From Diplonema papillatum (lineage: Eukaryota; Euglenozoa; Diplonemea; Diplonemida; Diplonemidae), in contig JAPJBO010001031.1 in NCBI GenBank assembly GCA_030068145.1, forward strand, positions 1 through 64,000: a stretch of DNA of 64,000 nucleotides, written 5' to 3'. The translations under genes were made by a program, and so were the position numbers. The notes under the pieces were generated by a model that saw nothing but the letters and a program-made list of their open reading frames with translations, did no database searches and was not told the origin of the DNA. This document shows, piece by piece, positions 1 through 64,000 of this stretch (its first letter is position 1; each line of letters starts with the position of its first letter).

Positions 1-1549
1 TTTTTTTTTTGGAGCGCGGGACACTGTACTTGCCTTGTTGGTACAGCGGGGCTGCCGGTATCCGGTTGCTTCCGGAGCGGTAGTCCAAAGAAATGCTTCT
101 TCAGCACACAGTGAACGCCACCTCACTGCGACCTGGGCTGGCCTGCATCTGAGTGCAGGTCCGACCAGGTAAAAAAACCCGCGATGCAGTGACTCTTCCC
201 CCTGCATCAGGGTGGATTCGCTTCGTCCGGTCGCGCCCCACCAGATGCAATTACGATCCTCGCCACCCCTTGGGCTATAGAAAAGCTCAAGCGGTGGAAG
301 AGGTCCTGGCAGGCGGCCGAAGCGGTCCGGTCTTCACGGAGGGCGTTCGCGCGGGCGATGTGCCGCAGCTCCGTGATTGCTCCTGGGCACCAGGCCCCGA
401 ACGTGTCTACAACTAGCGGCACCGCTCGCCACTCCCGCGGGTCCGGCTCATTTGCGATGATCCTGTTGTAGACACGCTCCTTGACGGCAACAGCATACGC
501 GGCTGCTGCGCCCCCTGGCTCCGCTGCGGCCCTGGTCGCGTAGTGGGGCTGCGAGAGCTGTAGGGGGTATGTGACTGCGACGTCAAGTAGGACGGTGGTG
601 CCGTCCCGGACGTAGCTGATGTCCGGGCGCTTGCGCCGCGTGTTCGCGAACACGGCTCGCTCGATCGAGGGGCCCAGCAGCCCTCGACGTGCGAAGTCGG
701 CGACAATGTCCCGAAGCGCGTTGTGCAGGCGCGTCCGGCGGCCGCTGCCGAAACACGTTTGGGCGTGCGAGCCGATGACGTCGGTCGCCCCGTGCCCGCA
801 GAGGCGGCACTCCCCTGGCGCGGCCGCAATTGGCAGCCCCAGCCGAAGGCGTACTGCCACCGCCAGTTCGGCCGAGGACAACCACATCCCGGTATCCGCT
901 TCCGGGTTGCCGTACAGCCACGCCGAGGCGTGCTTGCCGGAGCTGCTTTGGATCCTCGCCCGGATCCGGTCTTGCGCCTGGGACAGGGCCGCTCCCTGCA
1001 GTTGGCTCGAGCGGGCGAGCTCCTCCGTTAGCAGGTCGAGGAGGTTCTTCCGCTTCTCGGTGGCCAAGGCGGACGACCACACCTTCTGTCCTCGCCCCTC
1101 GTACTGGGTCCGCGCCTGCATGACGTCCTGGATCTTCTCCAGGACGGACTCATACGTTGCAAGGCGCGGGTCCGCGAGGGACGCTTGGACGGTGTCGTCC
1201 TGCTGCCACGTGAGGCGTGGCCCCAGGGCCTCGGACACGAGGGCGGGGAGATGCGTCCCCCCATCTAGTGCCGCCGCGATGTGCGCAATCCCTGTCACGT
1301 CTGCGCAGCTGTGGAGGCCGAGGCCACCCATCCTGACCGGGAGGGACGCTTGTGTCCACGCCGCCTCGTCGGTCTGTATCCCGGTGATAGTCGCGAGACA
1401 GGACTGGGTGGCCCGGTCGACTCCCGCGAAGTCGAAGACGGACCCCGTCGCGCGCATGAGATGTACTACGCCGACGAAGCCCGCACAGAACTTCGTTAGC
1501 GTGAGCGCCACGTGCGCGTCGGGCAGGGACGCTATCATCCTCAGCTTCC
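1..1549 (-). mobile_element. R1: 5'-truncated R-family LINE (restriction-like endonuclease type)
   Basis: Bases 1-10 are the T-run of a minus-strand poly(A) tail cut by the window edge. Bases 11-1549 match R2 at 8373-9911 at a constant offset of 8362, with identical translations wherever I compared them. Only the 3' part of the element is present: the end of the RT region, the CCHC knuckle, the endonuclease and the 3'UTR. The 5' end at 1549 is followed by about 15 unrelated bases and then a 60-bp duplicate of the element's own interior. The copy is too young to have accumulated visible damage beyond truncation. Confidence 0.9.
207..1549 (-). pseudogene. C-terminal fragment of R-family pol (RT tail, CCHC, restriction-like endonuclease)
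   Basis: The reading frame encodes the post-RT region, starting at KLRMIASLPD. It continues to a CX2CX10HX3C knuckle (CRLCG, then HAQTC) and a PD-(D/E)XK-like nuclease with RRTRLHNALRD, RPDISYVRDG and LLDVAVTYP. The RT active site is missing, so the copy cannot move on its own. The frame stays open upstream through the duplicated segment and into the neighbouring tail, up to about 1739; that extension is a chance fusion, not protein. The true gene is seen in R2. Confidence 0.85.
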
Positions 1550-1564
1550 GGGTTTGCGGGTTTG

Positions 1565-1624
1565 CGGCGACAATGTCCCGAAGCGCGTTGTGCAGGCGCG
1601 TCCGGCGGCCGCTGCCGAAACACG
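1565..1624. repeat. 60-bp duplicate of the R1 interior at its 5' junction
   Basis: This stretch repeats about 698-757 of the same element (the RRTRLHNALRD coding region) in the same orientation. It sits between 15 bases of filler (1550-1564) and the T-run of the next element. A duplication plus filler at a LINE 5' end suggests template switching during first-strand synthesis, or the remnant of another R copy. Confidence 0.8.
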
Positions 1625-1823
1625 TTTTTTTTTTTTTTTTTTGGAGCGCGGGACACTGTACAAGCCATGTTGGTACAGCGGGGCTACCGGTATCCGGTTG
1701 CTTCCGGAGCGGGAGCCCAAAAAAATGCTTCTTCAGCACACAGTGAACGCCAGTCTCACTGCGACCTGGGCTGGCCTGCTAGCGAGCAGGTCCGACCAGG
1801 TAAAAAAACCCGCGATGCAGTGA

Positions 1824-1831
1824 CACTACCC
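1824..1831. repeat. Target-site duplication, left copy (CACTACCC)
   Basis: This equals 2903-2910. The uninterrupted form of the site is present in the R3 and R5 3'UTRs, so this is a true target duplication. Confidence 0.8.
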
Positions 1832-2902
1832 CAAAGATGGTATAATACAAGGGTCAAATAATTAAATACAAATTCAATAATAAAATACAATAAAATACAA
1901 TAAAATACAATTAAATACAATTAAATACAGAATAAAATACAGACCCTGTAGGCTACAGTGCAGCTGCCTTGTGGTTGATGTTTTTGACATGTCTTTGTGT
2001 GTGTGACTCTAAATGATCCCTGATTCTCGACTACATCTACGACTTTTTCCTTGGCTTCAGCCTGCTTTTCCTCGCGCTTCTTAGTTTCCTCGGCAGCTTT
2101 GTTTTTCCGGTCGATATCGGCAACTAACTCGTCAAGACCTGCCCATATTTGTGGTGGCGTGGACTCTCGCCAAGAAGGCGCTTTTCACCCCATGAAGCTG
2201 AACACCCTCTCTGCGTCACGGAATTCTGAATTCGTGCACCCAGTGTCACACTTCGGAGTCCACGTTCACTTATGTGGGGAGTTGTAGAGTACGGGAGGAA
2301 CCGGAAATCTCCGGAAAGATGGTACCCGCATTCCAACTCGTCTCGGGAAAGGTCAGTCGACGACCTTATGCAGGTGGGTGGAGGCCCACCCCAGAAGGTG
2401 GACTTGCGTTATCTCTCTGTCCCAGTCGCCATAGCAACGTTATCCTCGCCCAAGCATCATCCTGCAACCCTGCTTTCAGGATGGCCATCGTGCCTCTCAT
2501 TTTGGTTATCAACCTTACTCCTCGCTCGAATTGCCGTCTTCGACCTTCACTGCCCCTGGTCCTGGTGGTTAGGACTACTTTCGTGACAACCTCTTCGTGC
2601 CACCTCTCTTCGTCACTGGTACCTTATCTTGCACCTCTGCCCGCCGCGGAGTGCACGTCTCTGTCTTCGATGATGGCGAGTCCTTACGCCGCAAAGGAAA
2701 TACCCTCGAATTTCTCCGAAATTCCCCGATATTTTCGTCTGGACGAGGTGGATACAGGCAAAATAAAGACATGTCAACTACAGGCAAATGGGATTCCAAA
2801 TACAGACTTGTATTAAATACAAATTCTCCAGAATAAAATACAATAAAATACAATAAAATACAACGAATAAAATACAAGTGTATTTTATTATTGCCATCCT
2901 TG
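1832..2902. mobile_element. Non-autonomous hAT-like DNA transposon (about 1.07 kb)
   Basis: The insert is flanked by CACTACCC at 1824-1831 and 2903-2910. Removing it and one repeat restores the exact R-family sequence seen in R3. The ends are imperfect inverted repeats, CAAAGATGG on the left and the complement of CAAGGATGG on the right. An 8-bp target duplication with ends starting CA is typical of the hAT superfamily. Both subterminal regions carry direct repeats of ATAAAATACA (about 1866-1945 and 2815-2880). No transposase is encoded. The base next to the duplication is ambiguous, so a 9-bp duplication cannot be ruled out. Confidence 0.75.
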
Positions 2903-2910
2903 CACTACCC
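2903..2910. repeat. Target-site duplication, right copy (CACTACCC)
   Basis: Partner of 1824-1831; the R4 fragment resumes immediately afterwards. Confidence 0.8.
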
Positions 2911-2944
2911 CCTGCAACAGGGTGGACCGCTTCGTCCGGTCGCG

Positions 2945-3232
2945 TTTTTTCGGGTTTTTTTTTTTTTTTTTTTTTAGTTCGGGCCACCAGGGCACCTTAC
3001 TCCACTCCTCTGAGGTCCCCTGATGGGGATGGTTGGGAGACCATACAATCAAGTATGGAAGCCATCCTTTACTGCGGAGCAATTTCCGCTAGCAGTACAA
3101 GTACTGTGTGAACTAGAGCTTTCATCTGGGAGTTCATCCCCAAACGCCTGGAGAAGTTGGCCAGCCAGGGAATCGAACCAGCGACCCTCAGGTTATCAAT
3201 CTGGCGCCCTGACCGCTATACCAGGTGTGCCC
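2945..3232 (-). mobile_element. SINE1: tRNA-derived SINE
   Basis: On the minus strand this starts with a tRNA-like head, GGGCACACCTGGTATAGCGG, and has a perfect Pol III B box. A body of about 180 bp follows, ending in an A-run (plus-strand T-runs at 2945-2950 and 2955-2975, split by CGGG). SINE2 at 50139-50394 is a diverged copy with the same head and body. The anticodon-loop position reads GAT here and GTT in SINE2. Its 5' end abuts the 5' end of LINE fragment M, head to head. I could not match its 3' end to a LINE in the window. Confidence 0.85.
3169..3223 (-). promoter_or_regulatory. Internal Pol III promoter of SINE1 (A and B boxes)
   Basis: On the minus strand the A box TGGTATAGCGGT is at 3212-3223 and the B box GGTTCGATTCC, a perfect consensus match, is at 3169-3179. 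The spacing of about 33 bp is normal for a tRNA promoter. Confidence 0.85.
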
Positions 3233-4636
3233 TCGCGGCGGTCAAAAAAAAACAAGCACGACACGATCGCCGTCAAATACGGACTCCTGAAGAGGCGCGC
3301 GCGGACGGAAGACGTCGACAGGCAGACCCGCAAGGCGAACCCGTTCGCGCCGTGGGAGCCACGGTGCCCCAAAGTGCACATCTCGGCAACACTGAGGAAG
3401 AAGTCGGAGGACGTGGAGGCGAACAGAAGGGTAGTGGAACGTGTGTTAGCCGCCCTGCCGACGCCGCTCTTGGTAACCTGGACCGATGGCTCTGTTGTTG
3501 AGGAAACCACAATGGAACCGGCGCTAACAGTCCTCAACGGCACAACGGAACCGACACCCACGGAGACGAAATGGGGAGGAGCCGGGTTTGCCATCGAATC
3601 CGGAGAGAATTGGTCGATACGGAGAAGCGCGCAAGACGATCTTCCCTGGTGGGCGACCAACAGCGGTCCGGCCGGCAAGTGGGCGACAAGCTACCGGGCG
3701 GAACAGGTGGCGATGCAGAGAGCCCTGCGCGTCCTCGTGGGCAGTCTGAGCAGGAGGAACGACAAAACCCTGTGGATACTGACTGACTCGAGCTCGCTCC
3801 TCCAGGACCTCGACCATGGACCACATCGCCAAGTCGACCCAGCCAACATCGAGATCTGGCAGCTGCTGGGCAAGCTCGCCGATCGTGGGTACACCATCCA
3901 CCTCCAGTTCGTCTACAGCCACTGTGGACTGGCCGGGAACGACGAAGCGGATACCCGGGCGAAGACCGGCGCCAGCTCGCCAGGAGAAAGGGGACCCCGT
4001 CCCCCGCTCACGCGATCGACGGCGGCGGCCAGGCACAAGAGCTATGTGCAGAAGAGGTGGTCGGCAGGCGTGCTGAAGGCCCACCCGGAGTTGGGCTCCC
4101 ACTACGACGGGAAACTCGCACACGCGCAGATCGTCAACGGGAGGAAACTCCCGAAAATCGATCACCTCACGCGACGGGCCGAGCGTGAGATCAGGCAGAT
4201 CCGCACGGGCCAGCACCGCCTCCTTCGCAATTGGTGCCGGGAGGACTACGACGCGTTAGCGAAGTCCGAACGGAGCTCGAATCGTCCCTGCCCGCATTGC
4301 GGAGAGGTAGCCGAGTGCCCGGTCTCGCACCTTTTCTTGGACTGCGGCCATGAGGGGACGCAAGGGAAGCGTGACCTGATGTGGGAAGTGGCCTCCCCGT
4401 TACGGCGGGAGGGTGGCCAACCGGTGTGGATACCGAGACACGAACAGCTGTGGAGATTGCTGTTCGAACACCCGGAGACGGCACTCGAGTACCTGCAAGG
4501 GACCGGACTGCTGGAGGAGTACCGGATACTCGTGCCGACCACACCCGACGAACAGCCCACCGAATCCCGCCCATCCGCCACGAGAACCGCGACACAAACA
4601 CGCGAACTCGAGGCCAGCGGATTTGCACGCCCGTAA
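3233..4636 (+). pseudogene. M: 3' half of a LINE ORF2 (RNase H, CCHC)
   Basis: This is an uninterrupted frame of about 460 codons from roughly 3250 to a stop at 4636, with endonuclease and RT missing. RNase H residues are in order: WTDGS near 3480, SYRAEQ near 3690, LTDSSS near 3780 and SHCGLAGNDEAD near 3918. A CX2C...HX4C knuckle (CPHCG...HLFLDC) lies near 4288-4345. A conserved tail motif, ETALEYLQGTGLL, follows. The frame opens further upstream only by reading SINE1 antisense. The fragment is an E/L-lineage LINE, 5'-truncated, joined head to head to SINE1. Confidence 0.85.
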
Positions 4637-5375
4637 TCGGACTCGGCCCCGACTCAACCACCGCATACCGGGCCCCGCCTCGTCCGTCGGAGGGACAACC
4701 CCCCCGGCCCACGAGAGCGCGTCCGAGGAACAGTCACGACCGTGACCGCGAGACGGCCGACCCCCGACGTCGAAGCAACCTCGAAGAGCGACGAAACGAA
4801 GGCAAAGCGAAGCGAAGTACAAATGGAGAACGAGAGTAGGAAGCTAGAGAATTCTACTCCGGCACCTTGCACTTGACACTTTGAACCAAGAAAGTAGAAA
4901 GAGGAGCAGAGGCATTACTAGCGAAAAGCGAATTGATTTGCCCAGTACGTATAGGTGCCTCAAGCATCGCAAGCAAAACTGAGGTCCGATGCTCACCCGA
5001 GAAGGTACGGCTCGGAGGAGACAGCATTGAAACATGAAAAGCTGCGCGCCCTGACCACGCCCTCGGACTTGGAGTAGGACCTCAAACTTTTACGTGAACC
5101 GAAAACCGTTAACAGAAAGAGAACCAATTTACGTAAACCGAAAACCATTACCAGAAAGCGAACCCAATAACGAGAACCAAGAACCGAAGCCAGAAGGAAA
5201 AACAATTAACGTGAAACAAAAAACCGATAAACGAACAAGTAGTAGTCATCACTCCATCACAAACAACACAACGGAGTAAATGGTGGCACAAAGAACCACT
5301 GTACGCTTGCCCGTTAGAGACCGTCTTGCCTCGTCTTGCCCGGGCTTCGTTCCGCCCTACAGAACAGAACAGAAT
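4637..5375 (+). other. 3'UTR of M and unassigned sequence, no gene
   Basis: This is non-coding sequence after the M stop, probably its 3'UTR. It holds two 39-bp direct repeats (5092-5130 and 5131-5169; core CCGAAAACC). No poly(A) run marks the end of M, so the M/N boundary near 5280-5375 is uncertain. Confidence 0.55.
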
Positions 5376-6154
5376 TTTGCGCGGCAACGAGGTAACTGAC
5401 AGCCTCGCGAAACGTGCGGCCTTCCACCATTTCAGAGAGGTGACGAGAGGCAACGCACCCGGGGAGCCCCCGTTAGCGGCAGAAGATGCAGTCACACGGT
5501 ATAAAGCGTTTACGACCCTCGCCTCAACCGAGCCGATGGCACGCGCGGCGTTCATCAGGGCTGAGCGACACCGCGTCTCAATGCCATACGCCAGGATTGT
5601 AGACGGGCGAAGCGTCAAGCGCCATTGCCACCTTACGGTGCGGGCGGAGCGGGAGATCCGGCAGATCCGGACCGGACACCACCCGCTCGTAATGACGATG
5701 TACGCTGCAGATTATGCGGACCTGGATATGCTTGAGAGGAGGCGGGCCTATCGGAGCTGCGCGTTCTGCAAAAGCTACCACCCGAACGTCCTGGAGCATA
5801 TGTTCATCGGATGTGTCGAAGCCTCGAGCCAAGCTCACCGCATGAGTTTGTGGACTAAAGTGGCCAGAGGAAAAGGGCCCGAACCGGCGGCACGCCTCCC
5901 GTCGGGCGCAACAAACGCCGACAAGCTATGGCACGTCCTGTTCAAGCACCCTGAAATGGCGCTTGAGTACTTGCAGGACACGGGGCTGATACCCCGTTTC
6001 GCCGTGGTAAAGTCCGGCCACGGGGAATCGCTGCCCACAAGCGACTGCATATGCGACGGTAGGTCAGTCTGGAGCTCTCAGACAGTCACCTCGCAGATAA
6101 GTGCACTCGTGAGTGTCGCAGCGAGTAGCCAGCCAGAGGGAGGCGAAGTACTTT
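5376..6154 (+). pseudogene. N: 3' end of another LINE ORF2, broken by a foldback-like element
   Basis: The frame starts in the last RNase H motif (GNEVTDSLAKRAA). It continues through the conserved RAEREIRQIRTGHH segment, a CCHC knuckle (CAFCK...HMFIGC) and MALEYLQDTGL. It is related to but distinct from M and L. The frame then runs into the tandem repeats that begin at 6155, giving a meaningless repetitive peptide. Everything upstream of the last RNase H motif is missing. Confidence 0.8.
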
Positions 6155-6398
6155 CTATTACTATCCCCAAACTTTTATACCATTCTATTACTATCGCAAA
6201 CTTTTATACCATTCTATTACTATCCCCAAACTTTTATACTATTCTATTACTATCCCCAAACTTTTATACCATTCTATTACTATCCCCAAACTTTTATACC
6301 ATTCTATTACTATCCCCAAGTTTTTATACCATTCTATTACTATCCCCAAACTTTTGTACCATTCTATTTCTATCCCCCCCCCAAATTTTTGTACCATT
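6155..6398. repeat. Left 30-bp tandem array (8 units)
   Basis: Units start CTATTACTATCCCC. One unit is 29 bp, and the innermost is expanded by a C-run. The array is inverted relative to 7523-7642. Confidence 0.9.
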
Positions 6399-7522
6399 TG
6401 GTTGGTGTCCCAGCACTTGGCGTCAGTACCGAAAACGTTGAAGCGTTGTCCCACCGCACGAAACAAAGAGGCCCCTTTTTGCTTTGCCGCAAGTTTCTAA
6501 GCAAAGACGAAATCTCAAACTGCCAGCACGGAGTCTAAGTGGTTTCGGTCTCTCGTTTGCGGAGTCGACGACCCCGACATTCTGTTTTGCCCCGACTCCA
6601 CCCTGTGGAGGGAGCTTCCGTGGGAATCCCACTCCAATCCTGTAGTTCCGCAGTTTGACGCTAATCAGGCTCAGATACGAGTCAGTACGCGTGCACGCAG
6701 CACGGTGCTGGATTCTGGAGTCTACGCTATATCGCCGAACAAAAGCCACTACGACTGTGCCCGGCCCAGGGTTCCACCGAAGATTTGGTCGACCGTTCAG
6801 CCACTCCGACGACTCAGACTGGTCGCCGGCCGCTGTGAAATCCACAAATAACGCTAGAAATCATCGGTCAGTTTCTTTGGCCCACCGCAGTCGCGCTCTG
6901 CTGCACAACCCTGCCGCCCGGGCCTGCGAGTCAGCACAAACCCTTCCATGTGGGTTACCGGCTTTGGTAATTCCATTTGAGAGTTCTCGCAGAACAGGTG
7001 TCATCAGGAATGCCAGGATGTCAACTGAGTCGGCAACATCAACTCGCAGAGCTTGGCTACGTTTCGTTTACGGGCAACACGTAGTACATGCTGCGGGAAT
7101 GGTTCCCAGGCTGTCAATGGGACCCAGCCCTGGAAAGCCCGCGGCTCTCGGGGCTGGGGATGGAAAGTGGAAAAACAGTAGAAGTGTCGGGCACCCTGGA
7201 CTTGGTGACTGTTCCTAACACTGTACTAACGTAATTCAGTGACCGACTCACTGGGTGACACCAAAATGGGTTCAAAGTTTGGGAATGGGGTTCAGCTTTG
7301 GGACCGTAATGGGTTCAAGTTTTGACCATACTACAAGCCGGTCTCCTTCATGTTTGGATACCGCGTAATGGTCCACACAATGTGACACATTTACATCATG
7401 AGGCAACTTCACTTCCAAGTCGAATAGAGGCAGACTCGCACAAGGCTTTTGTGACAAGCATGTACTTGTTTTTGTACCGAGGGCTGCCAGCAATGGGTGA
7501 ATTCAGTCTCCAGAGTTTCAAT

Positions 7523-7642
7523 AGTAATAGAATGGTATAAAAGTTTGGGGGTAGTAATAGAATGGTATAAAAGTTTGGGGGTAGTAATAGAATGGAATAA
7601 AAGTTTGGGGGTAGTAATAGAATGGTATAAAAGTTTGGGGGT
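7523..7642. repeat. Right 30-bp tandem array (4 units)
   Basis: Units AGTAATAGAATGGTATAAAA followed by GTTTGGGGGT, in exact 30-bp period. This is the reverse complement of the 6155 array. Confidence 0.9.
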
Positions 7643-7646
7643 AGTA

Positions 7647-8167
7647 TGGGAGGTCACATTTTTACCTTACCGGGGAAAATCCCCGGTGGTGTCAGCCAAA
7701 AGGTCGAAGGTCCCCCCCCCTAGCGTAGCGCCTGAACACGAAACTAAGATTTTCCCCCCCGGTGGTTTTTTTGTTTGAAAACCCACAAAATGTGCATCCA
7801 ACTGTGGCTGACCTAAGTTCTAGTCCCTCCACATGTCCTCCCAGCCTGCGTTCCATCAACTTTTCGTTGGTGGTCCTTCTACATAACACTAAGAGATTGA
7901 ATTGATGATTGTCGCTGCCACTACAATGTTCGAATCTGATTCGACTGACGATCTTTACCGACAGACAATTTAGCAGCCTAAGGGTAAGCTATTCTAACAA
8001 CGACTATCTGGCGATGGTGGCATGAGTCACGGTCGGAGTTCTACTCCATGCACAGGAAGAGTCCGTCCTTCTTCTTTCCTAGTTTGACAAAAGGAACAAA
8101 AGAACGACTTGCCCGTACAAGTAAATGCAGTTCTCGCCCCCTGCATGTCTTCCGTAGTTGCTTACTC
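7647..8167. other. Unassigned sequence, no gene seen
   Basis: There is no long ORF or recognisable element here. A short perfect hairpin (arms CCGGGGA/TCCCCGG) lies near 7670, and C-rich runs at 7711-7762. It may be the rest of N's 3' region or a poorly conserved element. It ends in an A-run at 8168-8178. Confidence 0.4.
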
Positions 8168-8174
8168 AAAAAAA

Positions 8175-8210
<36 letters not shown>
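8168..8210. repeat. A-run/T-run junction (A11, T32)
   Basis: A plus-strand A-run directly abuts a T-run. The T-run is the tail of a minus-strand insert on the right. This is one of seven such junctions in the window. Confidence 0.9.
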
Positions 8211-8211
<1 letters not shown>

Positions 8212-8354
8212 GTAACTGAGGGGAAAAATGCCTTACGCACTGACCACAAGCCGGACCAAACTTGCGAGTGTGGGACTGCCGCTTTTTCTGGCGGGATTTA
8301 CCCACTAAAAAACCTTAACTCAGGATTAGTCGTTTAAGGAGCGGGAATCACCCG
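8211..8354 (-). mobile_element. Short minus-strand retroposed fragment of unknown type
   Basis: These 144 bp lie between two T-runs, as expected for a minus-strand copy with its poly(A) tail at 8179-8210. It has no ORF and no Pol III boxes that I recognise. It is probably a severely 5'-truncated LINE or a SINE fragment. Confidence 0.5.
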
Positions 8355-8568
8355 TTTTTTTTTTTTTTTTTTGGAGCGCGGGACACTGTACTAGCCTTGT
8401 TGGTACAGCGGGGCTGCCGGTATCCGGTTGCTTCCGGAGCGGTAGTCCAAAGAAATGCTTCTTCAGCACACAGTGAACGCCACCTCACTGCGACCTGGGC
8501 TGGCCTGCATCTGAGTGCAGGTCCGACCAGGTAAAAAAACCCGCGATGCAGTGACTCTTCCCCCTGCA

Positions 8569-11500
8569 TCAGGGTGGATTCGCTTCGTCCGGTCGCGCCC
8601 CACCAGATGCAATTACGATCCTCGCCACCCCTTGGGCTATAGAAAAGCTCAAGCGGTGGAAGAGGTCCTGGCAGGCGGCCGAAGCGGTCCGGTCTTCACG
8701 GAGGGCGTTCGCGCGGGCGATGTGCCGCAGCTCCGTGATTGCTCCTGGGCACCAGGCCCCGAACGTGTCTACAACTAGCGGCACCGCTCGCCACTCCCGC
8801 GGGTCCGGCTCATTTGCGATGATCCTGTTGTAGACACGCTCCTTGACGGCAACAGCATACGCGGCTGCTGCGCCCCCTGGCTCCGCTGCGGCCCTGGTCG
8901 CGTAGTGGGGCTGCGAGAGCTGTAGGGGGTATGTGACTGCGACGTCAAGTAGGACGGTGGTGCCGTCCCGGACGTAGCTGATGTCCGGGCGCTTGCGCCG
9001 CGTGTTCGCGAACACGGCTCGCTCGATCGAGGGGCCCAGCAGCCCTCGACGTGCGAAGTCGGCGACAATGTCCCGAAGCGCGTTGTGCAGGCGCGTCCGG
9101 CGGCCGCTGCCGAAACACGTTTGGGCGTGCGAGCCGATGACGTCGGTCGCCCCGTGCCCGCAGAGGCGGCACTCCCCTGGCGCGGCCGCAATTGGCAGCC
9201 CCAGCCGAAGGCGTACTGCCACCGCCAGTTCGGCCGAGGACAACCACATCCCGGTATCCGCTTCCGGGTTGCCGTACAGCCACGCCGAGGCGTGCTTGCC
9301 GGAGCTGCTTTGGATCCTCGCCCGGATCCGGTCTTGCGCCTGGGACAGGGCCGCTCCCTGCAGTTGGCTCGAGCGGGCGAGCTCCTCCGTTAGCAGGTCG
9401 AGGAGGTTCTTCCGCTTCTCGGTGGCCAAGGCGGACGACCACACCTTCTGTCCTCGCCCCTCGTACTGGGTCCGCGCCTGCATGACGTCCTGGATCTTCT
9501 CCAGGACGGACTCATACGTTGCAAGGCGCGGGTCCGCGAGGGACGCTTGGACGGTGTCGTCCTGCTGCCACGTGAGGCGTGGCCCCAGGGCCTCGGACAC
9601 GAGGGCGGGGAGATGCGTCCCCCCATCTAGTGCCGCCGCGATGTGCGCAATCCCTGTCACGTCTGCGCAGCTGTGGAGGCCGAGGCCACCCATCCTGACC
9701 GGGAGGGACGCTTGTGTCCACGCCGCCTCGTCGGTCTGTATCCCGGTGATAGTCGCGAGACAGGACTGGGTGGCCCGGTCGACTCCCGCGAAGTCGAAGA
9801 CGGACCCCGTCGCGCGCATGAGATGTACTACGCCGACGAAGCCCGCACAGAACTTCGTTAGCGTGAGCGCCACGTGCGCGTCGGGCAGGGACGCTATCAT
9901 CCTCAGCTTCCTCTCCGCACCCTGTGCCGCCCGCTCGACGAACGCGTGGATCTTCTCTGGCGAGCCACACGGGACTCCCAGATGCTCGATCTCGTCGAGC
10001 GAGCACGTCTCGATGCCTTGCAGGCCGTCGGGTATCTCCGCCCCCGCCGCGATCGCCAGTCTGCACTTGCCCCGGTTCAGGCGCAGTCCGACGGCCGCTG
10101 CCCGCCGCTCGTATCCCTGCAGCCAGCGCGCGATCGCGTCGAGGTCTCCGCCTGACACTCCATCGTCAAGGTAGAATGTCAGGAGATCGAGGTCGGCTTG
10201 GCTCAACGCTGAATGGCCGAGCGCTGCCTCCGGCCCCCCGACTTCCGGCTGCCCTTGTCCCTCCGGGCCCTGCGGCTCGGGCTCGGCTCCTGGGGCCCCC
10301 AACTCGACCGCCGGCGGGATTTCCGGGGCCGGCAGGACCTGGGCTGGTCCGGGGTCGACGTGCGCTATCCCCTGCGGCTCTGCCGCCCCCGGGGGGGGGC
10401 CGGCCTGGGCCGGGACTGCCGGTGGCCCTTGAACTGGTGCCAGCTCGCGCGCTGGCTGTCCCTGGGGCGCCGCTTCGTCCGCCGCGACCGGCGCGCCTGC
10501 TGGGCCTGCAGGTCCGACTGGTGGCGGCGGCACGACGCCCTCCCCTGGCCCGGGTGGGTCCGCCGGGCCGGCCGGCGGCGCCGCTGCTTCGGCCGGTGGC
10601 GGCGGCGGCGAGACGACGTCGTGCATCGCCAGGCTGAAGAGCAGGGGCCCCAACGGGTCCCCCTGCTGCACCCCGCACTCAGATGTGAGCGTCTTGTCCC
10701 CCACCTGCAGGATGGAGTGCTTGCCGTACGCCGCCTGGGTGTAGGCCAGGACCTGGGGGGCATGCCGGCTGGCGCTGCGGATGATCGCCTCCCTCTGCAG
10801 GGAGTTAAATGCGTTCTCCAGGTCCACCTGGAGGACGCCCTTACTTGCCCCGCCCTCCCTGCGGTACAAGGCCGCCACCCTCCGGACGGCCAGGACCCCG
10901 GCGTCCGCGCCGGCCTTCACGCCTACTCCGACCTGCCCGCTTCGCAGGAGGACGTTCTGGCCGAGTTCCTTGACCGCCCGGTCGGACGCGAGGACCTTGC
11001 CGGCTACCCTCCTCAGAATCTCGCCGCAGGCGATGGGCCTGATCCCGCCCGTCCTTTTGACCAGTGGGACCAGCTTGGCCCCGTAGAGGTATGGCCTGGC
11101 GGCCGTCGGTACCCTCCCGGACGAGACCGCCCAAACGGCATCCGCCACGGCCTCCTTGAAGGAGCCGGAGCTGTCCCACAGGTCTAGCAGGTGCTGAGCT
11201 GACAGCCCGGAGGGGCCGGCCGCCGTGCCCTTCGGCATCTTCTTGAGCAGCCTCCGCACGGCGCTCGGCGCGGGCCGCGCCACGTTGGGGATCTGCATCG
11301 CTGGGTCGCCCTGCCACTCCTCGGCGGCCGGGTGTAGGTCTCTGAGCTGTGCCAGGGTGGCTTCGTCCGACGGGGCCGTCTGTGCTGCCGACAGCGCAGA
11401 CACGGCTCGCGAGTAGCACCTGTCGCGCGCCCTCTTGATGACCTGGCGCACGGTGGGACCGTCCAGGTCGTCAACTGACCTGACCGCCGTCTGGAGCTCG

Positions 11501-12237
11501 ACCCTGTAGTCCAGGTCGTCCTCGACTGGGTAGGCGCGCCGGCGCGCGCGGCCTTGTGCCTTCCCAGCCGTGATGGCCTGGGCCTCAGACCAGAGGGTCT
11601 CGAACAGGCCGTCCCTCCAGAGTCGAACCCGCCGGCGGAGGGCTTCCGTCACTGCCCTTCGGCCCCCCCGCGTGGTGGCGGCCAGGACGAGCGGGGCGAA
11701 GGCGTATACCCGCAGCCACCCCGCGTCGTCTGATGCCGCTCGCAGCACGGTCTCGAACAGGGCCGCTACCTGCGGCTTCGCCGTCGTGGGCACCCTGTTC
11801 AGCGTGGGCACATTGGCTGCGGCCACCTGGGCAAAGGTGAACGGGAGCGCCGCCCCTTGGAACACCCTGCCTTGGGCCGCGCCCACCTCTGGGGCTTGGG
11901 GGGGCGGAGGCCTGGGTGCCGGATCCTGTCCTGCTGCCACGCGGGCTCGGTAGGCCCGGGATCGCGGACACCAGTTGCAGTGCCTGCCCCTTCGTTCGCC
12001 TGCCCCTGCTGCGTTCCGGCAAATGCAGGCGGCCGCCGCGCCTTGTGACCCGACTGGCTGCGCCGGGATCGGTGGCTGCGGCTGCGGCTGCGGCTGCGGC
12101 GGTCCGGCGGGGCCCGCCCCGGCCGGGGCCGCGGGAGCGTCTCCCGGAGGTCCGGGGTTGGGCTCAATGTCCCCGTCGACACAGAGGTCGTCCCCTCCTC
12201 GCCCGGAGGAGACGAACTCTGCCGCGGGGACGTCCGT
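8569..12237 (-). CDS. R-family pol: 2A-like peptide, RT, CCHC, restriction-like endonuclease
   Basis: This frame of about 1,220 codons encodes the retrotransposition enzyme. From the N-terminus: a 2A-like GDIEPNPGP; a Cys/His-rich basic motif (RRGRHCNWCPRSRAYR); the RT with GTAAGPSGLSAQHL, the first catalytic Asp in LQVDLENAFNSL, QQGDPLGPLLFSL, and the catalytic FYLDDG near 10151-10175; a CX2CX10HX3C knuckle near 9118-9175; and a PD-(D/E)XK-like nuclease with RPDISY and LLDVAVTYP. A Pro/Ala/Gly-rich insert of about 130 residues separates RT motifs B and C. The frame stays open to 12471 only by reading antisense into the K 3'UTR, and that extension has no ATG. The true start is not visible. 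All catalytic residues that I can see are intact. Confidence 0.88.
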   Translation of the reverse strand, partial: TDVPAAEFVSSGRGGDDLCVDGDIEPNPGPPGDAPAAPAGAGPAGPPQPQPQPQPPIPAQPVGSQGAAAACICRNAAGAGERRGRHCNWCPRSRAYRARVAAGQDPAPRPPPPQAPEVGAAQGRVFQGAALPFTFAQVAAANVPTLNRVPTTAKPQVAALFETVLRAASDDAGWLRVYAFAPLVLAATTRGGRRAVTEALRRRVRLWRDGLFETLWSEAQAITAGKAQGRARRRAYPVEDDLDYRVELQTAVRSVDDLDGPTVRQVIKRARDRCYSRAVSALSAAQTAPSDEATLAQLRDLHPAAEEWQGDPAMQIPNVARPAPSAVRRLLKKMPKGTAAGPSGLSAQHLLDLWDSSGSFKEAVADAVWAVSSGRVPTAARPYLYGAKLVPLVKRTGGIRPIACGEILRRVAGKVLASDRAVKELGQNVLLRSGQVGVGVKAGADAGVLAVRRVAALYRREGGASKGVLQVDLENAFNSLQREAIIRSASRHAPQVLAYTQAAYGKHSILQVGDKTLTSECGVQQGDPLGPLLFSLAMHDVVSPPPPPAEAAAPPAGPADPPGPGEGVVPPPPVGPAGPAGAPVAADEAAPQGQPARELAPVQGPPAVPAQAGPPPGAAEPQGIAHVDPGPAQVLPAPEIPPAVELGAPGAEPEPQGPEGQGQPEVGGPEAALGHSALSQADLDLLTFYLDDGVSGGDLDAIARWLQGYERRAAAVGLRLNRGKCRLAIAAGAEIPDGLQGIETCSLDEIEHLGVPCGSPEKIHAFVERAAQGAERKLRMIASLPDAHVALTLTKFCAGFVGVVHLMRATGSVFDFAGVDRATQSCLATITGIQTDEAAWTQASLPVRMGGLGLHSCADVTGIAHIAAALDGGTHLPALVSEALGPRLTWQQDDTVQASLADPRLATYESVLEKIQDVMQARTQYEGRGQKVWSSALATEKRKNLLDLLTEELARSSQLQGAALSQAQDRIRARIQSSSGKHASAWLYGNPEADTGMWLSSAELAVAVRLRLGLPIAAAPGECRLCGHGATDVIGSHAQTCFGSGRRTRLHNALRDIVADFARRGLLGPSIERAVFANTRRKRPDISYVRDGTTVLLDVAVTYPLQLSQPHYATRAAAEPGGAAAAYAVAVKERVYNRIIANEPDPREWRAVPLVVDTFGAWCPGAITELRHIARANALREDRTASAACQDLFHRLSFSIAQGVARIVIASGGARPDEANPP
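12148..12174 (-). other. 2A-like ribosome-skipping motif GDIEPNPGP
   Basis: It matches the 2A consensus D-(V/I)-E-x-N-P-G-P, preceded by DLCVD. In known 2A peptides the ribosome skips the Gly-Pro bond, releasing the upstream product. It lies about 20 codons from the visible 5' end, so the upstream product is missing here. Confidence 0.8.
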
Positions 12238-14074
12238 GGCACATCCGTGCAAAGCAACCTCACCCGACCGCCGGTGCAGGCGCAACAGGGCTGCTGAGTG
12301 CGAAGCGCGAATCAGTACGCTGACGGCGCAGTCCAACACCAGACGCACACACCCGGCACTACACAGTCCCCACGGCCACCGACCAACCGCCGCAAGGCGG
12401 CAGCAGTAAACCGGCAGCACGACAACGGAGACGCAGGCGCCGACGAACAGCCGAAGCCCGCACGCCGACACGGACGCAGCCGGTCACCGGACCGAACAGC
12501 ACCTGAGAACAATAAGAAAAGAGAGGGGAAAGAAAAGAAGGCAAACAAAAGTACCACCGCAGCAGCGCAACAGCGCCGCGACCGAACACGACTACCAACG
12601 AAGGGTAGACTCGGTGCACCGACAGCACACCCACCTGACCATAGGAAGGTCCAAAAGGGTGGAGTGAGCACTGGAGCGGTCACTGAGGCAGATAGGTAGC
12701 TGCAACACAAGAACAGTGCATTAGCAACCAAAACAAAAAAAGACAACCCTCCGGGCCGAGAGCGGACAATGAGCACGGGATAGAACAGCGTCAGAAACAC
12801 CAGCCCGGTGTTTCCGACTGCCGGAGACGACCTGGCCAACGGACCGCACCACGCAGAGTGAGCACTGGAGCGGTCACTGAGGCAGACAGGTAGCTGCAAC
12901 ACAAGAACAGTGCATTAGCAACCAAAACAAAAAAAAGACAACCCTCCGGGCCGAGAGCGGACAATGAGCACGGGATAGAACAGCGTCGGAAACACCAGCC
13001 CAGTGTTTCTGACGCTGCCGGAAGCGACCAGGCCAACGGACCGCACCACGCAACAGCGCCGCAAAGCGAAACAGAGACAAGCAGCAAGCTCAAAGGCCCC
13101 GGAAGGAAGAACAAAGTAGAGGCAGGCGAAGCGCCCAACGGACCGCACCACGCAACAGCGCCGCAAAGCGAAACAGAGACAAGCAGCAACCAAACCAGCC
13201 CCCCCCGACCGAAGCGGAGGACCGACTCAACAGGCAAACCCTGGCACGCCAGGGTTTACCAACAGAAGTCAGAACACCGCCCGGAAGGGAGAGCCGCACA
13301 ACAAGTCCAAAAAATACCCCCCACCAACTGCCGAAAAAGAAATACCTTTCCCTTACCTTGTCCCACAAAACCAGAACCAATAACAACGCCCCCCCCCCAA
13401 GCACGCAAGAGAAGCCGAGTCCTGCCAAAACAACAGACAACGTATTAACCCCCCGTTTCAGTGCTACACGCACCACGCTCAACAACAACCCACAAGAGCG
13501 AAGGCAGCAGGACGGGCAGCGGCAGCGAAACAGCGCCACGCGCCCGACAACAACAGAAGCGAAAGCAAACCCCCCCCGACCGACACGGAAGACCGACTCA
13601 ACAGGCAAACCTGGCACGCCAGGGTTACCAAAAGACGTCAGAACACCGCACCGGAAAGGGAGGGCGAGCGAAGGACGAAGCCACAACAAAACCAAGGAAA
13701 AACAACCATCACTGCACACAACACGCAGAGCCAAGCAGCATATCAGCAGCGAACCAAAGCAAACCCTTGACAAATTACTATCACAGGCAACTGACAGCGC
13801 GACAATCGCCGGAAACACACCGACCGCGACTGGTAAAGCCTGGCACGCCAGGACATCATTACCAGAAGAGCGGCAAGAAACAAGGGGAGGGCGGGCAAGA
13901 AACAATCCCACTGAACCCCCCCACAACCATACCAAGAACGAACGAAAGGAAACAGAAAACAAACAAACGCCCCAAGGATGAAGAGAAGGCACAAGGAACC
14001 TTAGCACCGTATCCCCAAGCCTAACCCGGGTGCGGTTTCCAAATTTTTGAAATTGAAATTGAAATTGAATTTTT
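12238..14074 (+). mobile_element. K 3'UTR, first copy (start of K-L unit)
   Basis: This is non-coding sequence that is near-identical to 39335-41171 (offset 27097). There it follows the stop of LINE fragment K, so I read it as K's long 3'UTR. It contains two tandem units of about 194 bp (from 12664 and 12858), a roughly 100-bp partial repeat (near 13039 and 13141), and three copies of a CTGGCACGCCAG hairpin. The best of these, at 13236-13257, has a 10-bp perfect stem. It ends in a GAAATT microsatellite-like tail at about 14048-14074. ORFs here on both strands look spurious. Confidence 0.7.
12664..13053. repeat. Two tandem units of about 194 bp in the K 3'UTR
   Basis: Units begin GTGAGCACTGGAGCGGTCAC at 12664 and 12858 and end in GGACCGCACCACGCA. 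The same pair recurs in the second K copy near 39761-40150. Confidence 0.85.
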
Positions 14075-16649
14075 GGGTTAACCATCGACCAAGGATTCAC
14101 CTTCCTCCCTCACCTCCAACGGGTTGTCGATGGATTCTCGCTGAGGATGAACCTCCTTCGACACCTGGCCGGCAAGGATTACGGCTTCAACGGCACGGTT
14201 CTCCGCACCCTGTATCTCTCCTATGTGCTACCCACGTACACGTACGCACTCGGAATCTACGGGCCATTCATCCTCCCCGCTAATGGGCCCCTCACAACGC
14301 TTGAACGCATGCATCGTCGTGCCCTTACCCTCATCCTGGGCTGTCGCAAAGGCGTCGCTGAATTCGCCGGGCAACAGGAGACTGGTATCCTCCCGATCCG
14401 CGCGCTCGCAAAGTGCAGGATCGCGGCCCTCCGGGAGAAGGTTGAATTCAACAAGGTTCTGTGGGCGCACGAGCTTTCCCTGGACACGCTCCTGAAGTCG
14501 ACGTCCGACAACATCCGCAAGAAAGCGGGCACGGACGGTTGCCGTCGGGAGCTCCGCGACTTCCATTTGTTCGCCCCCTGGGTTCCCAGGCCCGACGTCG
14601 AGATCTACACGTCGCTGAAAGTCCGCAAGCACGCCAGCAATGCGGAGAAAAAACAAGCGGTGCTGAAACGCCTGGCGGAACTACCCCACCCGGACTGCGT
14701 CGCCTGGCCAGACGGCTCCGTTGTACACGGTGACCCCCCTCTGCCCTCGATCTGCGACGCCAACGCCAGCGCTGCCCTACGCCCGTGGCTGAGGAGCACG
14801 GCGGACCGTACGACCTGGGGGGCTGCCGGCGTGTTTATTGATCTTGGGCCGTCGGTCACCATCAAGCCGGACCACGGCCTGCCCGTCAAGCCCACCGGCG
14901 ACCGACGCACGTTCGATGCCTCTTTGCCCGCCGGCAAGCACCCGCACAGCTACCGCGCCGAGGAGTTCGCGCTCTACAGCTGCCTGAAGTTCCTCCTGCG
15001 CCTCCTCCCGCCAACCCCGACGCCGCTCAACATCCTCGTCCTCAGTGACTCTCAGTCACTCCTGATGACGCTGAGCCACGGCCCCCATTGCCAGACGCAG
15101 CCGTACCCAATCGCGATCTGGCTGCACCTGGCCGAGTTGGAGTCGCTGGGTTACACCGTGACGCTGCAGTTCGTCTTCGGCCACTGCGGCCTCGAAGGCA
15201 ATGAGAGGGCGGACAAGACCGCAAAACGTGGTGCACTCGCGTTCATGCGGGCGGCCACCGACGCCGCGGCCAAGAATCAACCCCCTCCGCTCTCGGCACG
15301 CCTCTGCGCCACGGCCGCTAACGGCCGCTATCGTTCCGTCCTCTGGCTGGAGAGCAGTGAAGCTGGAGCACGAGACGCCTTGGACAGGGCCACCCTCCTC
15401 AGGAACCCGTCGTCGTTCGCCAGGTTGGTCTTTGGCCGCCGCATCCCCCGCCCCAAGCACTTGGCACCACGGGCGGAAAGAGAGGTGCGGCAGCTCCGCA
15501 CTGGCCACCACCACCTGGTGATGACCATGTACGCCACCGAATGGCGCGACCTCTCGAGGGCGGATCGCAGACAGGCGTTTCTCCCGTGCCCTATTTGCGG
15601 CACCCGGTCGTTGGCCCCGCTGCTCCACCTCTTCGTCGGGTGTGACGCCCCTGCAGCTGTGCAATCCCGGCTGACGATGGACGCCGATCTCGACGCGAAG
15701 AGCCGCCTCCGCTCGAAGCCTCCGCCCGCCGATGCCATGGAGCGCCTCTGGGCAATCCTCTTCGTCTTCCCGGAACTCGCCCTGGCCTACCTGCAGAGGT
15801 GCGGCACTCTGCCGAGCTACGCCATCCTCGCCGGTCAGGCGTCCGGCGAGCCCGTGGGTGGCGGCGCCAATCGCTCGATCACGCCTGACGCCGCCTCCTC
15901 GCGCTCCGCCGACTCGGAAGACGCGATCTCGCGCTGAGGGCGCTCGCCACCTGCTTGCGCGCTGCTGGCTGAACGGCGAGCTCGGGGCTGTTGGCAACAG
16001 TGTTGCCCATTTGAACATGCAATGTAAATAGCCTCTATTCGAGCCAACCCGGCTTCTCCTGCAACAATTCTGAAACTGTATTGTATTTGGGACTAGATAA
16101 TGGCGCTGAGCAAGCTTTATTTTTCCCTGGCGAAAAGCATAGCCGGGGCAGAGTCAGCGGGCGCCGGCCTACGGACCGTGCCCAGTTACGGGCCAGTACA
16201 CAGCCATAGTCAGTCCCCAACGTCCCGCCGGTGCCTCGATACCCGGCCGTCAAGGCCCTACGGGGAGAGGCACCGCAATCAAACAAGCAACCGTGTGCTC
16301 CGCCACACCACACCATCCTTTCATTCCACCATGCTTCCCACATTCCAACACTCTCCCCCCCTCCGAGTTCCAGTGGCAGAGAAAGAAAGAAAGAAGCCAG
16401 AGGTCTCCCGGGTCTTCCACCTGGCCTCACTCAACCGCCACCTGGCTGGTTTGTGTGAAAGGCTCAGATACTGGACACCCACGCACTGATAACCCCCCTG
16501 TTCCATAGCCCATCTCTCTTGCATGTGTCTTGTGTCTCTCTGGCATGCCTTCCGGCCCGAAGAGGCCCGTAAAGCCTGCCCGAAAACTGGAACGCGGCTC
16601 TCCGGAGCCGCCAAAAGAATGTGGTGCCTCTTGCAAAAAAAAAAAAAAA
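14075..16649 (+). mobile_element. L copy 1: RNase H-only LINE 3' half
   Basis: The element starts directly after K's microsatellite tail, encodes RNase H and CCHC, and ends with GTGGTGCCTCTTGC and an A-run at 16635-16649. Its 5' edge is within about 10 nt of the homologous 5' edge of the separate L' copies, just past the RT domain. Two 3' hairpins precede the tail: AGGC/GCCT with a 7-nt loop at 16563-16577, and CGGCTC/GAGCCG with a TCCG tetraloop at 16595-16610. Confidence 0.85.
14147..15937 (+). CDS. L ORF: RNase H and CCHC, no endonuclease or RT
   Basis: This is an intact 596-codon ORF with a real ATG (MNLLRHLAGKDYG). It corresponds to the post-RT third of LINE ORF2. The region after the RT comes first (TYTYALGIYGPFIL, LILGCRKG). 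RNase H follows, with WPDGS near 14704, SYRAEEF near 14950, LSDSQSL near 15042 and FGHCGLEGNERAD near 15178-15215. The knuckle CPICG...HLFVGC lies at 15589-15645, and the LALAYLQRCGTLP motif comes near the end. The frame is undamaged despite lacking RT, so it is either very young or a non-autonomous element that keeps its own ORF. The second copy at 41244-43034 encodes the same protein. Confidence 0.85.
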   Translation: MNLLRHLAGKDYGFNGTVLRTLYLSYVLPTYTYALGIYGPFILPANGPLTTLERMHRRALTLILGCRKGVAEFAGQQETGILPIRALAKCRIAALREKVEFNKVLWAHELSLDTLLKSTSDNIRKKAGTDGCRRELRDFHLFAPWVPRPDVEIYTSLKVRKHASNAEKKQAVLKRLAELPHPDCVAWPDGSVVHGDPPLPSICDANASAALRPWLRSTADRTTWGAAGVFIDLGPSVTIKPDHGLPVKPTGDRRTFDASLPAGKHPHSYRAEEFALYSCLKFLLRLLPPTPTPLNILVLSDSQSLLMTLSHGPHCQTQPYPIAIWLHLAELESLGYTVTLQFVFGHCGLEGNERADKTAKRGALAFMRAATDAAAKNQPPPLSARLCATAANGRYRSVLWLESSEAGARDALDRATLLRNPSSFARLVFGRRIPRPKHLAPRAEREVRQLRTGHHHLVMTMYATEWRDLSRADRRQAFLPCPICGTRSLAPLLHLFVGCDAPAAVQSRLTMDADLDAKSRLRSKPPPADAMERLWAILFVFPELALAYLQRCGTLPSYAILAGQASGEPVGGGANRSITPDAASSRSADSEDAISR

Positions 16650-16656
16650 TTTTTTT
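16635..16656. repeat. A-run/T-run junction (A15, T7)
   Basis: The L copy 1 tail abuts a T-run that begins the next block. Confidence 0.9.
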
Positions 16657-16864
16657 CGAGACATTGCAATGTGTTCCAAAAATGTAAGCCTGAGCATTGA
16701 GCGAACTAACACCAAACTGAAGATTCATGTCACTGTCACAGTTTACATGTCCGTGCTTCACATGGAGATCCCTAACTCAAGACATACCAGGTGAAAAGGA
16801 AGAAGAACAACCTGAAGAGAGGCCTGGAACTCGGCCTGCTCAAAAAAAAAAAAAAAAAAAAAAA
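16657..16864. other. Orphan 185-bp segment ending in a 23-nt A-run
   Basis: The segment at 16657-16841 lies between T7 and A23. It has no ORF and no recognised family. The A-run at 16842-16864 suggests a plus-strand retroposed fragment. Confidence 0.45.
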
Positions 16865-16947
16865 GCACAAATGTACACAAAAAAGGAAAGAGAACAAGGC
16901 ACACCAGAGTGTGGTTTTAGGGGAGAACCCCCGAAGGGCTCGCGTCA

Positions 16948-17850
16948 CCCGTATGAAATCGCTCTGCGGGGGCGCCGGAAAGGAGCATACGGAAGAGGTG
17001 CTCTCGTATGAAATAGCTTTGCGGGGCCGGGAAGGTTGTTCAGAGACAAAAGTCTCGTATTGCGACGGAGGACGGAGTCGCGACTCCGGCGTGAAAATAT
17101 GAAGCGCCTGGTTGGAGTACAGATTTGCATAGCTCTATGGAGCCGGGTTAGTGAGTCGAACGAAATCCGTGCGGTCGTATGATAGCAGCTCTGCGATAAA
17201 GACCCCGCGTACTCGTATGAAACAGCTCTGCGGGACCCGGGGGCCGGATATACGTACAATAACATGCGTGGACTCGTACGAAACAACTCTGCGAGAAAAA
17301 GCCGGATAATCCCGTATGAAACAGCTCTGCGGGGCCGGGCGCCCGATAAATGTAAAATAACATGCGGCCTCGTGCGAAACAACTCTGCGAGACAGGCCCG
17401 AGGAACCCGTATGAAACAGCTCTGCGGGGGCCCGGAGGCGAGTGAATCGAGAGCCGCGCGCGCTGGTAAGATGACATCGGAAACTTCGTATGAAACAGCT
17501 CTGCGAAAAGGAAAACTCACACACTCGTACGAAACAGCTCTGCGAGAAAACAGGAAAACCACGGATTCGTAGGAGACAGCTTGCGAGGAAGAGAAACCTG
17601 CGTTGCTGGATAAATCGGCCTATGTGAGGAAGGTGGGCATACGCACTCGTATGGAACAGCCCTGCGAGGAGAACCACTGCGCGCTCGCATGAAAAAACTC
17701 TGCGAGGAGAATAAGCCCACGTACTCGTATGAGACCGCTCAACGAGAAGTGTGATAGAAACTCTGCGAAGGGGAAGAACCCCTGCAACTCGTATGAAACA
17801 GCTCTGCGAGGAGGACAGACCCGCGAAACCGTAAGATACCGCTCTGCGGG
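16948..17850 (+). repeat. Array of 16 covarying 22-23-nt stem-loop motifs
   Basis: Motif: left arm YTCG or CCCG, 15-nt loop near TATGAAACAGCTCTG, complementary right arm. Starts: 16948, 17003, 17173, 17212, 17273, 17311, 17369, 17406, 17485, 17524, 17566, 17646, 17684, 17724, 17788, 17828. Spacing is irregular (about 35 to 170 bp). Arms change together: CCCG with CGGG, CTCG with CGAG, TTCG with CGAA. Where they differ, most remain G-U pairs on the plus strand. The array fills the leader upstream of gag. Irregular spacing shifts the frame between copies, so it is unlikely to encode a repeat protein. Confidence 0.85.
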
Positions 17851-18065
17851 GCCCGGGGGACATTTTGCAGCTAGCGCGCAAAAAGCGTTGAAGAGGAGTG
17901 AAGACGTCGCGGACTTGTATTAGTCGTAATTGTGTTGCACTAGTGTGCGTCGTCTTGTATTAGTCATTTAGCGCGCCCCGCGGGGTCGGATCCGCAGAAA
18001 ATTATCGAGCGGGGGAAGTGCTAAGGAAAGCAAAGAGAGAACACACTTCACATTCTTCAATTCGA

Positions 18066-19058
18066 ATGGCGGCACAAGCGTTCGACCCGAGCCACGTCGA
18101 CTGGAACAGCATTCCGGTACCAGAGCTGAATGAAGGACCTCCGGCTGCGCCGCTTAGCTCATGCGTTTTCCCGTCGTGCATGACTGTCCATGCGACCAAC
18201 ACCCTCCTATGCCACACATGCGGAGGCAACACGACGAGGACATGCATTAGAAGCAAGCTGGGATCGCTCCATGCTCCCACGTTCCTGGAGAACGCGGGGT
18301 GTCCAGGTTGGGTATGCCCTTACTGCGCATGGGAGATCGAAAACCGGGTCTCTAGGGAACCGACTCCAGAAGACGTGCGCGAATGGTTAGACGACGAGGA
18401 CGAAGGCGACGATGACGAGGACGGCGACGACGGTGAGCAGCCCGGTGACTCACGCGGGACGGACGTTGTACGGGCATTGCATTCCCTCAGGGAGGCGGTC
18501 GAAGCGCTGACAAAGCGGGTGGACGGTTTGGAAAAAAGGCAGACGACAGCCGAGGAGCCCCTGCCGACGGGTTTCTCGGGCTACTGTGTCGCAACATGGG
18601 GCGACGCCTTGAACTCGAGGGGAGGTCGAAACCAGATCCGCACCGCGCTTGGCCGCGTGTTTAGGGAAGCGAGCCTCCCTCCGAACGTCGAGGATGCGCC
18701 GGACTGGTGTATAGCCCTCAGTGCGGCGTTCGAGACCCTTGATCACACATTCGCTTTAATCACGGATAATAAACCTGGCGTCGAACACCTGCGAGCCCTT
18801 CACCACGCGGTCACCAACCTCGCAGCGAACTCCCTGTTTAGGACGTCGCAGGCTAGGGCCCGATTCCAAACAGCCGCGAGGGCAATCCAACCGGATAAGT
18901 TTTCCCTCGTAGTGTTCAATAAGTACTACACGGACGCCCGTTTGCTCGAGCACGCACAGAAGGGAGGAAAAGGGGGCCGCAACCCCAGATACGAGCCCTA
19001 CAATCCCAGGACGTCGGGAAAGGGGAGCGGGGCCGGAAGGAAGGCAGGAGCGAAGTGA
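18066..19058 (+). CDS. Gag-like ORF of the YR element
   Basis: This is a 330-codon ORF from the ATG at 18066 (MAAQAFDPSHVDW). The upstream GTG at 18018 is in frame but has no support. A Cys/His cluster lies near 18160-18330 (CVFPSC, CHTCG, CPYC), followed by a run of Asp/Glu (about 18390-18440) and a possible coiled coil (LHSLREAVEALTKRVDGLEK). The C-terminus is basic and Gly-rich. Position and composition suit a nucleic-acid-binding gag protein, but I do not recognise the family. The next ORF starts 87 nt downstream. Confidence 0.65.
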   Translation: MAAQAFDPSHVDWNSIPVPELNEGPPAAPLSSCVFPSCMTVHATNTLLCHTCGGNTTRTCIRSKLGSLHAPTFLENAGCPGWVCPYCAWEIENRVSREPTPEDVREWLDDEDEGDDDEDGDDGEQPGDSRGTDVVRALHSLREAVEALTKRVDGLEKRQTTAEEPLPTGFSGYCVATWGDALNSRGGRNQIRTALGRVFREASLPPNVEDAPDWCIALSAAFETLDHTFALITDNKPGVEHLRALHHAVTNLAANSLFRTSQARARFQTAARAIQPDKFSLVVFNKYYTDARLLEHAQKGGKGGRNPRYEPYNPRTSGKGSGAGRKAGAK

Positions 19059-19145
19059 CTGCAAGCATCCCCTCGAGCGTTCCCGTTTTACAGAACACAA
19101 AAGACGAGAGCGAAAAAGACGCGCCGGGGAAGGCCTCCGAAGGAA

Positions 19146-20039
19146 ATGCCTTTTTTGGAGAGAAAGAAGCGCCAGGCTATCGTAAAAGAGGCTCAAAGGG
19201 CTCTAAAACACGCGCTGTCGGGGAGTTACTGGAGTACCCTCCAACGGACTCACGAGAGGTTCCAGGCATTCAAGCTGGAATGGCAACGTGCGGAGGGCCC
19301 AGTGAGCGACGAGGAGGCGATCGTTCTGTGGATCTCCTTCCTCAGAAAAGAAGGATTGTCAACGCCGTCGGCGTTACAATACCTAAACAACGTCGTGATG
19401 GCCCTTCGGCGTTTCGAAAACGTGACCCCCCACCTACAAATAATGGGGGACTTCCGACGGTCGTTGAAGCGCGAGGGGGCTCTGAAGTCGGCGAAACAGG
19501 CGCTGCCGGTAACAAAGCAGCAAGCGTGGGAGATGATCCACGCAGCGGAGGACGCATGGGTGAGTATCGCGTTGGCGTTCATGTGGTGCGGGGCGGCAAG
19601 AGCGAGCGACGTAATACGGTTGAAGACGAAAAACGTGCGTATTTTGGAGGGGGGGAGACCGGTCTCAGTGCTATGGGAGGTCACAAAGTCCGACCCCTAC
19701 GGGCTAGGCAGGGTGACAGGAGTCCATTTGGACCCGGAGACCAAATCGAGGCTAAAAGCCGTGTTAACGCGGAGAGAACGGCAGGGACAAGAAAATTTGT
19801 TCCCGGCACACATCTCCTATCGGAAACTGGCCTCCTCCATAAAGCTGAGACACCCGGGCCTCACCCCTCACTCTTTCAGAAGGGGGGCAGTGTACGAGTT
19901 GACGGACCAAGGTCGGACCCTGGGAGAAATTGCTTTGCTGACGCGGCACGCGTCGGCAGAAGCGGTACTTCGATACGCGCCGATGATGGATGTGGCCAGG
20001 GTGACGGAATCGGGGGTCCTGTTACGTCAGCTGCTGTGA
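19146..20039 (+). CDS. Tyrosine recombinase of the YR element
   Basis: This ORF has 297 codons and an ATG start. The catalytic residues of the tyrosine recombinase family are present in order: Arg in CGAARASDVIRL near 19590, H-x-x-R in TPHSFRRGA near 19870, the second His in LLTRHAS near 19940, and the Tyr in VLRYAP near 19975. The N-terminal half resembles a SAM-like core-binding domain (LWISFLRKEGLSTPSALQYL). It would integrate the circular cDNA by site-specific recombination instead of an integrase. It looks intact. The frame differs from both neighbours. Confidence 0.9.
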   Translation: MPFLERKKRQAIVKEAQRALKHALSGSYWSTLQRTHERFQAFKLEWQRAEGPVSDEEAIVLWISFLRKEGLSTPSALQYLNNVVMALRRFENVTPHLQIMGDFRRSLKREGALKSAKQALPVTKQQAWEMIHAAEDAWVSIALAFMWCGAARASDVIRLKTKNVRILEGGRPVSVLWEVTKSDPYGLGRVTGVHLDPETKSRLKAVLTRRERQGQENLFPAHISYRKLASSIKLRHPGLTPHSFRRGAVYELTDQGRTLGEIALLTRHASAEAVLRYAPMMDVARVTESGVLLRQLL

Positions 20040-20074
20040 AGGTTCTGGCGCGCCGCACATTCCCCAGTAAGCGC

Positions 20075-21440
20075 ATGACAACATGTTTGGACGTCAACCG
20101 ATATGGAAACGACGGAGTCGAGATGCAACCGGGGCTGGATGGGTTGTACGACGCCGAACTGCGCGTCCCCATGTGGAAGCAGACCGTGAGCAGTCCGCAA
20201 AGAACGAGCGTTTCAACAGGAGACGCTCTTGCATCGATTACGCCGTCCCGTATCAAATTGTCAGAGCTGAAAAAACTGGACGTGAACGGCGAGTTGGTGG
20301 GCGTGATGGAATTCATCACCGACCCAAATTTCTTCCGAGATGCTGTAAGAGCTGTGGGAGGTTTCGGAACGCGAGACAGCCCAATATCGCGTCATATGGA
20401 CCGTCACGTTGAAGATCTCTTGAAATGTGGGGTCATCGAAGCCTACCCGGAAGGAGAAAAAGCTCGCGTGGTCATGCCAGCGCACACAGTTCCAAAGCGC
20501 TCGGGGGGGCTACGTTTTGTATGCGACGGGAGGCGACTAAACGCCATGATGGCAAGACCGCCGGATATGCGGCTGCCGCTCATCACAAGCGTAGTCCAGA
20601 GAGTGGCGAACGAGAACTGGGCGGTGCTGGCGGATGCTACTTCTTTTTTCTATCAGTTCCCGGTGCATCCAGAAATACGAGACTACTTTGGAATAAATGT
20701 CTCCGGGGCGCGAGGATCTTTCCGTAAAATGCGGCTAAAAGTGCTGTGCATGGGATGGTCACATGCCCCGGCGATCGCACACCGCAGTGCACGAGTGCTG
20801 CTACCCCCAGAAGAAGGGGAAACATGGGTCGACAACTTCGTGGTTGTGGGAGATACTCAGGAACATGTAGTCAAGAAATATGAGATTTTCCGAAAGAGAT
20901 GCGATTCTGCGAATGTAGTTCTAAATAGAGGTGAATCGTATGGCGATCCGCTCCAAGTTTTCTCGTTGTTCGGAGTACAGTTTGACTTGAACTGCCACCG
21001 ATACCGCATGGACCCAAAATGGGTGGAAAAGTTACAAAAAAGAGAGGATCTCGCGCGTACTTTAAACGGTTCCGCCACACCCAGGGACGTATATGGATGT
21101 CTGGGAAACGTGGTGTGGCAGTCGTACATCATGAATTGCCCGATGTGTTTCCTGCCGGCCACGCTCTCTTTTATCCGTAGGTTGGCATCTGCTACTCTGA
21201 AAGAAGTGGGAAGCTGGGACATCCCAGGCCCTGTACCTCCTTCTGTGTCGAGTGAGCTAAAGGAAAGGTTGCACCTGATCGAGGAAAACGAGTGGGAATC
21301 CTCAGTTCTACGCACAACTAGAACAGTGTGGAGCGACGCGTCGTCTACGGCGTGGGGAGCTATTGCAGAAGCGGAGCCAAAAGAAGTAGCCGCTTGCGAT
21401 GCTTTTGAGGGCGCAGATGCCGAAAGACACATATATTTGA
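20075..21440 (+). pseudogene. RT-RNase H of the YR element, cut inside RNase H
   Basis: The frame is taken from ATG 20075, just past the recombinase stop; it is open further upstream without support. The RT shows VPKRSGGLRFVCDGRRLN, the first catalytic Asp in VLADATSFFYQF (near 20630), LCMGWSHAPAIAHRSA, and WVDNFVVVG at about 20825-20851. The usual second Asp of the x-D-D box is Asn here. RNase H begins with TVWSDASSTAWGA near 21325. At 21441 L' copy A begins in the same frame, producing a fused reading frame to 23320. The rest of the RNase H domain is not found. Confidence 0.8.
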
Positions 21441-23320
21441 GGCTGCTCGGCCTAACCATCGACCGCGAGCTTACCTTCCACCCCCACCTCCGCCGGGTCA
21501 TCGAGGTGTTCTCTCTGAGACTCAACTTCCTCCGGCACCTGGCCGGCAAGGACTACTGCTTCAACGGCACGATCCTCCGCACCCTCTATCTCACATACGT
21601 GCTCCCCACTTTCACGTACGCGCTCGGCATTTACGGACCGTACATCCTCTTCGCAGCCGGCCTTCTTGCAACACTCGGACGCCTCCATCGCCGTGCACTC
21701 GCCCTCATCCTGGGCTGCCGTAAAGGCATCTCCGATTTTGCCGCTCAACAAGAGTCCGGCATCCTCCCAATCCGGTCCCTTGTTGAATACAAGATCGCGG
21801 CCCTCCGGGAGAGGCTGCGGCACAACAGGGCCCTTTGGACGCGCGAACTATCACTCGATACGCGACTGAAGACGACGTACGACCGGGTCACAGTCAAGGC
21901 GGGCACAGACCAGTGTATCCGGCAGGCTCGTATTCCCAACCGTTTCGCCCCGTGGACTCCATGCCCCGGCGTCACGATCAACACCGCCCTGAAGGTGCGC
22001 AAGAATGCTGGCGCTGCTGAGAAGAAGCGAGCCGCAGAGGTACAACTCGCGACGCTCCCGCACCCACACTGCACCGCCTGGTCGGACGGCTCTGTTGTGA
22101 GCGGCAACCCTCCGCCGCCCTCCATTTGCGACGCCAACGCCAGTGCCACCCTTCGTTCGTGGTTACGCAGCACCAACGACCGGTCTACCTGGGGTGGCTC
22201 CGGCTTGTACATTGAACTGGAGCCTTCGGTTCCCATAAAGGCAGACCACGGCCTGGGTCAGCACCTGACCACTACTACGGACAACTGCCGCACTGTCGAA
22301 GCCGGATTCCCGGCCGGTCGTCACCCGCACAGCTACCGCGCCGAGGAGATGGCTCTCGTCATCTGCGTGAACGTCCTCAAGCGCCTGCTCCCTCCGACCA
22401 CCACGCCCCTCAACATCCTCATCATCAGTGATTCGCAGTCGCTCCTGCAAACGCTGAGCCACGGCCCGCTCTGCCAGACGCAACCCGGGCCAATCCACAT
22501 CTGGCAATCGCTGGCCGAACTCGAAGCGCGGGGCTACACCATCACCCTGCAGTTCGTTTTTGGCCATTGCGGTCTTGCCGGCAACGAGAGGGCTGACGGA
22601 ATCGCCAGACGGGCCGCTGAGACGTACATGCGGGAAGCGGTTGCGGCTATGGCGAGGAACCTCCCCCTCCCTTATGCGCCTAAAGTCTGCACCACGACCG
22701 TTAACGCCCGCCACCGTGCCGTCCTGTGGATGGAGAGCAGCGAAGCTGGAGCTCGGGAAGCCGTGAGTAGAGCCGCCCGCCTACAAAACCCGTCGTCTTT
22801 CTCGAGGTTGGTTTTCGGCCGCCGCATCCCACGACCCAAGCACCTCACACCGCGGGCCGAAAGGGAAGTGCGGCAAATTCGCACCGGCCACCACCACCTC
22901 GTGATGACGATGTATGCTACCAACTGGCCAACCCTCACGAGAGCAGACCGCAGGGAACCGCACCTCCCCTGTCCCATGTGCGGCACGAGGTCGCTGGCCC
23001 CGCTCGTTCACCTCTTCATCGGCTGTGACGCCCCCGCTGCTCAGACCTCTCGGCTAGAAATGAAGAACGGCCTCGAGGTCAGGAATCGTCTCGGTAGGAG
23101 GTCGCCGCCCGTGGACGCCATGGAGTTCCTCTGGGCCGTCCTGTTCGTGTTCCCGGAGCTCGCTCTCGCCTATCTGCAGGGGAGCGGCGCTCTCCCGAAG
23201 TACACCATCCTCGCCGATGAGACGGCCAGTTCGCATCCCGCCACTGCAGCCGTCGACCACCCACGCACCTCCGAAGTCTCCTCGCGGTCCGCCGACTCAG
23301 AGGATGCCGTACCTCTATAA
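21441..23320 (+). CDS. L' ORF: RNase H and CCHC
   Basis: This is an open frame of about 625 codons starting at RLLGLTIDRELTFHPH, the point just after the RT in LINEs such as E2. RNase H shows WSDGS near 22079, SYRAEEM near 22333, ISDSQSL near 22425 and FGHCGLAGNERAD near 22560. The knuckle CPMCG...HLFIGC is near 22972-23030. It has no ATG at the start equivalent to that of L; expression alone would need an internal ATG or the upstream YR frame. No internal stop or frameshift is seen. Confidence 0.8.
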
Positions 23321-24095
23321 GCGATCGTACGGAGATTCGAAGCAGGGGTCGCCCCCCTTCCAAGAAGTCCTCGACGCTGCTGTTAGCATCGCGCTCGGCC
23401 CTCGGCCACCGCTAACGTAACTTGGCTAGATCTTCGAGAAGAAGAAACAGAACCCCGATACTTTGCAGTGTAGTTGTGTTTCGGCACCCGGTCTTTACTT
23501 CGGTAAAGCCCTACGGGAATAAGCCTGATCATCCACATTGTGAACCACAAGAAGTACTGCTACGGAGCCGGACCCGTCCCCTATTTTGAACTGTATTTGA
23601 GCACCGTCGCGACATCATTGAACATACGTTATTGTACCATAACCGTGCTTACTGCACGAGCTCCCAACGTCATGTGGCCCGCGAAACTGCGGCCTCACTT
23701 CGGGTCTTCCCCCTTGCGGGCATGCGGAAGGTTCATGCCCAAGTCCAACCCTCTCGGAGTTGGACCATTATACGAGCCAACGTCGCGATGCTTCCCGGCC
23801 GACAAATAGGCCAGAAGGGGCGAAGTCACGCCTTATGTGTCACCCAACGTCTCGAGGCCTTGCGCCCGCAACGGGTCTTCCACCAGGCCTCACTCGATCG
23901 CCACCTGGCAGATCGAGTGAAAGGCTCAAAAACTGGACACCCACTCACTTATCCTTGTTCCATAGTCCATCCCTATCTCTCTTACCTGTGTCTTGTGTCT
24001 CTGTGGCCTGCCTTCCGGCGCGAATAGGCCTGTACCGCCTAACCCGAAAACTCGACGTGCTCTCCCGAGCGCGTAAAGAAAGTGGTGCCTCTTGC

Positions 24096-24123
<28 letters not shown>
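21441..24123 (+). mobile_element. L' copy A: RNase H-only LINE 3' half inside the YR element
   Basis: It matches L' copy B (43760-46414) with no indel over 2,655 bp; I saw only a few substitutions. It ends in GTGGTGCCTCTTGC and an A-run at 24096-24123. Both copies start at the same base although their left flanks differ. The 3' hairpins AGGC/GCCT (24026-24040) and GTGCTC/GAGCGC (24057-24072) precede the tail. It interrupts the RNase H of the YR element. Confidence 0.88.
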
Positions 24124-24127
<4 letters not shown>

Positions 24128-24133
24128 TTTTTT
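24096..24133. repeat. A-run/T-run junction (A28, T10)
   Basis: The L' copy A tail abuts the J1 tail (minus strand). Confidence 0.9.
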
Positions 24134-24562
24134 CAATTCCGGACCAACTTGGCTACTGAAGCAACGAACGAACGGAGTCTCAGCTGGAAAGCTGGCGACC
24201 AGGTGGGAAACCAATCTAGACGAGTGAACGATAAATTGGAGGCTGGCCTGACTGAAGGGTAATTCCTTCTAGCAGTACTGGTGTACTGTGGGAGGTAGCA
24301 ACGGGTGGGGGGTGGGATGTCCTCTGTACATCTAGTCTATGGTTGGGGCTTCACAATTGCGGGTGTGTCATTTACTCTCTTTTGTGTACTGACGTTAGGC
24401 GGCCTTCATCTTATGTCTTTTGTAATCTTGTTGCTTGTTCAGCAAGGTCTTTACAGGGGGGCGGTGCTACACATTCTATTCTCGTCGTGGGGTAATTGTT
24501 AGGGTAGGTAGTCACAGGTGTGGCTCGTTCTGGCCGTATCTAGGGCAGGTGTGTTCGTTTAT

Positions 24563-27500
24563 CTACTCTTCTGCCGGGAACTCTTTCAGATCTCCGGTCT
24601 GTTGGAGAAATCTAACGAGGTTCGCACAGTTACCGGGGAGGAAAACATCACTCAATCTCTTGGGGGCTGGGTTGCAAAGGTGTGCCGATCGGGACGGGGC
24701 GATTACTGGGCAAGACATGAGGATGTGGTACAGTACGTTATTTTTGACGGGTGCACCACAGTGCCAGCATTCGGACTTCAGCAAGTGTTCTTTTTTGTTG
24801 GCGTCTGTACAGAGAAAAGGCTTACTGAGCGGGGAGTGGCCCGTACGTAGCTGGAGAACAGCTACTTCTGCCATACGCGAGAGTGTTGTGGGTAGTTTGG
24901 CTGGCAGAGATGCCGCTGTCGCTACAAAGTAGTAATTCTGCTCTCGATTGGAGATGTAGCGTTGTTTGACGAACTCGTTGATACGAGCTCGGGAGGATTG
25001 GAAATCTAGGGGGGTTCTAGGAATTGGGTGTGAAGCTGGAGTCACGATCTTGGTCATGTGCTTAGCGACCGTGTCGGCGTACTCGTTGCCCTCTACTCCA
25101 CAGTGTCCTGGGACGTATTGGACGTCTATTTTGGCCTTTGTTGCAAATGCTATTTGATTGAATTGTTTGCGAATACTACATGCAACAAGATCAGAGAGTG
25201 CGTGTGTGCCCTTACTGAGCTCCGTGAGGACTGATTGTGAGTCAGAGAGAACTACAATTCTCGGTTGTTGTGCGTTGGCCGTCAAGTGGAGCAGCGCATG
25301 GGAAGCAATGAGAAGGGCGATCATCTCAGCTCTGCAAGTAGTGGCATAAGCACCACCATCCGCTCCTATCGCTATCTCGGTGGGTGATCTCCTCCATACA
25401 AGGAGGCGGATGCTTCCGAGAACTATCCTTGGGAGCGTTTTCAACTTTTCGACGCACAGCAGGTCAGGGTTCGAAACTCTGATGTAACAGGAGCAACCGG
25501 TCCGGTCTTTGCCGGTTGATTTGGAGCCGTCTGTATAGGCTTCAAAATCTGCCCGGCCCAGTTCTGCCAGCCTGATCAGGGTTAGACGCTTGTTCTCTGA
25601 CTTCGACTTTTTTTTTGCTACGCCGTGTATGGCTGTATGAAAAGAGGCAAAAGGAGAGTCAACATAGTCATGATCGACTGGGCGGCAGCGCAAATCCTGT
25701 CGTGCGACGTCGAGTAGTCCTGCGTCGGCTATGAGCTCGATGGCGGCGGTCTTGTACGATGGGGATGTGGTGATGATCGACTTGCAGATGTTGTGGGCGC
25801 TGGTGCCAGGTTGCCGGATGAGCCTTTCGTAGAGGATTGCTCTGAGCTTCGAGAAGCAGAGTTCGAGCGGAAGAGTGCCGGTTTCGAGATGTAGAGCTTG
25901 TAGAGGCGTGGATTGCGGAAGCCCTGAGATGAGACGAAGTGCTCTATTCTGATCACGAGCGAGGGCCTGTATCGTATCCGGACTGAGCGAAGCACTGTAT
26001 ACGGCAGCACCATAGTTGAGGACGGGAAGGACGTATGAAAGATAAACCGGTCGCAGTATATGCAATTGAGAGCTTCTCATGGCCGACGACAGCAGGCGCA
26101 GTACCGAGAGCCTTGCGTTGAAGCGCTGACGTATCTTCGTCGCATGTACCTCGAAGCTAAGGAAGCTGTCGAAGGTGACGCCGAGGAAGCGCGCGGAAGT
26201 CACGTTCGGAATGCAGGCGCAGGTGGTGAAGAGCACTTTGTCAAAGGATCGAATACATGACATCAGGTGGGAGTAGTTGGAGATGCCTAAGCCATTGCAC
26301 TCGACTATTTTACGGCCGTCCAGGGTTAACAGCTGCTGGTCGCGTGTACGAGTCGCCTTGTCGGTGAGGTCGAACAACAGGTTGGTGCCATCAAATAAGT
26401 CGGTTGGAACGAGATTGAGACTCTTTAGCTTGTCCTTGTCGACTATTGTGTCGCGGGAGGAGGACGGGAAGAAGACGGTGACGTTCTCGATGTTCGTTTC
26501 CGCGTGCGATGGGATGTACATCAGCTTCGTCTTCTCGAAGGAAATGTTCAGGACAAATCGTTTGGCCCACTTGTCGATAGCGTCAACAACCGCTTGTGTT
26601 TTCACTTTTAGCTCCGATAGGTTTAGATGACTCAGAACGACTGCCAGATCATCGGCAAATAATGAAAGCGTGATGCCCGGGAACAGCATTTCGAGTTCGA
26701 GAGCGAGGGAGTCAATGTAGCACAAGAACAGTGCTGGGGCGAGGACAGTCCCCTGTGGAACCCCTTTCTCGAAGTCGTAATACTTCCCCAGCCTGTCGTT
26801 GACCTTGACCGCTGCGCGCCGCTTGCGAAGAAACTCGCAGATCCAACGTAACATGCGACCGCAGACACCTTTTTTCCGAAGTTCTCCCGTGAGAATGCTT
26901 TTGACGACCCTATCAAAGGCCTTGGTGATGTCAAAGAGCAGGAGAACAGAGCGCTTGCCGTTGTCTTTGGCCGCCTGCAGAGAGAGCTGCACGGCTGAGA
27001 TCTGTTCCTCTGCTGATCTACCCTTCTGGAAGCCCGCTTGTGCCGGGTGTAGTCTTCCTTCCAACAGGTTCGACAGACGGTTGTTGACGAGGCGTTCCAG
27101 TAGTTTCGCGATACAACTGGTCAGTGCAATCGGGCGGTAGGCGTCAAGTTGATCTGCACTTTTCCCCGGCTTCAGGAGCATCATCATGTGCGCATCGCGC
27201 CAGACCGCAGGTACCACCCCATTTTCGTATGAGAGGTTGAAGAGGCGCAGGAGGGTGGAACGCGTAGGCTGGCTTAGGTTTTGCAACATGACATTATTGA
27301 TACCATCAGGCCCGCAGCTGGTAGTTGGATCAAGAGCAGAGATGCATCTATCTAGCTCATGCATGGTGAATGGTTTGTCGTGGGTGCGGTGAGATGAGGA
27401 GTCAACGAGACGAGGGGTTGGCGCACCAGAACACACGCTAGCTAGATGATTCCCCATCGCGTTCGCTTTGCGGGCATCGTCGAATTCCAATGTACCGTTG

Positions 27501-28866
27501 ACGTATAAGGGCGGTATGTGTAGGTCGGTCGTACGACCGTCCAGGCGTTTTATAGCGGTGAACGCCTGCTTGGTATTTGAAAGCCGCGACAGATGCTTGG
27601 TCGAACGCTCCAGCGTAGCCCTTTTGGAATCAGAAATCAGCATGTTAATCCTACTCTGAGTCGCAGCAATGGAGGCCTCTGTCTCACTCGTGCACAAGTT
27701 CACGTTCTTCAGCTCAGCTAAGCGGATCCTGAGGCGGTCTCGCAAGGCAATAGCATCCTCTATCTCTGGGTTGAACCAGGGCTTACCTCGCCTCTTGCTT
27801 TCCAGTGGGACGCATTTGTTTCTAGCGGACCTCATGGCGTGGGCGAAGGCGCGTGCCAGCTTGTTCGTGTCGTGGACGTTGGATAAGTGAAGCTGCAGGT
27901 GGTCGAGCTGGCTAGTGAAGTCTTCCCATTTCGCCTTCGCCCAGTCGAACGACCTTGCTTTCCCACCAGCCGTGGAATGAGCATAAGTGAGGGAGGCCAG
28001 CATTGGTGCGTGATCTGACCCGCCAGTGTCAAGAGTCCTCCACCCTGATTCAAGTTGAGCAGGAACAAGGAAGATATCAGGTGACGTTTTTGAACAGGGC
28101 CGAGTATGAACATCGGGATCGTTGAGACAGACGAGGTCAGAGCACAAGATCCATTCTGCGAATTTGCGGCTCTTCACGTCTCGTTCGTCAGCACCGTTCT
28201 CCCACATCGGGTGATGAAAGTTGAAGTCCCCCGCTATAATAGCATTGGCGGTCGGAAGTAGTGCTGCGTTGAACTGGTCAGTCCGAGTCTCCCCCGCGTT
28301 GCGATGCACTATAGGCGGTCGGTAGATGTTGATTAGAAGTAGAGGGGTGTTGTTCGATAGGGTGACTTCGATATCGAGCCTCTCGGTTGGGTCGGTTGGG
28401 CTTGAAAGTGCAACGTCCGTCTTTCGTGAGTAGACGATGCCGTCGCGGATCAACGTCAGCAGACCACCAGAGGCTATGGCGGAAGGCGTGTGTGAGTTTC
28501 TCGGTACTGATCTCTCTCGCCATTCGGTACGGTACCCAGGCACAATAATCGGGTCGGAGGGCCGCACGAACACTTCTTGAAGCAATGCGACATCCACGTT
28601 GTATTTCGCGAGAATGAACAAGATGTAACGCATTCGAACCTTCCAGCTGTGGCAGTTGAACGAGAGGACACGCAGCGTTCCGTCACGATGAGGGCCCGGG
28701 TTAGGATGGATGTCCCCGCAGGTGGTCAGGAGGCGTCCGTGGGGTGAAGAGCGTCGAGGGCGTGCAGCGAGTCTGGTTAAGGCACACAGCGAGGAGGGTG
28801 CAGAACTGCTTGGGGTTGGTTGTGGAGGTTGGCCGCTGAGATCTGGTTTCGGACGTGGGCTTGAAT
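24563..28866 (-). CDS. J1 ORF2: AP endonuclease, RT, RNase H, CCHC
   Basis: The first ATG (28633) lies inside the endonuclease, after LRVLSFNCHSWKVR. The open frame runs upstream through GDIHPNPGP to at least 28866, so the true start is further 5'. AP endonuclease: VALLQE, INIYRPP, IAGDFNFHHP, GGSDHAP. RT: YRPIALTS, FDITKAFDRV, GVPQGTVLAP and catalytic FADDLA. RNase H: YTDGSKS, TTCRAEMIAL, LSDSQSV and PGHCGVEGNEYAD. Knuckle: CWHCG...HILMSC. About 1,435 codons are open with no defect, so it may be active. J2 is a second, clearly diverged member of the lineage. Confidence 0.88.
28691..28717 (-). other. 2A-like motif GDIHPNPGP before the J1 endonuclease
   Basis: On the minus strand the frame reads LLTTC, GDIHPNPGP, then H, 12 codons before FNCHSW. 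It matches 2A except for His at the conserved Glu. Its position would separate an upstream product from the endonuclease-RT protein. Confidence 0.7.
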
Positions 28867-28870
28867 GTGG

Positions 28871-30771
28871 TCAAAAATTTTTTCCCCCTGCACGTGTTCG
28901 ACGGCGACGTCACCCATGCGTCATGGGAAGAAGTGTCGGGCTCCCCGTTCCAGTGGGGGCAGTACTACCTGCACAGCGTCCTGACCCGCGGTGCAGTTAA
29001 CTCGTGCTGGGATGCTGCAGCCAAACAAGAGTTCTCCCGGGGCGAAGTTTACCAGACCTTGGAGATACACTTTTCGGCCAACGCAGCAGATGAAGTCGAC
29101 ATCTTGCGCGCAAGCGGGTACCAGGGTGCGTACTTTGAACCGCTGAACTCGCAAGATTACCGTGTCCTACTGGTCCCGGATAGGGCGGACATGGGGGAAG
29201 TCAGCAGCATCGCAGCCAAGATAGACCATCTCCAACTGGGTCTTTCTTACTGCAGAGGGGAATTGGGTGTTCGAGTCAGGGCATCCTCGTACGCCGAAGC
29301 CCGTCAGCTGTTACCGGATTTACCCGCGGAGATCGCCTACTTCGCGGTGGCTGGCATCCCCTGCGGTTCGAACGCAAACACGCTGCAACGGAACTTGACG
29401 CGCTTGGGGTGGAACGTCACGCCTTTGTTCAAGACGGCCAAATCGGGACGATACGCCGAGTGGGCTGTCAAGTCCGAGACGCTCCCGGGAAGGTTTGACT
29501 GCGATCTCCTCAACGGCATGCGCATCACCATCAAAAGGGTGGATCGGTACCCGATCCAACCCTCCAGACATATCGCGTCCGTCCGCCTCTCGTCCTCATA
29601 CAGAGACGAATCGAACACGCTGCGTTGCGACGTACATGAAGGTTCAACACCGGTTCCGTACAGCGTATTCCTCGAGCGCTACGGCAAAGCTGCCAGTACC
29701 CTGTGGGAGCTTGCTGGTAAGAGCAGTACCACGGATGGTGCGGACGGATCTTCCTTTGGCAACGACGGCACCCCTCTAGCCGGCGGGAGCGAGGTCGGGC
29801 TGACGTCCTATGCAAAAGCGACTCTGCGGCCTTGCAGCTCGCCCCCGCCGGCCCGTGCAAATCCCACCTCATCGTCCTCACCGTCGTCCTCGCCAGTTAA
29901 TCCGCCTAGGGCTGTCGCCGACATCGACGAACTCGAGCTGCAATCCCTGGTTCGCAGCCTTGTTAAAGAAGCAACCTCGTCCACTGCCTCCGCACCTGTT
30001 CCGCGGGTCGCACCCCTGCCCGAACAGCCCCCCACGCAAGACGCAGCCGCGTTCAAAGAGTTTGTCGGCAGCATAGTGCGGGAGAGTGTTGCCGACATGG
30101 AGAAAAAGCGTGCTCCCACCCTTGGTGCATGTGAGGTAGCAACCCTGGTCGAAAACTCTGTCGGAGCATGTGTCGCGCAGAAAGTGTCAGAGGCCGTCGC
30201 TGGTCCGCTCCTCGAAGTCACCGCTCAACTGAAGCTGATGGGGGAACGGATGACGACGCTTGCGGCGAGGGTGGATGAGGTCCAGTCGTCCTCCGCTGGT
30301 AAGGGGGCTAACAAGGGATCGAAAATGACTTCTCCATCCCCAACCCCTGAGCGCGACATGCCCTTAGTGGTACACAATACCTCAGAACAAAGTCAGACCT
30401 TAGTTGCTGCCCCCCCGGCCGAAGCCAGCCTCGGGCTGGTTCCCTACAGCCAGAACCTAGTCAGCACCGAGCTAGCCCAGCCCCTGGTCAACCGGCCCCA
30501 GAAGCTGGATGCGATGAAGGTCGCCATGCCGGTCCTGGACGGGGACAGCGTCAAGGAAAACGTGAAGATAATCACGGCCTTGCACAAGAAAATGAAGTCG
30601 ACGCGGCCGAGATCCCGAAGCTTGACTTTGTCGCAAGACAGCACCGCGTCGCAACACAGCGCCGCTAATCAGGCGCTCCTCGCGGACGTATGCGGCCCGG
30701 TAGATGACGCCCCTTGCTCAGACGCCCCTTGCTCATTTCGCGCCTGCGAAATCGAGCGGGAGCGGATGTAA
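28871..30771 (+). pseudogene. E ORF1, 5'-truncated
   Basis: About 630 codons are open to a stop at 30771; no ATG is found near the start, and the apparent start at 28855 is GTG. A domain near 29240-29560 (CRGELGVRV, AYFAVAGIP, LGWNVTPLFK, EWAVKSETLPG) is shared with E2 ORF1. A Ser/Pro-rich linker and a possible coiled coil (near 30130-30290) follow. LINE ORF1 proteins usually bind RNA and act as chaperones; I assign that role by position only. Confidence 0.65.
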
Positions 30772-33700
30772 ACGCAGGCGCCGGAAGCCCTGGGACACGG
30801 AACGCGGGGGCAGTAGGGAAAGGGGAGCAAGACGCACCCAAGCTCGGTCGTGGAGTGATTCGCTCCTCTTTGCCTGCTTTAACTGCAGGTCGTACAACGC
30901 TCGAGAGGGCCTCGTCAAAGGCCTGGCCGAAATCACCAGAGGCATTCAGTCCCTGCAGCCCGACGTGCTCCTCCTGCAGGAAACTTGGCTCTCCGACATC
31001 TCGCTCCCTCCACACCTAGACGGGTACATTGCGTTCCGGCTAGACCGGGGCGGCATCGGTGGCGGCCTCCTCACGTTCGTCAAATCGAACCTCTCGGCCA
31101 CTGTGATCCCCGGGGCCTCTGTCAGCAATGACCCCCACACGGAATGCCTCGGTGTGGAGATCAAACGCGTCGGACTCCCCCCGCTGAAGGTGTTGAATGT
31201 GTATCGACCTCCTGGTGCCCACACCCGGAAGACCCTCAACCTAGATTCTCTGGAGTTGGACGACACAACCATCATCGCGGGTGACCTAAATCTCCACCAT
31301 CCGCAGTGGTCTAAGGGGGCGCCCAACCCAGGTGGCACTGCTTTGTTCCACTGGGCACAGGAGTACCCCGCGGTGGTGCACAACGTCCCGTCCAAACCAA
31401 CAAGGGAGCCCTCAAGAGCTAGGCCCTCGTCGCCGGATATCGTGATCACGGCCCGCAGTCCGGTGCCCCTGATTCATGGCTGGGACACACTGCCGCCGTG
31501 GGGATCCGACCACAAAGTCTTGATCTTCCGAGCAGCCCGGGGACACCGTCAAGTGCTGCCGAAGAGACCCCCCCACTACGTCTGGGCGAAAGCCGACTGG
31601 GAGGAGTTTCAAAAGGAAGTTGAGCAACGCAGTCCGACAAGCCCCGACCTAGGCATCCAAGAAAGGTCGGATAGGCTATCCGCTGCGATCCGCTCTGCCA
31701 TCCGCGAGCACGTGCCCCGGGCGTCTGGAAAACGCCCGCATCAACCGTGGTGGACGCAGGAGCTCTCGCTTCTGGAGAAGCAAAAAAGGTTAGCGCTGAC
31801 GGCATCTGAAGGGGATCCGTTCGACGCCGACAAGCTCGAGGCTTACGGCCAGGCGAAGGAGTCGTTCACGGCGGCCGCTCACCTAGCCAAGGGCACGTAC
31901 TGGAGAAAAGTTGTTGCTGGAATTAACTTCGGTACCAGCCTCAGCTTCTTGTTCGGAATCATCCGCTCGATAGACGGCCGAAGTCAACGGTGTTCACTTC
32001 CTCCACTGCTTGACGGGCAGTCCCAACGCACCACCAGCAGGGAGAAGGCCGACCTCCTGGGCAAGTGTCTCGCCGAAACGTGTAAGGCCAAGGAGGAAGG
32101 CGCGCCATCCCGATTCCAACCAACCTACGGCCCTGAGCCAGAGCCAGACGATGGAATCCGAGGCGCCACCGGAGAGATAACCCCGGAGGAACTGGATCGG
32201 GCGATCGAGGACCTGCAGAAGAAGGAGAGCCTTGATCCACAGGGGCTGTGTTCGACGGCCCTGAAAAATCTCGGACCGGAGGCCCGCAAATCGATGCTCC
32301 TGCTCTTTAACGAGTCCTGGAAGCAGGGCACAATTCCTAGCCAGTGGAAAGATGCCTACGTTGTCCCCGTCCACAAGCCCGGCAAGGACCGTTCGTCCCC
32401 CCAAGGCTACCGCCCCATCGCCCTGACCTGCGTATCAGCGAAGCTCATGGAGATGGTAGTCAAGAACAGGCTCGTCCACATCACGGAAAGCCCTGACTTC
32501 CCGACCGTGATGCCTTACACCAACATCCAGGGTGGCTTCCGTGAAGACCGCGGAACTGAGGAGCAGGTGTTCTCCATCATTGCCTCCTTAGACGAAGCCC
32601 GGAGCCAGGGCGAGTTCGCCTGCTTCCTCTCCTTCGACCTCGTCAGTGCTTTCGACACGGTGGACCACGACCGTCTGCTACGAATACTCGAACGAAGGGG
32701 GATCCCACAACGTTTCGTGCTCTGGCTGCGGGCTTTCCTAGAAGACCGCACGGCGCGGTTCAAAGTAGACGGCGTGCTGGGTAAGTCTTTCGGCCTGCAG
32801 AGCGGCGTTCCCCAAGGCACGGTCCTTGGGCCCGTCCTCTTCCTTCTCTGCATCGATGACCTTGGAGGAGAGATCCTCGCATTTAAGGATAAAAACACGG
32901 CTAGTAAAGTGACCCCTTCGTTGTACGCTGATGACGCTGGATTCGTAGTCTCTGCCAAACGTCGCGATGTCCTAACTGACAGGGCGCAGGGAATAGTCGA
33001 CCTCGTTGAGAATTGGGCGATCCGTGCTAAAATGCGAATCTCGCACGACAAAACGAAAGGCATATTCTTCAACTGGAAGAGAGGCGACAACTCCGCTGCA
33101 CCCCTGCTGGTGTTTAACTCCACACGTGAGGAGATCCAACCCGACCCTCACGACGCGAGTTGGGGGTTCAACAACTGCCGCTTCGTCTCGCACGGCGACA
33201 TGAGGGTGCACCACGGCAAGCACGTCGTCGCTCACAATGGAATACCGGTCAGGTCAGGGGATGACCTTCGGCCCAGAAACGAAACGACTAGCATCGAAGT
33301 GGCCACCACCCTCAATTGGGTCACGCGGCACCGTTTCCTGGGTCTGATCATTGACGACGAGCTTTCTTTCCGCCCGCACGTGAACTACGTGCTGGACAGA
33401 CTCTCGCAGAGGATGATCATCCTGAGAAGGACCTGCATGAAGTCGTGGGACCTCAGTGTCAGTACGAACCGCAAGGTGTATCTGACATACGTGCTCCCGG
33501 TCATAACGCATTGTCTCGCCGCTTATGGCCCGTTCCTCCTCCCTCGCCCCGGCTGCCCTAAACCTGGTCTCCTGGCCGTCCTCGAGAGCCGGCATAGGGC
33601 AGCCCTGTCGTACGTGCTTGGCTGCAGGAAGGGAGTGTCGGCTTTTATCGTGCAGAGAGAGGCCCGTGTACTATCAATCCACGGATACATTGAGTACAGA

Positions 33701-35308
33701 CTCGGCGCTCTCTGCGAAAAAATGTCGCTACGACGTTCCATCTGGTCCGACGTGCTTGACACGCGCAGCCTGCTGCTCAAGAAATATGCGGATCTTAACG
33801 AGCGTGCGCGCACCAAGACCAGGAGCCGAGAAATCCCAATGTACTGCCCGTTCAGACCCTGGGAAAGTATTACCGGGGTGACGATCAATAGCACGCTCGG
33901 GAAGAAGCGGTCGAAAGATCCGGCTACGAACTTAAGGACGGTGTCGACCAGGCTGGATGCTCTCCCGAAACCCTACCGCATAGCCTGGGCAGACGGCTCC
34001 GCCAGGAGAGAGGCTCGCCTCCCACGTTACACGGGCCCTGCGGAGCTGAAACCCTGGTCTACAAACACCACCGACACTACCCTGTGGGGAGGCGGCGGAG
34101 TCTACGTGCAGAACCCGTTTGGCAACCAAGGCCCGGACTGGAGGCGACCAGTGCACGGCAACGCCATCACATGGATCTGCCCAGTTGGAGCTCATGCAAA
34201 CAGCTACCGCGCTGAGCAGGTCTCTCTCCTCAACGCGGTCGAAATCTTGGATGAAGAGACCGCGCAGGAAGCTGCTACGCAGGCAGGTACTGAAGATCCG
34301 AAGGTGGCATGGGTACTCAGCGACTCGCAATCATTGGCAACAGAGCTCAGTCTGGGCGCCCACCGGCAGAAGCGACGCTTGAATCAACTGATCTGGCTCA
34401 AATTCGGTAACATCGTGAAGAGGGGGTACACCCTGATCCTTCAATTCGTCTTCGGCCACTGCAAACTCGCCGGAAACGACCACGCCGACTCGCTTGCGAA
34501 AAAAGCGGCAAAACTGGCCTACGAATTGTCGCTATCCCCTGAGATGGTCCTCGCGGTCGGAGTTTCCCGACCGCCGCCTTTCTCGTACGTTGAAGCAACG
34601 AACCGCTTCAAGCTGTTCTTGTTCAGGGAGGACGGAGAGAGGGGGGCCAAAGGTGCGATTATGAGGGCAAGACGCCTCGTGGTGGGCATGCCCTTCTACA
34701 AGATCGTCGGGGGGCGCAAAATCCCAGTACCTGACAAACTGACCGTGAGAGCGGAGAAGGAAATCCGGCAGTTCCGAACCATGCACCACGGTCTTTTTGT
34801 CACCCGGTACTTTTCAGGGTACATGAACCTCCCGGCCGGAGAGAGGGCTCTGTACTTCCGACCCTGCCCGCTCTGTGGCTACCGAGTCCCTAGCTTCCTC
34901 CCGCACATATTCATCTCATGTAGGCATGCGGAGACGGGGCCTGCACGCGCGGCGATGTGGGATGCGGTGGGATTCGACAGGTCCGCTGCAATTGAGATCC
35001 GCTTGTGGGAGCTCCTATTCAAGCATCCTGACGTCGCCCTCCGCTACCTGCAGCGGATCAACGTCATCCCGCAATACGCGATACAGCGTAAAGATGCAGA
35101 GGGGACCCGGTCTCCATCCATGGAGAGTCGCGAACGCGACGAAGAGCCCTCTCCGCGCCTGTCCGCCTTCACCGCGGCGACACCGGTCTCGCCCCCTCCT
35201 ACTCCGCCATCTTCCCCTTCAACTGGTCCTGACATCGCCGGGGACGGACCATGGACTCCTCTCCCCAGCCAGTGGCGGCCGCGGGAGAGCGACTCGGAGT
35301 CCGGCTGA
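30704..35308 (+). CDS. E ORF2: AP endonuclease, RT, RNase H, CCHC
   Basis: This ORF has 1,534 codons from ATG 30704, overlapping ORF1 in the +1 frame (context TAGATG). AP endonuclease (30860-31530): FNCRSYN, LLLQETW, LNVYRPPG, IIAGDLNLHHP, SPDIVITA, WGSDHKVL. RT (about 32390-33060): YRPIALTC, FDLVSAFDTVDH, SGVPQGTVLGP and catalytic LYADDAGF. RNase H (33980-34510): WADGS, SYRAEQ, LSDSQSL, FGHCKLAGNDHAD. Knuckle CPLCG...HIFISC at 34865-34921. The tail is Pro/Ser-rich. All catalytic residues are present; this is the most complete ORF2 of this lineage in the window. Confidence 0.9.
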   Translation: MTPLAQTPLAHFAPAKSSGSGCKRRRRKPWDTERGGSRERGARRTQARSWSDSLLFACFNCRSYNAREGLVKGLAEITRGIQSLQPDVLLLQETWLSDISLPPHLDGYIAFRLDRGGIGGGLLTFVKSNLSATVIPGASVSNDPHTECLGVEIKRVGLPPLKVLNVYRPPGAHTRKTLNLDSLELDDTTIIAGDLNLHHPQWSKGAPNPGGTALFHWAQEYPAVVHNVPSKPTREPSRARPSSPDIVITARSPVPLIHGWDTLPPWGSDHKVLIFRAARGHRQVLPKRPPHYVWAKADWEEFQKEVEQRSPTSPDLGIQERSDRLSAAIRSAIREHVPRASGKRPHQPWWTQELSLLEKQKRLALTASEGDPFDADKLEAYGQAKESFTAAAHLAKGTYWRKVVAGINFGTSLSFLFGIIRSIDGRSQRCSLPPLLDGQSQRTTSREKADLLGKCLAETCKAKEEGAPSRFQPTYGPEPEPDDGIRGATGEITPEELDRAIEDLQKKESLDPQGLCSTALKNLGPEARKSMLLLFNESWKQGTIPSQWKDAYVVPVHKPGKDRSSPQGYRPIALTCVSAKLMEMVVKNRLVHITESPDFPTVMPYTNIQGGFREDRGTEEQVFSIIASLDEARSQGEFACFLSFDLVSAFDTVDHDRLLRILERRGIPQRFVLWLRAFLEDRTARFKVDGVLGKSFGLQSGVPQGTVLGPVLFLLCIDDLGGEILAFKDKNTASKVTPSLYADDAGFVVSAKRRDVLTDRAQGIVDLVENWAIRAKMRISHDKTKGIFFNWKRGDNSAAPLLVFNSTREEIQPDPHDASWGFNNCRFVSHGDMRVHHGKHVVAHNGIPVRSGDDLRPRNETTSIEVATTLNWVTRHRFLGLIIDDELSFRPHVNYVLDRLSQRMIILRRTCMKSWDLSVSTNRKVYLTYVLPVITHCLAAYGPFLLPRPGCPKPGLLAVLESRHRAALSYVLGCRKGVSAFIVQREARVLSIHGYIEYRLGALCEKMSLRRSIWSDVLDTRSLLLKKYADLNERARTKTRSREIPMYCPFRPWESITGVTINSTLGKKRSKDPATNLRTVSTRLDALPKPYRIAWADGSARREARLPRYTGPAELKPWSTNTTDTTLWGGGGVYVQNPFGNQGPDWRRPVHGNAITWICPVGAHANSYRAEQVSLLNAVEILDEETAQEAATQAGTEDPKVAWVLSDSQSLATELSLGAHRQKRRLNQLIWLKFGNIVKRGYTLILQFVFGHCKLAGNDHADSLAKKAAKLAYELSLSPEMVLAVGVSRPPPFSYVEATNRFKLFLFREDGERGAKGAIMRARRLVVGMPFYKIVGGRKIPVPDKLTVRAEKEIRQFRTMHHGLFVTRYFSGYMNLPAGERALYFRPCPLCGYRVPSFLPHIFISCRHAETGPARAAMWDAVGFDRSAAIEIRLWELLFKHPDVALRYLQRINVIPQYAIQRKDAEGTRSPSMESRERDEEPSPRLSAFTAATPVSPPPTPPSSPSTGPDIAGDGPWTPLPSQWRPRESDSESG

Positions 35309-36631
35309 CGAAGGACCTTCTGAAGTTCGACTTGAGGACGCCATGCGCAGCTGCGGGACGACGACCCCGCTCACGAAGCTCACGCCCACCGATGAAGCTT
35401 AATTGAAGTGATAAGCATGCTCCCCCCTGATCAACTACTATCACACTCCCTAGGCTGGACCTCCGCAGTCCGCAACAAGCAACGTCTTCTTTGTGTAACC
35501 TCGGTGCACCGCGGCAGCCTCCCTGACCACCCAGCAGGTCAAAACACGGGGAGTCTGCTTATTACCGGTCACCGGGCTGCAGATAGGAAACTGCAGGAAA
35601 ACCGAGAGACAGGTTCGATAGACAGCTGCCTGACACACCGTCACACGACCTGTCTACCGACAACCAAGTGAAGTGAAGTACATCCCGCCCCCACGCGGCA
35701 CCCGTCTTTGTTTTCAGCAACCAACGACAAAACAAAGGAACTGGTGCACCGCGGCGGCTCCCTTGACCACCCAGTTAAAGGTCAACACAGGGGGAGACCG
35801 CTTATTACCGGTCACTGGGCTGCAGATAGAAAACTGCAGAATAGCGTCAACAACGGGCCAATGAGGCAGCCGGATTACAACCAAACACCCACTGACCCAG
35901 TCACCGCGCCCCTCTTATGTTTCCCGCCTTTCGACGTAACAACACCCGGACTCCGGGCCGGAGCAAAAGAGGCCACGCCCAAACCGCCCGGAAGAAACCG
36001 GAACGGGCGAGAGAACGACCACAGAGCAGGAGACAGGCCAGGACAGAGGACCACCGCCCAGACACGGGCAGGCAGGACGACCCCGGAGACTGTTGTTACT
36101 TCGAGATGTGCTCCTTTCCTGTAACGTTACTGTCTGCCACTTCTCCTTTCTCCTCAGAACGTACGGCTGGGGAGGCGGGGCGTAAAAAACGGTCCCACTG
36201 TTCCCCCCGGTCCAAACTGACGAAACGGGTGAGTCTGAGAAGACCACCGACACACCGCTGTGCCTGCGCTGAAACGAGTGCGGGACACGGCCCAAGCCAC
36301 TCTGACAGCCCCCCAAACGCAAACGCCCTGACTCAAACTCAGGGCTCGAGCCAAAAACCACCGGAAGAAGGGGCTGCAGGGCAGGCTAACCCTATGTTAT
36401 CATAGCCTTCCATACCCCCCTTGTCTTTTCGTTACCCCCCCCTACCCTCCCACGCACCTATTTTTCTCTTATTTTCCTCGGCACAAGCAGCCCAGTAAAG
36501 CTGGCCTCTTCCTCTCCTTTCCTTTTTTGGTTTCTTCCTTTGATGACGGCACCACCGTTTGCGTTTGTGTGTTCTCATGTCTTCAATTTGTTTCCAAAAA
36601 AGAAAGGATAGAAGGAAAAGGTGCCTCATCC
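35309..36631 (+). other. 3'UTR of E
   Basis: Non-coding, 1.3 kb. It holds a diverged direct repeat of about 100 bp (from about 35502 and 35743; core GGTGCACCGCGGC) with a 241-bp period. It ends in GGTGCCTCATCC before the A-run. Confidence 0.7.
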
Positions 36632-36664
36632 AAAAAAAAAAAAAAAAAAAATTTTTTTTTTTTT
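36632..36664. repeat. A-run/T-run junction (A20, T13)
   Basis: The E tail abuts the J3 tail. Confidence 0.9.
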
Positions 36665-37005
36665 GAACTCAGGGACCAGTTTGGAAGCAGAAGCAACGAA
36701 CGAACGGGGCCTAAGCTAGAAAACTGGCGGCCAGGGGGGAAACCAATCTACACGATTAAACGGTAAGACCGGAAACTGGCCTGTCGCAGGGCATTTCCTG
36801 CATGCTGACAGTTGAAATAAGGGAGGAAGTGCGCGGTTTAGAGCGTGGGTCTTGGCGTCAAATGAGGAGTTTACATCTATTGGTTGTATTGGTCGTCTAG
36901 TCTACTCTTCTGTACAGCATTTACACTTCAGATTCAAAGTCTCCCGTTTCCTGCAGCATTTGTATGGTTTTTGCGCAGTTTTCCGGTTTAAATAGTTCAT
37001 TTTCA
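36652..37005 (-). mobile_element. J3: short 3' fragment of a J-type LINE
   Basis: After the T-run, the sequence aligns to the J1 3'UTR (AAGCAACGAACGAACGG, GGGGAAACCAATCTA). It has no coding sequence. It is joined head to head to an L 3' fragment near 37005. Confidence 0.75.
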
Positions 37006-37306
37006 CTCTCCCCCCCTCCGAGTTCCAGTGGCAGAGAAAGAAAGAAAGAAGCCAGAGGTCTCCCGGGTCTTCCACCTGGCCTCACTCAACCGCCACCTGG
37101 CTGGTTTGTGTGAAAGGCTCAGATACTGGACACCCACGCACTGATAACCCCCCTGTTCCATAGCCCATCTCTCTTGCATGTGTCTTGTGTCTCTCTGGCA
37201 TGCCTTCCGGCCCGAAGAGGCCCGTAAAGCCTGCCCGAAAACTGGAACGCGGCTCTCCGGAGCCGCCAAAAGAATGTGGTGCCTCTTGCAAAAAAAAAAA
37301 AAAAAA
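37006..37306 (+). mobile_element. L 3'UTR fragment
   Basis: Near-identical to the last 280 bp of L (from CACTCTCCCCCC near 16357), including both 3' hairpins. The A-run is at 37290-37306. No coding capacity. Confidence 0.85.
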
Positions 37307-38263
37307 GTGTGGTCCGCGACAGTTCATGACGAGCGACGCAAGGCCCTCCTTATCTCGATGACTGAGGAGCTGGGCAGGTCAGGCCGGCTTCAAGGGTCGG
37401 CGCTGGCTCTGAAGCAGGTCCAAGTCCGGGCGCGGATCCAAAGCTGCTCCGCCCAACATGCGTCCGCTTGGCTTTATGGCAACGCGGAGGCGGACCCCAG
37501 GCTGTGGCTTTCTCCCGCGGAGCTCGCAGTGGCCATCCGGCTTCGGCTGGGGCTGCCCATCGCCCCCATGCCGAGCATCTGTCGCCTCTGCGGGACAGGC
37601 TCGGCAGACGTCGACGGAGTGCATGCGCGAAGTTGCTTCTCCGGCGGGCGCCGGACGAGAATGCACAACGCACTCCGCGATGTCATCGCTGACTTCGCCC
37701 GCCGTGGCTTGCTGGCCCCGGCGGTCGAGCGCCCCGTGTTTTCGAACACGGAGCGGAAGCGCCCGGACATCAGCTATGTCCGGGACGGCACCACCGTTGT
37801 GCTGGACGTCGCCGTCACCTTCCCCCTGCAGCCTTCGAACCCCCAGTACGCTAAGCGGGCGGCGGAGAAGCCAGGGGGGGCGGCGACAGCCTACGCAACA
37901 GCTGTCAAAGAAGGTAAGTACCGCGGCATAATAGACAACGAGCCAAACCCTCGGGAATGGCTCGCTGTCCCGCTAGTCGTGGACACCTTCGGAGCGTGGT
38001 GTCCTGGAGCACTCACGGAGTTGCGGCAAATAGCTCGCAAAAGCGCCCTCCGTGAAGACCGGACCGCTTCGGCCGCCTGCCAGGACTTCTTCCACCAATT
38101 GAGCTTTCAAGTAGCCCAGGGGGTGGCAAGAATAGTCATTTCATCTGGCGGGGCGCGACCGGACGAAGCGGTCCACCCTGGTGCAGGGGGTAGTGTCACT
38201 GCATCGCGGGTTTTTTTACCTGGTCGGACCTGCTTGCTAGCAGGCCAGCCCAGGTCGCAGTGA
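37307..38263 (+). pseudogene. R5 C-terminal fragment: CCHC and restriction-like endonuclease
   Basis: The frame encodes VWSATVHDERRKALL through CRLCG...HARSC, RRTRMHNALRDV, RPDISYVRDG and VLDVAVTFP to a stop at 38263. RT is missing. The frame opens upstream only through the antecedent L 3'UTR and its A-run (read as lysines). Confidence 0.85.
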
Positions 38264-38387
38264 GACTGGCGTTCACTGTGTGCTGAAGAAGCATTTTTTT
38301 GGGCTCCCGCTCCGGAAGCAACCGGATACCGGCAGCCCCGCTGTACTAACATGTCGAGTACAGTGTCCCGCGCTCCAAAAAAAAAAA
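37307..38387 (+). mobile_element. R5: 5'-truncated R3-type LINE, plus strand
   Basis: It matches the complement of R3 46446-47515 with at least one substitution. It starts directly in the preceding A-run, sharing about three A bases, and ends with GCGCTCC and an A-run at 38377-38387. It is the only R copy on the plus strand. Confidence 0.88.
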
Positions 38388-38397
38388 TTTTTTTTTT
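38377..38397. repeat. A-run/T-run junction (A11, T10)
   Basis: The R5 tail abuts a T-run. The next bases, GGAGC, equal the first five of an R-family minus-strand 3' end. Confidence 0.85.
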
Positions 38398-38938
38398 GGA
38401 GCACCTAATCCCCCTTGCATAGCCGGGGCAGAGTGAGCGGGCGCCGATCTTCAGACCATGCCCAGTACACAGCCTCTGACCTCTGACTTCAGTGTCTGAC
38501 TCTTAGTCGGTCCCCAACGTTTCCCGCCGGTGCCTCGATACCCGGCCGTCAAGGCCCTACGGGGAGAGGCCCGCAACAAACAAGCAACCGTGGGCTCCGC
38601 CACACCATACCAATTCCCACATTCCAACTCCCCCCCCTCAAAGTTCCAGTGGCAGAGAAAGAAAGAAGCCAGAGAGGTCTCCCGGGTCTTCCACCTGACC
38701 TCACTCAACCGCCACCTGGCTGGTTTGTGTGAAAGGCTCAGATACTGGACACCCACACACAGTTATCCCCCCCCCCCTTGTACCATAGCCCTTCCCACTC
38801 TTGCATGTGTCTTGTGTCTCTCTGGCATGCCTTCCGGCCCGAAGAGGCCCGTAAAGCCTGCCCGAAAACTGGAACGCGGCTCTCCGGAGCTGCCAAAAGA
38901 ATGTGGTGCCTCTTGCAAAAAAAAAAAAAAAAAAAAAA
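38398..38938 (+). mobile_element. Second L-type 3'UTR fragment (diverged)
   Basis: From about 38416 (GCATAGCCGGGGCAGAGT) it aligns to the L 3'UTR with scattered differences and small indels. The A-run is at 38917-38938. No coding capacity. Confidence 0.8.
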
Positions 38939-38941
38939 TTT

Positions 38942-39296
38942 CGCCACGCCGATCTGCCCCCTAACACACCTTTTCCTGGAATGCAGAATCGGGGGCGACG
39001 AGAGAGCGACCATGTGGAGACGGGTCCACAAGGCCATCCCGGACACACCAAGGGAAAAGCCGACACCCAGGGAAAGGCACAAGCTGCTTTGGCCGCTGCT
39101 CTTCGAGCTCCCTGAAGCAGCCCTCGCGTACCTTCAGGCCGTGGGGCTTGTGCCGAAGTACGAGGTCTACGAAGACCCACCTGAGCCCGGCACACCGGAA
39201 CTCGACGGCAACATGGCGGCAGCAGCTACCAATGGCGTCGACAACACCTTCGACCTCGAGGGATCAAGCTCCGAGGATGCCGAAGGATGGGCATAA
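38942..39296 (+). pseudogene. K: C-terminal fragment of a LINE ORF2
   Basis: About 118 codons: the last half of the CCHC knuckle (CPLTHLFLEC), then LLWPLLFELPEAALAYLQAVGLVPKY and an acidic tail to the stop at 39296. It is related to M and E but is a different subfamily. Confidence 0.8.
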
Positions 39297-41171
39297 TTCG
39301 GGCCGGGTCGGAAGACTGAGGCGGCAACACACCCGGCACATCCGTGCAAAGCAACCTCACCCGACCGCCGGTGCAGGCGCAACAGGGCTGCTGAGTGCGA
39401 AGCGCGAATCAGTACGCTGACGGCGCAGTCCAACACCAGACGCACACACCCGGCACTACACAGTCCCCACGGCCACCGACCAACCGCCGCAAGGCGGCAG
39501 CAGTAAACCGGCAGCACGACAACGGAGACGCAGGCGCCGACGAACAGCCGAAGCCCGCACGCCGACACGGACGCAGCCGGTCACCGGACCGAACAGCACC
39601 TGAGAACAATAAGAAAAGAGAGGGGAAAGAAAAGAAGGCAAACAAAAGTACCACCGCAGCAGCGCAACAGCGCCGCGACCGAACACGACTACCAACGAAG
39701 GGTAGACTCGGTGCACCGACAGCACACCCACCTGACCATAGGAAGGTCCAAAAGGGTGGAGTGAGCACTGGAGCGGTCACTGAGGCAGATAGGTAGCTGC
39801 AACACAAGAACAGTGCATTAGCAACCAAAACAAAAAAAGACAACCCTCCGGGCCGAGAGCGGACAATGAGCACGGGATAGAACAGCGTCAGAAACACCAG
39901 CCCGGTGTTTCCGACTGCCGGAGACGACCTGGCCAACGGACCGCACCACGCAGAGTGAGCACAGGAGCGGTCACTGAGGCAGACAGGTAGCTGCAACACA
40001 AGAACAGTGCATTAGCAACCAAAACAAAAAAAAGACAACCCTCCGGGCCGAGAGCGGACAATGAGCACGGGATAGAACAGCGTCGGAAACACCAGCCCGG
40101 TGTTTCTGACGCTGCCGGAAGCGACCAGGCCAACGGACCGCACCACGCAACAGCGCCGCAAAGCGAAACAGAGACAAGCAGCAAGCTCAAAGGCCCCGGA
40201 AGGAAGAACAAAGTAGAGGCAGGCGAAGCGCCCAACGGACCGCACCACGCAACAGCGCCGCAAAGCGAAACAGAGACAAGCAGCAACCAAACCAGCCCCC
40301 CCCGACCGAAGCGGAGGACCGACTCAACAGGCAAACCCTGGCACGCCAGGGTTTACCAACAGAAGTCAGAACACCGCCCGGAAGGGAGAGCCGCACAACA
40401 AGTCCAAAAAATACCCCCCACCAACTGCCGAAAAAGAAATACCTTTCCCTTACCTTGTCCCACAAAACCAGAACCAATAACAACGCCCCCCCCCCAAGCA
40501 CGCAAGAGAAGCCGAGTCCTGCCAAAACAACAGACAACGTATTAACCCCCCGTTTCAGTGCTACACGCACCACGCTCAACAACAACCCACAAGAGCGAAG
40601 GCAGCAGGACGGGCAGCGGCAGCGAAACAGCGCCACGCGCCCGACAACAACAGAAGCGAAAGCAAACCCCCCCCGACCGACACGGAAGACCGACTCAACA
40701 GGCAAACCTGGCACGCCAGGGTTACCAAAAGACGTCAGAACACCGCACCGGAAAGGGAGGGCGAGCGAAGGACGAAGCCACAACAAAACCAAGGAAAAAC
40801 AACCATCACTGCACACAACACGCAGAGCCAAGCAGCATATCAGCAGCGAACCAAAGCAAACCCTTGACAAATTACTATCACAGGCAACTGACAGCGCGAC
40901 AATCGCCGGAAACACACCGACCGCGACTGGTAAAGCCTGGCACGCCAGGACATCATTACCAGAAGAGCGGCAAGAAACAAGGGGAGGGCGGGCAAGAAAC
41001 AATCCCACTGAACCCCCCCACAACCATACCAAGAACGAACGAAAGGAAACAGAAAACAAACAAACGCCCCAAGGATGAAGAGAAGGCACAAGGAACCTTA
41101 GCACCGTATCCCCAAGCCTAACCCGGGTGCGGTTTCCAAATTTTTGAAATTGAAATTGAAATTGAATTTTT
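39297..41171 (+). mobile_element. K 3'UTR, second copy
   Basis: It follows K's stop codon. From 39335 it matches 12238-14074 with only a few substitutions. It carries the same tandem units, hairpins and GAAATT-type tail, and joins L copy 2 at 41172. It shows what the first copy is: the 3' region of K. Confidence 0.8.
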
Positions 41172-43746
41172 GGGTTAACCATCGACCAAGGATTCACCTT
41201 CCTCCCTCACCTCCAACGGGTTGTCGATGGATTCTCGCTGAGGATGAACCTCCTTCGACACCTGGCCGGCAAGGATTACGGCTTCAACGGCACGGTTCTC
41301 CGCACCCTGTATCTCTCCTATGTGCTACCCACGTACACGTACGCACTCGGAATCTACGGGCCATTCATCCTCCCCGCTAATGGGCCCCTCACAACACTTG
41401 AACGCATGCATCGTCGTGCCCTTACCCTCATCCTGGGCTGTCGCAAAGGCGTCGCTGAATTCGCCGGGCAACAGGAGACTGGTATCCTCCCGATCCGCGC
41501 GCTCGCAAAGTGCAGGATCGCGGCCCTCCGGGAGAAGGTTGAATTCAACAAGGTTCTGTGGGCGCACGAGCTTTCCCTGGACACGCTCCTGAAGTCGACG
41601 TCCGACAACATCCGCAAGAAAGCGGGCACGGACGGTTGCCGTCGGGAGCTCCGCGACTTCCATTTGTTCGCCCCCTGGGTTCCCAGGCCCGACGTCGAGA
41701 TCTACACGTCGCTGAAAGTCCGCAAGCACGCCAGCAATGCGGAGAAAAAACAAGCGGTGCTGAAACGCCTGGCGGAACTACCCCACCCGGACTGCGTCGC
41801 CTGGCCAGACGGCTCCGTTGTACACGGTGACCCCCCTCTGCCCTCGATCTGCGACGCCAACGCCAGCGCTGCCCTACGCCCGTGGCTGAGGAGCACGGCG
41901 GACCGTACGACCTGGGGGGCTGCCGGCGTGTTTATTGATCTTGGGCCGTCGGTCACCATCAAGCCGGACCACGGCCTGCCCGTCAAGCCCACCGGCGACC
42001 GACGCACGTTCGATGCCTCTTTGCCCGCCGGCAAGCACCCGCACAGCTACCGCGCCGAGGAGTTCGCGCTCTACAGCTGCCTGAAGTTCCTCCTGCGCCT
42101 CCTCCCGCCAACCCCGACGCCGCTCAACATCCTCGTCCTCAGTGACTCTCAGTCACTCCTGATGACGCTGAGCCACGGCCCCCATTGCCAGACGCAGCCG
42201 TACCCAATCGCGATCTGGCTGCACCTGGCCGAGTTGGAGTCGCTGGGTTACACCGTGACGCTGCAGTTCGTCTTCGGCCACTGCGGCCTCGAAGGCAATG
42301 AGAGGGCGGACAAGACCGCAAAACGTGGTGCACTCGCGTTCATGCGGGCGGCCACCGACGCCGCGGCCAAGAATCAACCCCCTCCGCTCTCGGCACGCCT
42401 CTGCGCCACGGCCGCTAACGGCCGCTATCGTTCCGTCCTCTGGCTGGAGAGCAGTGAAGCTGGAGCACGAGACGCCTTGGACAGGGCCACCCTCCTCAGG
42501 AACCCGTCGTCGTTCGCCAGGTTGGTCTTTGGCCGCCGCATCCCCCGCCCCAAGCACTTGGCACCACGGGCGGAAAGAGAGGTGCGGCAGCTCCGCACTG
42601 GCCACCACCACCTGGTGATGACCATGTACGCCACCGAATGGCGCGACCTCTCGAGGGCGGATCGCAGACAGGCGTTTCTCCCGTGCCCTATTTGCGGCAC
42701 CCGGTCGTTGGCCCCGCTGCTCCACCTCTTCGTCGGGTGTGACGCCCCTGCAGCTGTGCAATCCCGGCTGACGATGGACGCCGATCTCGACGCGAAGAGC
42801 CGCCTCCGCTCGAAGCCTCCGCCCGCCGATGCCATGGAGCGCCTCTGGGCAATCCTCTTCGTCTTCCCGGAACTCGCCCTGGCCTACCTGCAGAGGTGCG
42901 GCACTCTGCCGAGCTACGCCATCCTCGCCGGTCAGGCGTCCGGCGAGCCCGTGGGTGGCGGCGCCAATCGCTCGATCACGCCTGACGCCGCCTCCTCGCG
43001 CTCCGCCGACTCGGAAGACGCGATCTCGCGCTGAGGGCGCTCGCCACCTGCTTGCGCGCTGCTGGCTGAACGGCGAGCTCGGGGCTGTTGGCAACAGTGT
43101 TGCCCATTTGAACATGCAATGTAAATAGCCTCTATTCGAGCCAACCCGGCTTCTCCTGCAACAATTCTGAAACTGTATTGTATTTGGGACTAGATAATGG
43201 CGCTGAGCAAGCTTTATTTTTCCCTGGCGAAAAGCATAGCCGGGGCAGAGTCAGCGGGCGCCGGCCTACGGACCGTGCCCAGTTACGGGCCAGTACACAG
43301 CCATAGTCAGTCCCCAACGTCCCGCCGGTGCCTCGATACCCGGCCGTCAAGGCCCTACGGGGAGAGGCACCGCAATCAAACAAGCAACCGTGTGCTCCGC
43401 CACACCACACCATCCTTTCATTCCACCATGCTTCCCACATTCCAACACTCTCCCCCCCTCCGAGTTCCAGTGGCAGAGAAAGAAAGAAAGAAGCCAGAGG
43501 TCTCCCGGGTCTTCCACCTGGCCTCACTCAACCGCCACCTGGCTGGTTTGTGTGAAAGGCTCAGATACTGGACACCCACGCACTGATAACCCCCCTGTTC
43601 CATAGCCCATCTCTCTTGCATGTGTCTTGTGTCTCTCTGGCATGCCTTCCGGCCCGAAGAGGCCCGTAAAGCCTGCCCGAAAACTGGAACGCGGCTCTCC
43701 GGAGCCGCCAAAAGAATGTGGTGCCTCTTGCAAAAAAAAAAAAAAA
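41172..43746 (+). mobile_element. L copy 2 (right half of the second K-L unit)
   Basis: Offset 27097 from L copy 1; the one difference I noted is at 41398. The A-run is at 43732-43746. The flanks differ from copy 1 immediately after the tail. Confidence 0.88.
41244..43034 (+). CDS. L ORF copy 2: RNase H and CCHC
   Basis: Encodes the same 596-residue protein as 14147-15937, with a real ATG and an intact RNase H (WPDGS, SYRAEEF, LSDSQSL, FGHCGLEGNERAD). Function and caveats are as for the first copy. Confidence 0.85.
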   Translation: MNLLRHLAGKDYGFNGTVLRTLYLSYVLPTYTYALGIYGPFILPANGPLTTLERMHRRALTLILGCRKGVAEFAGQQETGILPIRALAKCRIAALREKVEFNKVLWAHELSLDTLLKSTSDNIRKKAGTDGCRRELRDFHLFAPWVPRPDVEIYTSLKVRKHASNAEKKQAVLKRLAELPHPDCVAWPDGSVVHGDPPLPSICDANASAALRPWLRSTADRTTWGAAGVFIDLGPSVTIKPDHGLPVKPTGDRRTFDASLPAGKHPHSYRAEEFALYSCLKFLLRLLPPTPTPLNILVLSDSQSLLMTLSHGPHCQTQPYPIAIWLHLAELESLGYTVTLQFVFGHCGLEGNERADKTAKRGALAFMRAATDAAAKNQPPPLSARLCATAANGRYRSVLWLESSEAGARDALDRATLLRNPSSFARLVFGRRIPRPKHLAPRAEREVRQLRTGHHHLVMTMYATEWRDLSRADRRQAFLPCPICGTRSLAPLLHLFVGCDAPAAVQSRLTMDADLDAKSRLRSKPPPADAMERLWAILFVFPELALAYLQRCGTLPSYAILAGQASGEPVGGGANRSITPDAASSRSADSEDAISR

Positions 43747-43753
43747 TTTTTTT
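43732..43753. repeat. A-run/T-run junction (A15, T7)
   Basis: Followed by the short filler GCGTAAG and L' copy B. Confidence 0.9.
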
Positions 43754-43759
43754 GCGTAA

Positions 43760-45639
43760 GGCTGCTCGGCCTAACCATCGACCGCGAGCTTACCTTCCAC
43801 CCCCACCTCCGCCGGGTCATCGAGGTGTTCTCTCTGAGACTCAACTTCCTCCGGCACCTGGCCGGCAAGGACTACTGCTTCAACGGCACGATCCTCCGCA
43901 CCCTCTATCTCACATACGTGCTCCCCACTTTCACGTACGCGCTCGGCATTTACGGACCGTACATCCTCTTCGCAGCCGGCCTTCTTGCAACACTCGGACG
44001 CCTCCATCGCCGTGCACTCGCCCTCATCCTGGGCTGCCGTAAAGGCATCTCCGATTTTGCCGCTCAACAAGAGTCCGGCATCCTCCCAATCCGGTCCCTT
44101 GTTGAATACAAGATCGCGGCCCTCCGGGAGAGGCTGCGGCACAACAGGGCCCTTTGGACGCGCGAACTATCACTCGATACGCGACTGAAGACGACGTACG
44201 ACCGGGTCACAGTCAAGGCGGGCACAGACCAGTGTATCCGGCAGGCTCGTATTCCCAACCGTTTCGCCCCGTGGACTCCATGCCCCGGCGTCACGATCAA
44301 CACCGCCCTGAAGGTGCGCAAGAATGCTGGCGCTGCTGAGAAGAAGCGAGCCGCAGAGGTACAACTCGCGACGCTCCCGCACCCACACTGCACCGCCTGG
44401 TCGGACGGCTCTGTTGTGAGCGGCAACCCTCCGCCGCCCTCCATTTGCGACGCCAACGCCAGTGCCACCCTTCGTTCGTGGTTACGCAGCACCAACGACC
44501 GGTCTACCTGGGGTGGCTCCGGCTTGTACATTGAACTGGAGCCTTCGGTTCCCATAAAGGCAGACCACGGCCTGGGTCAGCACCTGACCACTACTACGGA
44601 CAACTGCCGCACTGTCGAAGCCGGATTCCCGGCCGGTCGTCACCCGCACAGCTACCGCGCCGAGGAGATGGCTCTCGTCATCTGCGTGAACGTCCTCAAG
44701 CGCCTGCTCCCTCTGACCACCACGCCCCTCAACATCCTCATCATCAGTGATTCGCAGTCGCTCCTGCAAACGCTGAGCCACGGCCCGCTCTGCCAGACGC
44801 AACCCGGGCCAATCCACATCTGGCAATCGCTGGCCGAACTCGAAGCGCGGGGCTACACCATCACCCTGCAGTTCGTTTTTGGCCATTGCGGTCTTGCCGG
44901 CAACGAGAGGGCTGACGGAATCGCCAGACGGGCCGCTGAGACGTACATGCGGGAAGCGGTTGCGGCTATGGCGAGGAACCTCCCCCTCCCTTATGCGCCT
45001 AAAGTCTGCACCACGACCGTTAACGCCCGCCACCGTGCCGTCCTGTGGATGGAGAGCAGCGAAGCTGGAGCTCGGGAAGCCGTGAGTAGAGCCGCCCGCC
45101 TACAAAACCCGTCGTCTTTCTCGAGGTTGGTTTTCGGCCGCCGCATCCCACGACCCAAGCACCTCACACCGCGGGCCGAAAGGGAAGTGCGGCAAATTCG
45201 CACCGGCCACCACCACCTCGTGATGACGATGTATGCTACCAACTGGCCAACCCTCACGAGAGCAGACCGCAGGGAACCGCACCTCCCCTGTCCCATGTGC
45301 GGCACGAGGTCGCTGGCCCCGCTCGTTCACCTCTTCATCGGCTGTGACGCCCCCGCTGCTCAGACCTCTCGGCTAGAAATGAAGAACGGCCTCGAGGTCA
45401 GGAATCGTCTCGGTAGGAGGTCGCCGCCCGTGGACGCCATGGAGTTCCTCTGGGCCGTCCTGTTCGTGTTCCCGGAGCTCGCTCTCGCCTATCTGCAGGG
45501 GAGCGGCGCTCTCCCGAAGTACACCATCCTCGCCGATGAGACGGCCAGTTCGCATCCCGCCACTGCAGCCGTCGACCACCCACGCACCTCCGAAGTCTCC
45601 TCGCGGTCCGCCGACTCAGAGGATGCCGTACCTCTATAA
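43760..45639 (+). CDS. L' ORF copy B: RNase H and CCHC
   Basis: Intact from RLLGLTIDREL to a stop at 45639. The frame also opens upstream through the T-run, A-run and the L 3'UTR, which is meaningless. RNase H and knuckle are as in copy A; the one protein difference I noticed is Pro to Leu in RLLPLTTTPLN. Confidence 0.8.
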
Positions 45640-46430
45640 GCGATCGTACGGAGATTCGAAGCAGGGGTCGCCCCCCTTCCAAGAAGTCCTCGACGCTGCT
45701 GTTAGCATCGCGCTCGGCCCTCGGCCACCGCTAACGTAACTTGGCTAGATCTTCGAGAAGAAGAAACAGAACCCCGATACTTTGCAGTGTAGTTGTGTTT
45801 CGGCACCCGGTCTTTACTTCGGTAAAGCCCTACGGGAATAAGCCTGATCATCCACATTGTGAACCACAAGAAGTACTGCTACGGAGCCGGACCCGTCCCC
45901 TATTTTGAACTGTATTTGAGCACCGTCGCGACATCATTGAACATACGTTATTGTACCATAACCGTGCTTACTGCACGAGCTCCCAACGTCATGTGGCCCG
46001 CGAAACTGCGGCCTCACTTCGGGTCTTCCCCCTTGCGGGCATGCGGAAGGTTCATGCCCAAGTCCAACCCTCTCGGAGTTGGACCATTATACGAGCCAAC
46101 GTCGCGATGCTTCCCGGCCGGTAAATAGGCCAGAAGGGGCGAAGTCACGCCTTATGTGTCACCCAACGTCTCGAGGCCTTGCGCCCGCAACGGGTCTTCC
46201 ACCAGGCCTCACTCGATCGCCACCTGGCAGATCGAGTGAAAGGCTCAAAAACTGGACACCCACTCACTTATCCTTGTTCCATAGTCCATCCCTATCTCTC
46301 TTACCTGTGTCTTGTGTCTCTGTGGCCTGCCTTCCGGCGCGAATAGGCCTGTACCGCCTAACCCGAAAACTCGACGTGCTCTCCCGAGCGCGTAAAGAAA
46401 GTGGTGCCTCTTGCAAAAAAAAAAAAAAAA
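43760..46430 (+). mobile_element. L' copy B
   Basis: Same extent and 5' edge as L' copy A (offset 22319); only a few substitutions seen, e.g. at 44714 and near 46121-46122. Left flank: T7 and GCGTAAG. A-run 46415-46430. Confidence 0.88.
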
Positions 46431-46445
46431 TTTTTTTTTTTTTTT
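46415..46445. repeat. A-run/T-run junction (A16, T15)
   Basis: The L' copy B tail abuts the R3 tail. Confidence 0.9.
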
Positions 46446-46558
46446 GGAGCGCGGGACACTGTACTCGACATGTTAGTACAGCGGGGCTGCCGGTATCCGG
46501 TTGCTTCCGGAGCGGGAGCCCAAAAAAATGCTTCTTCAGCACACAGTGAACGCCAGTC

Positions 46559-49500
46559 TCACTGCGACCTGGGCTGGCCTGCTAGCAAGCAGGTCCGACC
46601 AGGTAAAAAAACCCGCGATGCAGTGACACTACCCCCTGCACCAGGGTGGACCGCTTCGTCCGGTCGCGCCCCGCCAGATGAAATGACTATTCTTGCCACC
46701 CCCTGGGCTACTTGAAAGCTCAATTGGTGGAAGAAGTCCTGGCAGGCGGCCGAAGCGGTCCGGTCTTCACGGAGGGCGCTTTTGCGAGCTATTTGCCGCA
46801 ACTCCGTGAGTGCTCCAGGACACCACGCTCCGAAGGTGTCCACGACTAGCGGGACAGCGAGCCATTCCCGAGGGTTTGGCTCGTTGTCTATTATGCCGCG
46901 GTACTTACCTTCTTTAACAGCTGTTGCGTAGGCTGTCGCCGCCCCCCCTGGCTTCTCCGCCGCCCGCTTAGCGTACTGGGGGTTCGAAGGCTGCAGGGGG
47001 AAGGTGACGGCGACGTCCAGCACAACGGTGGTGCCGTCCCGGACATAGCTGATGTCCGGGCGCTTCCGCTCCGTGTTCGAAAACACGGGGCGCTCGACCG
47101 CCGGGGCCAGCAAGCCACGGCGGGCGAAGTCAGCGATGACATCGCGGAGTGCGTTGTGCATTCTCGTCCGGCGCCCGCCGGAGAAGCAACTTCGCGCATG
47201 CACTCCGTCGACGTCTGCCGAGCCTGTCCCGCAGAGGCGACAGATGCTCGGCATGGGGGCGATGGGCAGCCCCAGCCGAAGCCGGATGGCCACTGCGAGC
47301 TCCGCGGGAGAAAGCCACAGCCTGGGGTCCGCCTCCGCGTTGCCATAAAGCCAAGCGGACGCATGTTGGGCGGAGCAGCTTTGGATCCGCGCCCGGACTT
47401 GGACCTGCTTCAGAGCCAGCGCCGACCCTTGAAGCCGGCCTGACCTGCCCAGCTCCTCAGTCATCGAGATAAGGAGGGCCTTGCGTCGCTCGTCATGAAC
47501 TGTCGCGGACCACACTTTCTGTCCACGTCCCCCGTAGTTATCCCGTGCCTGCAGAACGTTCTGGATCTTCTCCAAAACGGATTCGAAGGGTGCAAGGCGC
47601 GGGTCTTCGAGGGACGCTAGGAAAGTGTCGTCCTCGTCCAGAAGCATGGCGTGCGGCAGCACGTAGGGGGTCACCAGGGACGGGAGGCAAGCCTCGCCGT
47701 CAAAGGTAGCCGCGATGTGCGCGATCGCCGCTGTGTCGGCGCAGGAGTGCAGGCCCAGGCCACCGAGCCTGACGGGAAGGGAAGCCAGAGCCCAGGCGGA
47801 AGCGTCCGTCTCGATGCCCGTGATCGTCGCCAGGCAAGACTGCGTGGCCTGATCGATGCACGCGAAGTCGAAGACAGCCCCCACAGCGCGCATGAGGTGG
47901 ACGACGCTGACGAAGCCGGCGCAGAACTTCAGCAGAGTCAGAGCCACATGTGCGTCGGGGAGGGAGGCTATCATCCGCATCTTCCGCTCGGCGCTCTTGG
48001 CCGCTTCCTCCACGAAGGCGCGCATCGTCTCGGGGGAACCGCAGGGGACGCCGAGGTGCTGGATATCGTCCAGCGGAAAAGTCTCGATGCCTTGCAGGGC
48101 CTCGGGGATTGTGGCGCCGGGGGCAACGGACAGCCTGCACTTCCCCCGGTTCAGACTGAGCCCGACCGCGGCCGCTCTGTCCTCGAAGCCCTGCAGCCAG
48201 TGACCGAGGGTGTCGAGCTCACCCCCAGCCGCCCCGTCGTCCAGGAAGAACGTCAGGAGGTCAAGCCCCGCCTGGCTCAGCGCGCCATCCGTGGCCCTCG
48301 GGGCCGCCGGGGACCCCACCGGCGGCGGCGGTGGCACCGCTGGGTCCCCCGAACCTGGGGCCTGAGCCGGTTCTGGAGGGGTGGGCCGCCCCCCGGCGGC
48401 ATCGAGAGGCTCCGGCTGGCCGAGCGACGCGGGGGCGGACTCGACGGGCGCCTGCGACGAAGCCGGGGCCGCCGGGACGGGTGGCTGCTCTCCGGGGTTC
48501 GGCGGCACGACGACATCGTGCATGACGAGGCTGAAGAGCAGCGGTCCCAAGGGGTCCCCTTGTTGGACTCCGCACTGGGAGGAGATACCCCGGTCGCCCA
48601 CCACAAGCGCGGAGTGTTTCTCGTACGCCGCTAGTGCGTACCCCAACAGCTGGGGGGCGTGTCGGTTGACACTGCAGATGATCGCTTCCCGCCGCAGCGT
48701 GTTGAAGGCGTTCGCGAAGTCGATCTGCAGGATGCCCCTGTCGACCACGTCCCTGTCGCGGTACAGGGCCGCAACCCTGCGGATGGCGTGCACGCCAGCG
48801 TCGGCCCCCGCCTTGACACTGACACCGACTTGCCCACTCCGCAGGAGGACGTTCGCCCCCAGGTCCTTGATTGCCCGGTCGGATGCGAGGACCTTGCCGG
48901 CCACCCGGCGCAGGATCTCCCCACATGCAATGGGCCTGATGCCGCCGGACTTCTTAACCAACGGGACGAGCCTCGCCCCGAACAGGTACGGCCGGGCGGC
49001 TGCAGCCACCCTACCGGAAGAGAGGGCCCAGACCGCGTCTGCCACTGCCTCTTTGAACGACCCGGAGACGTCCCACAGGTCGAGGAGGTGCTGCGCAGAC
49101 AGGCCGGACGGGCCGGCGGCGGTGCCTTTCGGCATCTTCTTCAGCACCCGGCGGATGACGCCCGGAGAGGGCTTCGCAACGGCCACGGGCCGCAGGCTGC
49201 GGTCGTCAGGCAGCTCGGGGGCAGGGGGGTGCAGTTCCATCAGGGCCGCCAGCGTGGCGTCGTCCGCCGGAGCAGTCTGCGCCGCGGAAAGCGCAGAGAC
49301 GGCCCGCGAGTAACATCGGTCGCGGGCCCGCCGGAGGACCTGCCGCACGGTGGCCCCGTCCAGGTCGTCCACGGACTCGACGTCCGTTTGCAGCTCGAGC
49401 CTGTTGTCGACGTCGTCTGCAACCGGGTAGGTTCGCCGGCGCGCGCGGCGTTCGGCCTTCCCGGCTGAGACGGCCCGGGCCTCAGCCCACAGGGTGTCCA

Positions 49501-50138
49501 GCTGCCCGGCCCTCCAAAGGCGGACGCGGCGGCGGAGGGCCTCCGTCACCGCCTTCCGCCCCCCCCGGTGGGTGGTCGCGAGGACGAGGGGGGCGAAGGC
49601 GTACGCCCGCAACCACCCGGCGTCATCGGTGGCTGCCCTGAGGACGGTCTCGAAGAGAGCGGAGACCTGCGGCTTTGCGGCTGCCGGTACCCGCTCCAGA
49701 GTGCGAATGCCGGCAGTCGCAACCTCTTCGAACGTGAAGGGGATTGCTCCCCCCCGATGGCCGTCTAGGCCCGCGGCCCCGGGAGCGCCCCCTGATGGCT
49801 CCGCGGGAGTCCGAGGCGGGATCGCCGCCGGCTCCCTCCCGCCAGCCACGGCTTCCCGGTAGGCCTTGGAGCAGGGGCACCACATCCGGTGTCTACCCCT
49901 CCGTTCCCCGGTCGTGCGGCAGACGCACACGGGCGCCGGTGCCCTCTGCGACCCCGCTGCGTTCTGCCGACTGGCCGATGGCGGCCCCGTGCTGGCCGGT
50001 GCCGGTTCAGCGCCCGTGGGGGCCGGGTCCTGTGCGTCGCTGGCTGCCGGCCCCGGGTTGGGGTGGATGTCTCCATCCACGCAGAGATCGTGCCCGCCCC
50101 GCCCTCGCGAGAGGACGCGGACGGCCGCGGAGCAGCAA
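46559..50138 (-). CDS. R3 pol: 2A-like peptide, RT, CCHC, restriction-like endonuclease
   Basis: About 1,190 codons of LINE sequence; the frame extends to 50239 only through SINE2. N-terminal GDIHPNPGP, then RRGRHRMWCPCSKAYR. The RT has GTAAGPSGLSAQHL, LQIDFANAFNTL, QQGDPLGPLLFSLVMHDV and catalytic FFLDDG near 48222-48250. A Pro/Ala-rich insert of about 80 residues lies between the last two motifs. The knuckle is CRLCG...HARSC; the nuclease has RPDISYVRDG and VLDVAVTFP. No stop or frameshift. The start codon is not visible. Confidence 0.88.
50048..50074 (-). other. 2A-like motif GDIHPNPGP of R3
   Basis: Same place as GDIEPNPGP in R2 (both after DLCVD), with His for the consensus Glu. Confidence 0.7.
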
Positions 50139-50394
50139 TTTTTTTTTTTTTTTTTCAGGCCACCAGGGCACCTTACTCCACTCCTTTGAGGTCCCCTTGA
50201 TGGGGATGGTTGGGAAACCATACTAGGTATGGAAGCCATCCTTTCGCGGACCAGTTTCCGCTCGGCTATTGAACTAGGGCTTGCATCTGGGAGTTCATCC
50301 CCAAACGCCTGGAGAAGTTGGCCAGTCAGGGAATCGAACCAGCGACCCTCAGGTTAACAATCTGGCGCCCTGACCGCTGTACCAGGTGTGCCCC
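50139..50394 (-). mobile_element. SINE2: tRNA-derived SINE
   Basis: T-run 50139-50155 is the tail; the tRNA-like head ends at 50394. It aligns to SINE1 along its length with about a dozen or more differences. Its 5' end abuts the 5' end of E2, head to head. Confidence 0.85.
50330..50384 (-). promoter_or_regulatory. Internal Pol III promoter of SINE2
   Basis: A box TGGTACAGCGGT at 50373-50384 and B box GGTTCGATTCC at 50330-50340 on the minus strand. Confidence 0.85.
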
Positions 50395-50736
50395 TTAAAT
50401 TTGGACGCTGGGTCTGCACCCCCTCCGCCCCCGCAGGGCAGTTCTGCGCTGTTTCGGCCGTTCGGAAACTGCCTCTTCAGGCCTGCCTGCTGCGCCGTGC
50501 TCTATGACGATCGCAATCCTGGGTATTCGCGGTGCTTGCCAAACACCAGGGTCACAGACGACGAGCGCCCGTGCACGTACCACGACGCGGTACTGACACA
50601 CCCGCGCCCGCCTCTGTTCACCCTTTCCGACGGACCGCCGCAACCGCCGAACCTGCCAACACCAGCTGGCTCGGTGTCGAATTTCTCCTGCGCTCCGGCG
50701 CACTTGTTGATCTTCCACGCCGAGCAGGCCTCCGTC

Positions 50737-53685
50737 ATGGCAAACCCGCCAGAAACCGCCCACCCCTCGCCTCCTGGTGCTAACGGCAGATACGAGCACG
50801 GACATCGCGGCTCGTTCCCCGCAGTCGGTTGCCGAGAAGACCGACCTCGCACTCGGCCATCCACGATCACAGCCGCCGACACTGTTTGGTCACCTCAAGA
50901 CCAACACTGTTTGGTCAACGCCGTCGACACGCCCCACCTCCCGTGCCTTCCGCAGCCCCCTCGCTCCGTACTCCGGAGCCAGACCGCGAGACAGCGCAGG
51001 CTACGGAGGGCAGCGGACCGGCGTAGGGGCGCCCGTGCACTGTCGATCTTCTTGGCGTGGCTCGACTCCCCGGGTACTGTAGTACAGGGTTCGCAACTGT
51101 CAGCGATTGCGCCGACGATGGCCGCTCCCATTCCAACTCCAGCGTCGCGGCCGCCATCAGCTCCGCCTGCACCGCCGGGCCCCTCGTCTCTGCTGCCTCC
51201 TACCTCCATCTCCCAACCGGCGCCTGCCCTCGGAGCTCCTGTTCTAACTCTCATCCCCACACCAACGCCTCACGCGACAACGCCCGCGCCATGCGAGCAG
51301 CTTCCAGAAGGGCCCGACTGTGACCTGCAGCCGGACAAGGGACTGGTGCCGCCGAGCCATACGCTCACTTTATGGATGGGCGAGCTGGCTGTCCGCGCGA
51401 AGCTCTTCCCTGTGCATAGTTTGTTTCCCGTCGGTCTCCTGGTGGTATCGCTTCTCTCCCGCCGGCTTGTTGGAACGTTGTGCCGTCTTCTGCGGTCCCC
51501 ACTCAACGAGACGACAACTCGACTTGGAAGTTTCGGATGCTTGTTTTGGCTGCTGCTCGCGCTGTACTTTCTCGCCGACATCTGGCTCCGACTGAGGTCC
51601 CAGGACTGGGGCGGTTTGTCTCCTAGACGCAACGGCTTCGATGCACCCCCTAACATGGCCCCTGTGCACGCCACACTGACGTGTTTCGCTACCCCCCTCC
51701 CTAAGCGCCCCGCCAGCGCCCCTTCAGCCACCTTCATGGTGATCGGCAACGACAACCGGCGCCACTGCGTGACGGCCTCGCTCCATGCGCGACTGTACGA
51801 CGTCCTTGTCTCCCGCGGCCTCATCGCTGGTCCAACGGATCGTGTGATTCGTGGCTGCGGCGGCCCAGTCCCTCTGGACAAGACGCTTGGGGAGATCGGG
51901 TTCACCGCCGGTCTGGGTGGAAGCCTCAGCGTGTGCCCTCGCCTGCTCGGGGGGTATAGGCAGTCTCGCAGGGAACCCGACGACTATGTTCCTCGCGCGG
52001 TCCACTCGTCTCCCTCCCAAGGGGACAGCAGGGGACATGGCGGCAACAGCCGACGACGTAATCAACCTCGCCCCGCTCAACTGCCTCAACACGACGCTGA
52101 CAATCGATGTGGCGCAGACCGTAGACCGTACCTCGACCGCGGCGCCACATCCGCACCACACACCCGGCAGCGAACCACGGACCCAGTCTTGGCTGGCAAC
52201 GCCGGGCCTGTGCACCCGCCCAAGACTGCTGTGCACTCCGTTCAGCAACCCCGTCCCTTTGTCGCCGGCTGGGAAGAGGAAGAAGTGGAGCTGAAGGCGA
52301 CGGTCCTGCTCAGGGACCTCGACGACTACGAACAACGGGAAACGGCAACCCGGGCCCTGACGGAAAACGTCTCGCTCGCCATGCGGATGTACGTTCGGGC
52401 CTGCGTCGGCCGCAACATCACCACCGGCTTTAGGGGGGCCAAAAAACTCCCGCTGTTCACGAAGGGTGCCTACCTCGAAACGTACGAGGTCTCGTTCGGC
52501 GTCCCCAAATCGTCCCTCGACAGCGTTCTTGCGTCTACTTTTGCTACTGGCATTTACCTTTCCGTATCCGAGGAAGCCCGACAAGAGTACACCGAGATCA
52601 TGCTCGGAGACTCTGCATCCCTCTCGGAAGCAATCCAGTGGCACGAGACGCTTGGACATCGCTCGAGGGGTGTCGTCCAGTGCCGCGGCGACTACGGGAT
52701 CAGGGTCGTGAAGGCTGATGGGGACAAAGTCATCGGGCTTATGTTCCCTGACGGCAAAGTCGAGGTCGGTTACTTTCTTGTTGAGGGCGTCCCGTCTCGG
52801 ACTGTCGCTGACACGCTCGCGCAGAAGTTGTCTTCAGCAGGATGGCCTGTCGTCCCGCTGTTCCAGAAGCGCCGGGGGGCCCTGACGGCAGACTGGGTCG
52901 TTAAGTCCGAGAAACACCCGGCTGTTGATTCGTACGTGAGGAACGGGGTCACTCTGCGCTTCCGGCATACCCCCCGCCCCCCGCTCGAACAAGCAAAGCT
53001 GAAGGGAGGTGAACCGCCCGCCGCTCATTCCCCGGAAGCTCCCGATACCACGGCCTACCCTGACCCCCTCTCCGACAGCCTCGTGAAACGCCCTCGCGCA
53101 TACTTCGACCTGATGTACGGGGATCGTGCTGCGAACGCGTGGCGGAAGGCAGCCGAAGCGGCCGGCGCCCCCGACGAAGACATCAACGAAACCCCCCTGG
53201 AAGGCGGTCGATCCGTTGGACAGGAAGTACCGCCTGCCCCGCCCCCGTGTTCACAATCCGCGTCCCCTCTACCTGCACCCACTGTGAACCCTCAACCAAT
53301 GCCGTCGGACCCCCGTATCACCAACCTCGAGCAGACGATTGCTGGCCTGGCTGCTAGTGTTCAGCAGATTTTCGGCGCCATGCAGACCCAGATGCAACAA
53401 ACGGCTCACCACCCAGCCCCCCAGCCGGCAGTCGTCCCCAGCCAGGATAGCGTCGTGTCTCAGTCACCACCTCAACAGACCCAGGGCTCGGTGTCGGGCT
53501 CCTCCCAATCCACAGCCGAAGCCCGTCGGGACCCTCCAGCCGAGCGGCCAGCGACGCCCAACCCGCACAAGGACCGCGACCCTCGACCTGGAAACAGGAA
53601 TCGCGCCGACAAACCTCGCCGGAATAGCTGCAACAGCGACAATTTTCGCGGCCGTAGCGCCGGCCGCGGAAGACCCCTCGCATAG
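50737..53685 (+). CDS. E2 ORF1 with ubiquitin-like domain
   Basis: The first in-frame ATG is at 50737 (MANPPETAHP); the frame is open back to the SINE junction without another start. That gives 982 codons. From the N-terminus: a Pro/Ser/Thr-rich region; two hydrophobic stretches (about 51415-51490 and FGCLFWLLLALYFLADIWL at 51532-51594) that look like membrane helices; a 76-residue ubiquitin-like domain (51727-51954) ending RLLGG; a long middle region sharing CRGDYGIRV, GYFLVEGVP and DWVVKSEKHP with E ORF1; a Gln/Pro-rich linker; and a basic Arg-rich tail (about 53570-53680). The role is inferred as an RNA-binding ORF1 protein. No CCHC knuckle is seen. Confidence 0.7.
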   Translation: MANPPETAHPSPPGANGRYEHGHRGSFPAVGCREDRPRTRPSTITAADTVWSPQDQHCLVNAVDTPHLPCLPQPPRSVLRSQTARQRRLRRAADRRRGARALSIFLAWLDSPGTVVQGSQLSAIAPTMAAPIPTPASRPPSAPPAPPGPSSLLPPTSISQPAPALGAPVLTLIPTPTPHATTPAPCEQLPEGPDCDLQPDKGLVPPSHTLTLWMGELAVRAKLFPVHSLFPVGLLVVSLLSRRLVGTLCRLLRSPLNETTTRLGSFGCLFWLLLALYFLADIWLRLRSQDWGGLSPRRNGFDAPPNMAPVHATLTCFATPLPKRPASAPSATFMVIGNDNRRHCVTASLHARLYDVLVSRGLIAGPTDRVIRGCGGPVPLDKTLGEIGFTAGLGGSLSVCPRLLGGYRQSRREPDDYVPRAVHSSPSQGDSRGHGGNSRRRNQPRPAQLPQHDADNRCGADRRPYLDRGATSAPHTRQRTTDPVLAGNAGPVHPPKTAVHSVQQPRPFVAGWEEEEVELKATVLLRDLDDYEQRETATRALTENVSLAMRMYVRACVGRNITTGFRGAKKLPLFTKGAYLETYEVSFGVPKSSLDSVLASTFATGIYLSVSEEARQEYTEIMLGDSASLSEAIQWHETLGHRSRGVVQCRGDYGIRVVKADGDKVIGLMFPDGKVEVGYFLVEGVPSRTVADTLAQKLSSAGWPVVPLFQKRRGALTADWVVKSEKHPAVDSYVRNGVTLRFRHTPRPPLEQAKLKGGEPPAAHSPEAPDTTAYPDPLSDSLVKRPRAYFDLMYGDRAANAWRKAAEAAGAPDEDINETPLEGGRSVGQEVPPAPPPCSQSASPLPAPTVNPQPMPSDPRITNLEQTIAGLAASVQQIFGAMQTQMQQTAHHPAPQPAVVPSQDSVVSQSPPQQTQGSVSGSSQSTAEARRDPPAERPATPNPHKDRDPRPGNRNRADKPRRNSCNSDNFRGRSAGRGRPLA
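51727..51954 (+). other. Ubiquitin-like domain in E2 ORF1 (76 residues, C-terminal RLLGG)
   Basis: The length equals ubiquitin (76). The C-terminal half reads GGPVPLDKTLGE, IGF, then SLSV and PRLLGG, in register with the ubiquitin pattern of G-K-x-L-x-D, T-L-x-x-Y-x-I, T-L-x-L and L-R-G-G. The N-terminal half, starting ATFMVIGNDN, fits a beta-hairpin and helix. The call rests on pattern matching only. Confidence 0.6.
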
Positions 53686-53699
53686 AAATCGTCCGGCGA

Positions 53700-54368
53700 G
53701 TACACCCCCCCTCGGCGGCGCGAGCTTGCTCACGGTGTTATCCTTCGTCTCGTTCAACTGTGGCTCTTTCTTCGCTCGGGAGAATCTGTCACAAGGCGAG
53801 GAAAACATCAGCAGAGGCGTAGCCGCCCATACCCCGCACGAACCGGACGTGATCCTCCTGCAGGAGACCTGGTTGACGCGCCGGTCACCTCCACCAGTCC
53901 TCTACGGCTACAGGGTCTTTAGGCGGGATCGGGGTGGCGGCGTGAGAGGCGGAGGTGTCATAATTTTCGTCAAGGCCAACCTACACGTGAAAGAGATCCC
54001 CGTTCCCGCCTGGTTGCAAAATACAACAACAGAATGCGTGGCAGTCGAGATCTCCCGCATCGGTCTCCCGTCGCTGAAGGTCTACAACGTGTACCACCCA
54101 CCGCCGAAATCCTCCCACACAAACCTCGACATGGAGCCCTTTCCAATGGACGACACCGTCATCATTGCCGGGGACCTCAACACCCACCACCCGGACTGGT
54201 CCCACGGGGCTATCAACGCGGGCGGACGCAACTTGAAGGACTGGCTTGTCGAAGTGTCGGCGATGGTTTGCAACAACCCCGCGGTGCACACGATGCTGCC
54301 GAGGCCGGGTATTCGGGACTCTTCCCCCGATGTAGTCATCACTTCCCGCACTCCCGGTCTCGTCCGGG
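53700..54368 (+). pseudogene. E2 ORF2 part 1: AP endonuclease N-terminal part
   Basis: The frame is open from 53339 but holds no ATG before the endonuclease. Endonuclease motifs: FNCGSFF, ILLQETW, YNVYHPP, IIAGDLNTHHPDW, SPDVVITSRTPGLV. The +1 frame relative to ORF1 and the lack of an ATG suggest expression by frameshift or termination-reinitiation. The frame stops just past 54368 because the following segment is inverted. Confidence 0.75.
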
Positions 54369-54930
54369 GGAATGGATTGGTGCTGCCCTCCCCTGCCGTC
54401 TAGCATCCGCACCTGGCGGAAAAGGAGAGCTACACCAGTGCATCGGTTGATCCGGACGGCAATCTTATCCCAGTGGCTGGTCTTAGCCCGCGTGGCAGCC
54501 TCGCTGAATTGGGACAACTTTTCGAGATGTGCGCAGATCTTGTCCGGAGAGTCGGGTTCTGCCTGCAACTCAGCAAACGCGGTGGCTTTTTCGCGTTCCA
54601 GGATAGTGAGCTCCGGGGTCCACCAGGCTTTGTACGCGCGGCGACCCTGGGTGTGTTTAGGCACAAAATCGTGAATGGCCCGGCGGAAACAGGAAGCGAT
54701 GCGTTTGGCGAACTGGGTGTTGGTCGCCGGTCTGTTGGCGAGAAGGGCTGCGCTCTCAGCCTCTAACCGGATCATCATCTCTTCCCAGTCTGCTCGTTTC
54801 CAGGAAAACCATTTGGGCCGAGGGGCACGAGGCTGCCTGTACCCCCTCGGAACTTCGAAGGCGATCGGATAATGATCGGACTTCCATGAGTCTAGTCTCC
54901 TCCAGTTCAGCTGTGGAACGGCAAGGCTTT
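54369..54930 (-). pseudogene. E2 ORF2 part 2: inverted segment (end of endonuclease and linker)
   Basis: The minus strand reads LNWRRLDSWKSDHYPIAFEV (the SDH motif that ends AP endonucleases), then WFSWKRADWEEM and YKAWWTPELTILEREKATAF. It continues to HWDKIAVRINRCTGVALLF and RMLDGRGGQHQSIPP. This is precisely the stretch missing between parts 1 and 3. Breakpoints are placed by protein continuity, within roughly 15 bp. Confidence 0.75.
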
Positions 54931-57900
54931 CTGTGTCGACGCCAAAGGCAAAGCCGAGCTCTTCGGTCGGCACCTCGAGGCCGTATGTGGGGGCGCTAGC
55001 GCAGTCCCCTCCCACCGATGGGCCCCGAAAAAGCGCCCATCCGACGACGACATTGGCTGCGGGCCTATATCCGAGGATGAGCTCGATCGTGCCCTGAAGG
55101 ACCTCGACCCGAAGACGTCCCTTGACCCGGACGGCATCTGTTCTGAGTTCCTGTCGAGGCTGGACGGAGAAGCCAAGCGTCTGGTCCTCGAGCTCCTCAA
55201 CATTTCTTGGGATGAGGGGTTCGTCCCGGACTCCTGGCGTGATGCCCATGTCATTCCCGCCGCGAAGCCAGGCAGGGACCACTCCCTACCCGAGGGTTAC
55301 CGCCCGATCTCTCTGACGAGCGTTACCTCTAAGCTGATGGAGGTGATTGTCAAGAACCGGCTGGTCTTTCTGACGGAGAACGACAGTGTAACGCAGGTCC
55401 TACCTTTCTGTACTCGGCAGGGCGGCTTCCGTAGACAACGCGGAACCGAGGAGCAGCTCTACTCCATCGTGACAACGATTGACTGCGCCGGACCGACCTT
55501 CCGACGTGTCTGCCTTCTCTCGTTCGATCTGGCAAACGCCTTCGACACCGTCGACCACGCACTCCTGCTCGACGCAATGCAGAGTAAGGGTGTCCCTCCT
55601 AAGTTCCTTGTGTGGCTCGAGTCCTTTTTGCGAAACAGGAAGGCGGCTTTCAAAGTCGATGGTGCTACCGGCGAAAAGTTCCACCTGAAGCACGGCGTAC
55701 CCCAGGGAACCGTCCTCGGGCCGGTTCTCTTCCTGTACCACATTGACGACCTCGGCACCTCGCTTGAGGCTCTCAACAAGCGTATCGTTGCTGATTCTGA
55801 GAGTCGATCCTGGATCAACTTCTCGCTCTTTGCCGACGATGATGGCGTCGTCGTCTCATCCCCGTCCCACTTTCAACTTGAGAAGTACACGCAGGAGGTT
55901 GTGGATGTGGTCGAGGAGTGGACGTTCAAAGCCAAGATGCACCTGTCTAAACTGAAGACAGAGGGCGTCCTCTTCCGGGATCCGGGTGCCCCTGAGCCCT
56001 ATCCTGTCACGACGAGATTCAACGCCACAGCGGTCGATGTTCTGGTCCCTGACGACTACGTGATAGCGTTGAAGTCTAGGTCGACCTGGAAGTTCCTGGA
56101 ACCGGACGAGCACTCACCCTGGCACCAACACCACGGCAAGCTGATCGTCTCAGTCGACGAGAAAAATGGCGGCGACAAGGACGCCACCAAAAACCGCCTG
56201 GTGACCATCCGAGTAGCCGACGCCCTACGCTGGGTCGACAAGACCAAGCTCCTTGGCCTGGTCATAGACTCGGAGCTCACGTTCGTCCCCCACATGCAAC
56301 GCGTCGTCGACAAGTTTTCTTTGAAGATGAACTTCCTGCGTCACCTTTCCGGAAAGTCGTTCGGATGTAACTCGTGTACGCTGCGCACGCTGTATCTGAC
56401 GTACGTCCTGCCGACGTATACGTACGCCCTGTCGGTCTACGGCCCATACCTCCTTCGGTCCACATCCCCCCTGGTCACGACGCTCGAGCGGCTGCACCGG
56501 CGCGCCCAGGTCATTCTCCTCGGGTGCAGAAAGAACACCTCGGATTTTTCGGCGCAACAGGAATCCGGGATTCTGCCGCTCCGAGCGATAGCGAATCTCC
56601 GTGTCGCCGCTCTGCGTGAGAGGATGCGACTCCGGAGCACGCTCTGGCAGAACGACCTCGCCATGAACACGACTCTGAGGCGCAGCTACGACGCCCTGTG
56701 CGAGAAGGCCGGAACGGTTGAGTGCAAACGAGAGGCATTCGTATTCAACCCGTTTGCCCCGTGGACGCCGAGTCCCAAAGTGACGATCGTCGCCACCCTG
56801 CCGGGGAAGAAGGGCGATTCGGCTGCTGAGAAGAGGCGCATTGTCGAAAGCCGGCTGAACCGGCTCGAGCCGCCGGACTGCTCAGCGTGGATAGACGGCT
56901 CGGTGCTCGACGGTGCCCCCCCGCCCCAGCCGCCGCCCTCGATAGCCGACAGGTGGGACGAGCGACATCGCCCTTGGTTGAAACGCTATGCGGACAAAAC
57001 AGCGTGGGGCGGTGCCGGTTTGTACTTCGAGTTCGAACCGTCGATCACGCCCAGCCTGCGCGACGTCGCTGACTTGAAGACAGCCACCGGAAATCGGCAC
57101 ACGACTTCCCGTTCATGCCCGGTAGGCAAGCACGTCCACAGCTACCGCGCGGAACAGGTCGCCCTTTACTCGGCCCTTGTGTTTCTCCGACAACATCTCG
57201 CCCCGACGTCCCGCCCACTCCACATCCTCGTCCTGAGCGACTCCCAGTCGTTTCTAAAAACTCTCAGCGCCGGCCCCCATTCACAAGTCGAACCACTGGC
57301 GATAGAGTGCTGGACAATCCTGTCGGAAATGGAGGCGAGGGGATACGACGTCACCTTGCACTTCGTGTACGGGCACTGCGGGCTGGAAGGCAACGACGCG
57401 GCGGACGTGCTGGCCAAAGCTGCAGCTCTCGGGTACCGACGGGCCGCCGGAGCCTCTTCCTCGGATCACCCCGAGCCCTTCCCCCTAACCGTCGCTGGTG
57501 CAGTCTGCCGCTATCGGACGTATCTGCGGCTGAACAGCAGCGAGGCAGGTGCCAAGGAAGCATTCGAGCGCGCGGACGGCCACGGGAACCTCTCGCCGTT
57601 TGCCCGGATTGTTCATGGCCGGCCGATCCCCCGACGCCGTCATCTCACGCCGAGGGCTGAACGCGAAGTGCGCCAGCTGAGGACCGGGCACCACCGCCTG
57701 ATCATGACGCTGTACGCCACGGACTGGCGCTCCTTCAGCGAGGCCGAGTTGCAGTCCCATTTCCTCCCGTGTCCGGTCTGCGGGGTCCGCTCTACCAGCC
57801 CCCTGCTGCACTTGTTCGTACACTGCCGTGACCTAATAACGGCACCCTTGAGGGCGGCGATGCGACATGATATCACGAGGCGGATCAAAAAGGACCCAGG

Positions 57901-58063
57901 CGGTCCGATCGAATCCCTCTGGTACTACCTGTTCGTCCATCCCGAGCACGCCCTGTTCTACCTCCAGAGAGCTGGCGCCCTCCCACCCTTCCAAGTCCTT
58001 GTGGAGTCTGACAAGGACGAAGCCCCCCCGAACCACGAGTACGGGCTCGTGCCCATCATGTGA
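54931..58063 (+). pseudogene. E2 ORF2 part 3: RT, RNase H, CCHC
   Basis: The plus-strand frame resumes at about VDAKGKAELFGRHLE. RT: YRPISLTS, FDLANAFDTVDH, HGVPQGTVLGP and catalytic LFADDDGV (near 55825). RNase H (56880-57430): WIDGSVL, SYRAEQ, LSDSQSF, YGHCGLEGNDAAD. The knuckle CPVCG...HLFVHC is near 57772-57828; stop at 58063. All catalytic residues are intact, so the inversion is the only visible defect of ORF2. Confidence 0.8.
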
Positions 58064-59613
58064 GGCAACGTCACCCGTCCACGCAGCGGCTGCAGTCCGA
58101 GGCAGGGGATCGCCGGGGCCTGGGTACTCTCGCGCCGGCCATCCTGAACCCGTCACCTGCCACGGTGCTCTCGCAGTTCGCAGCACGTCGCCGTCGACGC
58201 CGGACGACGCCGCACCGCCCCGCGCAGCCCGACTGAGGCTCCGCGTCCAGCGCGCGCTTCGTACGCATCGCCAGAAGAGGACGCAGGCTAACCGCTGAGC
58301 GAAATGTGCACTCGTCTTATTTTCTTAATTGGTACAAACGTGCACTCGTCTTATTTCACAAGACTCTTGTCGAGATCGTACAGTTCAGTCTGCTGCGCTC
58401 CAGTAAGCACCACTCGGAACCCGGCTGGAAGGCCCTAAAGGGGAGTAGTCGGTGCCAGCACTTTATTGTTGTCCATCCCCACCCGGACTCCTCCGTCAAC
58501 GAGTCCCAACAAACAACATCAATCGGTAACCCCCCCCTCGTCCCTACCCCAGCTCGCAGCCGGAACAGCTCGGTGAGGACACTCAGCGCGTCGTTGCAAA
58601 GGTTCGTCGCGAATTGAACGCCAACACGGCAACGAGTTCAGCACGAGCAAAAGCACGACGAGCAAAGCGCAGTGCCGCTCGAAACCACGGAGCAAGTCGT
58701 AGCGCAGGCAGAACCCGAGAGACAAAGCCGTCCACAGCCCAGACTCCGGTCAGGGCCAAACACACCCACGACGGTCCTCGAGGGCATGCCAAGCTAACGA
58801 AACACCTCTTTTTCGTCACAACACAACCAGTATCCCCCCTTATCCCCCCTCGTCCCTTCCCCAGCTCGCAGCTGGAACAGCACGGTGAGGGCACTCAGCG
58901 CGTCGTTGCAAAGGTTCGTCGCGTATTGAACGCCAACACGGCAACGAGTTCAGCACGAGCAAAAGCACGACGAGCAAAGCGCAGTGCCGCTCGAAACCAC
59001 GGAGCAAGTCGTAGCGCAGGCAGAACCCGAGAGACAAAGCCGTCCACAGCCCAGACTCCGGTCAGGGCCAAACACACCCACGACGGTCCTCGAGGGCATG
59101 CCAAGCTAACGAAACACCTCTTTTTCGTCACAACACAACCAGTATCCCCCCTTATCCCCCCTCGTCCCTTCCCCAGCTCGCAGCTGGAACAGCACGGTGA
59201 GGGCACTCAGCGCGTCGTTGCAAAGGTTCGTCGCGTATTGAACGCCAACACGGCAACGAGTTCAGCACGAGCAAAAGCACGACGAGCAAAGCGCAGTGCC
59301 GCTCGAAACCACGGAGCAAGTCGTAGCGCAGGCAGAACCCGAGCGACAAAGCCGTCAACAGCCCAGACTCCGGTCAGGGCCAAACACACCCACGACGGTC
59401 CTCGAGGACAAGCCAAGCCAACGAAACTCTTTTTCGTCACAATGTTATCAACCGCCCCCCCCCCCCCCCCCCTCCTAACCCCTAACCTGTGGACCTGTCA
59501 CTCGTGCGCGTGTCTCTTGGCGCAAATAGGCTAGTAACGCCTGACCTGTTCCAGACGCGGCTCTTCTGAGCAGCGGATGGACGGTGCTTGTTTTTCATTC
59601 ATTCATTCATTCG
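58064..59613 (+). other. 3'UTR of E2
   Basis: Non-coding, 1.5 kb. It holds three tandem units of 312 bp (below), a C-run near 59455-59472, the conserved AGGC/GCCT hairpin and a CATT-repeat tail. Confidence 0.7.
58532..59450. repeat. Three tandem units of 312 bp in the E2 3'UTR
   Basis: The marker CCAACACGGCAACGAG recurs at 58621, 58933 and 59245. The third unit is shortened at its end. As 312 is a multiple of three, an open frame runs through all units by period alone, without an ATG. Confidence 0.88.
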
Positions 59614-62600
59614 TTTTTTTTTTTTTTTTTCGGGACTGACTTCCCAGCAGCATGACGATTTAACGAGACGTGGCTGGAAAGCCAGCGGTCAGTTGGGAGA
59701 CTGGGGCAAGCGAAGTATCGAATACACCAGAAGCTGACCTGGACATGGGGGCAATTCCCCTGAGAACGTTAGCAAAACAGTGCGGAAGTCAATGGAGTTT
59801 CTAGTTTCACTCTATCGTTGAAGATAGCGGTGGGTCATTTACATGAGGTGTTGGTTTTTACAACTGGTCAGGTTGCTTCAATTTTAACTGGAGAATGGGG
59901 AACACTGGTAAGTCCCGCGACATCTGTAGGAAGAGTAGGAGTCCTATACAATTCTTAGCTGTGAACACATGGGGCAGGAGCGTGGGGTATGGGAATCTAA
60001 GGCAGTCGTGTCTAAAGTGGTCAAGAGATGGACACTGGAGAGTAATATGTTCAAGCATGGGCTTGCTTGTGTTCTGGTGGCAGTGCCAACACAGCCCTTG
60101 GAGTAGATCATAACTTCGATCATCGTTCCGAAGAAAGTGCTTATTTAAGGGTGTGTGGCCAGTGCGCAAGGCAAAGAGATGAATCTCAGCTTGTCTGGAC
60201 AGTGCCTTTGGCAGTTTGCTGGGTAGCAGGCCTCGAGTCGCAACAAAGTGGAAGTTTTTAGGGCGGTCTTGGAGCCAACGACTGGAAAGCGATTCAACAA
60301 TTCGCGCTTTCGCAGACTGCATATCGAGGCACGTGTAGGCATCGTTAGTTTTTGAGCGAGCCTTATTTGCAACGATATCTGCTTGCTCGTTTCCCCAGAC
60401 GCCACAATGTGCAGGTACGTGTTTTAAGGTGATGTTTTCTGGAGTGCAAGTTCTAGTTCTGGTTTCTGCGATGGTATCGCATAAGGTCAGGAGGATGGCA
60501 ATGGCAATCTCATCATTTTGCCTGAGGCCCTTTTCGAGGGTCCTGAGCGCCGATTGACAGTCTGAGAGAAGGAGTGCTCTTGATCCAAGCATCAGAGGCA
60601 AAAAGAATTTAATGGCATGTACACCAACAAGAATCGCAATTAGCTCAGCGCGGTAGATGGTAGCGAATCTACCGCCGCTCGTCATCAGGTGCAGGGAATT
60701 TTTGGACACGCGTTTCAGATATATCCGCAGACCCAAGAGACGTCGTGGAAAGTTGCGCAAAGCTTCGTCGGTGATGTCTTTGCGCGCTACGACGAGACAC
60801 GCAGAACCAGTGTTCGGTTCGTTGGGCGCTTTCGACGCATCGGTGAACACGTCAATGTCCCGATCAGGTAACGAACCGAGGGAGAGCTCGAACATTTCCC
60901 GTTTTCGTACCGCACTTGTGTGTGTGCCAACGCCGGGGCACTTGGGGACGAAGTGGATTGAGGGCGGGAGCTCAAGTGAAGAACATGGAGTTGGAGGTAG
61001 GAGGTTTTGTGGGCGGACTTTCAGAAGTCCAGTCGTTGCAAGATCTTCATACGCAGCATGTGACCATGTAGTCAGGACCGGTCGAAATTTAACACAAATG
61101 TCATAGCCACGTGTATGCGGAAGGCGTCTTATCCGTTCATACAAGGTGCACGACAGCTTCGACCGGTAGGTTTCGAGTGGAAGAACGTCAGCTTCGAGGC
61201 AGAGGGAGTGTAATGTCGTTGATGTTGGGAGCCCTGTGATGATGCGCAAGGCACGATGGTGATCGGTCTTCATCGACTGGAAATCCTGCTGTAGCAAGCA
61301 CGGGCCAAACACGCCAATACCATAGAGGAAGACAGGGAGAACGTACGCAAGGTAGAGCGATCTGAGTGGTCCCGATTGAGCCGTGGTGATAGCATCCGCG
61401 ATGCGTTTCATGTTGGACAGTCTTGCGTTGAAGCGCAACCGGATGCTCGAGACATGATCGGAGAACGACAGGCTCGAATCGAAGATGACTCCTAGGAAGC
61501 GGGCAGATCTAACGTTTGGGAGCAGCGGGGCGGAAGTAAGGTGAACGTTTTGAAAGGCGTAGAGTGGATCCCGAATAGTGGTGTGATTGGCTACTTCAAT
61601 ACCATTGCACTGGAGAATACGGTGGCCGTCAATTGCAGTGAGGTGCGGGTCGTTGAACTGTTTCGCCTTGTCCGAGAGTCGAAATGTGCAAGTCGCAGCG
61701 TCAATGAGATCAGAAGGATGCAGACTGAGATCACCAAATACCTGCAATGAGAGTCGAGAGTTGACAGTGGACGACGGGAAGTGGACGGCGATGTTCGTAA
61801 TGGGATCAGACGGAAGTACCGGGAAGTAGATGACGTGTGTCTTGCTGACTGACATGTTCATCTGAAATTCTTGTGCCCACTCATCAACAGCAGCTGTGAC
61901 CTTCTGAGCAAGTGTCTGCAATTCCTCGTCAGTAAAGGCACTGCACACAATCGCAAGATCATCCGCGAACAGTGTGAAGATCAGTCCGGGCATGAGTGCT
62001 TCGAGTTTCGCCGCCAGCGGGTCGATGTAGCACAAGAAGAGGGTTGGAGCAAGTACCGTTCCCTGTGGGACACCTTTGACAATGTTGAAGTACTTTCCAA
62101 GTACCCCATTAACCTTGGCTGCCGCCCGCCGACGATGCAGGAAATGCAGAATCCAGCGTTTCAAGCGTCCCGAGACAGATTTTGCACCAAGCTGGTTGCC
62201 CAGTATGGTTTTATCCACCTTGTCGAAGGCCTTGGATATGTCCAGTAGCAGGAGCGCAGACTTCTTTCCTGCTACACGGGCCTGAGCTAAGGCGTGTTGT
62301 ACAGTTCCTATCTGCTCTTCAGCAGAGCGCCCCTTCTGGAATCCTGCTTGTGATGGGTGAATTGGACTGTCAATCAGTGCTCGGTTGAGTCGAACAAGCA
62401 CCATCCTTTCGGCCAGTTTTGCAACGCAGCTCGTCAACGCGATCGGACGATAGGAATCAACGCTCTCAGGTGTCTTGCCAGGTTTAATCTGCATCAGAAT
62501 GTGCGCTTCTTTCCAGTTAGGTGGCACAACACCCTTTGACCATGAAAGGTTAATCAGCCGCAGCAGCAATTGTTTGGAGCGTTCACCAAGATGGATGAGC

Positions 62601-64000
62601 ATCAAGTTATTGACCCCATCCGGGCCAAGGCTGGTCGACGGTTTAAGCTCATCGACAGCAGCGTCAAGTTCCCACGGTTGAAATGCAAAGTCGAGTTGGT
62701 GAGTTGAGGAGTCAGTCGGTAGAGTCTCGGATTGTCCCGCACAGGTAGCTGCTAAGTGTTGGCCCATTTCTGACGCCTTAACCCTGTCATCATACTCAAA
62801 TTGGCCATTGATGAGAAGAGGCGGTATGACCGGATCATTCACCATGTCATCTGCAGATTGCATTAACCTGTGAAAGTCAGACATGGTCGAGGTACGGGAT
62901 AGAGAGCTTGCCGTCCTGTTTAGATGATCAGACTTGGCTTGGTTGATGAGTCGATTTATCTTCTGCTGGGCAGCTTTGAGCTGGATTCTGACGTCATCGG
63001 GCGGCCTGTTTTGAACAGCAAGGTCTGCGCGAAGTCTGTCCCTTTCTTCAATCGCAGTACGCACTTCATCGGTGAACCAGGCATGGCCACGTCTGGATGT
63101 CGAAGTCGGAATGTGACGATCTCTAGCAGCCCGTAAGGATGCCGAGAAGCGTTTGGAGATTTGTGCAATATCATTGACCGGGAGGCCTTCAAGCAGTTGA
63201 TCAGCAGTTGAGCCATATGCTTCCCAGTCAGCCTTGTTCCACCTGAACGGCTTAGGCTTCACTGTAGGACGGGTGAGGTTGGAGGGAATGTTGAGAATCA
63301 TTGGTGCATGGTCGGAACCTCCATTCGCGTCAAGCGTCTTCCATGTGAAATCAAGGCCATGCGGCGAAAGGACAAGGTCAGGCGAGGTCGTGGAGAGCGG
63401 GCGAGTTGATACAGCAGGGTTGTTGCAAACAGTCAGGTCGGAGCAAAGGATCCAATTCGCGAGAGACGAGCTCCGCGTGTTCGGAAGAGATTGTGACTCC
63501 CAGAGCGGGTGGTGCAGGTTGAAGTCACCAGCAATAACAGCATTGCTAGACGGGAGATACTGAGGATCAAAATGATCTGTACGCGAGTCATGTCGAGAAA
63601 AGGGCGGAATGGGTGGTTTGTAAAGGTTGACAATTAAGAGGTTTCTGCCTTCGGGTAGAGCGAGTTGAACATCAAGTCGTTCCGTCGCGTCGTCAATATG
63701 AGGAGAGCTGAAGTCAAGACGCCGGTACGCGATAGTATTCCGGACAAGGGTGATGAGCCCTCCACTTACTCTACGACTGCTGGAGCCCGGGTTACGTTCT
63801 ATTGTTCTGGCTTGCTGTTCTACATTGAAACCAGGAATAACCACTGTAACGTCAGGTGGGAGATTGGTCTCTTGTAAAAGCACAATATCGATGTCAAGCC
63901 TGGCAACCAGTGCCAAAATAAAATCACGTCTCCGGAACCAGCTGTTGCAGTTGAAGATCAATATGCGAAGACCGTGATAGTAGGTTGCCGACACCGGCCC
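59614..64000 (-). mobile_element. J2: LINE with AP endonuclease, RT, RNase H, cut by the window end
   Basis: T-run 59614-59630 is the poly(A) tail; the 3'UTR is 59631-59857; ORF2 fills the rest. Same domain order as J1, but the protein is clearly diverged. ORF1, if present, is beyond 64000. Confidence 0.88.
59858..64000 (-). CDS. J2 ORF2: AP endonuclease, RT, RNase H, CCHC (5' end outside window)
   Basis: Open to the window edge, at least 1,380 codons. The GTG at 63994 is only a codon in the open frame; the visible N-terminus reads GPVSATYYHGLRILIFNCNSW. AP endonuclease: VLLQETN, VNLYKPP, IAGDFNLHHP, GGSDHAP. RT: YRPIALTS, LLDISKAFDKV, GVPQGTVLAP, catalytic FADDLA near 61955. RNase H (60860-60320): FTDASK, TIYRAELIA, LSDCQSA, PAHCGVWGNEQAD. 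Knuckle: CWHCH...HITLQC. No defect is seen. Confidence 0.88.
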   Translation of the reverse strand, partial: GPVSATYYHGLRILIFNCNSWFRRRDFILALVARLDIDIVLLQETNLPPDVTVVIPGFNVEQQARTIERNPGSSSRRVSGGLITLVRNTIAYRRLDFSSPHIDDATERLDVQLALPEGRNLLIVNLYKPPIPPFSRHDSRTDHFDPQYLPSSNAVIAGDFNLHHPLWESQSLPNTRSSSLANWILCSDLTVCNNPAVSTRPLSTTSPDLVLSPHGLDFTWKTLDANGGSDHAPMILNIPSNLTRPTVKPKPFRWNKADWEAYGSTADQLLEGLPVNDIAQISKRFSASLRAARDRHIPTSTSRRGHAWFTDEVRTAIEERDRLRADLAVQNRPPDDVRIQLKAAQQKINRLINQAKSDHLNRTASSLSRTSTMSDFHRLMQSADDMVNDPVIPPLLINGQFEYDDRVKASEMGQHLAATCAGQSETLPTDSSTHQLDFAFQPWELDAAVDELKPSTSLGPDGVNNLMLIHLGERSKQLLLRLINLSWSKGVVPPNWKEAHILMQIKPGKTPESVDSYRPIALTSCVAKLAERMVLVRLNRALIDSPIHPSQAGFQKGRSAEEQIGTVQHALAQARVAGKKSALLLLDISKAFDKVDKTILGNQLGAKSVSGRLKRWILHFLHRRRAAAKVNGVLGKYFNIVKGVPQGTVLAPTLFLCYIDPLAAKLEALMPGLIFTLFADDLAIVCSAFTDEELQTLAQKVTAAVDEWAQEFQMNMSVSKTHVIYFPVLPSDPITNIAVHFPSSTVNSRLSLQVFGDLSLHPSDLIDAATCTFRLSDKAKQFNDPHLTAIDGHRILQCNGIEVANHTTIRDPLYAFQNVHLTSAPLLPNVRSARFLGVIFDSSLSFSDHVSSIRLRFNARLSNMKRIADAITTAQSGPLRSLYLAYVLPVFLYGIGVFGPCLLQQDFQSMKTDHHRALRIITGLPTSTTLHSLCLEADVLPLETYRSKLSCTLYERIRRLPHTRGYDICVKFRPVLTTWSHAAYEDLATTGLLKVRPQNLLPPTPCSSLELPPSIHFVPKCPGVGTHTSAVRKREMFELSLGSLPDRDIDVFTDASKAPNEPNTGSACLVVARKDITDEALRNFPRRLLGLRIYLKRVSKNSLHLMTSGGRFATIYRAELIAILVGVHAIKFFLPLMLGSRALLLSDCQSALRTLEKGLRQNDEIAIAILLTLCDTIAETRTRTCTPENITLKHVPAHCGVWGNEQADIVANKARSKTNDAYTCLDMQSAKARIVESLSSRWLQDRPKNFHFVATRGLLPSKLPKALSRQAEIHLFALRTGHTPLNKHFLRNDDRSYDLLQGLCWHCHQNTSKPMLEHITLQCPSLDHFRHDCLRFPYPTLLPHVFTAKNCIGLLLFLQMSRDLPVFPILQLKLKQPDQL

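Follow-up and report, generated by a model that had tools for sequence, protein, structure and literature searches.

Sixteen covarying hairpins in the leader of a YR retrotransposon of Diplonema papillatum, a possible RNA docking array

VIPER and TATE, the tyrosine recombinase (YR) retrotransposons of kinetoplastids, contain YR and reverse transcriptase (RT) frames and a gag-like ORF, with repeat A1 at the 5′ side and B1, A2 and B2 at the 3′ side; a CX2CX4HX4C box is present in the Gag of some VIPER copies and absent from others (PMC6681497, accessible part). Ngaro elements of Cafeteria show split direct repeats in the order A1-[ORFs]-B1A2B2, and solo AB copies also occur (PMC8547959, accessible part). 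The terms tandem repeat, hairpin and stem-loop are absent from the former text, and "tandem repeat" from the latter. A search of titles and abstracts, with subscription papers outside its scope, found no leader hairpin array in YR retrotransposons, in agreement with the initial annotation of the locus described here, which knew of no YR element with such an array. Nor was any description of how these elements select or package their RNA found in the accessible literature.

We analysed a stretch of 64,000 nucleotides of Diplonema papillatum (the window; contig JAPJBO010001031.1, hereafter C1031) and searched the corresponding genome assembly of 271 Mb. The window contains a split-direct-repeat YR retrotransposon of the Ngaro/PAT/VIPER type, with the order gag-YR-RT and the following features:

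16651-21440, plus strand: YR retrotransposon, window copy; left end at a T-run, right part lost at a LINE-like fragment
16657-16863, plus strand: A1 left repeat with a poly-A tract at its end; genome matches to 16654-16840; A1 and A2 both found in the C107 derivative
16946-17852, plus strand: array of 16 bulged hairpins (covariance model and folding)
18066-19058, plus strand: gag-like ORF of 330 aa; by eye, a Cys/His cluster and a basic tail rich in Gly
19146-20039, plus strand: tyrosine recombinase ORF, 297 aa; PF00589
20084-21440, plus strand: part of the reverse transcriptase; PF00078; interrupted by the LINE-like fragment

The window copy is 99.2% identical to a copy on C204 over 4801 columns, in an alignment ending at about 21440, and the latter is 99.4% identical to a copy on C561 over 5226 columns; the gag and YR proteins are identical in all three. 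The array lies between left end and gag in each of them, confirming its earlier placement in the leader of a YR element, and the order in C561 is left repeat, array, gag, YR and RT frame. The YR protein matches PF00589 (E 1.1e-5; 25.8 bits, just below the curated 27.1) and has the R...HxxR...Y residues (by eye). The RT of the C561 copy, in a frame open to its stop, matches PF00078 (E 7.6e-7; 29.5 bits against a cut-off of 29.6) and, weakly, the RNase H family RVT_3 (E 0.052), whereas the RNase_H match in the fused window frame falls within the LINE-like part; the start of RT is uncertain, the frame being already open inside the YR gene. A Pfam search with the gag-like ORF returned no family at E 0.001, a structure predicted from the single sequence was unusable (mean pLDDT 37.6), and the CX2CX4HX4C box was not seen by eye in the 330-aa protein. 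The RT active site reads WVDN (window positions 20825-20836, and also in loci L018 and L023), a form shared with a sister family on C387; YxDD is the usual motif at this site. Elsewhere, the window contains tandem repeats at 58532-59442 (312 bp, 2.9 copies) and 39759-40149 (195 bp, 2 copies).

The A1-[internal]-B1A2B2 arrangement is complete in the derivative on C107 (L067), which consists of A1, a piece of the RT region and then B1, A2 and B2, with the B1/A2 junction at TTTTTT; in C204 and C561, B1 is present and A2 truncated. Left ends lie mostly at a T-run, with C32 as an exception. Queries with the left and the right end each yielded at least 40 genome matches (the best 40 of 818 and of 374 candidates, respectively), many of them as left-right pairs near one another, and the fully read copy on C2027 consists of A and B without an array. 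Short A-B copies, each about 260 bp long, are numerous and inserted at T-runs (L069 on C2027, L067 on C107), like the solo AB repeats of Ngaro. Several YR families also start with a T-run (seen in L049, L050, L055-L057, L059 and L062-L066), mostly followed by a short palindrome, such as ACATTGCAATGT in the window element, which is probably a recombinase site. VIPER has the gene order gag, YR, RT, which the window family matches. The family shares with VIPER and TATE, as far as their description is accessible, the YR and RT frames, the gag-like ORF and the placing of A1 at the 5′ side and of B1, A2 and B2 at the 3′ side (PMC6681497). In the accessible description of Ngaro, the split direct repeats and solo AB copies are likewise alike, but ORF1 is gag, ORF2 RT/RH and ORF3 YR, whereas here the YR gene precedes RT (PMC8547959).

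For the analysis of the array, 39 distinct 27-mers were collected with up to six mismatches (window and L014 restricted to the array); six of them, due to chance or shifted by indels, were removed by eye (L011:7049, L013:4079, L010:3309, L009:4020, L009:4203 and L015:2975). The remaining 33 copies, from which a covariance model was built, exclude those bearing indels and include C850 copies with A-G and C-A mismatches. RNAalifold, with no structure supplied, gave the consensus ..((((((.((......)))))))).., that is, a 27-nt unit in which a single bulged base separates six lower from two upper pairs below a 6-nt loop, reading NNCGUA-[one bulged base]-GA-(6-nt loop, often AACAGC)-UC-UGCGNN in plus RNA. 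The hairpin of the initial annotation is thus retained, but its 4-bp stem and 15-nt loop are replaced by eight pairs, one bulged base and a 6-nt loop, since the former loop holds a further stem of U.G, A-U, bulge, G-C and A-U.

Within the window, the model matched 16 sites, every one of them on the plus strand and inside 16946-17852, which equals the number of recurring copies counted before; the scores at 17172 and 17564 are weak, with a one-base indel each (E 0.082 and 0.39, respectively, for 163,900 bases). Likewise, a 19-nt core with up to three mismatches occurs 13 times in the window, as compared with a shuffle mean of 0.02. A recount agreed with the earlier arm classes (CCCG/CGGG in three copies, CTCG/CGAG in seven, TTCG/CGAA in one), the four copies with a plus-strand G-U pair and the single copy with an outer mismatch (17828). 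There may be a decayed seventeenth copy near 17745, seen by eye and not reported by the model. A higher-order repeat of 95-98 nt spans 17189-17432, so the copies are not independent. Coding on either strand was rejected, as neighbouring copies lie at distances that are not divisible by three and indels occur in loops. A search of Rfam 15 with 16500-18200 of the window gave no match at gathering score and two sub-threshold ones, neither covering the whole array. The individual hairpins are as follows (bits, covariance model; z, single-hairpin fold):

Hairpin 1, 16946-16972, plus strand: arms CC/GG; 38.1 bits; z -1.9
Hairpin 2, 17001-17027, plus strand: arms CT/GG, U.G; 36.0 bits; z -1.3; two upper pairs absent when folded alone
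Hairpin 3, 17172-17199, plus strand: arms GT/AT, G.U; 7-nt loop; 16.9 bits; z -0.3
Hairpin 4, 17210-17236, plus strand: arms CT/GG, U.G; 41.6 bits; z -2.3
Hairpin 5, 17271-17297, plus strand: arms CT/AG; 38.7 bits; z -3.0
Hairpin 6, 17309-17335, plus strand: arms CC/GG; 41.2 bits; z -2.0
Hairpin 7, 17367-17393, plus strand: arms CT/AG; inner A-U changed to G.U; 31.9 bits; z -1.5; minus-strand fold slightly better
Hairpin 8, 17404-17430, plus strand: arms CC/GG; 41.2 bits; z -2.1
Hairpin 9, 17483-17509, plus strand: arms TT/AA; 38 bits; z -2.1
Hairpin 10, 17522-17548, plus strand: arms CT/AG; 41.7 bits; z -2.2
Hairpin 11, 17564-17589, plus strand: arms TT/AG; one-base deletion, bulge absent; 14.5 bits; z -2.7
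Hairpin 12, 17644-17670, plus strand: arms CT/AG; upper A-U changed to G-C; 41.6 bits; z -2.6
Hairpin 13, 17682-17708, plus strand: arms CT/AG; inner U.G changed to C-G; 35.2 bits; z -3.5 on plus, -3.4 on minus
Hairpin 14, 17722-17748, plus strand: arms CT/AG; bulge shifted by one, longer upper stem; 31.3 bits; z -4.9 on plus, -2.5 on minus
Hairpin 15, 17786-17812, plus strand: arms CT/AG; 44.3 bits; z -2.4
Hairpin 16, 17826-17852, plus strand: arms AC/GG, outer mismatch; 29.7 bits; z -0.3

By computation, each unit of the array folds as a covarying hairpin in plus-strand RNA, as the initial annotation had proposed. Pairing holds in 96.2% of 264 cells of the 33-copy alignment, as compared with 25-58% for slid versions of the structure. 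With these other copies added, the covariation score was 0.206 against a shuffled mean of 0.149, and none of 500 shuffles scored as high; cells with a change on both sides numbered 10 against 3.3 (reached in 0 of 500 shuffles) and pairs with a double change, a weaker measure, 3 against 1.3 (12 of 500), whereas the count of further pair types was not notable (9 against 8.2; 126 of 500), all these shuffle tests being inflated because the copies are related by local duplication. As related sequences can beat shuffles, the kind of change weighs more. The outer arms form a stepwise path in which pairing holds at each step (CC/GG, CT/GG, CT/AG, TT/AG, TT/AA). In place of the upper A-U pair, hairpin 12 has G-C and the aligned copy of a relic array on C1367 has G.U.

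The pairing also shows a strand preference. Permutation of the 3′ arms among the 16 window copies gave, on average, 10.9 copies in which the plus strand permits both outer pairs, as compared with 15 of 16 in the actual array (P 0.001); the figures were 11 of 16 against 5.7 with Watson-Crick pairs only (P 0.001) and 11 of 16 against 8.1 when read as minus strand (P 0.014). The alignment contains 36 G-U cells, 25 of them at one near-invariant pair, and 2 C-A cells, or 11 against 2 without that pair. Folding of the whole array gave z -2.04 for plus RNA, a value that none of 20 shuffles equalled, and z +0.69 for minus RNA, where 15 of 20 shuffles did as well. In a 1-kb context, 10 of the 14 ungapped hairpins reached pair probabilities of roughly 0.5 or higher in the plus strand, and one did so in the minus; the four not forming in the plus fold are at 17005, 17371, 17408 and 17830. 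Single folds of the 16 hairpins averaged z -2.19 on plus and -0.34 on minus, although the plus value is close to zero for hairpins 3 and 16, 13 and 14 are stable on minus too, and the minus-strand fold is as good as the plus for 7 and 13.

A pattern search of the genome returned 89 matches, as compared with 9 for the reversed control pattern, and arrays or relics were located on ten contigs (C19, C32, C35, C70, C204, C561, C850, C1031, C1367 and C2565). The left end of the element lies beside the array on seven of the ten, indicating that the array is not, as a rule, a stand-alone satellite, a possibility that had been raised. No left end was found on the other three contigs, C19, C850 and C1367, although 31 nt of the leader preceding the array are retained on C1367 and a 37-nt post-array match on C19. 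Gag-like sequence follows the array on four of the ten (C32, C204, C561 and C1031), while on C35, C19 and C2565 similarity ends shortly after it, and C70 is a deletion derivative in which the first hairpins are joined to the right end of the element. The relic on C1367, outside the training of the model, gave four matches, three with E values of at most 0.0012 and one with 0.17. On C2565 (L016, reverse orientation, about 2690-9938), an array of 16 copies, preceded by the left end, runs directly into an open frame of 1982 codons, which by eye starts like a secreted C-type-lectin-like protein and contains long TSAPA-type repeats; the right end was not found at this locus. The version on C850 (L015, reverse orientation, about 2970-3290) has units of about 88 nt, lacks detectable element ends and is close to a gene resembling phosphoribosylamine-glycine ligase (by eye).

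The model was also run unfiltered on 18 loci outside the array family, comprising sister YR elements (YR identity 34-42%), gag relatives and three derivatives of the window element that lack an array. A single weak match resulted, on the minus strand (E 0.82), so that the array seems to have been acquired by one family. From the T-run start to the first gag ATG, a guessed gag start, the distance is 66-218 nt in those 10 of 14 upstream loci of sisters and gag relatives where both points could be read, as compared with about 1.4 kb here. A relative with 74% YR identity on C6 (L047) gave no model match, gag and leader there being mostly lost. Single two-mismatch motif matches occur on C262, C315, C319, C523 and C587, that on C523 scoring 15.8 bits (E 0.009, core only); the viral contigs scanned contained no stretch of the motif and no relative of the YR protein.

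Other repeats were encountered in the same searches. An array of about 31-nt units on C1181 (L050, 1-690) has palindromic junctions TATGTC-G-GACATA, some with matched changes, and a loop that looks similar to that of the hairpin, and lies upstream of an ankyrin-repeat-like ORF (by eye); located ahead of a sister YR gene, it was rejected as a homologue, being about 2.5 kb upstream of the T-run start of that sister element and without a model match. TGTACGAAACAACCCTGCG, present at nine places, was taken as another repeat, the two fetched instances scoring 7.9 bits. Related 13-base minisatellites (CCCAAACTTGGGT, GAACTTGGACCCA and GGACCCAAATTTT) are found near several YR elements (L048, 497-1438; L061, 457-709, reverse orientation; L065, 1298-1846).

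To compare rates of change, we aligned the C561 copy in eight blocks with C32, C19, C1367 (three blocks), C2565 (two) and C850. Substitutions affected 27 of 351 stem, 11 of 136 loop and 146 of 996 spacer positions (stem versus spacer, P 0.0006; loop versus spacer, P 0.046), indicating that stems change about half as fast as spacers between diverged copies. There are exceptions: the stem rate equals the spacer rate in the first C1367 block (0.19 and 0.17), the loop is slightly faster than the spacer in the C32 block (0.13 and 0.10), two indel-bearing hairpins, counted separately, changed at 0.196, and the spacer near 17070-17125 is also strongly conserved in C2565.

The position and polarity of the array, together with its copy number and reduced rate of change, suggest that it serves for docking on the RNA. 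It would act in cis as an RNA module in the untranslated leader, the sixteen hairpins offering multivalent docking to an RNA-binding protein, most likely, we infer, the element's own Gag; to this reading we assign a probability of about 0.4. Many Gag molecules could then mark and condense the genomic RNA for packaging and reverse transcription, and we hold more tentatively that Gag or another element protein reads one bulged hairpin repeated sixteen times, marking and condensing the RNA for packaging. Gag is the natural candidate because of its Cys/His cluster and basic Gly-rich tail. Related Gags occur without an array, which counts against docking of Gag and indicates that Gags of this kind do not need the array in general. 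The main rival is control of translation or RNA fate, in which a structured leader with upstream ATGs would restrain or redirect ribosomes, or the hairpins would bind a host export, localisation or silencing factor. The 1413-nt leader has 24 ATGs, 18 within the array and 10 of these at one common place of the hairpin, and the last 272 nt before gag are free of them, with no upstream ORF extending to gag. However, in several copies a substituted bulged base removes the hairpin ATG but the stem is intact, and the ATG-free stretch is not preserved, as the C32 copy has an ATG there (by eye). We regard such control as somewhat less likely than docking of Gag.

Less probable still is a passenger origin, in which the array would have expanded in the manner of a minisatellite, with a hairpin in its unit by chance, and would do nothing for the element. 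The higher-order repeat, the C850 version without recognized element ends and the restriction to one family among 18 comparison loci would fit such an origin, but stems and loop persist despite irregular spacing and dissimilar spacers, stems change at about half the spacer rate, and the arm types trace a path that pairs at each step. The units might instead act as DNA, either as enhancer or promoter modules or as sites bound by the recombinase, since mobile elements often have repeated motifs upstream of their genes and the hairpin arms are complementary as DNA too. We regard this as the least credible reading, because the departures from Watson-Crick pairing are nearly all G-U on one strand, a pattern for which a DNA site has no need. 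The recombinase role considered initially is in particular unlikely because the element ends adjoin short palindromes at T-runs, away from the array, and an array-less A-B derivative keeps both ends.

If the docking array is real, we know of no earlier example in YR retrotransposons of a cis-acting array for RNA assembly; it would belong to one family only, with sisters in the same genome that lack it. Binding and mobility tests could use the repeated 27-nt hairpin as a small, defined target and the array-less sisters as a natural control, and the hairpin offers a compact example of many hairpin copies in one array changing by steps that preserve pairing. The tandem 5′-UTR monomers of L1 act as promoters; they are likewise tandem repeats in a retrotransposon leader, whereas the units here are short covarying hairpins. 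The operator bound by the coat protein of RNA phage MS2 likewise has a single bulged base on a short stem, directly beneath a small loop, but loop size and sequence differ, and here the hairpins form a natural multi-copy array for a partner that we infer. Repetitive structural motifs of coronaviruses and 5′-UTR hairpins of tymoviruses, thought to aid genome packaging (cited in PMC12911879, accessible part), occur in few copies, as compared with sixteen here, and differ in loop and stem, with no sign of a common origin; they are, likewise, small, repeated and in or near the 5′ leader.
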